The notes under the pieces were generated by a model. The model worked only from the letters and a program-made list of their open reading frames with translations. It did no database searches and had not been told where the DNA came from. A program made the position numbers and the translations under genes. From Pleurocapsaceae cyanobacterium CSU_1_1 (GTDB lineage Bacteria; Cyanobacteriota; Cyanobacteriia; Cyanobacteriales; Xenococcaceae), in contig JAAUOU010000044.1 of the NCBI GenBank assembly GCA_012034765.1, positions 1-35,309 on the forward strand: a stretch of DNA of 35,309 bases, read 5' to 3'. Shown here piece after piece: positions 1 to 35,309 of the stretch. Each line of letters starts with the position of its first letter. The stretch's first letter is position 1.

Positions 1-177
1 TTCCGTTGAATTAATACAGTCGAGATAAATCAATGTCGAAACGTCAAGATTGCAATGGGTAGAACCTGATTTAAAACCTCTAGTGTCAGTAGTTTTCAAT
101 ATCGATTGAGTATTAGCGATCGCGCTGCGAGTAGATAGGCGATCGCAAGTTAAATAAAAAAATAAATGATGCAAAAA

Positions 178-450
178 TTACGGAAAATAGCGATAAATTT
201 CCTTGCGATTAAGGAAACGGACAAAAACCACAATATCTTGTTTAATGATTAAACCCACACGATAGTTGCCAATTCTTGAACGATAATAAACTTTATTCTT
301 TTGTCCCTTAAGCTTTTTAAGATTAGGAAGCTGACTTAAATTGTCAACCCTTTCCACTATAAGTACAAATTGTTCGAGACGCGAAAGTATTTTTTTATTT
401 TTAATAGAGCGAATATCTTTGAGAAAACTATCTTTAAATTCTGTTTCCAC
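178..450 (-). CDS. RelE/ParE-family toxin
   Basis: A 90-residue basic protein with the layout of the RelE/ParE toxin fold: two N-terminal helices (residues 5-45), then a strand-rich half with a KLKG motif, Y-Y-R-S-R-I-G-N-Y-R-V and a final V-V-F-V-R-F-L-N-R-K strand. Relatives are ribosome-dependent mRNA endonucleases or gyrase inhibitors; which one applies here cannot be read from sequence. The start is GTG and overlaps the stop of the upstream gene by one base (TAGTG), which points to translational coupling with the putative antitoxin. The residues Y-R-S-R and the C-terminal R-K-E-I-Y-R-Y look like the usual basic/aromatic catalytic patch. Family assignment is fairly firm; toxicity is inference. 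Confidence 0.8.
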   Translation of the reverse strand: METEFKDSFLKDIRSIKNKKILSRLEQFVLIVERVDNLSQLPNLKKLKGQKNKVYYRSRIGNYRVGLIIKQDIVVFVRFLNRKEIYRYFP

Positions 451-659
451 TATTCCCCAGTCAACACTTTAAATATTTCATCTCTGCTTACGGCTTTACT
501 TTGCTCCCCTTCTTGAATAGCACGAGATAAGCCAATATCTTCTAAAGATTCTATCAATATAGAACTTACTAATTCTTGATTTTCTTCAATTACTTCAATA
601 AGAGCTTCTTTAAATAAACTTTTGATTCTGATTTCATCTAGATTAGTTGAATTGGTCAT
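450..659 (-). CDS. putative antitoxin of the RelE/ParE-like pair
   Basis: A 69-residue acidic, mostly helical protein. Its C-terminal part (A-V-S-R-D-E-I-F-K-V-L) is typical of small cyanobacterial antitoxins placed before RelE/ParE toxins. No DNA-binding domain is recognisable. Its stop overlaps the GTG start of the toxin gene, so the two form a coupled antitoxin-first operon as in most type II modules. The role is inferred mainly from position, size and charge. No clear Shine-Dalgarno sequence precedes the ATG. Confidence 0.65.
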   Translation of the reverse strand: MTNSTNLDEIRIKSLFKEALIEVIEENQELVSSILIESLEDIGLSRAIQEGEQSKAVSRDEIFKVLTGE

Positions 660-692
660 GTTAGGTAATTGTTTTACTCAATTTTACATTCT

Positions 693-839
693 ATGTTAGA
701 ACAAAATTTTTGGTATCGTTGCTCTCGATTTTATTTTAATCTTCTTAAAATAGATGAAATTAAGGACAAAGCCATTTCTGGATTGGATTATGTCTATGTG
801 ACAGTGCGATCGCATTTTTTAAGTCAAGGAGATATTTGA
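693..839 (+). CDS. possible small ORF, 48 residues
   Basis: An open frame on the plus strand between two minus-strand genes starts with ATG-TTA-GAA and ends at TGA 837-839. It encodes an aromatic-rich peptide (N-F-W-Y-R-C-S-R-F-Y-F) that I do not recognise. It has no obvious ribosome binding site, and a HIP1-like octamer lies inside it. It may be a remnant of a longer gene or chance; support is weak. Confidence 0.2.
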   Translation: MLEQNFWYRCSRFYFNLLKIDEIKDKAISGLDYVYVTVRSHFLSQGDI

Positions 840-840
840 T

Positions 841-1026
841 TTAATCTCCCGCAGAAGTGTAAACAAAAAAGGCTTCGGATGATAAAACTAAATCAATTCC
901 AGAAAAGTCACGTTCTCCATTGTCATAACGAACTATTAACTCTTCTGGCGTAATTGTTTTCGGTTGGATCTTTTTCCAGTTTTGATGTTGAAACGCTTTC
1001 CAATCTGGATAATGGTCACAAGTCAT
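841..1026 (-). CDS. small hypothetical protein with a pentapeptide-repeat-cap-like segment
   Basis: A 61-residue protein. The segment E-E-L-I-V-R-Y-D-N-G-E-R-D-F-S-G-I-D-L resembles the N-terminal cap that begins many cyanobacterial pentapeptide-repeat proteins (L-L-x-R-Y-x-x-G-E-R-D-F-S-G), but no A(D/N)LXX repeats follow. It could be a stand-alone short family or a truncated relative. A purine-rich GAGAAG lies about 6 bases before the ATG. It sits alone, 115 bases beyond the pntB stop on the same strand and after a terminator, so it is probably transcribed separately. Function unknown. Confidence 0.55.
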   Translation of the reverse strand: MTCDHYPDWKAFQHQNWKKIQPKTITPEELIVRYDNGERDFSGIDLVLSSEAFFVYTSAGD

Positions 1027-1060
1027 AATTTCTTCTCAAGCATTTAAATTCAATATAAAG

Positions 1061-1100
1061 AGGCAAACAAACCCTTAGCGTCTTTGTGTCTTTGCGCGAA
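1061..1100. repeat. dispersed intergenic repeat (CTTAGCGTCTTTGTGTCTTTGCG type)
   Basis: The stretch CCTTAGCGTCTTTGTGTCTT-TGCGCG has an internal near-duplication (GCGTCTTTGTG / TGTCTTTGCG). It matches, from memory, a repeat type commonly scattered between genes in cyanobacterial genomes. It lies directly beyond the pntB terminator. Confidence 0.4.
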
Positions 1101-1101
1101 G

Positions 1102-1130
1102 AAAAAAATCCTCCCGACTAAGCAGGAGGA
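1102..1130 (-). terminator. rho-independent terminator of pntB
   Basis: Read on the minus strand, a TCCTCC stem, a loop of about 10 bases and GGAGGA are followed by seven T residues. It begins 24 bases after the pntB stop codon, so it probably ends the pntA-pntB transcript. Confidence 0.8.
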
Positions 1131-1153
1131 ATAAACAATAACTCAAATAAAAA

Positions 1154-2569
1154 CTAAGCAGCAATCAATTCCTTCTCAGTCTTAGATAACTCACTCAACA
1201 AAGCACTGACATTAGCTTTCGCATCACCGTAAAGCATCTGATTATTATCCATATAGAACAAAGGATTATCCACCCCTGCATAACCAATACCTAAACTACG
1301 CTTCATCACGATGGTATTTTGCGCGTGCCAGACTTCCATAACGGGCATACCTGCAATGGGGCTGGTAGGATCGTCTAAAGCACTAGGATTAACAGTGTCA
1401 TTTGCACCAATTACCAACACCACATCAGTATTAGAGAAATCTTCGTTGATTTCGTCCATCTCTAACACGATGTCATAGGGTACGTTAGCCTCTGCTAACA
1501 ATACGTTCATGTGTCCAGGCATTCTACCTGCTACGGGGTGAATACCAAAGCGGACTTCTTTACCCCGCTTGCGGAGAATTTTAGTAATGTCGGAAACAGA
1601 ATGTTGTGCTTGAGCAACCGCCATACCGTAACCAGGTACGATAACCACGCTTTTAGCATCGTTAAGCAATTCTGCCACTTCTTCGACGTTAGTTGCAGTA
1701 GCTTCCCCCATGGGTTTGGCTTCCCCAGTGGATGTAGCAGCAGCACCTTCACCAAAACCACCTAAGATAACGCTAATAAAAGAGCGATTCATGGCTTCGC
1801 ACATGATATAGCTAAGAATTGCCCCACTACTACCAACTAATGCCCCAGTTACGATTAAAACATCGTTGGAAAGCATGAAGCCAGCAGCAGCAGCAGCCCA
1901 ACCAGAATAGCTATTGAGCATAGAGATTACCACAGGCATATCTGCGCCACCGATCCCCATTACCAGCAGGAAACCTAGGATACAGGCTAAGACAGTCATG
2001 ATTAACAGTGGTTGTAAACCGTTCTCTGTTCCCATGAACTGTACACCTAAAACTATTGAACCAACTAATAAAGCAATGTTGATTAAATGACGGGCAGGTA
2101 ACATGAGAGGCTTGCTACCAAAAGAACCATTTAACTTACCAAACGCTACCACTGAACCAGCAAAAGTAACAGCACCAATAAAAATGCCGATGTAGATTTC
2201 TAGTTCGTGGATAGTAGCTTCAACGCCAGTTAAAGTATTTTCTGGCTGTAGATAGGTAGCCAAGCCAACCAATACCGCAGCTAAACCGACGAAACTGTGT
2301 AAAATTGCTACCAGTTCGGGCATGGAAGTCATCGCCACTCTAGCAGCAAGAATCGAGCCGATAATAGCCCCAGGAACGATCGCACCAATTAAAACTCCGT
2401 AACCATTTACCTGGGCGCTAAGGGCAGTAGCGATAAAAGCGATCGCCATCCCAATGATTCCAAACAAGTTACCCTGACGGGCTGTTTCCTGGTTTGATAG
2501 TCCTCCCAAGCTGAGGATAAATAAGGCACTGGCTGCAATATAAGCAACCGCCACAAGATTATTTGTCAT
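1154..2569 (-). CDS. pntB: NAD(P) transhydrogenase subunit beta
   Basis: A 471-residue membrane protein, the usual length for cyanobacterial PntB. Residues 1-270 hold about eight or nine hydrophobic helices of domain II, including conserved [10 protein letters not shown] (205-214) and a Gly/Ala-rich channel segment. Residues 285-471 are the NADP(H)-binding domain III, with [10 protein letters not shown] (311-320) and [10 protein letters not shown]. The enzyme couples the transmembrane proton gradient to hydride transfer from NADH to NADP+. It lies 102 bases downstream of pntA on the same strand, with a palindromic repeat between, and has its own terminator. The gene appears intact although its partner pntA is frameshifted. 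Confidence 0.96.
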
Positions 2570-2597
2570 GTATGTATGTTTTGTGAAGGGATAAATC

Positions 2598-2648
2598 GTA
2601 GGGGCGAACGCCCTAAAGGATTAGCTTCGCGTCGCGGTTCGCCCTTAC
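2598..2648. repeat. GGGCGAAC/GTTCGCCC palindromic element
   Basis: Inverted arms GTAGGGGCGAAC (2598-2609) and GTTCGCCCTTAC (2637-2648), with one mismatch, enclose GCCCTAAAGGATTAGCTTCGCGTCGCG in part. The same arms occur at 11807-11864, and the CCCTAAAGGA-TTAGC / GCGTCGC block recurs near 26891-26916. It sits between pntA and pntB, where it would fold in the mRNA and could affect pntB expression. Confidence 0.75.
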
Positions 2649-2671
2649 AGAGTGTGTATGATATGTATCGA

Positions 2672-4027
2672 TTATTTCTGGAACATTTTCAACATCCGTT
2701 GGGTAACGAGAAAGCCCCCAGAGATGTTAATTGTTCCTACTAAAATGGCGATCGCCCCTAGAATTACCGAGGGTGAAGTTAATTCTCCAGAAATTTGCAA
2801 CATACCACCCAGAATAATAATTCCGCTAATGGCGTTGGTAACACTCATTAAAGGAGTATGGAGGGCGGGGGAAACGTTCCAAATTACTTGATAACCAATA
2901 AAACAGGCTAGAACAAAAACGGTAAAGTGAGACAGGAAAGAAGTGGGCGCACCGATACCAATTCCTAGTAGGGCTAACCCAGCCACAATTACCCAGAGCA
3001 TGCCATTAGATTTTTTCTCTTCTTTGGCAACGGTATTTACTACTGCTTTTGGCTTGGGGGTCGGAGTAGGAGAAGGATTATCAATTTTTGGTGGAGGCCA
3101 AGTAACTTTGCCTTCGTGAACAATCAGCGCACCCCTGACCACTTGGTCTTCATAGTCTACTTTATAGTCTTCTGCACCACCCATGTCTTTGAGCAAGTGC
3201 CAAAGGTTTGTACCATAAAGCTGACTAGACTGGGCAGCCATGCGACTAGGTAAATCGGTCAAACCAATGATGGTTACGCCGTCGTATTTATAAATTTCGT
3301 TGGGTCGAGTAACTTCGCAGTTACCACCCTGTTCGGCAGCTAAATCTACTACTACAGAACCTTCTTTCATCATCTCTACCATGTCGGTAAGAATCAGTTT
3401 AGGTGCTGGTCTACCTGGAATTAACGCCGTGGTAATAATAATATCGATTTCTTTTGCTTGCTCTCTAAAGAGGGCCATCTCTGCATCAATAAATTCTTTA
3501 CTCATGGTCTTGGCATAGCCACCAGAACCCGTACCGTCTTCTTCAAACTCTAGTTCAAGAAATTCTGCCCCCAGACTTTCTACCTGTTCTTTTACCGCAG
3601 GGCGAGTATCAAAAGCGCGTACTACTGCCCCAAGGCTTCTGGCTGCACCAATCGCTGCTAAACCCGCAACCCCAGCACCAATCACCATTACCTTAGCTGG
3701 AGGAACTTTCCCCGCAGCGGTAATTTGCCCTGTAAAGAAACGCCCAAAGTTATTGGCTGCCTCAATTACTGCCCGATAACCAGCAATATTAGCCATGGAA
3801 GATAGAGCATCCATCTTCTGAGCGCGACTAATTCTGGGGACAGCATCCATCGCAATGACTGTGGCTTCTCGATCTGCTAGCTTGTTTAATAATTCTTCAT
3901 TCTGCGCGGGCCAAATAAAGCTAATAATAGTTTTACCCTGGGGCATTTCAGTAATTTCTGAATTTTCAGGGGCGCGAACCTTAAGAATGATATCGGCTTC
4001 TGACCAAAGAGAAGTTGCATCAGCCAT
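2672..4027 (-). CDS. pntA: NAD(P) transhydrogenase subunit alpha, frame-shifted main part
   Basis: This 451-residue frame is about 85% of PntA. It holds the NAD(H)-binding domain I, with the Rossmann motif [21 protein letters not shown] and [12 protein letters not shown] proline/lysine linker and about four C-terminal membrane helices follow (from [10 protein letters not shown]), so domain I is fused to a membrane segment as in Synechocystis-type PntA. The frame opens at an internal ATG (M-A-D-A-T-S-L-W) inside the conserved dehydrogenase fold. The true start is in another frame at 4257, so this is not a natural protein start. If not a sequence error, the subunit would lack its first ~77 residues. 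Confidence 0.9.
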
Positions 4028-4257
4028 AATTTTGCAGTCGGCTGTTCATAAGCCTGATCTGTAAAACTAGCTGCTGCCCCTGCGTTGGTTTCTACCAAGA
4101 CCTCAAAGCCCAATTTCTGTAGCTTCTTAACTGTATCGGGTGTAGCAGCTACGCGGCATTCGTTAGCATATATTTCTCTGGGAATGCCGATTTTACGAGG
4201 GCTTGCTTGATTTTCTGGTTGGCTTTTCTCTACTTGTCTATCGACGGTTGCGGTCAT
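4025..4257 (-). pseudogene. pntA: pntA 5' part, out of frame with the rest
   Basis: ATG at 4255-4257 is preceded by a good Shine-Dalgarno sequence (TTAGGAGAATCT-ATG). The product begins M-T-A-T-V-D-R-Q and continues with typical PntA sequence: K-I-G-I-P-R-E-I-Y-A-N-E-C-R-V-A-A-T-P-D, then [11 protein letters not shown]. At minus-strand GCAAAATTATGG (A-run at 4030-4033) the frame leaves the family sequence. One extra A would give [11 protein letters not shown] and join it exactly to the downstream frame. Without it, translation runs into unrelated codons and stops near 3886. Either a real frameshift or a one-base sequence error. Confidence 0.9.
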
Positions 4258-4764
4258 AGATTCTCCTAAATAATGTATGGCGAACGACAGAATAAACTCA
4301 AAATCTCTTGCAGGGGTAATGTAAGACCGAGCAAAATTATTGCTCAACCCAGTACTGAAGAGAGATAACTAAAAAAAATGTCTTGATAATAGTTAAAACT
4401 TTACCCACAGAAAACGATGTTAATTGGCTATTTGTGATAAATAAATCTTTTTGTTAATCAGAGATTATAAAGTACACAAGCCTCCCTATTATTTTTAGCA
4501 CCAAACGTCATCCTAAATCGATCCCCAGTGACCTTCCAATATTCTTTAACTTGTCTTAGTAATTATTGAATATTTTTCAAGAAAAATATGGAGTAAGATA
4601 ACTCCAAAACGCCTGATAAAATACTGACTTTAAAGTCAAATCGCCAATTTGCACAAGTTTGCTTAACAAAAACTTTTGTTAAGTATTTATGCTAATTAAA
4701 AATACGTATGGAAGCACAAGTCAAATAAAAAAACTCTAATACTCATACTCAAAGAAAAATTCTG
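4258..4764. other. AT-rich intergenic region upstream of pntA and tyrA
   Basis: About 500 bases between divergent pntA and the hydrolase remnant. The first bases hold the pntA ribosome binding site. The rest is AT-rich, and I see no RNA gene, strong hairpin or convincing reading frame. Promoters for both directions presumably lie here. Confidence 0.4.
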
Positions 4765-4869
4765 ATGCAAACTCAAACTTCAGCGATCGCCGAACATTTT
4801 GTTACAGTTTATGGTCAGAAACTACATTATTCAGATAAAAAGACTAAAAGTATTCAATCAGAAATTTAG
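4765..4869 (+). pseudogene. N-terminal remnant of an alpha/beta hydrolase
   Basis: A 34-codon frame ending at TAG 4867-4869. Its peptide contains E-H-F-V-T-V-Y-G-Q-K-L-H-Y, which matches the start of haloalkane-dehalogenase-like alpha/beta hydrolases (F-V-x-V-x-G-Q-x-I-H-Y-x-E-A-G-x-G-P). The HG oxyanion loop, nucleophile elbow and the rest are absent, and the frame stops three bases before the tyrA ATG. I read it as the residue of a deleted gene; alternatively it is a short leader frame for tyrA. Confidence 0.4.
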
Positions 4870-4872
4870 AAC

Positions 4873-5709
4873 ATGAAGATTGGGATTATTGGGTTGGGTT
4901 TAATTGGTGGTTCTTTGGGGTTAGATTTGCGATTGCAGGGACACCAGATCATGGGAATATCTCGCCAGGAGAATGTTTGTAAGATAGCTTTGACTAAAGG
5001 TGTTGTTACCGAAGCTAGCACTGAATTTAAGGCTCTGGCTGAGGCAGAAATTGTCATTGTTTGTACTCCTTTAGGAGCGATCGCCTCAACCATCAAACAG
5101 CTAATTCCTTATATCAGTCCAGAAACAATCATTACCGATGTTGGTTCAGTCAAGCAGCCGATAGTTGCCGAATGTAGTCAACTATGGTCAAACTTCATTG
5201 GCGGACATCCTATGGCGGGAACGACAGAAAGCGGAATTGATGCAGCCGTAGCCAATTTGTTTGCTGGTGCAGCCTATGTATTTACGCCAACAGCAGCTAC
5301 TAAACCTGAAAATATTGCCAAGTTGACAGCGATCGCCCTAGAATTACAGGCTGTTCCTCATGTCTGCGATGCTCAAATTCACGATCGCGCCGTCAGCTGG
5401 ATCTCTCATCTACCTGTGATGGTAAGTGCTAGCCTAATTAAAGCCTGCCTAACAGAAGAACCTGATACTTTAAAATTAGCGCAAATTCTTGCTAGTTCTG
5501 GGTTTCGGGATACTAGTCGAGTGGGCGGAGGTAATGCAGAATTGGGAGTAATGATGGCAAAATATAACCAGCAAGAATTATTGCGATCGCTCTTGCAATA
5601 TCGTCAAAATCTAGACGAGATCATTGCTTTAATTCAACAAGAAAACTGGCAAGGATTAGAACAGACGCTACAGATAACGTCGGCTGTCAGACCAAAATTT
5701 CTTAATTAA
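4873..5709 (+). CDS. tyrA: arogenate/prephenate dehydrogenase
   Basis: A 278-residue cytosolic enzyme of tyrosine synthesis. The N-terminal nucleotide-binding motif G-L-G-L-I-G-G-S-L-G-L-D is followed by C-T-P-L-G-A, D-V-G-S-V-K and the substrate-pocket motif G-G-H-P-M-A-G-T-T-E-S-G. The helical C-terminal dimerisation domain carries H-D-R-A-V-S-W-I-S-H-L-P and A-S-S-G-F-R-D-T-S-R. Length and motifs fit the short cyanobacterial TyrA form, which is known to prefer arogenate and NADP+. No ACT domain is present, so tyrosine regulation would act at the active site. It converges on ispH, with only 24 bases between the stops. Confidence 0.93.
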   Translation: MKIGIIGLGLIGGSLGLDLRLQGHQIMGISRQENVCKIALTKGVVTEASTEFKALAEAEIVIVCTPLGAIASTIKQLIPYISPETIITDVGSVKQPIVAECSQLWSNFIGGHPMAGTTESGIDAAVANLFAGAAYVFTPTAATKPENIAKLTAIALELQAVPHVCDAQIHDRAVSWISHLPVMVSASLIKACLTEEPDTLKLAQILASSGFRDTSRVGGGNAELGVMMAKYNQQELLRSLLQYRQNLDEIIALIQQENWQGLEQTLQITSAVRPKFLN

Positions 5710-5733
5710 GAGCTTGTGGTTTATAGCTTACAG

Positions 5734-6957
5734 CTAGTTGACGCTCGCCACCGCTTTTAAATCAAATATTTTTTCGATCACATCCGCTACCACTTTATCA
5801 GGAGTCGAAGCACCAGAAGTAATGCCAACGTTAATTTTTCCTGCGGGAAGCCAATTTTCAGCGATAACAAGATCTCGATCTAAAGGTTTGTGTTCAAGGC
5901 GATCGCGACTGATGATCCGTTCTACACTATCGATATGGTAGGAAGGGATATTATGTTCTACAGCAATTTCTTGCAGGTGAGTAGTGTTGGAAGAGTTAAA
6001 GCCACCAATGACAATCATCAATGATAAATCTTTTTCTACTAGGTTGAACATAGCATCTTGACGTTCTTGAGTCGCATCGCAAATGGTATTAAAGCTCATG
6101 AAATGCTCGTTTAACTCTGTTGGGCCATACTTTTTCAGCATCGTCTGTTCTAGCAGTTTACCAATTTGTTCGGTTTCACTTTTAAGCATAGTGGTTTGAT
6201 TGGCAATACCCACTTTCTCTAAATCGCGATCGGGATCGAAACCTTCTGAATAGGCATTTTTAAACTTATCCAGAAACTCTCCTCGATCTCCCCCATGGAG
6301 AATATAGTTGGTTACATATTCCGCCTGAGCTAGATTTAAGACTACTAAATAGCGATCGGCAAAGGAACTGGTAGCTACAGTTTCTTCATGAGCATATTTT
6401 CCGTGAATAATGGAAGTATAGTCTCTTTTTTTGTGCTTTTCGACCGAATTCCAGACTTTTGATACCCAAGGACAGGTAGTGTCTACGATTTTGCAGCCTT
6501 TATCGTTAAGCAACTGCATTTCTTGAACGCTAGCGCCAAAAGCAGGTAAAATCACCACATCTCCTGATGTGACGACGCTAAAATCTTTCTCATTATTTAC
6601 CACTTCAATAAAACCAACGTTCATCTCCTGTAAACGCTGATTTACCGTAGGATTATGAATAATTTCGTTAGTAATCCAAATCTTTTCTGTGGGAAAATGC
6701 TCCCTGGCTTCATAGGCCATGGCGATCGCTCTTTCTACTCCCCAACAAAAACCAAAAGACTCCGCCAAAAGGATAGTAACATCTCCCTGTTCAAGATGAT
6801 AATGGCGATCGCGGATTGTCTGAATTAAATCACTTTGATATTCAGAATTCATTGTTCCAGCTACTTCCTCATCGTGTCCAAAACCGCGACGATGATAGTT
6901 TTCTGACTGTTGCAAAGTACGTTTGAAAGCTTTTGTATCTATTTTTTGGTTGGTCAT
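5734..6957 (-). CDS. ispH: 4-hydroxy-3-methylbut-2-enyl diphosphate reductase
   Basis: Last enzyme of the MEP isoprenoid pathway, making IPP and DMAPP with a [4Fe-4S] cluster. The three cluster cysteines appear in [17 protein letters not shown] and [11 protein letters not shown]. The long N-terminal segment ([20 protein letters not shown]) is the signature of the cyanobacterial/plant IspH type. I chose ATG 6955-6957 (M-T-N-Q-K-I-D), giving 407 residues, because the frame upstream of it (from 7008) adds 17 residues not expected in the family. No strong Shine-Dalgarno sequence is visible at either start. Confidence 0.95.
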
Positions 6958-7173
6958 AAAAGTATATCTATAAGTGTGTACTGGTTGTTCGTTATGCAGC
7001 CGATACATCAGTTATATATGATAGCTTTCAATCGACATTAGTTAGGATCAAACCTCAGTTAATTAAACAATTCTTGGCAATTTTGCAGTAGAAAGGTTGA
7101 GTTAAGAATAAATCATACGGAAATTATTTAGAATGACTATAAAATGTTTGAAAACTATTTTAAGCAAACCATT

Positions 7174-7209
7174 AAAAAAACACCTTCCCTAACTTTCATC
7201 GGGAGGTGT
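7174..7209 (-). terminator. rho-independent terminator of gap2
   Basis: Read on the minus strand, stem ACACCTCCC pairs with GGGAAGGTGT (one bulged base), followed by seven T residues. It starts about 44 bases after the gap2 stop and lies between gap2 and ispH, so those two minus-strand genes are probably separate transcripts. Confidence 0.85.
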
Positions 7210-7252
7210 CCAGCTAAAAATCTAATTAATTAGAGTTCATTCACAAGATTAC

Positions 7253-8266
7253 TTACATTCCTTTAGCTACCAATTCAGCCAAATCAACAACGCGCTGAGA
7301 ATAACCCCATTCGTTGTCATACCAAGCAATGATTTTAACCATGTCACCATCTAGCACTAAAGTTAACTGTCCATCAACGGTGGAAGATACATCTGTACCT
7401 TTGAAGTCAGAAGAAACAAGAGGTAGATCGGTATAGCCTAAAATGCCTTTTAGTGACGTTTCAGCAGCCTTCTTGAGGACTTCGTTAACTTCTTCAGCAA
7501 TGGTTTTCTTCTCAACTTGAGCAACCAAATCTACTACCGAAACGTTAGGAGTGGGAACTCTTAGGGCAATACCGTTCAGCTTACCTTTAACTTCAGGATA
7601 GACCAAAGCCACCGCTTGAGCTGCACCAGTAGAAGTCGGCACAATGTTGGCTGCTGCTGCTCTAGCTCGTCTTAAATCACGGTGACTAGCATCTAAAATA
7701 CGTTGGTCACCAGTATAACTATGGGTAGTAGTCATTGCACCTTTGATGATGCCGAAGTTTTCGTTAATAACTTTAACAATAGGAGCTAAACAGTTAGTAG
7801 TACAACTAGCATTACTGACAATATCAAATTCACCAGGAGTATATTTTTCGTCGTTTACGCCCATCACATAAGTACCAATGTTAGGGCCACTTCCAGGAGC
7901 AGTGATCACTACTTTTTTCGCCCCAGCTTGAAGATGCTTTCCTGCACCTTCGGCATCGCGGAAAACGCCAGTAGCTTCAATAACGATATCAACATCCCAC
8001 TCTTTCCAGGGCAAGTTTAGCGGGTTGCGATCGGAGACACATTTGATTGTCTTACCGTTGACGATTAGAGAGTTACTGTCATGACTAATGTCTGCGTCCA
8101 AAACACCCAACATAGTGTCATACTTTAATAAGTGAGAGTTTGTTTTAGGATCAGAAGTATCGTTAAGACCCACCAATTCTAAATTTGTATCATTTCCTCT
8201 GGTTAGTAGACATCTGACAAAGTTACGTCCGATACGCCCAAAACCGTTAATTGCTACTCTAACCAC
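7253..8266 (-). CDS. gap2: glyceraldehyde-3-phosphate dehydrogenase, NADP-type (Calvin cycle)
   Basis: A 337-residue GAPDH. Residues [13 protein letters not shown] form the dinucleotide fold, and [12 protein letters not shown] carries the catalytic cysteine. [11 protein letters not shown] and W-Y-D-N-E-W-G-Y-S complete the active site. The sequence [13 protein letters not shown] lacks the Asp-rich NAD-only motif and matches the cyanobacterial Gap2/GapB type, which uses NADPH (and NADH) in photosynthetic carbon fixation. It is monocistronic, with its own terminator, and divergent from murC. Confidence 0.95.
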
Positions 8267-8687
8267 TATTCTCTTGCCCTCTATTTTATTAGGTTAATAC
8301 ATTAAAACATTCTTAATAAGACTCATCATATCGTAAAGTAAGCACATTTCAAGACCTGACCCAGAATCAATTTCAACCTTAATTAGGCTAATAATCTGAA
8401 GATAATAATTGTCTGTAGGTAAAAATATTGCGGTGCAGTCTCACAAGCGATTAGATAACCAATTTTGACCTTGAAAGGTAGGGAACAATTGACTTTGAAT
8501 TCTGGGAAGACCCAGCTTTATAGCCCAGACTTACCGATTTTATGCTGCTTGTTTATCTTTAAGTATAACTAAGTCTAAAAAATTCTTGCTATCATAGCCC
8601 GTATTGTTTAAGGCAATGAGAATATACAGGGTGCTTTACTTGGAAACAAGTTAGTATTTTGTAACCCTCAACCAAGATATACGTGCT
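8267..8687. other. intergenic region between divergent gap2 and murC
   Basis: About 420 bases carrying both upstream regions. One small hairpin, CTGGG-AAGA-CCCAG, lies at 8502-8515. I see no RNA gene, repeat family or reading frame. Promoters could not be assigned with confidence. Confidence 0.4.
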
Positions 8688-10199
8688 ATGGCAGGAGTCA
8701 AAGAAGTGGCAAAAGTAGATTTGAAAGGAAAACCATTTCACTTTATTGGTATTGGCGGAATTGGGATGTCGGCTTTAGCCCAGATTGTTGCTCAACGACA
8801 ACTGCCAGTATCAGGTTCTGATCTGCGTTCTAGCCATATTACCGATAGATTAGAAGCTTTGGGAGCGAAGATTTTTTATCGTCAAGAAGCCAGAAATCTA
8901 GATTTTTTTGTGCCAACTCCAGAGCTGAAACGCCAGCCAGTATCGGCAGGAGGAAGTTCTGAAACCCTTTTAGAAACAAAGGTTTTGGGTAGTTCCACTC
9001 CAACTTTGCTCCCCCAAGTTATTTGTTCTACGGCGATCGCCCAAACTAATCCTGAATATCAAGCAGCAGTTAAACTCGGCTGTCCAATTTTTCATCGTTC
9101 CGATCTTTTGGCAGCTTTAATTGATGAATACCAGGCGATCGCAGTTTCTGGGACTCACGGTAAAACCACTACCAGTAGCTTAATTGGCTACATGCTATTT
9201 AAATGTCAGCTTGACCCCACAATTATTGTTGGTGGAGAGGTAGATACTTGGGATGGTAATGCCAGAAGTGGACAAGGAGAATATTTAGTCGCGGAAGCAG
9301 ATGAATCGGATGGTTCTCTAGTTAAGCATCATCCAAGTATTGGGATCATTACCAATATTGAGTTAGACCATCCCGATCGCTATCAAGATATTCACGAAGT
9401 AGTCAGTATTTTTCAAACTTTTGCTGGACAGTGTAATACATTAATTGGCTGCATTGACGATCCGATTATTCGGGATGAATTAGCTTTAACTATTAGTTAT
9501 GGTTTAAATCCAGATTTGGGTGCAGACTACACCGCGAAAAACATTACCTATCACGCCCAAGGAAGTAATTCCCAGATTTGGGAAAGAGGAGTTTGTCTAG
9601 GAGAATTAGAGCTACCATTACTAGGAGAACACAATCTAAATAATGCTTTAGCTGCGATCGCCGTCGGTAGACAAGTAGGTTTAGATTTTGCCACCATTGC
9701 TGGAGCGATCGCTACTTTCGGCGGCACGAAAAGACGCTTTGAACATCGAGGAGAAGTCCATGACATCACCTTTATTGATGACTATGCCCATCATCCCAGC
9801 GAAATCAAGGTTACCTTAACCGCAGCTAGACAAAGAGTATCGGGTAATAATTCTCTCCAGCGAGTAGTGGCAATTTTTCAACCCCATCGCTACAGCCGTA
9901 CTCATACCTTCCTACAAGAATTTGCCCAGGCTTTTAAAGATGCAGATTTAGTGGTGATTACTGATATCTATAGTGCGGGAGAGCAAAACACTTTCGGCAT
10001 TAGTGGTTCTGATTTAGTTAAGGCGATCGCCACTTACCATCATGATGTTCACTATTACCCAGAGGTTAATTCGATTGAAAATTTCCTGCACTCAGAAATA
10101 TTACAGTCTGGAGACTTGGCAATATTCTTAGGAGCGGGTAACCTTAATCAATCTATCCCCAAAACTATTGCCCTGTTTTCAATGAACAATGAACAATGA
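8688..10199 (+). CDS. murC: UDP-N-acetylmuramate--L-alanine ligase
   Basis: A 503-residue Mur ligase that adds L-Ala to UDP-MurNAc in the cytoplasm. The N-terminal domain carries G-I-G-G-I-G-M-S-A-L (21-30) and the ATP-binding loop is S-G-T-H-G-K-T-T-T (154-162). E-A-D-E-S-D, N-I-E-L-D-H-P-D and D-D-Y-A-H-H-P-S-E follow as in MurC. Between residues ~75 and 105, a Ser/Gly/Thr-rich stretch looks longer than in relatives I recall. The last residues (S-M-N-N-E-Q) and the stop codon are supplied by AATGAAC heptamer repeats that fill the murC/murB junction, so the native C-terminus has been replaced or extended. Confidence 0.95.
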   Translation: MAGVKEVAKVDLKGKPFHFIGIGGIGMSALAQIVAQRQLPVSGSDLRSSHITDRLEALGAKIFYRQEARNLDFFVPTPELKRQPVSAGGSSETLLETKVLGSSTPTLLPQVICSTAIAQTNPEYQAAVKLGCPIFHRSDLLAALIDEYQAIAVSGTHGKTTTSSLIGYMLFKCQLDPTIIVGGEVDTWDGNARSGQGEYLVAEADESDGSLVKHHPSIGIITNIELDHPDRYQDIHEVVSIFQTFAGQCNTLIGCIDDPIIRDELALTISYGLNPDLGADYTAKNITYHAQGSNSQIWERGVCLGELELPLLGEHNLNNALAAIAVGRQVGLDFATIAGAIATFGGTKRRFEHRGEVHDITFIDDYAHHPSEIKVTLTAARQRVSGNNSLQRVVAIFQPHRYSRTHTFLQEFAQAFKDADLVVITDIYSAGEQNTFGISGSDLVKAIATYHHDVHYYPEVNSIENFLHSEILQSGDLAIFLGAGNLNQSIPKTIALFSMNNEQ

Positions 10200-10260
10200 A
10201 CAGTGAACAGTGAACAGTGAGCAATGAACAATGAGCAATGAACAATGGGTAATGGGTAAT
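10184..10260. repeat. heptanucleotide tandem repeats (STRR), first block
   Basis: Consecutive units of AATGAAC, AGTGAAC/AGTGAGC and GGTAATG form a run of short tandem heptamers. The block begins inside the murC coding end and supplies its TGA stop. Such heptamer arrays are typical of cyanobacteria. Confidence 0.9.
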
Positions 10261-10265
10261 GGTGA

Positions 10266-10307
10266 GACAGTTGCGTTGCGGAGGTTTCCTCCGTTGAGCA
10301 AACTGTC
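10266..10307. repeat. nested palindrome inserted in the heptamer array
   Basis: Outer arms GACAGTT (10266-10272) and AACTGTC (10301-10307) enclose a perfect inner hairpin CGGAGG-TTT-CCTCCG (10279-10293). The element splits the heptamer array into two blocks, and GAACCCGAAGGGG follows it. Confidence 0.75.
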
Positions 10308-10318
10308 GAACCCGAAGG

Positions 10319-10375
10319 GGTAATGGGTAATGGGTAATGAGTAATGAGTAATGAGTAATGAGTAATGAGTAATGA
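10319..10375. repeat. heptanucleotide tandem repeats (STRR), second block
   Basis: Units of GGTAATG change to AGTAATG and run directly into murB. The ATG used as the murB start is itself inside the last repeat units. Because the unit is 7 bases, the array cycles through all three frames, and stops occur immediately upstream of the chosen start. Confidence 0.9.
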
Positions 10376-11249
10376 GAATTTAATCCAGTCAGGGGTTTCT
10401 TTAGCTAGCCAAACCTCCTATAAAGTAGGTGGTGAGGCTCAGTGGTATGCGGCACCAAGAAACTGGGACGAGTTGGCAGCGAGTTTTGAATGGTATCAGT
10501 CTCAGGACATGCCTTTAACTTTGTTAGGTGCTGGTTCAAATTTACTGATTAGCGATCGCGGTTTACCAGGATTTGTTCTTTCAACCCGACACTTTCGTAG
10601 TTATGAGTTCGATCCTGAAACTGGTATTTTGGTGGCGGATGCGGGGGAGGCGATCGCTAAACTAGCCTGGAAAGCTGCTAAACGGGGTCTTAAAGGGCTG
10701 GAATGGGCTGTGGGTATTCCTGGTACTGTTGGCGGTGGTGTGGTGATGAACGCAGGTGCGCATACGTCTTGCCTGGCGGATATTTTAGTCAGCGCTACTG
10801 TGTTGTCTACCGATGGGACAATGGCGGAATTAAAACCCGAAGATTTGGCTTATAGCTATCGTACCTCTAACTTGCAAGGAGGCGATCGCCTCGTGGTCAG
10901 AGCGACAATGCAGCTAGAGCCTGGCTATAGCAAAGCTGAAATTATGGAAATGTCTAACCAAAATTGGACGCAGCGCAAAACAACTCAGCCTTATCACCTA
11001 CCTAGTTGCGGTAGCGTTTTCCGTAATCCCCAACCTCAAGCAGCAGCCAATTTAATTGAGCAACTAGGATTAAAAGGATACAAAATTGGTGATGCACAAA
11101 TAGCTCATCGTCATGCTAACTTTATTCTCAATTGCGGTACGGCTACTGCTAAAGATATCTTTGAGTTAATTCGCTATGCTCAAGAAAAAGTAGAATATCA
11201 TTGGTCAGTATCTTTAGAGCCAGAAGTTAAGTTACTTGGAGAGTTCTAA
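10365..11249 (+). CDS. murB: UDP-N-acetylmuramate dehydrogenase
   Basis: A 294-residue FAD enzyme that reduces UDP-GlcNAc-enolpyruvate to UDP-MurNAc. FAD-binding motifs are T-S-Y-K-V-G-G-E-A (18-26), L-G-A-G-S-N-L-L-I-S and the G-L-E-W-A-V-G-I-P-G-T-V-G-G-G-V-V-M-N-A-G-A-H segment. The catalytic region P-S-C-G-S-V-F-R-N-P and the C-terminal S-L-E-P-E-V-K-L-L-G are also present. The start ATG lies in the heptamer array, and an in-frame TGA two codons upstream rules out a longer product. So the N-terminus M-S-N-E-N-L-I-Q is partly repeat-encoded. It follows murC on the same strand. Confidence 0.95.
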   Translation: MSNENLIQSGVSLASQTSYKVGGEAQWYAAPRNWDELAASFEWYQSQDMPLTLLGAGSNLLISDRGLPGFVLSTRHFRSYEFDPETGILVADAGEAIAKLAWKAAKRGLKGLEWAVGIPGTVGGGVVMNAGAHTSCLADILVSATVLSTDGTMAELKPEDLAYSYRTSNLQGGDRLVVRATMQLEPGYSKAEIMEMSNQNWTQRKTTQPYHLPSCGSVFRNPQPQAAANLIEQLGLKGYKIGDAQIAHRHANFILNCGTATAKDIFELIRYAQEKVEYHWSVSLEPEVKLLGEF

Positions 11250-11336
11250 TTAACCGAATTAACCGATCTTTGAGTTATGCTAAATCTTTCTAATTAATTT
11301 CGTAGTCACTAATACACAAAATACAATAAATAGAAT

Positions 11337-11675
11337 ATGGCAGGAAAAGGATTTGGGCCACTAGGCAAAATGAAAGAACTTGCTGACGCTTTCAAAAAAG
11401 CTCAGGAGGTGCAAGCAGGAGCGCAACAACTCCAAAATGAATTAGAGCAGATGGAAATTGAAGGGACTAGTGAAGACGGACTAGTTAAAGTCGTCATGAG
11501 CGGTAACCAAGAACCCCGTCGCGTCGAGATTTCCCCCGAAGCCATGAATGATGGAGCAGAAGCTCTTTCCGCCTCTGTTTCCGCAGCAATGAAGTCTGCC
11601 TATGAACAGTCCACAGATTTGATGCGTGGACGTATGGAAGAACTTACTAGTGGTTTGAATTTACCTGGAATGTAG
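11337..11675 (+). CDS. YbaB/EbfC family nucleoid-associated protein
   Basis: A 112-residue small DNA-binding protein. The N-terminus is rich in Gly/Lys ([13 protein letters not shown]). A helix of the type [16 protein letters not shown] follows, then strands including [18 protein letters not shown], which is the YbaB core, and a C-terminal helix. Family members form tweezer-like dimers that bind DNA. It lies 87 bases after murB, probably co-transcribed, and is followed by a clear terminator. Heptamer repeats follow its stop within a few bases. Confidence 0.92.
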
Positions 11676-11716
11676 TTTCAATGAACAGTGAACAGTGATC
11701 GGTAAATAGATCTTAG

Positions 11717-11743
11717 TAGGGGTTTTTATCACCCCTATTTTTT
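11717..11743 (+). terminator. rho-independent terminator after the murC-murB-ybaB genes
   Basis: A perfect 7-bp stem, TAGGGGT / ACCCCTA, with a 7-base loop is followed by TTTTTT. It lies about 40 bases after the YbaB-family stop. Confidence 0.88.
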
Positions 11744-11806
11744 GTTGAAACTCTTGACTCTTCACTTTATAAGAAATACTTAAATGTTTGCTACAAATAA
11801 AACTTT

Positions 11807-11864
11807 GTAAGGGCGAACGCCCTGAAGGATGAGCTCCTAAAGTCGCGTCGCCGTTCGCCCCTAC
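11807..11864. repeat. GGGCGAAC/GTTCGCCC palindromic element
   Basis: Arms GTAAGGGCGAAC (11807-11818) and GTTCGCCCCTAC (11853-11864) enclose CCCTGAAGGATGAGC and GTCGCGTCGC blocks. It has the same architecture as the element at 2598-2648 but carries a few extra bases, so it is a second copy of the same family. Confidence 0.75.
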
Positions 11865-12210
11865 GATTAATGTAAAGTTTTTAGCTCGTACTCTACTCTA
11901 CGATCTACTTATGAAAGATGAGGTTGAGCGTCTTGGATTTATCTCTATTGATGTAGAATCTCTGTCGATGGCAAATGAGCTGGCAAATTTAATGCTACTT
12001 ATAAGGATGTTTTCGGGGAAAAGCTTGAAGTTTCTGAATGACCAATGATGCCGTGACCCACCCCATTTTGAGAGAATGGTTATGTATTCCGTGGATTTGG
12101 ATGCTACACTCAAACCAATAAAACTTAATCGGTTCTTTCAAAAAAACTGTTTAATATTTATTTCTTGGTATTGAAGAGTCTAAATAAAAGCAAGAGTATT
12201 ATGAAATTTG

Positions 12211-13314
12211 ATGTTTAATAGACTGTCTCAATGCAGTAATATTATTTGCTGGAGCTTATCTGGATTAATATCTTCGTTTCTAGTCTTTATTATCCAAACA
12301 CCTGTATTAGCTGAAATTTTGAGAGTCGGTACAAAACCTTTTGCACCTTTTGCTTTTGTACAGGATGGTGAATACATTGGTTTTAGTATCGAGCTTTGGG
12401 AAGAAATAGCTGAAGAACTAGAATTAGAATATGAGTTATATGGCGAAAAAACGGTTACAGATCTTTTAGAATCAGTAAGTTCGGGTAATACCGATATTGC
12501 GATCGCAGGTATTACGATCACTTCTGAACGAGAGAAAACCGTAGACTTCTCTCATTCTTTTTTTGAATCGGGATTGCAAATATTAGTTCCTATACATTCT
12601 GAACCTTCTCCCGTGAACACTTTTCTTTGGCTGATTTTTTCGCCGATTTTATTGAAAACTATGGGGGTATTGCTAATAGTAATCAGCATTTCTGCTCATT
12701 TAATTTGGTTTTTTGAGCGGAAAAACAACCCTGAAATGTTCCCCCAAGAATATTTCAAGGGAATATGGGAAGCCTGCTGGTGGTCTGTGGTAACGGTAGT
12801 CACTGTTGGTTATGGAGATAAAGCCCCTATCGGTATCCCAGGCAGAATTGTGGCAACTATCTGGATGTTTACAGGAGTCTTGTTAGTCTCTTATTTTACT
12901 GCTTCAGTCAGTTCGGCTTTAACAGTACAGCAGCTAGAAAGTTCTGTTCAGGGATTGGAAGATCTCAACGGCAAAAGAGTGGCAACAGTCAAAGGAAGCA
13001 CCGCAGCAGAATATTTAGCCAATCGTCCGATGAAAAAAGTTGAATATGAATTTATCGAAGATGCCTTTCAATCTTTAGAAGAATCAAAGGTAGATGCTGT
13101 AGTTTATGATGCGCCTGTACTCCAAAATTATGCTGCGCGAGATGGTGTGGGTAAAGCGAAGGTTGTTGGTTCGACTTTTGAACGGCAAAGTTATGGTATT
13201 GCTTTGAAGACGAATAGTCCTTACCGAGAAGAAATTAATCAAGCCATATTATCCATCGTCGAAAGTGGTGCTTACGATGAGATTTATAAAAAATGGTTTG
13301 GAGAAACCGAATAG
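12211..13314 (+). CDS. GluR0-like ligand-gated potassium channel
   Basis: A 367-residue membrane protein. An N-terminal signal helix ends near P-V-L-A. It is followed by the first lobe of a periplasmic amino-acid-binding domain (L-R-V-G-T-K-P-F-A-P-F-A-F; D-I-A-I-A-G-I-T-I-T-S-E-R). A pore module then interrupts the binding domain: a membrane helix (~142-166), a pore loop with the K+ selectivity filter T-V-G-Y-G-D (198-203) and a second helix (~209-230). The second lobe follows (D-L-N-G-K-R-V-A-T-V-K-G-S-T; V-V-Y-D-A-P). This order matches Synechocystis GluR0, a glutamate-gated K+ channel ancestral in design to ionotropic receptors. ATG 12211 is preferred over the TTG just before it. The ligand is not certain. 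Confidence 0.9.
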   Translation: MFNRLSQCSNIICWSLSGLISSFLVFIIQTPVLAEILRVGTKPFAPFAFVQDGEYIGFSIELWEEIAEELELEYELYGEKTVTDLLESVSSGNTDIAIAGITITSEREKTVDFSHSFFESGLQILVPIHSEPSPVNTFLWLIFSPILLKTMGVLLIVISISAHLIWFFERKNNPEMFPQEYFKGIWEACWWSVVTVVTVGYGDKAPIGIPGRIVATIWMFTGVLLVSYFTASVSSALTVQQLESSVQGLEDLNGKRVATVKGSTAAEYLANRPMKKVEYEFIEDAFQSLEESKVDAVVYDAPVLQNYAARDGVGKAKVVGSTFERQSYGIALKTNSPYREEINQAILSIVESGAYDEIYKKWFGETE

Positions 13315-13330
13315 AAAATTATGAATTTGA

Positions 13331-13455
13331 TTAAATTTGCCATAATTTGATCGCGCCTTGAGAGTCAATGCCTGCTAGGATTTGCCCATTAGATGAAATC
13401 GCGATCGCACCAGTTTGCCAACTAGGAGTAGCGATCGCCGCTATTTCTAGTTGCG
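13331..13455 (-). pseudogene. out-of-frame last WD40 blade of the FHA-WD40 gene
   Basis: Directly after the annotated stop, the next frame reads Q-L-E-I-A-A-I-A-T-P-S-W, then G-A-I-A-I-S-S-N-G-Q-I-L-A-G-I-D, then I-K-L-W-Q-I and a TAA at 13331-13333. This is a further WD40 repeat, matching the spacing of N-Q-A-E-I-A-x-L-T-G-H-K and x-I-x-L-W-N in the preceding repeats. One extra A in the A6 run (13456-13461) would make L-W-N-K-K-T-Q-L-E-I and extend the protein by about 40 residues. Confidence 0.85.
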
Positions 13456-14697
13456 TTTTTTGTTCCACAATCTAATTGTTTGGTCTGCTCCAGCACTAGC
13501 TATGGTCTGCCCATCGGGGCTAAAATTAATACTGCTAATTCCTTGTTTGTGACCAGTAAGCACTGCTATTTCTGCTTGATTGGCGACATTCCACAATCTA
13601 ATTGTTTTATCTTTACTGCCACTAGCTAATGTCTGTCCGTCGGGACTAAATGCTAAAGATTCAATGGCTAATTTATGTGCCGAAAAAGAAGCGATTTCTG
13701 CTTGATTAGAAATATTCCAAAGCTTAATTGTCTTGTCTGCACCACCACTGGCTAATATCTGTCCGTCGGGACTAAATGCTAAAGCATTTGCTGCTAATTT
13801 ATGTCCTGTCAAAGTGGCAATTTCTGCCTGGTTAGAAATATTCCATAGTTTAATGGTTTTATCTTTGGCTGCGCTGACTAATACTTGAGCATCTGGGCTA
13901 AACGCCAGGGCTAATACTGACTGAGAATTTTCGGCTATTTGACCTAGTTCTGTTGCAGATATTAAATTCCATAAGCTTTTCCCCGAATCAACAGCGAGAG
14001 TATTTGGGCTTGTGTTAACTGGCTTGGAAACAGGAGTAGTTTTGATCTCGGAAACGGTGGCGTTGACTACAGCCTTAGCGGGAGTAAGTTTTTGGTCTTC
14101 GGGTTTAGGTTCGGCAATAGATTCATTTTCAGCGGAAAGCTTTTGTTCTTTTACTCGATCCTTAGCATTTTTAGCTATAGGTGCTTGTGCTGGTTCGGGT
14201 TCTTTAACAATTTCTTGGACAGCAGGAATAGTGGCATTGGCTGCTACAACTTCGGGAGTCTCCGTCGGTTTATTCTCGGATTTAGATGGACTAGGTTCTG
14301 GTTCGGGTATATCAACCTTTATTTCGCTAGGCTGTACCATCACGGTGGCATTGAGAGTAAGACATTCAAAGCTAAATTCAGGACCTTTTGCGCCTAAAAT
14401 AATGCGATCGCCTGATTCTAATTGTTGATTATTGCTGACTGGGCGATCATTTACTAAAGTTCCATTAGTTGTTCCTAAGTCATTTATTTGCCAACTGGCA
14501 TCAACTAATTTTATCTCTGCATGACGACGAGATACGGTGACGAATTCATGAGGATCTAAAGCAATCTGACAATCTGGAGACCGACCAATTACCGTGTTTT
14601 CTACTGTAGATAGGATATGTTTCTTGGCGGCAGACTGCTCGATTGACCCTGTTTTTAAGGTAAGCGTAGCCCAATTTCCATTATGCTCAGTTGTCAT
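13447..14697 (-). CDS. FHA domain protein with C-terminal WD40 repeats
   Basis: A 416-residue, probably cytoplasmic protein. Residues ~20-110 form an FHA phosphothreonine-binding domain with all hallmarks: I-G-R-S-P-D-C-Q-I, V-S-R-R-H-A-E-I and L-G-T-T-N-G-T-L-V-N. A Pro/Glu/Lys/Val-rich linker (~115-245) separates it from four WD40 repeats (A-F-S-P-D-G-Q-x-L-A-S-G; T-I-K-L-W-N). A fifth repeat is present in the DNA but out of frame. A GGAG lies about 9 bases before the ATG. The gene is divergent from the coiled-coil/FHA/kinase genes, so it likely reads phosphorylation made by that kinase while the WD40 part binds a partner. That link is inference from context. Confidence 0.9.
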   Translation of the reverse strand: MTTEHNGNWATLTLKTGSIEQSAAKKHILSTVENTVIGRSPDCQIALDPHEFVTVSRRHAEIKLVDASWQINDLGTTNGTLVNDRPVSNNQQLESGDRIILGAKGPEFSFECLTLNATVMVQPSEIKVDIPEPEPSPSKSENKPTETPEVVAANATIPAVQEIVKEPEPAQAPIAKNAKDRVKEQKLSAENESIAEPKPEDQKLTPAKAVVNATVSEIKTTPVSKPVNTSPNTLAVDSGKSLWNLISATELGQIAENSQSVLALAFSPDAQVLVSAAKDKTIKLWNISNQAEIATLTGHKLAANALAFSPDGQILASGGADKTIKLWNISNQAEIASFSAHKLAIESLAFSPDGQTLASGSKDKTIRLWNVANQAEIAVLTGHKQGISSINFSPDGQTIASAGADQTIRLWNKKRN

Positions 14698-15121
14698 AAT
14701 TTTTTTTCTCCAAGATTGATTGCCATACCTTATTTTGTAAAATTAAATATTATATTCATAAATACATATCTAAAATTAAGTTTTATAATCCGAATTTATT
14801 GATAAAACATAAGGAAAATTGAATTTTCGATTCATAACTAAACATAATATACTTCTATTCAATAACAGTTTCGGTAGCAAGAGCTTTAAATGCATAACTA
14901 ATCTTAATTTAAACCGTTTAATTCTGTTGAATAGAGAGTAGCATTTCTCAATAAGTAAAATAGAAAATCTGTTTGATATGCATTTGGCTAAATAATTACT
15001 ATCAGCAACTGCATACTTCATGGCAAGATATCGTATTTATCTAAGATCTTAGAATCATACTTAAGTCTCTAAATCTAAAATTGTTTTTAACTTTAACCCA
15101 AAGTTTTTTATTCTTAAAAAA
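14698..15121. promoter_or_regulatory. shared divergent upstream region
   Basis: 424 very AT-rich bases separate the FHA-WD40 gene from the first coiled-coil gene and must hold promoters for both directions. An 80-codon open frame on the minus strand here has no family features or good ribosome site, so I do not call it. No strong palindrome was seen. Confidence 0.4.
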
Positions 15122-16015
15122 ATGGCTGAAGATATTAATCTGCTGATCGACGAATGCGATCAAAAATCTCAAGTGTTGTTAATAGATGCAGAAAAAGCTT
15201 TTGATGAGGTAGATCAAATTGTGGAATTTGCTACTAATCTAGCCGATGAGCTAACCACTGCTAATCAAGAAGCCCAAGAAAGCTGGTCAGCAATTATTGC
15301 CGAATTAGAAGCAGCAGAAGAGTCTCTAGAAACTGAAATGGAAAGCACCAGAGAAAAACTGACTTCTTTTCAAGAAAAGATTACTGAAGTTGGTGATGGG
15401 TTAACCGAAGCTATGGAACGTTTTAGCACTCGTTTAGACGAAGTAAAAAGCCGTAAAGCAGAAATGGCAGAACAGCTAGCAGAGGAAAAGGAAAATACCA
15501 CTTCTGGTTTAAATACTTTTGCCGAAAATATCAATGCTTTACAAGAAGCGATCACAGGATATGAAGAAGCTGCCAACGCTAATTTAGAAGAACACAATTC
15601 GGCTGTTACCACTGCTCAAGAAAGCTTTGATGAGAAAAAAGCAGATCTGATAGAACAGTTTAGCGACCTTGAAAGCCTATTGCAAGAGCAGCTAGAAACT
15701 TTAGGAGACAACTTCTCTAGCGTGGCTGAAGAAAGCGATAGCAAAAAGCAAGATTTAGAAACCAGTTTTGATTCCCTAGCTGAAGGAGTAACTACCGCGA
15801 TCGCCTCTAAGTTTGCCGAAGAAGTGATGGGAGATCTGACGGGATCATCCGAAGGACTAACTCAGGCTTTCTCTGCATTAGATAGTGCGGGGGGAGAAAT
15901 GGGAGATCTGCTTAAAGGTAGCATCGGCGAAATTGTCGATCAAATCTCAAAGGTTACCGACCTAATCGACGAGGTAAGACCAGTATTAGACACCGCTCAA
16001 GCACTACTGGGCTAA
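15122..16015 (+). CDS. acidic coiled-coil protein 1 of 4
   Basis: A 297-residue, Glu/Ala/Ser-rich protein that is almost wholly helical, with heptads across residues ~20-230 (for example E-S-L-E-T-E-M-E-S-T-R-E-K-L). No signal peptide or membrane helix is seen. The C-terminal ~60 residues (from D-L-T-G-S-S-E-G-L) are less charged and end A-Q-A-L-L-G. Its composition and length match the next three genes, so it appears to be one of four tandem paralogues or co-functioning scaffolds. It contains one Cys (position 12) and one Trp. Unlike the next three, no Shine-Dalgarno sequence precedes its ATG; an A-run does. Function unknown; a filament, scaffold or membrane-surface role is plausible. Confidence 0.85.
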   Translation: MAEDINLLIDECDQKSQVLLIDAEKAFDEVDQIVEFATNLADELTTANQEAQESWSAIIAELEAAEESLETEMESTREKLTSFQEKITEVGDGLTEAMERFSTRLDEVKSRKAEMAEQLAEEKENTTSGLNTFAENINALQEAITGYEEAANANLEEHNSAVTTAQESFDEKKADLIEQFSDLESLLQEQLETLGDNFSSVAEESDSKKQDLETSFDSLAEGVTTAIASKFAEEVMGDLTGSSEGLTQAFSALDSAGGEMGDLLKGSIGEIVDQISKVTDLIDEVRPVLDTAQALLG

Positions 16016-16060
16016 ATTTTGCATCAATGCAGCAATTAATAAATTAACAGGAGAATCATT

Positions 16061-17047
16061 ATGGCAGCAGCAGAAGTTTTAGCCCAGAATGTCGAAGAAT
16101 CTAGTGAGAAACTGCAACAGATTATCGACGCGATTGAGTTGGCATCGACGCAAATGACCGAACTTTCAGGACAGCTAGAATCGACTAATACTAGCTTGGA
16201 AGAGGCAAAAAATAGCATTATCGAAGGTCTAGAAGCTACTACTCAAGAATTTGAGCATACGCAAACCGAATTTGCTAGCTCTCGCGATGAGATGTTAAGC
16301 GTAATGACGAGCTTACAGGAGTCCCTAACCGAACTAGAAGAAAAGTTAGGCAATGGTGGCGAAACGGTAGATGGTTCCGAAAATGAATTTGGTTCGGCAA
16401 ACGAAAGCCGTCAGAGCGAACTAGACAGCAGCCTAGAGGAGGTAATAGCAGCGTTTAACCAACTGGCTGCAACTATTTCCGAGATGGAAGAAAATGCTGA
16501 GTCTAGTTCAGAAGAGACAGAAAGCTTTTTTAATGACTTTACCGAGAATGTTAAAGGCTTGCAGGAGAAAATGGAAACCGCACAGTCGGACACTGAAGGT
16601 GACTTTGAGGAGGTGGCAAACAATATTGGTGAAACCCTCAAATCTAATCTGGATTCTATCTTAGGAGAATTTAGCAGCCAGCTTACAGGCGAACAACTAG
16701 GGGAAATTAGCTCTGGCTTTGAAGAGTTAAGCGGTAACTTTGAAGAGATGTTTACCTCCTTTGGGGAAGATACAGGGGAATTAGGAGACAAGCTGAAACA
16801 AACTCTCAACGAAGTCTTAGAAAATGCCCAAGATTATGCTGGCGAGCAAATGAAAGACAAGATTACCGAAAGCTTCCAGGATGCGATCGAAGATTCAGTT
16901 CAGGCAATGATGCAAGAAGCGGTAGAAAACACGGTGATGATGAGCGTTGGTGCTAGCGCTACTGGTGCTTTGTCTCCCTTGCTGCCAGCGATCGTAGCAG
17001 CCAAACTGGCGACAGGAGCAATCAAGGCGGTGATGGATCTTTTTTAA
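16061..17047 (+). CDS. acidic coiled-coil protein 2 of 4
   Basis: A 328-residue, strongly acidic coiled-coil protein lacking a signal peptide. Residues ~5-250 are long helices rich in E, S, L and Q. It differs from its neighbours by an uncharged, Ala/Gly/Met-rich C-terminus (V-M-M-S-V-G-A-S-A-T-G-A-L-S-P-L-L-P-A-I), ending A-V-M-D-L-F. That tail could insert into or lie on a membrane, or pack against another subunit. A strong AGGAG sits 8 bases before the ATG, and the gap from gene 1 is 45 bases, so they are co-transcribed. Family unknown to me. Confidence 0.85.
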   Translation: MAAAEVLAQNVEESSEKLQQIIDAIELASTQMTELSGQLESTNTSLEEAKNSIIEGLEATTQEFEHTQTEFASSRDEMLSVMTSLQESLTELEEKLGNGGETVDGSENEFGSANESRQSELDSSLEEVIAAFNQLAATISEMEENAESSSEETESFFNDFTENVKGLQEKMETAQSDTEGDFEEVANNIGETLKSNLDSILGEFSSQLTGEQLGEISSGFEELSGNFEEMFTSFGEDTGELGDKLKQTLNEVLENAQDYAGEQMKDKITESFQDAIEDSVQAMMQEAVENTVMMSVGASATGALSPLLPAIVAAKLATGAIKAVMDLF

Positions 17048-17082
17048 TCAGTATTTAACAAAAATTTTAGGAGTATATAACC

Positions 17083-18015
17083 ATGAGTCAGTTAGGCGAA
17101 TCATTAGACTTAATGTCTCAGCTAATTATGGATTTTCCAGATCGCTTAGATGGGATTATCGTTCAGGCGCAGGAAGTAGAAGCCGAGGCAAATCAGCTTA
17201 CGGAAAATGTGGCAGAGAAACAGCAACAGGTAGCAGATATTCTGGCACAGGTGCAGCAAGCTTTGAATGAAATGCGAGAAGAGGTGGCAGAACATCAATC
17301 TCAAGCTGAATCTCAGGTAGAGAGTTTTGAAGCTAGCGTCCAAGAATTGACTGGTTTTCTCAACGAAGCTACTGAAAAACTCGATGGAGAGGTAGAGGCG
17401 ACTCAAGAAAAACTAGGTCAGTATCAAAGCTTGCTCAACGACAACGAAGAATCAACCAAAGCTCAGTCAGAAGAAAGCAACGGCGAACTAGAAGCAGCGC
17501 GAACTGCGATTAACGACAGTCAAGAACAGCTAGCCTCGGCAATGGAAAGCACCATTGAAAAGATCGACACCCTACGATCAAAGCTAGAGTCTGCCAGCAG
17601 TTCGATGGAACAAGAGGTAGATAAATTTAGCGAACAGGTTAACCAAGGACAGCAAGAAGTTAGCAGCAACATCAGCACCATGGCAAGTGAGTTTGCCAGC
17701 ATTGCCCAAAACTTTAGTAGTAGCCTCAGCGATACTGCCGACATGATGTCTGGCGGTGTGGACGATCTGATGGAAAAAACGAAAGAAACAATTGATGGAG
17801 AGATTAAAGAGCTAATCGACACGGCAGTAGCAGAAATCACTGGTTCGGTTGACAATATGGCGAAAAAGCTTAGTGATTCGGAGGAAGAGTCTTCAACTCA
17901 AAGACAGCTATTAGAGCCATTATTTGAAAGTTTAGATGGCTTAATCGCACCTTTAAAAGATGGGGTAGATTCCGTCAAAACAGCAGCCGATAAGTTTGGC
18001 GTAGATTTTGGTTAG
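17083..18015 (+). CDS. acidic coiled-coil protein 3 of 4
   Basis: A 310-residue Gln/Glu-rich coiled-coil protein. The N-terminal segment M-S-Q-L-G-E-S-L-D-L-M-S-Q-L-I-M-D-F is more hydrophobic than the rest. Long heptads follow (V-E-A-E-A-N-Q-L-T-E-N-V-A-E-K-Q), and a short terminal domain (L-L-E-P-L-F-E-S-L-D-G-L-I-A-P-L) ends D-K-F-G-V-D-F-G. There is no cysteine, tryptophan, signal peptide or membrane helix. TTTTAGGAG precedes the ATG and the gap from gene 2 is 35 bases. The function cannot be named from sequence. Confidence 0.85.
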   Translation: MSQLGESLDLMSQLIMDFPDRLDGIIVQAQEVEAEANQLTENVAEKQQQVADILAQVQQALNEMREEVAEHQSQAESQVESFEASVQELTGFLNEATEKLDGEVEATQEKLGQYQSLLNDNEESTKAQSEESNGELEAARTAINDSQEQLASAMESTIEKIDTLRSKLESASSSMEQEVDKFSEQVNQGQQEVSSNISTMASEFASIAQNFSSSLSDTADMMSGGVDDLMEKTKETIDGEIKELIDTAVAEITGSVDNMAKKLSDSEEESSTQRQLLEPLFESLDGLIAPLKDGVDSVKTAADKFGVDFG

Positions 18016-18063
18016 GAAGATTGGCAATTATTAGATTTTATTAATTAAACAGGAGCATTACAG

Positions 18064-18966
18064 ATGGCAGTAGATTTTGAAACCACCGCAGCTGAGACGG
18101 TAATCAAGCTACAGGAATTGATGAATCGCGCTGACCAAGCCAGCGAAGATTTATCGACAGCCAGGGAAAAGTTAGCCCAGGTATCGTCAGAATTTGACAG
18201 TAACTGGACTAGTCTGGCAGAACGGGCAGAAGGATTATTAGAGCGAATTTCTAGTGCCAGGGAAGATTTGAACGGCGAATCTGAAGCAGTAACTCAAGGT
18301 TTTGCTGACATGGAAAGCAGTGTCGAATCGCTCCAGTCTAGTGCCAGCGAGGGACTAGAAGAAACCATTAGCGAGTTACAAGCATTGGGCAACGAAGCCG
18401 ATAGCGATGGTTCAGAACTTAACGATGTGTTTGAGTCGGTGAGAGAAACGATTAGTAGTCTGCAAACTAAAGTCGAAGAGGTCAAAGAAAACCTTACCGA
18501 AAGCCTTTCTGAGTCGGGGGATAATTTAGCCAACGAGGTTAGCAATGCGATCGCCGATTTTCAAGCGGAAATTGAAGATAAATCCGCCGAAACTCAAGAA
18601 GCAATATCGGACGAAGCGACCAATAAACTGAGCGAAATGCTAGAAGGTTTAACCACCCAGCTTGAAACCATCCAAACAGAGTTGAAGGAAAAAGGGGAAG
18701 CTAAAGCAGAGGAAACCAATAATTCTTCTCAAGAGACGATGGACAATTTCACCAGCCAGCAAGAAGAGATCTTTGGCGATCTAATTGCTAAGGCAGAAGA
18801 GTTGAAACAAGCCATCACGGATATTGCTGAACTTGTAGATACCACTAGCGACACCGCCGACACCGCAAAGGATACTTTAGTTGACGGGGTTGAATTAACT
18901 AACGTTGGCGTAGGTACAGTAGTTGGTATTCTTGACGATATCAGAGAAATACTCGGTGGATTCTAG
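18064..18966 (+). CDS. acidic coiled-coil protein 4 of 4
   Basis: A 300-residue acidic coiled-coil protein, again without signal peptide or membrane helix. Heptad-rich helices span residues ~10-250. A Thr/Asp/Ala-rich hinge (D-T-T-S-D-T-A-D-T-A-K-D-T) leads to a C-terminal amphipathic segment (V-G-V-G-T-V-V-G-I-L-D-D-I-R-E-I-L-G-G-F). Threonines in the hinge would be natural targets for the kinase encoded downstream and for FHA binding, but that is speculation. AGGAG lies about 8 bases before the ATG; the gap from gene 3 is 48 bases, and 141 bases separate it from the FHA gene. Confidence 0.85.
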   Translation: MAVDFETTAAETVIKLQELMNRADQASEDLSTAREKLAQVSSEFDSNWTSLAERAEGLLERISSAREDLNGESEAVTQGFADMESSVESLQSSASEGLEETISELQALGNEADSDGSELNDVFESVRETISSLQTKVEEVKENLTESLSESGDNLANEVSNAIADFQAEIEDKSAETQEAISDEATNKLSEMLEGLTTQLETIQTELKEKGEAKAEETNNSSQETMDNFTSQQEEIFGDLIAKAEELKQAITDIAELVDTTSDTADTAKDTLVDGVELTNVGVGTVVGILDDIREILGGF

Positions 18967-19107
18967 CAGTATAAGTTCCTAACACCTTATCTCTAATACT
19001 GTCAGCCTAATTTTAGCCAGCTAGAAACTAAATAGGTTGGTTTCTGTGAAGAGAAGTAGGATTTAGTTTATAGGCGATCGCCATTCACTCAATTGTAAGT
19101 TGAATTC

Positions 19108-21264
19108 ATGCCACCAAAAGCAGATAAATTAAGTCAAACCATCGAAAATCTTCAGCTTTTTTTGAGTAGAAAAGCCGATGAACGGGAAGATTTAGCCGAG
19201 ATATCCCGACAGCTTGCACAATTAAACAAAACTCTCAATCAGAAAAAACTCACGGTTCAAATTGTCAGTCAGTCTCCAATTTTAGCTCAGGCTGTTTTCG
19301 ATTTGATTAATAGTCAAACTGAACTCAAGCAATTTTTTCAACTAAAATTTGATGCTATCCCCAAACCATTAACACAAACTGCACCGCAGCATTGTGCTAG
19401 CTTAAAATTAAGGCAAAATCTAACCGATGCTACTGGTTTGCATCAGTATCTTGAACTAAGCTCTAAATGCGAGTATGTAATCGGCAGATCTCCCGAAGCT
19501 GATGTAAAAATTAATCCTCAGCTTTATCAGGGAGTATCTTGGAATCATGCAGTAGTTCAGCCTTTAATAGAAGCAGAAAAGGCTATTCAATGGCAAATTA
19601 GCGATCGCCATAGTACCAACGGCACTTTTGTTAATGGAGAGCGGTTAACAGACTCTCGATTGCTCAACTCAGGAGATATTATTACCCTTGCCTGTCCCCA
19701 AGCTGGAGAAAACGTAGCGGAACTAGCTTTTACGCTCCGAATTGAAGCACTCGATCTAGAAATAGATCGAGAATACTGGGACGTGGTGGATTGCGATCTA
19801 TTAATGGTGGTGATAGACAGCAAACAGCAACTAGCACTAGAAGTGCAAAACTTCGTGCAAAATCTCAACCAAACTTACATCTCTCGGTATTATTTACTGG
19901 TAGATACCCCCGATCCCAAACAGGAAGAGGTGGCAGTAGCGGAAAAAAATCTACAAGAGATCGAAGTCTGGTTAAAAAATGATGTTTTAGAACCTAGGTT
20001 TGAATTAATACCACTCTATCTCAAATCTTTTTATACAGAAGACGGTAACAATAACCTAGACCCTAAACAGCAAAAAAAACAAGAACGATTTACCAAAATT
20101 CTTGGTGATCTCGTCAAACGTCAGCCAGAAAATATCCTTGCTAAACGGATCGCGGTTCAAGTTGTTCGTGCAGCAGAACCCGTCGAACCTTTTCTAGAAC
20201 AGCAACAGCAAGAATTAGCCGAAAAGCTAGCTCAAGCACAGCAAGAATTAGTCGCCTTGTCAGAAATTAATCTTAAGGAAGTTAGTAAAAAAGCGATCGT
20301 CGAAGCTAATCAAACTAAAGATAAGTTTTTTAAAGCAATCAAGTTAGACATGGCTCAATCTAAGGCTGCATTTGTAGATGTTTATAGTAAGAAAAGCGTC
20401 GTCTATCAGATTCAGGATTTTGTTGATAGTTTAAACCCCGTAGTTTTGAATAAAAATGGACAGAAAATTATTCAGCTAAATGATGATTCCGCCGATTCTG
20501 ATGATATTAATCCAAGTCTTATCGGTTTTTGTACAGATTCACTGGAAAAGTGGGCAATAGAAGAATGGTACAAAGTCAGTCATGTCTACTGTAATGGTGG
20601 TTTGCATGGCTTACTAGACAGACTTAATGAAAAAACCAATGTCATTCCCGAAGTCCTATCGCAATCCCCGTTTTCTCCTCCCGATGATCTTAACGTGCAG
20701 GATAATTTTCTCCTCTCTTTTGCAGGAACTAATTGCGAAACCAGTCATAAGCAAAAGTCTCTCGGTGCATACATTATGAACCACCTAAGAAGTCAGATGA
20801 TGCAGATTATGATGATGCTTACTTTGGTGCTGGGTTTTGTCGGTATTAAATCTAGTAAAAATCAAATGACCCAAGGCTTGTCTAATTACTTTAAACAATA
20901 TCCTTGGCTGTTTGGCATTTTTATTTTTGGAATTATTTTTCTTTTGGTCAGTGCTTACAATAGAGAGAACGATCTCAAGTTGGATGAGGCGGGCGTAAAA
21001 CTTAAGAAAGATCTTTCTAGTTACTACCAATCTTTTGCTAAAAACTTACTAGATAAAGTTATTCAAGATCTGAACTTAAATCTAGAGTTAGAAGAAAACA
21101 AAATTACCAATGGACTAGAAATTGTCAGCGATATCTATAGCGATCGCTTAGTGGAAGTCGAAAAACAACAAATCCGAATTGAAAATAATTTAGAGCAATA
21201 CAAAACTCAACAAAAAAGCTTGGCTACAGAATTATCTGAGTTTGAAAAACTTAAGCAAATGTAG
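19108..21264 (+). CDS. FHA protein with membrane hairpin, resembling a degenerate dynamin-like protein
   Basis: A 718-residue protein. Residues ~1-45 are helical. Residues ~48-75 (L-T-V-Q-I-V-S-Q-S-P-I-L-A-Q-A-V-F-D-L-I-N) have the strand-loop-helix pattern of a P-loop GTPase start but lack GxxxxGK(S/T). An FHA domain follows at ~105-210 (V-I-G-R-S-P-E-A-D-V, V-S-W-N-H-A-V-V, H-S-T-N-G-T-F-V-N-G). Residues ~225-310 (C-D-L-L-M-V-V-I-D-S; R-Y-Y-L-L-V-D-T-P) look like the later half of a GTPase fold without a clear N-K-x-D. Long helices lead to two membrane helices (~563-581 and ~599-616), then coiled coil. FHA and membrane hairpin are secure; the dynamin-like reading is inference. The gene lies between the coiled-coil genes and the kinase. 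Confidence 0.85.
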   Translation: MPPKADKLSQTIENLQLFLSRKADEREDLAEISRQLAQLNKTLNQKKLTVQIVSQSPILAQAVFDLINSQTELKQFFQLKFDAIPKPLTQTAPQHCASLKLRQNLTDATGLHQYLELSSKCEYVIGRSPEADVKINPQLYQGVSWNHAVVQPLIEAEKAIQWQISDRHSTNGTFVNGERLTDSRLLNSGDIITLACPQAGENVAELAFTLRIEALDLEIDREYWDVVDCDLLMVVIDSKQQLALEVQNFVQNLNQTYISRYYLLVDTPDPKQEEVAVAEKNLQEIEVWLKNDVLEPRFELIPLYLKSFYTEDGNNNLDPKQQKKQERFTKILGDLVKRQPENILAKRIAVQVVRAAEPVEPFLEQQQQELAEKLAQAQQELVALSEINLKEVSKKAIVEANQTKDKFFKAIKLDMAQSKAAFVDVYSKKSVVYQIQDFVDSLNPVVLNKNGQKIIQLNDDSADSDDINPSLIGFCTDSLEKWAIEEWYKVSHVYCNGGLHGLLDRLNEKTNVIPEVLSQSPFSPPDDLNVQDNFLLSFAGTNCETSHKQKSLGAYIMNHLRSQMMQIMMMLTLVLGFVGIKSSKNQMTQGLSNYFKQYPWLFGIFIFGIIFLLVSAYNRENDLKLDEAGVKLKKDLSSYYQSFAKNLLDKVIQDLNLNLELEENKITNGLEIVSDIYSDRLVEVEKQQIRIENNLEQYKTQQKSLATELSEFEKLKQM

Positions 21265-21345
21265 TTGTTGCTCCACCTCTCTATAAATCTCTATAAAACT
21301 ATAAAAGAATTATATATAAATCTAATTAAACAATCTATTTTATTC

Positions 21346-23370
21346 ATGGAAACTATTTTAGGCTCACGCTATCGGGTAATTAAATATATTGCTAAGGGTG
21401 GATTTGGTAAAACTTATCTAGCAGAAGATATTCAGCTACCAAATAAAGATAAATGTGTAGTAAAGCAGCTTTATCCTAGCGTTGACGACCCGAATTTTAT
21501 TCAAGTAGCGAGACGTTTATTTAAGAAAGAAGCAGAAACTCTTTATACGTTGGGAATTCATGACCAAATACCTCGACTTATGGCATATTTTGAGCAAGAT
21601 GAGAAATTTTATTTGGTGCAACAATATATAGAAGGTTATACCCTAAGTAAAGAACTTATTTTAGGAAAACCTTGGTCAGAAGGAAAAGTTATTGAATTAC
21701 TGATAGATTGTTTGAATATCCTCGATTTTATTCATGGAAAAAGCGTAATTCACCGTGATGTCAAACCTGACAATTTAATTCGTCGCAGTTGGGATCATAA
21801 GCTGGTACTAGTAGATTTTGGGACTGTAAAAGAAGTTATTGCCGAGCAAACTCAATTAGTTCCTGCAACCGTAGCAGTAGGAACAAGAGGTTATATGCCC
21901 ACTGAACAAGCAAGAGGAAAACCCCGTACCACCAGCGATATTTATGCTTTGGGCATTATTGCGATCCAGGCTTTAACTGGAGTGCATCCTGTCGAGTTGA
22001 TTGAAGATGAAGACGGTGAAATTATTTGGCGCGAACAAGCTCAATGTACCCCACAATTAGCGGATATTATTGCCAAAATGACCAGATATCATTTTAAAGA
22101 ACGCTATCAATCGGCTCAAGAAATTATCACAGCTTTAGCTAGTTTGGGAAATAAACCCGAAGCTATTCGTCAAACACAAGCAGTTCAGTATACTCCAACA
22201 GTTCAGTTAAGTGCTTCTCAAATAGCCAATTTGTCCAAAAAGCCTCAAGGCACATCCATAAATTCCTCATCCTTAAATAGCGCTCGCTCAGTTATCGACA
22301 CGCCAGAAAATCTAACTAATTTTCACTCTGAATTACCTGAATTACTTACGAACAATGAACAGCAACCACAATTAGAAACTCAATCCAACTCACTTGAAAC
22401 CGAATCAAATTCCATGTCTAAGGCTCAAAAATCTCGTAAAACCCTAACTACTCTAGGAGTAGCTTTAATATTAGGAGCGATCGCGTCTGGGGGAATGTAT
22501 CTCCTCAAGCAAAGAACTACCCAGTCTGACCAAAACAATATCGAAAAACAGGTAAATCATTTTAGTGAAATGTTAGAAAAGCAAGAATATCAAGCTTGCT
22601 ATGACGAAGCAGTTGCTATGAATGCTCAAGCTGCTGATGTGGCTAACTCAGCGAGTATGCCCAAAGAGCAACTACAAGAATTTGAAGCTCAGTGTGGTCT
22701 AGCTCAAGCCCAAGCAGAGGCAGAAGATATTAAGTATGGCGCAGCCTTAGCGATCGCCAAAACTCTACCGAAAAACACTTCTATAGATGCAGAAATTCAA
22801 CAACAAGTCGATTTTTGGTCAGGGCAGCTATTAGAACAGGCAACTAAACTCTACGAACAAGACGGAAATATTGAACAAGCTCTTGAGACAGTCAAGCAAA
22901 TCCCCCAAGACAGTACCGTCAGATCTAGGGTGATCGATCTCAAAGACTCTTGGAAAGCAGAGTTTGCAACTAATGAAGCAATTATGACCACTGCTGAAAA
23001 AGCCTTGAGTGAAGAAAAATGGGTGTACGCCAAACAACAAGCTATCAAAGTTAAAGACTCATCTCCTACAATGTATTGGCAGGAAAAGGCGAAAGCAATT
23101 ATCTCTCAAGCGGAAGAAGGAATTGCCGAGACGGTCTCCACTGAAGCAGAAAAACCTAAAGCGATCGCTCCTAGCTCACAAATCAAAGAAGTTCCTATTC
23201 CTGAAATAATCAAAGTTAATAAACCTGTTATTACCGAGCCTAAACCAACAATTCGCGTCAACCAAGATTCATCAGAATCATTACGAGATTTAGATGACAA
23301 CAGCGAATCTCTCCCTAGCGCACCTTCTAATTCGTCGCCACCAAATGATGTTCCTTTAAGAGATTTGTAA
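21346..23370 (+). CDS. membrane-anchored serine/threonine protein kinase
   Basis: A 674-residue Hanks-type kinase. Residues ~8-255 form the kinase domain: G-loop A-K-G-G-F-G-K-T-Y, lysine in C-V-V-K-Q-L (40), catalytic H-R-D-V-K-P-D-N (136-143), D-F-G (157-159) and G-T-R-G-Y-M-P-T-E-Q. A low-complexity juxtamembrane region follows, then one membrane helix (~357-377). The C-terminal ~290 residues are helical, TPR-like, presumably outside the cytoplasm, ending in a Pro/Ser-rich tail. The tail carries L-R-D-L twice, once internally (E-S-L-R-D-L-D-D) and once as the last residues (P-L-R-D-L). ATG 21346 is chosen over a TTG at 21265 because the kinase fold starts at M-E-T-I-L-G-S-R-Y. Confidence 0.93.
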   Translation: METILGSRYRVIKYIAKGGFGKTYLAEDIQLPNKDKCVVKQLYPSVDDPNFIQVARRLFKKEAETLYTLGIHDQIPRLMAYFEQDEKFYLVQQYIEGYTLSKELILGKPWSEGKVIELLIDCLNILDFIHGKSVIHRDVKPDNLIRRSWDHKLVLVDFGTVKEVIAEQTQLVPATVAVGTRGYMPTEQARGKPRTTSDIYALGIIAIQALTGVHPVELIEDEDGEIIWREQAQCTPQLADIIAKMTRYHFKERYQSAQEIITALASLGNKPEAIRQTQAVQYTPTVQLSASQIANLSKKPQGTSINSSSLNSARSVIDTPENLTNFHSELPELLTNNEQQPQLETQSNSLETESNSMSKAQKSRKTLTTLGVALILGAIASGGMYLLKQRTTQSDQNNIEKQVNHFSEMLEKQEYQACYDEAVAMNAQAADVANSASMPKEQLQEFEAQCGLAQAQAEAEDIKYGAALAIAKTLPKNTSIDAEIQQQVDFWSGQLLEQATKLYEQDGNIEQALETVKQIPQDSTVRSRVIDLKDSWKAEFATNEAIMTTAEKALSEEKWVYAKQQAIKVKDSSPTMYWQEKAKAIISQAEEGIAETVSTEAEKPKAIAPSSQIKEVPIPEIIKVNKPVITEPKPTIRVNQDSSESLRDLDDNSESLPSAPSNSSPPNDVPLRDL

Positions 23371-23494
23371 TATAAAGTAATCAAAGAGGAAGCAGAGAAA
23401 GCAAGGGAAAGATAAAGGCTTCTTATTTTGTATTCACCTTAATACTTTGTTCCTCTTTCTTCAGCCAAGTTTGAAGTTTCAAGCCATAAGCTAG

Positions 23495-25009
23495 CTACAA
23501 ACTTCTAAGATTTTCTTCCACTGGCGCGTTGTTTTGGCTAGCGGGGTTTTCTGTAGGAGCATTATTTTGATTGGGTTCAATCTTTGGCAACTGAAATTGA
23601 TTTTTTTCAGATTTTTGTCTTGCCTCCTCGTTGCGAAGAGCTTTTTGAGCTTTGTTCAAACTGTCCGTAGCAACGTTATAACTCTCTTCATCTCCTTGTT
23701 GAAAAAATAGTTGCGAAGCCTTCTCAAAATCAGCTACTGCCCCTGCAAAATCTTTTTGATCATAACGAATTGCGCCACGGTTATGATAGGAGTTACCATA
23801 ACCAGGATCGATTTTAATTGCACTATTGTAGTCTGACAAAGCTCCAGAAACATCATCTAAATCTTCGCGCACAATACCGCGATTGAGATACGACCAAGGA
23901 TCGGTCGGATTAATTTGTAGGGCTTTGTTATAGTCTTCGAGTGCTTCTGATTTGTTTCCCAAGCGATAGTTAGCTAAACCACGACTAAAATAAGCTAAAG
24001 AAAAATTGGGATTAACTTTAATTGCCTTATTGTAATTAGAGATCGCCGAATTAATATCTCTTTGGGTGTAGTCAATCAAACCTTGATAATATACCGCTAA
24101 GGCATTATTGGGATTTTTTTCTGATGCCTCGATTAAATAATCATTCGCTCTAGAAGCATCACCCCTTTGAAGTAGTTCGATACCTTCAACATATTTTTTG
24201 GTTGCTTCAACATCAACTTCTCCCTCTTCTTGATCGGGCTTGTCACTATTGACAATTAGACTCGATTTATTTAATCCTGCCAAATCGAGAGAATTTAGAA
24301 AGCTATCAATTGGAATAGCTGCATTAAAACCTGTTTTCAAAGGTTCGGGAATACTAGAAGACTCGTTTTTGACACTGCCAATAACATCCCCTTGCCCATG
24401 AATCCCAATTAAATGACCACTAGCATCAAATACTGGTCCGCCACTCATGCCACGGCGAGTTAGTGCCTGATAACGTACAGCATAACCTTCACTGGCAGCC
24501 TCTCGAACGCTAGTTACCATACCTGTAGTAAACTCATGTTCTCGCTCGGCATTAATATCCACCGACAAAGGAAACCCCGAAACATAAATGTTCGCTCCAG
24601 CCGTAGCATATGCTGAATCTCCAAAGGTGGCGGTAGGATAAACTTCAGTACTATCAAACTTGACCACCGCTAAGTCTAACCCTGTTTTTGCTTTGAGGCT
24701 GCTCACTTCCTTAGCAGAGTGTTGCTGATTTTTGATTTTGATGATGTAACCCACGTTAGGGTTAAGAACTACGTGATTGGCAGTAAGCACCGTATAGGTA
24801 TTATTTTGTTTAGCAATAATCACCCCCGATCCCCCAGGAATTCCCAGGGTATTCTCAATCTTGACTGTCGTTTCTAAAGCGATCACTGCAATTTCCGTCG
24901 CGCTTTTTGCCATTACCCCAGAAGATTGAGTTATGATTAGTGCTACCGTAACTGCCGTTCCCGATATAATACTTGTTACTAAACTAGAATTTAAAAAAAA
25001 ACGATTCAT
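23495..25009 (-). CDS. exported trypsin-like serine protease with TPR repeats
   Basis: A 504-residue protein. An N-terminal signal peptide (hydrophobic core I-I-S-G-T-A-V-T-V-A-L-I-I) leads to an S1-type protease domain at ~45-250. The catalytic triad appears in T-A-N-H-V-V (His), G-L-D-L-A-V-V-K-F (Asp) and R-G-M-S-G-G-P-V-F (Ser). Residues ~270-440 hold about five TPRs (Y-Y-Q-G-L-I-D-Y; F-S-R-G-L-A-N-Y-R-L-G; L-N-R-G-I-V-R-E). An Asn/Pro/Gln-rich tail ends in E-N-L-R-S-L. It has no PDZ domain, unlike HtrA/Deg. It is last in the COP23-protease operon, 7 bases after its neighbour, and converges on the kinase gene. Substrate unknown. Confidence 0.92.
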   Translation of the reverse strand: MNRFFLNSSLVTSIISGTAVTVALIITQSSGVMAKSATEIAVIALETTVKIENTLGIPGGSGVIIAKQNNTYTVLTANHVVLNPNVGYIIKIKNQQHSAKEVSSLKAKTGLDLAVVKFDSTEVYPTATFGDSAYATAGANIYVSGFPLSVDINAEREHEFTTGMVTSVREAASEGYAVRYQALTRRGMSGGPVFDASGHLIGIHGQGDVIGSVKNESSSIPEPLKTGFNAAIPIDSFLNSLDLAGLNKSSLIVNSDKPDQEEGEVDVEATKKYVEGIELLQRGDASRANDYLIEASEKNPNNALAVYYQGLIDYTQRDINSAISNYNKAIKVNPNFSLAYFSRGLANYRLGNKSEALEDYNKALQINPTDPWSYLNRGIVREDLDDVSGALSDYNSAIKIDPGYGNSYHNRGAIRYDQKDFAGAVADFEKASQLFFQQGDEESYNVATDSLNKAQKALRNEEARQKSEKNQFQLPKIEPNQNNAPTENPASQNNAPVEENLRSL

Positions 25010-25016
25010 ATGTAAA

Positions 25017-25871
25017 TTAATTTTGCGATGCTTGAGAAGTAAATTGTAAATAAGTTGAAATGGGAATTCCCCAGCTAGAGTTAATCATGGTTTCCAGCAT
25101 TTCGGGCGTTGGTTCGCTTCCATCTTCAAAAGTGTATACCCCAAAATCGGGGTCACGATGCTTACCTCGACCATGAACCCCAACCAAAAAACCCTTGGTA
25201 TTAAAAATAGGTCCTCCACTCATGCCTATTTCTGTATTATTGGTATATCCTAAGTGATACCCCTCTGGTAATGACTTGGGCGGAATTAAAGATATTTCTC
25301 CTTGAGTCAGCCTGAATGCTTGAGTTCCCAAGGAAATGGTATTAACCGAACTATTATTTTGTTCGTAGAGAGGGAAACCCGCTGCGTATACTTTTTCTCC
25401 TACTTTTAGATGATCAGAAGCAATAGTAGCTACTTGATAATTTTCAAAACTTTGAAACTGGACAATAGCCAAATCAAAATTACCTAAGTGTTGTGGAGGT
25501 TGCAATAGCTGATGTATTTGACCGTCAGCAGTCATAACTTGAAAAACATTATTAGTCCCTACGACGTGCCAGTTAGTAAGAACAGTATATGTTTGTCCTG
25601 CTTGATAAATAATGACCCCCGTTCCAGCAGCATTATCATGAATAATTCTGACAGTGCTAGACTGTGCTAATTCATAAATATCTTGACTATAGGTATCGTC
25701 AGGAAGAACGTATCTCGGTACTGCTTGGGTTTGTAAGGGTTGTTGCCAAACACCTGCACAAATTATGACAGTAGGTAAGAGTATTTTTAATCCCCATTTA
25801 TAGTTATTTAGCAAAGATAGAACCGCGTAGTTAAGAATTTTTGGTGGAAATTGTCTGCGACAAATTTTCAT
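25017..25871 (-). CDS. exported trypsin-like serine protease
   Basis: A 284-residue protein. Its N-terminus is long and basic before a hydrophobic helix (I-L-L-P-T-V-I-I-C-A-G-V-W), which could be a signal peptide or an anchor. The protease domain has L-T-N-W-H-V-V-G (His), N-F-D-L-A-I-V-Q-F (Asp) and I-G-M-S-G-G-P-I-F (Ser), then G-V-H-G-R-G, closely parallel to the next gene. There are no TPR or PDZ domains, and it ends S-Q-A-S-Q-N without the R-D-L motif. It lies 22 bases after COP23 and 7 bases before the TPR protease, so the three form one operon. Confidence 0.9.
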   Translation of the reverse strand: MKICRRQFPPKILNYAVLSLLNNYKWGLKILLPTVIICAGVWQQPLQTQAVPRYVLPDDTYSQDIYELAQSSTVRIIHDNAAGTGVIIYQAGQTYTVLTNWHVVGTNNVFQVMTADGQIHQLLQPPQHLGNFDLAIVQFQSFENYQVATIASDHLKVGEKVYAAGFPLYEQNNSSVNTISLGTQAFRLTQGEISLIPPKSLPEGYHLGYTNNTEIGMSGGPIFNTKGFLVGVHGRGKHRDPDFGVYTFEDGSEPTPEMLETMINSSWGIPISTYLQFTSQASQN

Positions 25872-25893
25872 TCTGTTCGAGCGCTATGCTTGC

Positions 25894-26544
25894 TTATAAA
25901 TCTCTATAGTTGTCGGGAGTTACTTGTTGCGGTGCAGTTTTTTTAGTTGTGCTAGTTTTGGGTTCTGATGTTGCTTCGACTGTGGTTTCATCTAGTCTTG
26001 TTCCTACATCAATATAGGGAATTGCCGTAACTGATTCGTAATTTGACTCCAAGCCTTCCTCTCCTTTACGCCAAGCAAAGAGATTATTTAACGCTTGTAT
26101 TCCGTCTTGACCAGGCTTAAGAGTGTAGATAATTCCTTCGCATGGTCCTTGATCTTTGCTAGCAACACAAATGACTGATTGATTATTAACCGTGCCTAAA
26201 GTCACATATCTTAGTTGCTTGTTCTTGCGGTAGGTTTCTAAGCGAGAACTGACCTCTTGGCAACGTGTATCTGGACTCCATCCAGAACCAGAAAAATGAT
26301 CGCTGACCCACTGAATCCAGGGTTCTGAATTTCCTTGACTACTTTGATACATAGTTGTCGGAACTTTTCCACTACTACTATCGCAAAAAAAGCCAGACTG
26401 GGGTGTTAAAGCAGGAGTTGTTACTGGTTGGGCTGTCGGCACGGGGTTTTGAGTAGGATTAGGAAATTGAGCCAGACTAGGTAGAGAGATCGCGCCAAGA
26501 CAACTTGCCATAACAATATAAATCAAGCTTACTCTATGTTTCAT
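25894..26544 (-). CDS. COP23-domain exported protein
   Basis: A 216-residue protein. It begins with a signal peptide (Y-I-V-M-A-S-C-L-G-A-I-S-L-P-S-L-A-Q) followed by a Pro/Thr-rich spacer. The core (~50-165) matches the circadian-oscillating-protein COP23 family: F-F-C-D, W-I-Q-W-V-S, R-C-Q-E-V-S-S-R-L, V-N-N-Q-S-V-I-C, G-P-C-E-G-I-I-Y-T-L-K-P. Its four cysteines probably form disulfides outside the cytoplasm. A Thr/Lys/Pro-rich tail ends in D-N-Y-R-D-L, the motif shared with the kinase and TPR protease. ATG at 26544 is preferred over a TTG two codons upstream. First gene of the operon; molecular function of COP23 proteins is not known to me. Confidence 0.82.
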   Translation of the reverse strand: MKHRVSLIYIVMASCLGAISLPSLAQFPNPTQNPVPTAQPVTTPALTPQSGFFCDSSSGKVPTTMYQSSQGNSEPWIQWVSDHFSGSGWSPDTRCQEVSSRLETYRKNKQLRYVTLGTVNNQSVICVASKDQGPCEGIIYTLKPGQDGIQALNNLFAWRKGEEGLESNYESVTAIPYIDVGTRLDETTVEATSEPKTSTTKKTAPQQVTPDNYRDL

Positions 26545-26726
26545 AACCAATATATTGTAATTTTATACATTGAAATTATCTTATTTTAATCGTAAGACTA
26601 ATTTCAAATATACTTATAATTAATCAACAATTTTTTATGATCTACAGTTTAAGGAATACGATTCAAACTAACTATTGCTGTACAAATGACCCTTTGATTC
26701 CTGAATCGCACCCCCACTTTTTTTCG

Positions 26727-26813
26727 CTCTCGAAAGTAGCCAGCCTCTACGCTGAGGAGTCAGAAGGAACTGCGATCGCTCAACAACTTAAAATCGGCAG
26801 ATCGACAGTATAG
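26727..26813 (+). pseudogene. remnant of a serine recombinase C-terminal HTH
   Basis: Plus-strand codons give S-K-V-A-S-L-Y-A-E-E-S-E-G-T-A-I-A-Q-Q, then L-K-I-G-R-S-T-V and a TAG. This corresponds to the HTH of Hin/resolvase proteins (L-Y-x-E-G-x-S-G-T-A-I-A-K-x-L-G-I-G-R-S-T-V-Y-R). The TAG sits where Tyr (TAT/TAC) is expected. No catalytic domain precedes it. Confidence 0.5.
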
Positions 26814-26869
26814 CGGTTTTTTCTACCCGATTTAGTAATGCTCTTAAGTTTTCTGCTGATTCAGCGATC

Positions 26870-26968
26870 GCGACGCGAAGGACGCGATATGCCCTAAAGG
26901 ACTAGCTGCGCGTCGCGGAGCGGTATACCACAAGGGTACAACGTCCTTTAGGGCTAGTCCTTTAGGGC
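26870..26968. repeat. mosaic palindrome cluster
   Basis: Two nested or overlapping perfect inverted repeats: GCGACGCG (26870-26877) with CGCGTCGC (26909-26916), and GCCCTAAAGGACTAG (26891-26905) with CTAGTCCTTTAGGGC (26954-26968). TCCTTTAGGGC also occurs twice in direct order at 26944 and 26958. The building blocks match those inside the elements at 2598 and 11807. Confidence 0.8.
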
Positions 26969-27031
26969 AATTTGAGAAACTCCTGTCATCCTGACTGCCT
27001 GACGAGGTGTTTGTATAGCAACGGAACAATG

Positions 27032-29236
27032 TCAGGGATTAACCACCTCATTAATCGCTTTTAACAAGTCATTATTACTGTACGGTTTAGCCACAAAGGC
27101 GTTGATATTACCATTGATTTCGGTGACAATTTCTTGGTCAGAAACAAGTCCGCTAACGACAATAATCTTGGCTTTTGAGTTGATGGTTTTGAGAATCCGA
27201 ATTGCGGTTTTGCCATCCATTGAGGGCATCATGATATCCATGACCACTAGCTTAATAGCATTTTGATTTTGAGCATAAAGGGCGATCGCTTCAATCCCAT
27301 TGCTGGCGGTTAACACCTGATAGTTATAAATTTCTAAAGTCGCTTTGGTGACTTCGAGGATTGAGGGTTCATCATCCACCACCAAAATTAATTCACCGTT
27401 ACCTTGAGGAATTGATTCTGTTGCTTCTAGGTTGGTTTCTGCTGTTTCCGAAGCGGGTAAGAAAACTTTGAACTGAGTTCCTCGTGGTTGAGACTTGGTA
27501 TTGCTTACCACATCAACAAAACCAGCGTGACTTTTGACAATGCCAATCAAGGTAGATAAACCCAATCCTGTACCTCGCTCAACTTCTTTAGTGGTAAAGA
27601 AGGGTTCAAAAATGCGTTCAATAATTTCAGCAGGTATACCGACCCCTGTATCAGTAACGGTAATCACAATATAAGAACCGACCTGGGCATCTGCATCGGC
27701 TAATTTAAGGGGAAGCAATTTAGAAAAGCCTAAAATAGGCGCGAGAATATTATTGAGGTCGTGAGCGACACCACCAGCCAACGTTCCTAAGCTTTCCATG
27801 CGTTGAGCGCGGAGGAATTGAGCTTCTAGTAGTTTTTGCTCAGTGATATCAGTATCGACGCTGAGGATAAATTTAGGATTACCTGCTTCGTCTCTCACTA
27901 GCGTCCAGCGACTGGCGACGATCACTTCTTTACCTGTTTTAGTAACTTTGCGTAATTCTCCCTGCCACTCACCTTGTTCTAGAACAATAGCATAAGCACT
28001 TTCTATTTGAGGGGAGATTTCTTTATATAGAAGCGATCGCAAATTTTGACCAATAATTTCCGAAGTTTGCCACCCATAAATTCTGGTTGCGCCTTGATTC
28101 CAAAATTGAATTACACTCTCTAAATCTCGAACTATAATCCCATCGGTGGTCAAATCTAATAGTGCTGCCTGTTCGCGAATTTTTTGCTCTGCTTGTTTGC
28201 GATCGCTAATGTCGAAGCGAATTGCTAAGTATTGAAACGGTTTACCAGTCTCATCTAGAAAGGGAACAATTGTCGTTTCTACCCAGTAAAAGCTGCCATC
28301 CTTAGCTCTATTTTTAATCTCACCTTGCCAGACTTTCCCCTTGGCGATCGTTGTCCACAGTTCTTGGAAGAATTCGGCAGGATGATAGCCAGAGTTAATA
28401 ATTCGATGGGTTTGTCCGATTAATTCTGCTTTTGCGTATTTAGATATTTGACAAAATCGTTCGTTAACATAGATAATAATACCTTTTGTGTCAGTAATGG
28501 CGACAATTGCTGCTCGATCCAAAGCAGATTTTTGAAATTCCAGCGATCGCAACGTTGCTTGAAGTTGTTGTTCTACTTGTTGCTGTTCGCTAACATCGCG
28601 GGTAAAGCAGCGGGTATGGAGAAACTCCCCATTGTGCCAAGAGACATTAGAATCGATGAGAACGTGTCGAATTGAACCATCCTTGCAGCACAATCGCGCT
28701 TGATAGTTTTGCACTGTTTCATTGTTCGATAGTTGCCTGAGAAGTTGGTCAATAACTGGTCGATCGGCATGAAACTCGACAATTGATCGCCCGATGTATT
28801 CTTCCTTGGCGTAACCTAACAGATCTAGTTCGGCTTGATTTGCCCAGGCGATCTTACCATCTGAGGTGATCCAATGCATTGGTACAACAGCATTTTCAAT
28901 AAAATCAGTAAGTTCTGCTGTACGATTTTGTACCTTCATTTCTAAGCGGTCATTAATCTGTTTTAATTCAGCTTCAGCTTGTTGTCGTCGGCTAATTTCT
29001 TGCTCTAATGTTGTCGTTTTTTCGCCAACTTGTTGTTGAAGCATGGCAACTACCCTCAATAACTCCGCTGGATTGATCGCCTGTAACAAGTCAGTTTGGG
29101 TAATCAGTCCAGCAAGATGCTCTTGTGCATCTAGAATCGGTAAATGACGAATTCGATGCTGATGAAGCAAAGATAGAGCAGTCAATATAGTTTGGTTTGG
29201 CGATCGCTTTAGAGTTACTAATTCCTTCGTCATCAC
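27032..29236 (-). CDS. hybrid sensor histidine kinase/response regulator, 5'-truncated and internally deleted
   Basis: Visible domains in order: the second half of a CBS pair (I-R-H-L-P-I-L-D), a coiled coil, three or four PAS domains, DHp helix ([15 protein letters not shown]), partial ATPase domain, and a receiver domain (V-V-D-D-E, V-M-D-I-M-M-P, A-K-P-Y). Two lesions are clear. The reading frame is open upstream of the GTG at 29236 and encodes more CBS sequence before meeting a TnpB element at ~29350, so the real start is lost. Also, the DHp sequence jumps at ~27684 straight to [14 protein letters not shown], skipping the N-box (N-x-x-x-N-A-x-D-A). Kinase activity is therefore unlikely; PAS and receiver parts could still fold. 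Confidence 0.85.
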
Positions 29237-29349
29237 TTGAGCGATCGTAATTCCGTTAAGATCTCTTTGAGCAGCAGCCAGCTTGACTACATCTCTTTCT
29301 GTAAAAATACCAACAAGTTTTCCTGCTTCAACTATGAGTAGGCAACTAT
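29237..29349 (-). pseudogene. severed CBS-domain coding sequence of the hybrid kinase
   Basis: In frame with the kinase, upstream codons read S-C-L-L-I-V-E-A-G-K-L-V-G-I-F-T-E-R-D-V, then [18 protein letters not shown]. This is the standard first CBS unit of cyanobacterial sensor kinases. Homology ends around 29345-29360, where TnpB coding sequence begins on the opposite strand. The expected preceding residues are not found beyond the far side of the element. Confidence 0.8.
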
Positions 29350-30185
29350 TTCGCTTAGGATTAAATGCTTTGCTACCTAATCTTAAAGAAGAAAATGAAT
29401 GGTTGAGAACAGAAGTATATTCTCAGTCATTACAACAGACATCACTTAACTTGTCTCGCGCCTTTATTAACTTCTTTGAAAAACGAGCAAGGTTTCCTCG
29501 GTATAAATCAAAGCACGGTAAACAGTCGGTTGGATTTCCTCAGTCAGTCAAAATTACTGGAGACTGGGTTAAACTGCCCAAGATTGGGCTGGTCAAGGCA
29601 GTATTTGACCGTCGTTACTGTGGAACGATTAAGACTGTTACTGTCAGCAAAGACAGTTCAGATAAGTATTTTGCCTCAATTCTTTACGAATTAGACGCTT
29701 GCTTCATATCTGGCAATGGCGACCAAATAATTGGTCTAGACTTAGGAATCAAAGATTTCTGTATTGCTCATGATGGCACGAAGACTAGCAAATATGCTAA
29801 TCCTCGGCACTTCAAAAAGCATGAAAAAAATCTAGCTCGTAAACAACAGAAGTTGGCTAGAAAACAAAAAGGTAGTAAGACAAGATATAAAGCTAAAAGA
29901 TTAGTAGCTAAGGTTCATTCACGCATAAGTAATGCCCGTCAGGATTTCTTACACAAACTGAGTAGAAAACTGACTAACGAGAGCAAAGTCGGTTGTGGTA
30001 GAAAACCTCAACGTAAAAGGCATGGTGCGTAACCACAAGTTAGCTAAAGCAATATCTGATGTTAGCTGGGGGATGTTTGTCAACTTCCTGAGTTATAAAC
30101 TAGAGCGCGAAGAAAAACGCCTGGTTGAAATTGACAGATGGTTTCCCAGTTCACACATTTGCCCTGATTGTCTAACTCAACAACC

Positions 30186-30240
30186 ATTCGGCTTTGCCGA
30201 ATCGCCATCGCGAAGCGATGTCGGAACGCTCCAGCGTTCG
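30186..30240. repeat. triple-hairpin palindromic insert inside tnpB
   Basis: Three adjacent perfect hairpins: ATTCGGC-TTT-GCCGAAT (30186-30202), CATCGC-GAA-GCGATG (30206-30220) and GAACGCT-CC-AGCGTTC (30224-30239). They fall between the two cysteine pairs of the TnpB zinc finger and add roughly 20 codons in frame (from P-F-G-F-A-E-S to L-Q-R-S-D). Confidence 0.8.
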
Positions 30241-30451
30241 GATTTGAGTATTAGAGAGTGGATTTGCTTGAATCAATCATGCGGTAAGACGCACGACCGA
30301 GATGAAGCAGCAAGTCGCAACATTAGGGCAGAAGGAATCAGAATGATAAAGACGGATGGAACAGCCGTTTCTGCTAGTGGAGGGAGCGTAAGACAAGACC
30401 GTGGACGAAAGACCAAGGTAATGCAGCACCCAGCGAAGCTAGAAACTTGTT

Positions 30452-30468
30452 CTAAATCTTCGATTTAG
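30452..30468 (+). other. right-end hairpin of the tnpB element overlapping its stop codon
   Basis: CTAAATC-TTC-GATTTAG is a perfect 7-bp stem with a 3-base loop, and its last three bases are the tnpB TAG stop. In IS200/IS605 elements, right-end structures overlap the 3' end of the omega-RNA that guides TnpB; that role is inferred here. Confidence 0.6.
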
Positions 30469-30539
30469 TGCAAGTAGTTCATTGAGGTGAGAAGTTAAGA
30501 AAAAGTACAATCTGTCAAGGCGAGAGAAAATACGAAAGA

Positions 30540-31010
30540 CTAATCATGAATCACCACCGCTGTCCCAATTGCCGTCCAATCAAATAACCATTGGGCTTTA
30601 TCTAGAGGCAGATTAACGCAACCATGACTAACGGGGGTGCCAAAATTATTGTGCCAATACGCACCGTGCAGGGCATAACCGCGATCAAAATAAAGCACAT
30701 CAGGGACATCAGGCAGATCGTAGTCTAGACCACGCATTCTATCTAGGGAGTATTTTCTCTGAATGTTATAGACTCCAGGATAAGTAGGAGTTGCCGCCTT
30801 CCCGCTTGAGATCGCCGTAGTGAAAATTTGATTCCCTCCTACCCAAGCAGACAAATGCTGTTCGGAAAGATCGATTTCAATCCAAGGTTGATTTGAAACC
30901 TTGAGGCTATCAATTCTTTGAACCACCAAATCTTTTGGGGCTGGATGAGCTACCGTTCTCTCCGTAAGTAGCCACAAGTCACCGATTACCAGAATAGCAA
31001 TCGCACTCAT
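30540..31010 (-). CDS. L,D-transpeptidase (YkuD domain)
   Basis: A 156-residue protein with an N-terminal hydrophobic helix (A-I-A-I-L-V-I-G-D-L-W-L-L), probably a signal anchor, placing the enzyme outside the membrane. The YkuD domain starts at I-E-I-D-L-S-E-Q-H-L-S-A-W. It ends with the catalytic motif H-G-A-Y-W-H-N-N-F-G, then S-H-G-C-V-N-L, with the nucleophilic cysteine. Such enzymes make 3-3 peptidoglycan cross-links or attach proteins to peptidoglycan. There is no LysM or other wall-binding domain; it is a minimal form. It stands alone, not in an operon. Confidence 0.92.
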   Translation of the reverse strand: MSAIAILVIGDLWLLTERTVAHPAPKDLVVQRIDSLKVSNQPWIEIDLSEQHLSAWVGGNQIFTTAISSGKAATPTYPGVYNIQRKYSLDRMRGLDYDLPDVPDVLYFDRGYALHGAYWHNNFGTPVSHGCVNLPLDKAQWLFDWTAIGTAVVIHD

Positions 31011-31226
31011 GAAAGACTTAACCCCGAAATCAAAAAAATCTGCTTTTCACGATCTTTCACCTCCTCAATGGAAGCTACTACAATTTTTGATTGCTAATCT
31101 TTAATGACTTTCCGCTTACATGTATCCAATCTAGCAACAGATTTTGAGTAACTTGTGAGGGATCAATTTTGCTGAAAAAAAATGCACGCTTTTACAGATC
31201 CAAAATAAGGAAAATGTGATCCGTAC

Positions 31227-31769
31227 CTAATCGCTTTTTTGGTTATAAGGCAGTTTCGCCAGTAACATCGCCATTGCACAGGTATTACTCACCCCAGCGA
31301 ATACTAAGCCACAGCCAACAAAACCACTCAGGAGCAAGAACCAGGGAGAAACAAAAGCTCCTAATACAGTTCCTAGAAAGACTAATGACCCAGCGACAAT
31401 CTGTACCTGGCGGAACATACTGATGGGGGCGTTTTTGTTGACTTTGGTAGGATAGCCCGCAGCTTTCCACGTTGGCAATCCTCCTTGAAGATGGAATACT
31501 TCGTCGAACCCCAGATCGATCATTTTCTGGGCTGCTTGAGCTGAACGATTACCAGATTGACAATATAAGACAATCTTTTTGTTGTTGTTTTGAGCCACAA
31601 CTTGAGAATCGAACCAAGACAGAGGCATTAACTTTGCCCCAGGGATATGTTCGGCAAAAAATTCACCTGATTCTCGAACATCTATTAATAAAGCGCGATC
31701 GCTTTCCAGCCATTTTTTGAGAGTAACGGCATTAATTTCTTTGAGTTGTCGATTGTTGGTAGTTGTCAT
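31227..31769 (-). CDS. rhodanese with C-terminal DUF2892-like membrane domain
   Basis: A 180-residue protein. The rhodanese domain (~8-110) has I-D-V-R-E-S-G-E-F, H-I-P-G-A and the active-site loop Y-C-Q-S-G-N-R-S with Cys70, which would carry persulfide. Two hydrophobic helices follow (V-A-G-S-L-V-F-L-G-T-V-L-G; L-L-L-S-G-F-V-G-C-G-L-V), an arrangement like E. coli YgaP. It is last in the operon with the MBL protein and the TauE permease, 25 bases after the latter, with AGGAG before its ATG. It likely handles sulfane sulfur from persulfide oxidation or uptake. Confidence 0.93.
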   Translation of the reverse strand: MTTTNNRQLKEINAVTLKKWLESDRALLIDVRESGEFFAEHIPGAKLMPLSWFDSQVVAQNNNKKIVLYCQSGNRSAQAAQKMIDLGFDEVFHLQGGLPTWKAAGYPTKVNKNAPISMFRQVQIVAGSLVFLGTVLGAFVSPWFLLLSGFVGCGLVFAGVSNTCAMAMLLAKLPYNQKSD

Positions 31770-31794
31770 GATTGTTCTCCTTGATAAATTAGTC

Positions 31795-32571
31795 CTAGCG
31801 TTTAATTAGAATGAAAACAGCGATCGCAATTAGAAAATAGCCAAAAGCCTTTTGTAGTTTTGCTCCTTGTATTTTGCTGGAAAAGTATGTCCCCCAAATC
31901 ACACCTAAAATTGCCACCGCAGTAAAGGTGAGGGTTAAATTCCAGTTGATGTTTACCTGATTTAAGTAACCTAAAAACCCCGTGGCTGAATTAAAGGAAA
32001 TAATTAATAAAGATGTGCCAATCGCTTCTTTCATCGGTATTCCCCCTAGCAGCACCAATGCGGGAATGATCATAAATCCTCCCCCAACGCCAACAAAGCC
32101 AGTCAGGATACCTACCCCCAATCCTTCTAAGGTTATGGCTAGCCAAGGATACGAGGACTGATGTTTTTGGGGAAGAGATAATTTTGCCTGGTTACTTAAA
32201 TTTGTTTTGGGCTGGCGAATCATGAAATAACTGGCAATCAGCATCATTACCGCAAAGCATATTAGTTGCAGGGTATCGGTCACAAAAGGCAAGGCAGCTA
32301 AACGCGATCCTAATAACGCCCCGACCATTGCAGGTGGGGCAAAACTTAAGGCAGTTTTTAAATTGACGTTACCCCGTCTCCAATGGGGAATGACTCCAAT
32401 CAGACTGACCATCCCGACAATTGCCAGACTCATAGCGATCGCAGTTTTGGCATTTAATCCCAGAACATAGACCAGGATTGGTACTGCCAGAATTGAGCCA
32501 CCACCGCCAATCAGTCCTAAACTCAGACCGATCAGCAAAGCCAGAAGATGTCCAGTAATCCAAGTAGCCAT
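31795..32571 (-). CDS. TauE/SafE-family sulfite/anion permease
   Basis: A 258-residue integral membrane protein with about eight hydrophobic helices in two related halves. G-G-G-G-S-I-L-A-V-P-I-L-V-Y in the first half is mirrored by G-V-G-G-G-F-M-I-I-P-A-L-V in the second. These are the TauE/SafE duplicated motifs. Members export sulfite or sulfonates, or move other sulfur anions. Sitting between a persulfide-dioxygenase-like enzyme, whose product is sulfite, and a rhodanese, sulfite export is the most reasonable role. Located 61 bases after the MBL gene. Confidence 0.92.
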   Translation of the reverse strand: MATWITGHLLALLIGLSLGLIGGGGSILAVPILVYVLGLNAKTAIAMSLAIVGMVSLIGVIPHWRRGNVNLKTALSFAPPAMVGALLGSRLAALPFVTDTLQLICFAVMMLIASYFMIRQPKTNLSNQAKLSLPQKHQSSYPWLAITLEGLGVGILTGFVGVGGGFMIIPALVLLGGIPMKEAIGTSLLIISFNSATGFLGYLNQVNINWNLTLTFTAVAILGVIWGTYFSSKIQGAKLQKAFGYFLIAIAVFILIKR

Positions 32572-32632
32572 GACTGTTACTCAACTGTTGCTAATTTGTG
32601 TCCGCACCGTTCGTTAGCGGGTACTGCCTCCA

Positions 32633-33277
32633 TCATTTTTGAGGATCGGGAAGATTGAGATTATTCATAAACTGAATGAAATTATCCCTATCTCGACCGA
32701 CAAAGCGAGGATTCCAGCTTTTTTCCTCCCCAATAGTGGAAACGGTTTGCCCTCGATAGTCATGGGCAGGATAAACTAAAGTTGCATCGGGCAGAGTAAA
32801 CAATCTAGTTGTCACTGAGTCGTATAGCGTACCTGCATCACCACTTTGGAAATCAGTACGTCCACACCCACGAATAAACAACGCATCCCCTGTCAAAATC
32901 CTTTCACCATTGATTAAATAAGCCATATGGCTATCGGTATGACCAGGAGTAGCGATCGCCTTAATCGCAATCGAACCCAATTCTAAAACTTCATCGTCTT
33001 GTATATGACGGTTGGCGCAATCAGCCTGGGCATTGGCAGGAAGAATACCTAAACAGCCAGTTAATTCTCGCAGCTTACCAGTCCCCGTGATATGGTCGGC
33101 GTGGATATGAGTTTCTAGGCAATAATGCAGACTTAAACCCAATTCCTTGAGTAGCTTTAAATCCCTTTCTACCTGCTCCAAAACAGGATCGACAAGAATT
33201 GCTGCCTTTAGTTCTAAATCTGCTAGTAAATAAGTGTAGGTGCTAGATTCGCTGTCATATAGTTGACGGAATAACAT
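32633..33277 (-). CDS. MBL-fold hydrolase, persulfide dioxygenase (ETHE1)-like
   Basis: A 214-residue metallo-beta-lactamase-fold protein. Metal motif T-H-I-H-A-D-H (H57, H59, D61, H62) is followed by P-G-H-T-D-S-H (H113) and Y-P-A-H-D-Y. The segments A-I-L-V-D-P-V and G-C-G-R-T-D-F-Q are typical of ETHE1/Blh persulfide dioxygenases, where a single iron oxidises glutathione persulfide to sulfite. It leads the MBL-TauE-rhodanese operon, with a strong GGAGG before the ATG, and is divergent from an ArsR regulator 149 bases away. Glyoxalase II is a less likely alternative because the C-terminal glutathione domain is absent. Confidence 0.9.
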   Translation of the reverse strand: MLFRQLYDSESSTYTYLLADLELKAAILVDPVLEQVERDLKLLKELGLSLHYCLETHIHADHITGTGKLRELTGCLGILPANAQADCANRHIQDDEVLELGSIAIKAIATPGHTDSHMAYLINGERILTGDALFIRGCGRTDFQSGDAGTLYDSVTTRLFTLPDATLVYPAHDYRGQTVSTIGEEKSWNPRFVGRDRDNFIQFMNNLNLPDPQK

Positions 33278-33363
33278 TTTGTCGCCTCCATTTATAAGGT
33301 GTATTACGCCTCACCTTGAGATTAAATAAACAAGCTGAGGAATCTGTGAGGTTGTTTTACAAA

Positions 33364-33394
33364 TATATAACTATATAATAATATAATACTATTA
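33364..33394. promoter_or_regulatory. candidate ArsR operator/promoter region
   Basis: In the 149-base divergent gap, TATATA-AC-TATATA (33364-33377) is an inverted repeat. It is followed by TAATA-N9-TATTA (33376-33394 approximately). AT-rich dyads are known operators of BigR/SqrR-type repressors. Such a site could control both the MBL operon and arsR. Confidence 0.45.
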
Positions 33395-33426
33395 AAGTTA
33401 GGAGTATTGATTACAAAAAAAATGCT

Positions 33427-33774
33427 ATGAACCAAATATCACCTCAAGTTTTATCTCGTGTAGCCGAATACTTTAAAATACTTTCAGAGACTAGTAGGTT
33501 ACAAATCTTGTGTAGTCTAAAATCTGGCAGTAAAAATGTTAGCGAGATTATGGAAGTTACCAATTTAGGACAGGCTAATGTATCCAAACATCTCAGGGTA
33601 CTAACTCAGGCTGGAATGTTAGAGCGTCAACCCAAGGGAGTAAGCGTATTTTACGAAATTGTCGATCCAACTATCTTTGAATTATGCGATTTAGTTTGCG
33701 ATCGCCTGATCGGACAGTTGCAAACAGATTCAGCGAAATTGGAACAACTCAAGGCTTTTCACTCAAAAACGTAG
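33427..33774 (+). CDS. ArsR-family regulator, possible persulfide sensor
   Basis: A 115-residue winged-helix repressor: L-S-E-T-S-R-L-Q-I-L-C-S-L (helices 1-2), recognition helix L-G-Q-A-N-V-S-K-H-L-R-V-L, and wing V-S-V-F-Y-E-I. Cys29 in the L-Q-I-L-C position and Cys87/Cys91 in the C-terminal helix (E-L-C-D-L-V-C-D) match the placement of the paired redox cysteines in SqrR/BigR, which form a polysulfide bridge on persulfide exposure. The E-L-C-V-C-D-like arsenic/metal motif of ArsR/SmtB is not at the alpha-3 site. It is divergent from the persulfide operon, which fits this role. Sensing is inferred, the family is certain. Confidence 0.9.
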   Translation: MNQISPQVLSRVAEYFKILSETSRLQILCSLKSGSKNVSEIMEVTNLGQANVSKHLRVLTQAGMLERQPKGVSVFYEIVDPTIFELCDLVCDRLIGQLQTDSAKLEQLKAFHSKT

Positions 33775-33836
33775 TAGTGGATCGATGTTGCGGTTCATTC
33801 GACTTTTGAAAATTGATATTATTTGGCGTTATTAAT

Positions 33837-34628
33837 ATGAATACATTTGAGATTCATGAGTTTCCGAAATCAAGAGTTGCCACCATAGATGTGGGAAAAA
33901 TTGGTAGAAAAAAGCATCATATAATTGCACTCTTAGAAATTGATGTAACAACAGCCAAAGAAAAAATTCAAACCCAGCTTAGATCGGGTAAAAATATAGG
34001 TTTTACTGCCTGGTTAATCAAAGTTATTGGCACGACAATTGAAACTCATAAATATATACACTCTATAAACTATAAAGGAAGAAAACAAATAATTTTCAAT
34101 GATATTGATATTGCAATACCCATCGAAAAAGAAGTAGATGGAATCAAAGTTCCTCTGGTAACTGTAATTAGGGAAGTGAACAAAAAATCGATTGAGAAAA
34201 TAAATGCTGAAATCAAACAAGCGAAAAGTCAAAAGGTAAATTCAGCAATAGATTATGTCCTCAATAATGAAAGTAAAAAGCATGAAAATAAACTATTTTT
34301 TAATTTACCGCAATTCATGAGGATGATTATTTGGAAGTTTATTCTAATAAATCCATTTACCAAGAAAAAAAACATGGGAACAGTTATTGTGAGCAATATG
34401 GGAATGTCTGGAAAATTTCCAGGATGGATTATACCCAAAAGTATTCACAATCTTTGCTTCGGGATTGGAACAATAATAAAAAAACCCTGGATTAATAATA
34501 ATGCGATCGCTATTAGAGAGATCATGCATCTGACAATATTGTTCGACCATGATGCTGTTGATGGTTCTCCCGCAGCCAGATTTACAGATGCGCTAGTGCG
34601 AAATATTGAGAACGCAACAGAATTATAA
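33837..34628 (+). CDS. stand-alone 2-oxoacid dehydrogenase acyltransferase (E2) catalytic domain
   Basis: A 263-residue protein matching only the catalytic core of lipoamide acyltransferases: H-H-I-I-A-L-L-E-I-D-V-T-T-A, the G-T-V-I-V-S-N-M-G-M-S-G strand, and the active-site F-D-H-D-A-V-D-G-S-P-A-A-R-F (H-x-x-x-D-G). There is no lipoyl domain and no E1-binding domain, so it cannot act as a normal pyruvate dehydrogenase E2. Free-standing homologues occur in various bacteria with unclear roles. The gene is more AT- and Lys/Asn-rich than its neighbours, which suggests acquisition by transfer. ATG 33837 is preferred over a TTG eight codons earlier. It follows arsR on the same strand by 62 bases. 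Confidence 0.85.
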   Translation: MNTFEIHEFPKSRVATIDVGKIGRKKHHIIALLEIDVTTAKEKIQTQLRSGKNIGFTAWLIKVIGTTIETHKYIHSINYKGRKQIIFNDIDIAIPIEKEVDGIKVPLVTVIREVNKKSIEKINAEIKQAKSQKVNSAIDYVLNNESKKHENKLFFNLPQFMRMIIWKFILINPFTKKKNMGTVIVSNMGMSGKFPGWIIPKSIHNLCFGIGTIIKKPWINNNAIAIREIMHLTILFDHDAVDGSPAARFTDALVRNIENATEL

Positions 34629-34775
34629 AAACAGAACAATTCATCCTTTAAAAGAAGCAAGTTGGAATCATACTTAATATTCAAAGGTTAGATGATAAAT
34701 AGAGTGGAGATAATTTATGAAAGTTAATTAATCAGAGGCGAACATAGAAAAGAAAAAAATTTATGCAGCTAAGTT

Positions 34776-35015
34776 TTATGTCAATGTGGATTCAGATAGC
34801 TTCTGAATCAAGTGACGATAGTCTGGATCTAGCCAACACTGAGGTAAAAATTCACCAGAAGGAAAAATAAGTTCCGACTTCAAAAATGTTTCTGGATCTT
34901 GCATTTCTTCGCCAGCATGAAATCTGCCAAGAATTTCTTTCTTAAAAGGATTATAAAGGTTTTCTACTTCTAATAGTTCTACTAAGTCACCACTAGATTT
35001 TTGTTTGAGAAACAT
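34776..35015 (-). CDS. small conserved cyanobacterial protein
   Basis: A 79-residue soluble protein starting M-F-L-K-Q-K-S-S-G-D-L-V-E, with G-R-F-H-A-G-E-E-M-Q-D-P-E and F-P-S-G-E-x-L-P-x-C-W-L-D-P-D-Y. I recall this as a short hypothetical family frequent in cyanobacteria, with no known function. GGAGG lies 5 bases before the ATG, strong support for translation. No operon partner is seen. Confidence 0.8.
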   Translation of the reverse strand: MFLKQKSSGDLVELLEVENLYNPFKKEILGRFHAGEEMQDPETFLKSELIFPSGEFLPQCWLDPDYRHLIQKLSESTLT

Positions 35016-35309
35016 AATGCCTCCCTGGTTATTTAACCTTAAGTATTTTCCTTAATTCTAGCTTGATTAATTAAGACAAAATATAAAGTATTGTACTAAT
35101 TCACTAACCAGGGCTATTTCCCAACTAATGATGATCTGAAAATGATCTTAAAAGGGAAAAATTGCATAATAAAAATAGGTAGTAGGTAGTAGATAGTAGG
35201 TAGTAGATAAGCTGTTGTGCATTTAAATTGCATTAATAGCATTGCCCTTATTTTTCAATTTCCTGTCCCACTTAATAATTAAGTCTCCTTCATTTAAAAG
35301 TTTATGTAA
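35016..35309. other. AT-rich end of window with heptamer repeats
   Basis: Contains the upstream region of the small conserved gene, then TAGGTAG heptamers at 35176-35210. The remainder is AT-rich, and I see no reading frame or RNA gene before the window ends. Confidence 0.4.
35176..35210. repeat. heptanucleotide tandem repeat (STRR)
   Basis: Five consecutive 7-base units, TAGGTAG or TAGATAG/TAGATAA. The unit differs from the AATGAAC/AGTAATG array near 10200-10370, so at least two STRR families are in the window. Confidence 0.85.

Follow-up and report, generated by a model that had tools for sequence, protein, structure and literature searches.

A cyanobacterial locus that may couple a transmembrane kinase to a putative FHA-bearing pseudo-dynamin and four coiled-coil proteins

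Do neighbouring genes for a Ser/Thr kinase, FHA proteins, coiled-coil proteins and exported proteases form one system, and what might such a system do? The question is raised by a locus of Pleurocapsaceae cyanobacterium CSU_1_1 (GenBank assembly GCA_012034765.1, contig JAAUOU010000044.1, positions 1 to 35,309); this whole stretch of 35,309 nucleotides is referred to as the window. A preliminary description, made from the letters and their open reading frames (ORFs), had proposed a phospho-regulated scaffold system coupled to a set of exported proteases, and the ten genes that it placed between 13331 and 26544 were confirmed at those positions by ORFs and Pfam. They are given below together with a channel gene outside that range; for the gene maps, ORFs were called mechanically and named with profiles built in this analysis.

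12208..13314, + strand: SBP-channel (Pfam SBP_bac_3 2.1e-30, Lig_chan, Ion_trans_2)
13331..14697, - strand: FHA-WD40 protein, divergent from CC1 (FHA E 1e-18, WD40 E 5e-49)
15122..16015, + strand: CC1, acidic coiled coil of 297 aa (orthologues 295-298 aa; 4 any-gap columns in 11 rows)
16061..17047, + strand: CC2, acidic coiled coil of 328 aa with a hydrophobic C-terminal segment (orthologues 328-335 aa; 7 any-gap columns in 10 rows)
17083..18015, + strand: CC3, acidic coiled coil of 310 aa (orthologues 294-313 aa; 27 any-gap columns in 11 rows)
18064..18966, + strand: CC4, acidic coiled coil of 300 aa (orthologues 296-302 aa; 8 any-gap columns in 11 rows)
19108..21264, + strand: membrane FHA protein with a predicted dynamin-like fold, a putative FHA pseudo-dynamin (pDLP; FHA E 1.1e-14)
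21346..23370, + strand: transmembrane Hanks-type Ser/Thr kinase (Pkinase 1.5e-31; HRD, DFG, one TM; tail ...PLRDL)
23495..25009, - strand: trypsin-TPR protease with a signal-like N-terminus (Trypsin_2 1.4e-23, TPR_2 4e-26; tail ...NLRSL)
25017..25871, - strand: trypsin-like protease with a hydrophobic N-terminal segment (Trypsin_2 5.4e-21; without the tail)
25894..26544, - strand: COP23-family protein (PF14218) with a signal-like N-terminus (COP23 8.6e-36; tail ...NYRDL)

The COP23, trypsin and trypsin-TPR genes, running from 26544 down to 23495 on the minus strand, converge on the kinase gene, which probably starts at the ATG at 21346 rather than at 21265, the listed start of the ORF. The FHA-WD40 frame is broken towards its 3' end: it stays open over 13447-14697, and the final WD40 stretch lies in another frame that ends exactly at 13331. 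In the relative G012, whose pDLP is 96% identical to that of the window, the FHA-WD40 protein is unbroken and 497 aa long.

The preliminary description had named conserved linkage in distant genera as the sign of a single system, and the survey of cyanobacterial genomes was positive in this respect. The CC1 profile matches 8 of 386 genomes, which are exactly those in which the match to pDLP spans the greater part of the protein and takes in the FHA domain; CC2 matches 27 of 388, all 27 of which contain pDLP. The two samples overlap, with seven of the eight CC1 genomes among the 27 CC2 genomes; two pDLP candidates were scored per genome, and a second pDLP could escape notice in these counts. 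The system is found in 27/388 genomes of the order, spread over 10 families. In G157, G165 and G196 the CC genes and pDLP are unlinked, at distances of up to ~1 Mb, yet both are present. The 26 pDLPs from CC loci form one clade (support 100/99), and in a sister clade devoid of CC genes the kinase gene adjoins pDLP in 9/9 loci. A scan of genome contigs gave six loci, five encoding pDLP and one an FHA-only match. The arrangement goes far beyond chance, since across cyanobacterial families the CC genes recur in company with the gene for the membrane FHA protein. The idea of one system gains support from the co-occurring CC genes and pDLP and from the kinase linked to pDLP in the sister clade; the protease block does not belong to the core.

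Among the loci having all four coiled-coil genes, the order CC1-CC2-CC3-CC4 is kept in 25 of 26 (the exception being G522), and lengths are conserved. G592 carries a second set, CC1'-CC2'-CC3'-CC4', and G231 is similar. In combination, co-occurrence, fixed order and duplication together suggest that the four genes behave as a set. Their alignments have few gaps and their hydrophobic-period profiles are alike; compared profile against profile, CC1 matches CC2, CC4 and CC3 at 97-98%. Common descent of CC1-CC4 is therefore likely but unproven, because such scores are inflated by long coiled coils. The same bias was the reason for discarding family matches of the CC proteins to apolipoprotein, SMC, ZorA and similar proteins. 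Matches above the Pfam curated cut-off were DUF6317 in CC1, DUF1351 in CC3 and GldM_1st in CC4. Structure prediction for CC1 reached a pLDDT of 46, which leaves the rod geometry of the CC proteins unproven. Judged by eye, the alignments contain invariant threonines in CC4 (T12, T101, T279) and CC2 (T301), none of which forms a clear FHA target site.

The membrane FHA protein had been described as an FHA-hairpin protein; both features are there, residues 562-580 and 598-616 being hydrophobic segments of a predicted two-TM hairpin, but its likeness to a dynamin-type pseudo-GTPase had been missed. From the predicted model, pDLP looks like a dynamin-like protein (DLP) that lost its GTP motifs and carries an FHA domain inserted in the dead G domain, followed by a helical stalk and the hairpin. 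The AF2 model (pLDDT 83, pTM 0.55) matches BDLP (2.9e-8) and IniA (2.6e-7) in Foldseek and, in a second library, a Klosneuvirus dynamin (5e-8). Alternatively, pDLP could be a helical membrane protein unrelated to dynamins, in which case its long helices would account for spurious hits in the structure search. Pfam and PDB sequence searches yielded no dynamin match, TM-scores are low (0.17-0.25) with a very large rmsd over the whole of pDLP, and in hhalign the largest group of real DLPs reached just 5.3%. However, dynamins of several subfamilies lead both Foldseek libraries, ranked above other helical proteins. Moreover, when pDLP was aligned by hhalign with ten groups of P-loop GTPases, three DLP groups scored 88% (a match to one real DLP), 64.5% and 57.4%, the other seven at most 6.6%, and all three matches fall on one strand-helix-strand part, which lies in the later half of the G domain. 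As coiled coils would not mimic such a part, the dynamin relation is favoured, and a spurious helix match appears very improbable.

As for the GTP motifs, the P-loop GxxxxGK[ST] is present in 0/19 pDLP homologues. At the end of beta5, where the G4 motif [NT]KxD would lie, the window pDLP reads VDTPDP, and in the 19 homologues [NT]KxD is absent save for one NKQD far downstream (residue 646, L043). The FHA domain, on the other hand, has its binding-face residues G126, R127, S144, H147 and N171 invariant in 17/17 pDLP rows; these (Gly-Arg, Ser, His, Asn-Gly) presumably make up the FHA phosphothreonine-binding face. Reading by the FHA domain cannot be universal, since the domain is absent from the pDLP of the CC genome G522, and in G558 the pDLP match does not begin until residue 222.

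The window kinase has the motifs HRDVKPDNL and LVDFG, an active-looking kinase domain and one TM; its outer domain appears by eye to be helical and repeat-like. A pseudokinase gene is seen in many loci. Several kinase-like neighbours in family f14 lack both HRD and DFG, and one of these, inspected over its full sequence, is a pseudokinase; by simple patterns, the kinase-like neighbour in G532 has no HRD, DFG or TM.

That the outer part of the kinase is tied to the exported proteins, as had been surmised, gained support of an unexpected kind from C-terminal tails. The kinase tail is common to COP23 in several lineages and also to trypsin-TPR in the window's family, where the motif is R[DSEQ][LF]; in another family it is CPxx[LF]C. 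Other ORFs carry the lineage tail in 0/223 cases for R[DSEQ][LF] and 0/193 for CPxx[LF]C. In f1 loci, 12 of the 246 ORFs end in a tail, each of them a kinase, trypsin-TPR or COP23; in f14 loci, 18 of 214 do so, each a kinase/pseudokinase or COP23, and this second count includes some loci fetched because the motif was present. In G013, G014, G409, G423 and G493 no tail is shared. On other contigs, G012 has a tailed COP23-trypsin operon and G016 a tailed operon of all three genes; G012 also has a second COP23 operon without tails, and another COP23 operon occurs in G051. A general C-terminal sorting signal was considered and rejected: in the window's genome the DNA pattern [ILVFM][RS]D[LF]-stop, which leaves out Y/H before R and S/E tails, occurs at 35 sites, compared with 75 in the reversed control. 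Of these, 34 lie outside the window, and in the 32 regions that hold them R[DSE]L ends no ORF of at least 60 aa.

The protease block could also be an independent COP23-protease operon that happens to adjoin a cytoplasmic module of CC genes, pDLP, FHA-WD40 and kinase. COP23 is found in 26/26 genomes with or without CC genes, in 1-14 copies; its presence was therefore rejected as evidence of co-inheritance, and linkage alone counts. By linkage, COP23 lies away from the CC locus in 9/18 CC genomes but at it in the other 9/18, where chance would account for a few percent each by rough estimate. Kinase-COP23 tandems in several families, together with the tails in common, likewise speak against two unrelated modules, a reading that we consider improbable. 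The block is repeatedly linked to the system yet not part of its core; it is an accessory.

Further candidate accessories adjoin the locus. In the SBP-channel, which we take to be GluR0-like, a two-TM potassium-channel pore interrupts a periplasmic domain for binding amino acids. The channel gene adjoins the locus in 7/7 family-f1 genomes with the system, G014 having it as two ORFs; in G231, G196, G165, G157, G494, G534 and G592 it neighbours CC or kinase genes. Two-partner-secretion (TPS) genes also lie inside loci, namely an exoprotein in G592/L085 (PF05860, 7.9e-44) and a TpsB transporter in G196/L101 (ShlB 7e-29), with TPS-like genes in or beside the loci of G494, G534, G231, G013 and G493, recognized by their N-terminus or sequence rather than by Pfam. 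In six genomes (G592, G494, G534, G231, G196, G013) a trypsin gene stands between the exoprotein and pDLP genes. By analogy with LapD/LapG, these genes might point to control of a surface adhesin, in which the kinase, COP23 and trypsins would govern release or maturation of a TPS exoprotein and the rods would serve inside-out transmission. However, no TPS gene occurs among the 20 window ORFs scanned, and neither a TPS gene nor a linked trypsin was noted in the loci of f18, f2, f9 (G470), G037 and G051, where genes were named with the profiles built in this analysis. Such control would be compatible with the core pathway rather than an alternative to it, and as the main role of the locus it seems unlikely.

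The locus could instead belong to a conflict or defence system of cyanobacteria acting by an abortive response. Such systems do contain parts of the kinase, FHA, WD40, protease and dynamin kinds, the spread over genomes is patchy, G493 has caspase and CHAT neighbours, and the defence library includes LeoA/LeoB and kinase models. The PADLOC matches, however, are those expected from domains of a generic kind (kinase, coiled coil, WD40, trypsin), and neither pDLP nor COP23 has a match there. Nor do the families listed for the 20 window ORFs include any of the vWA-MoxR(-VMAP), STAND or EAD components that PMC7159879 describes. A sensor channel and exported proteins suit sensing better, and a defence role is distinctly unlikely.

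The reading that we prefer, with a probability of roughly 45%, is that the locus encodes a single envelope-to-cytoplasm signalling and membrane-scaffold system in which a transmembrane kinase acts on a phospho-switched scaffold of pseudo-dynamin and four rods. The kinase would sense an envelope signal through its outer helical domain; from the tail common to kinase and exported proteins we infer that the kinase, COP23 and, in the window's family, trypsin-TPR either dock on a single partner in the envelope or compete for it. On the cytoplasmic side, the kinase would phosphorylate threonines, and these marks would be read by two FHA proteins, the soluble adaptor FHA-WD40 and the membrane pDLP. 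Phosphopeptide binding, rather than GTP, would switch the hairpin-anchored pDLP, which may then gather a CC1-CC4 rod complex at the membrane. The proteases and, in relatives, the TPS exoprotein and the glutamate-receptor-like channel would be exported or sensory accessories. A more specific form is doubtful: that the nucleotide switch of dynamin was replaced by a phosphothreonine switch, so that a kinase-driven pDLP builds a four-subunit coiled-coil structure under outside control by an envelope tail code of kinase, COP23 and protease. If true, evolution would have put a reader of protein phosphorylation in place of the GTP switch in a dynamin that remodels membranes, and cyanobacterial Hanks kinases would gain a concrete membrane output. 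Additionally, the little-studied COP23 family would gain a partner in a kinase tail, and a co-inherited four-rod complex of no known function would be revealed.

The gene set is apparently undescribed so far: the preliminary description knew of no system of this exact composition, and a literature search likewise found neither such a system nor a dynamin with an FHA domain described. The network of conflict systems in multicellular bacteria includes trypsin, FHA, kinase, beta-propeller and coiled-coil parts (PMC7159879); in the text of that paper dynamin occurs 0 times, and the NTPase and EAD cores described there are not seen here. The COP23, trypsin and trypsin-TPR genes form an operon as in other cyanobacterial COP23-trypsin operons, but differ in being linked to a kinase locus and in having a C-terminal tail in common with the kinase. 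The T6SS PpkA-Fha1 pathway is mentioned in PMC6213207. The present locus resembles this pathway and PknB-GarA in its membrane kinase with an outer region and in FHA proteins that have the customary residues for binding phosphothreonine. Here, however, a WD40 adaptor and a putative pseudo-dynamin would act as FHA readers, accompanied by four coiled-coil proteins, and the families of the 20 window ORFs include no T6SS structural genes or PppA/PP2C phosphatase. Among bacterial dynamin-like proteins (Nostoc BDLP 2j69, IniA 6j72, the Campylobacter DLP pair 5oxf/5owv and LeoA 4aur), the likeness lies in the predicted G-domain-like core, helical bundle and hydrophobic hairpin, with some profile similarity left in the later half of the G domain. 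Unlike these proteins, pDLP is devoid of P-loop and NKxD, bears an FHA domain within the G domain and, at the gene level, is associated with a kinase and with the four coiled-coil proteins.

The window is a single contig from a cyanobacterial draft genome that totals 4.6 Mb. The ten genes of the preliminary description, with their order and orientation, are borne out by the window's open reading frames and by Pfam, which confirmed FHA+WD40, FHA, Pkinase, Trypsin_2+TPR, Trypsin_2 and COP23; CC1-CC4 gave scattered profile matches only, of the type usual for coiled coils.

15122-18966 (+), CC1 to CC4, four coiled-coil (rod) proteins
19108-21264 (+), pDLP, the membrane FHA protein
21346-23370 (+), STK, transmembrane Hanks-type Ser/Thr kinase
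26544-23495 (-), COP23/trypsin/trypsin-TPR operon

The FHA-WD40 gene has an apparent frame break near its 3' end (13331-13460): the open frame ends at 13447, whereupon the final piece of WD40 sequence runs on in a different frame to 13331; the gene is unbroken in the relative G012. Immediately past the COP23 operon lies a CBS-PAS-histidine kinase-receiver hybrid (27032-29236).

The expectation that the coiled-coil genes travel with the FHA-hairpin protein holds. pDLP was searched against 60 relatives, and after that against a phylum-wide sample of 386 genomes; 85 of the 386 matched, nearly all over the FHA region alone. Most of pDLP, including the FHA domain, was matched in eight (G000, G157, G165, G196, G229, G231, G409 and G423, with the match in two pieces each in G229 and G409), and a CC1 search of the same 386 returned the identical eight; the sole pDLP match in G011 was an FHA-less paralogue. 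Among 388 genomes of the order, a sample overlapping the first (seven of the eight CC1 genomes recur), CC2 was found in 27 (16/149 genera, 10 families) and pDLP beyond its FHA region in 39, including all 27, counts that are raised by close relatives. The remaining 12 are G014, with pieces of CC3 and CC4 and a COP23-trypsin block on a different contig from pDLP, G541, whose genome is 67% complete, G048 and G052, whose pDLP is very divergent, and eight genomes whose pDLP belongs to a CC-less sister clade. Families with both CC and pDLP genes are f1 (that of the window), f2, f8, f9, f12, f13, f14, f18, f26, f33 and f38. In a tree of 40 pDLP homologues, which left out G409, G505, G558 and G541, all 26 from CC loci form a single clade (100/99) and the CC-less ones fall elsewhere; G051 has two copies, one of each kind, labelled by locus. 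Because the CC set and pDLP lie 0.6-1.0 Mb apart in G157 and G165, and on separate contigs in G196, linkage cannot explain their joint retention there.

The four coiled-coil genes also behave as a set. Their order is CC1-CC2-CC3-CC4 in 25 of the 26 loci holding all four, the exception being G522, where CC1 is set apart and additional CC1-like and CC4-like genes occur; additional, unrelated reading frames aside from CC1-CC4 interrupt the set in G037, G051 and G229. Duplication preserves the set, as a second CC1'-CC2'-CC3'-CC4' follows the first in G592, a similar but interrupted one is present in G231, and G165, G157 and G196 hold a partial one. Orthologues align with few gaps even at 23-26% identity and are constant in length (CC1 295-298 aa, CC2 328-335, CC3 294-313, CC4 296-302). 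The window's CC1-CC4 are strongly acidic (Asp+Glu 67-72 vs Lys+Arg 14-20), with a hydrophobic period of 3.54-3.57 N-terminally, rising to 3.6-3.7 or more further along; from acidity and period, we infer four parallel rods in a single bundle. Other genes seen at these loci include a Poly_export/SLBB gene and an AAA_31-domain gene between pDLP-kinase and the CC genes of G229 (L079 13244-16559), and, in G493, two genes separating CC4 from FHA-WD40 (L115 12999-15849), one with DUF1822 and the other of 531 aa; genes resembling these occur in G409 (L078, L257).

Judged by its predicted fold, pDLP is a pseudo-dynamin. An AF2 model from 13 homologues (mean pLDDT 83, pTM 0.55) retrieved the bacterial dynamin-like protein (DLP) BDLP first from the PDB with Foldseek (E 2.9e-8). 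IniA and the Campylobacter DLP pair came next, LeoA and mitofusins ranked further down, and FHA domains were interspersed; in a viral library, a dynamin of Klosneuvirus was the best match (E 5.0e-8). The dynamins reach global TM-scores of just 0.17-0.25, with large rmsd, which may be expected of a hinged multi-domain protein, yet calls for caution. Neither Pfam nor a PDB sequence search gave a dynamin match. When the pDLP profile, minus its FHA columns, was compared with ten P-loop GTPase groups gathered from the same genomes by a PF00350 search, one real DLP scored 88% (E 2.9e-6, 126 columns), two further groups 64.5% and 57.4%, and the other seven at most 6.6%, the largest DLP group reaching 5.3%. 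The stretch aligned with DLPs, DVVDCDLLMVVIDSKQQLALEVQNFVQ against FIVNADVVLFVSDATAPLSTKELDFIR, is the G domain's second half. The NKxD site has been lost, and the P-loop is absent from 19/19 homologues. Residues G126, R127, S144, H147 and N171 of the FHA domain are unchanged in 17/17 rows. This domain sits after the first strand and before the later G-domain strands, and since it is missing from the G522 pDLP, which continues straight over the insertion site, and from paralogues of ~545 aa adjoining an era-like gene, it is regarded as a modular insert in a dead G domain. The FHA-less paralogue, perhaps the ancestral form, occurs in similar context at L080 9645-11273, L081 9376-11034 and L082 8603-10252, and also in genomes without a CC match (G011, G007).

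The window STK has HRD and DFG, one transmembrane segment and an outer part of repeat-like helices, as judged by eye. Since a kinase lies a few kb or less from pDLP in 9/9 loci of the CC-less sister clade, kinase and pDLP look like the older pairing; at the two very divergent loci, a weak kinase match lies near the pDLP of G048 and none near that of G052. A kinase is fused to WD40 repeats in G051, G037, G229, G559 and G611. By pattern search, the f14 genomes and G592 encode a second membrane-anchored kinase without HRD or DFG, of which the one examined at full length (L189) is a pseudokinase; by the same patterns, a kinase-like neighbour in G532 lacks HRD, DFG and a transmembrane segment.

Kinase-like membrane proteins without HRD or DFG, with a CPGPLC tail
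L189 3488-5143
L076 13866-15599
L101 7903-9621
L190 5948-7618

The proposal that the COP23/protease block belongs with the kinase locus stands in part. As COP23 (PF14218) was found in 26/26 genomes tested (1-14 copies), its presence is uninformative. It is at the locus in nine of 18 CC genomes (G000, G008, G010, G013, G014, G409, G423, G493, G592), where chance would place it in roughly a few percent, given a handful of copies per 4-8 Mb, and not in the other nine (G012, G016, G037, G051, G229, G470, G496, G522, G532); outside this count, it is also there in G196, G231, G494 and G534. Tailed operon genes lie on other contigs in G012 (COP23-trypsin) and G016 (all three). STK and COP23 are adjacent on the same strand in G013, G423, G592, G494, G493, G409 (twice) and the island of G165 and G157. 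In G493, caspase-DUF2808 and CHAT-TPR proteins adjoin STK-COP23 (L256 5865-7322, 7379-9895); that stretch yielded no trypsin. A GluR0-like ligand-gated channel gene adjoins the locus in the window (12208-13314) and recurs there in f1, f14 and f8, divided into two ORFs in G014 (L036). Within the locus, several relatives have two-partner-secretion genes, coding for an exoprotein of up to ~3000 aa and a TpsB-like transporter; Pfam, applied to L085 (which shares its contig with L122) and to L101 4115-5737, supported the assignment in both.

Two-partner-secretion and TpsB-like genes
L122 8560-17568
L101 2-4015, 4115-5737
L189 11611-13998

Kinase and operon are further connected by their C-termini, which in the window read PLRDL (STK), NLRSL (trypsin-TPR) and NYRDL (COP23). 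In 16 f1 loci, R[DSEQ][LF] ends 12 of 246 distinct ORFs (STK 3/8, trypsin-TPR 4/6, COP23 5/9, others 0/223), excluding the G008 kinase, which ends FRDDL. In 16 f14 loci, CPxx[LF]C plus 0-3 residues ends 18 of 214 (STK/pseudokinase 9/10, COP23 9/11, others 0/193). These counts are favoured by motifs defined after some tails had been seen and by loci (L187-L192, L259) retrieved via CPxx[LF]C-type tails or the same genomes' pDLP/CC genes. Neither motif was found in the other family's set, and no short trypsin among those counted carries a tail (0/8 in f1 loci, 0/4 in f14 loci). The tails of G592 are VPDDFR (STK) and VPDLFQ (COP23); no tail sharing was seen in G013, G014, G409, G423 or G493. A second COP23-trypsin-trypsin-TPR operon of G012, without tails, serves as an internal control, and the G165 island kinase shares the identical core CPPILC with two COP23 neighbours, vs CPGPLC in the kinase adjoining the CC set. 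Such tails suggest a common envelope binder.

Taken together, the locus is best read as a pathway in which a transmembrane kinase would act on a phosphothreonine-gated pseudo-dynamin as its output, which in turn would organise the four-rod CC complex at the membrane. This reading draws on observed gene content, co-inheritance, a single clade, lost motifs, FHA residues and tails and on a predicted fold, with phosphorylation, binding, assembly and membrane work as its inferred steps. COP23 and the proteases would be envelope parts, joined in relatives by the GluR0-like channel and two-partner-secretion genes. Because no known system considered fits and nothing like it is described in the literature searched, the system is taken as categorically new. 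Its parts are members of known families, and on a stricter view it could be a variant of kinase-FHA signalling.
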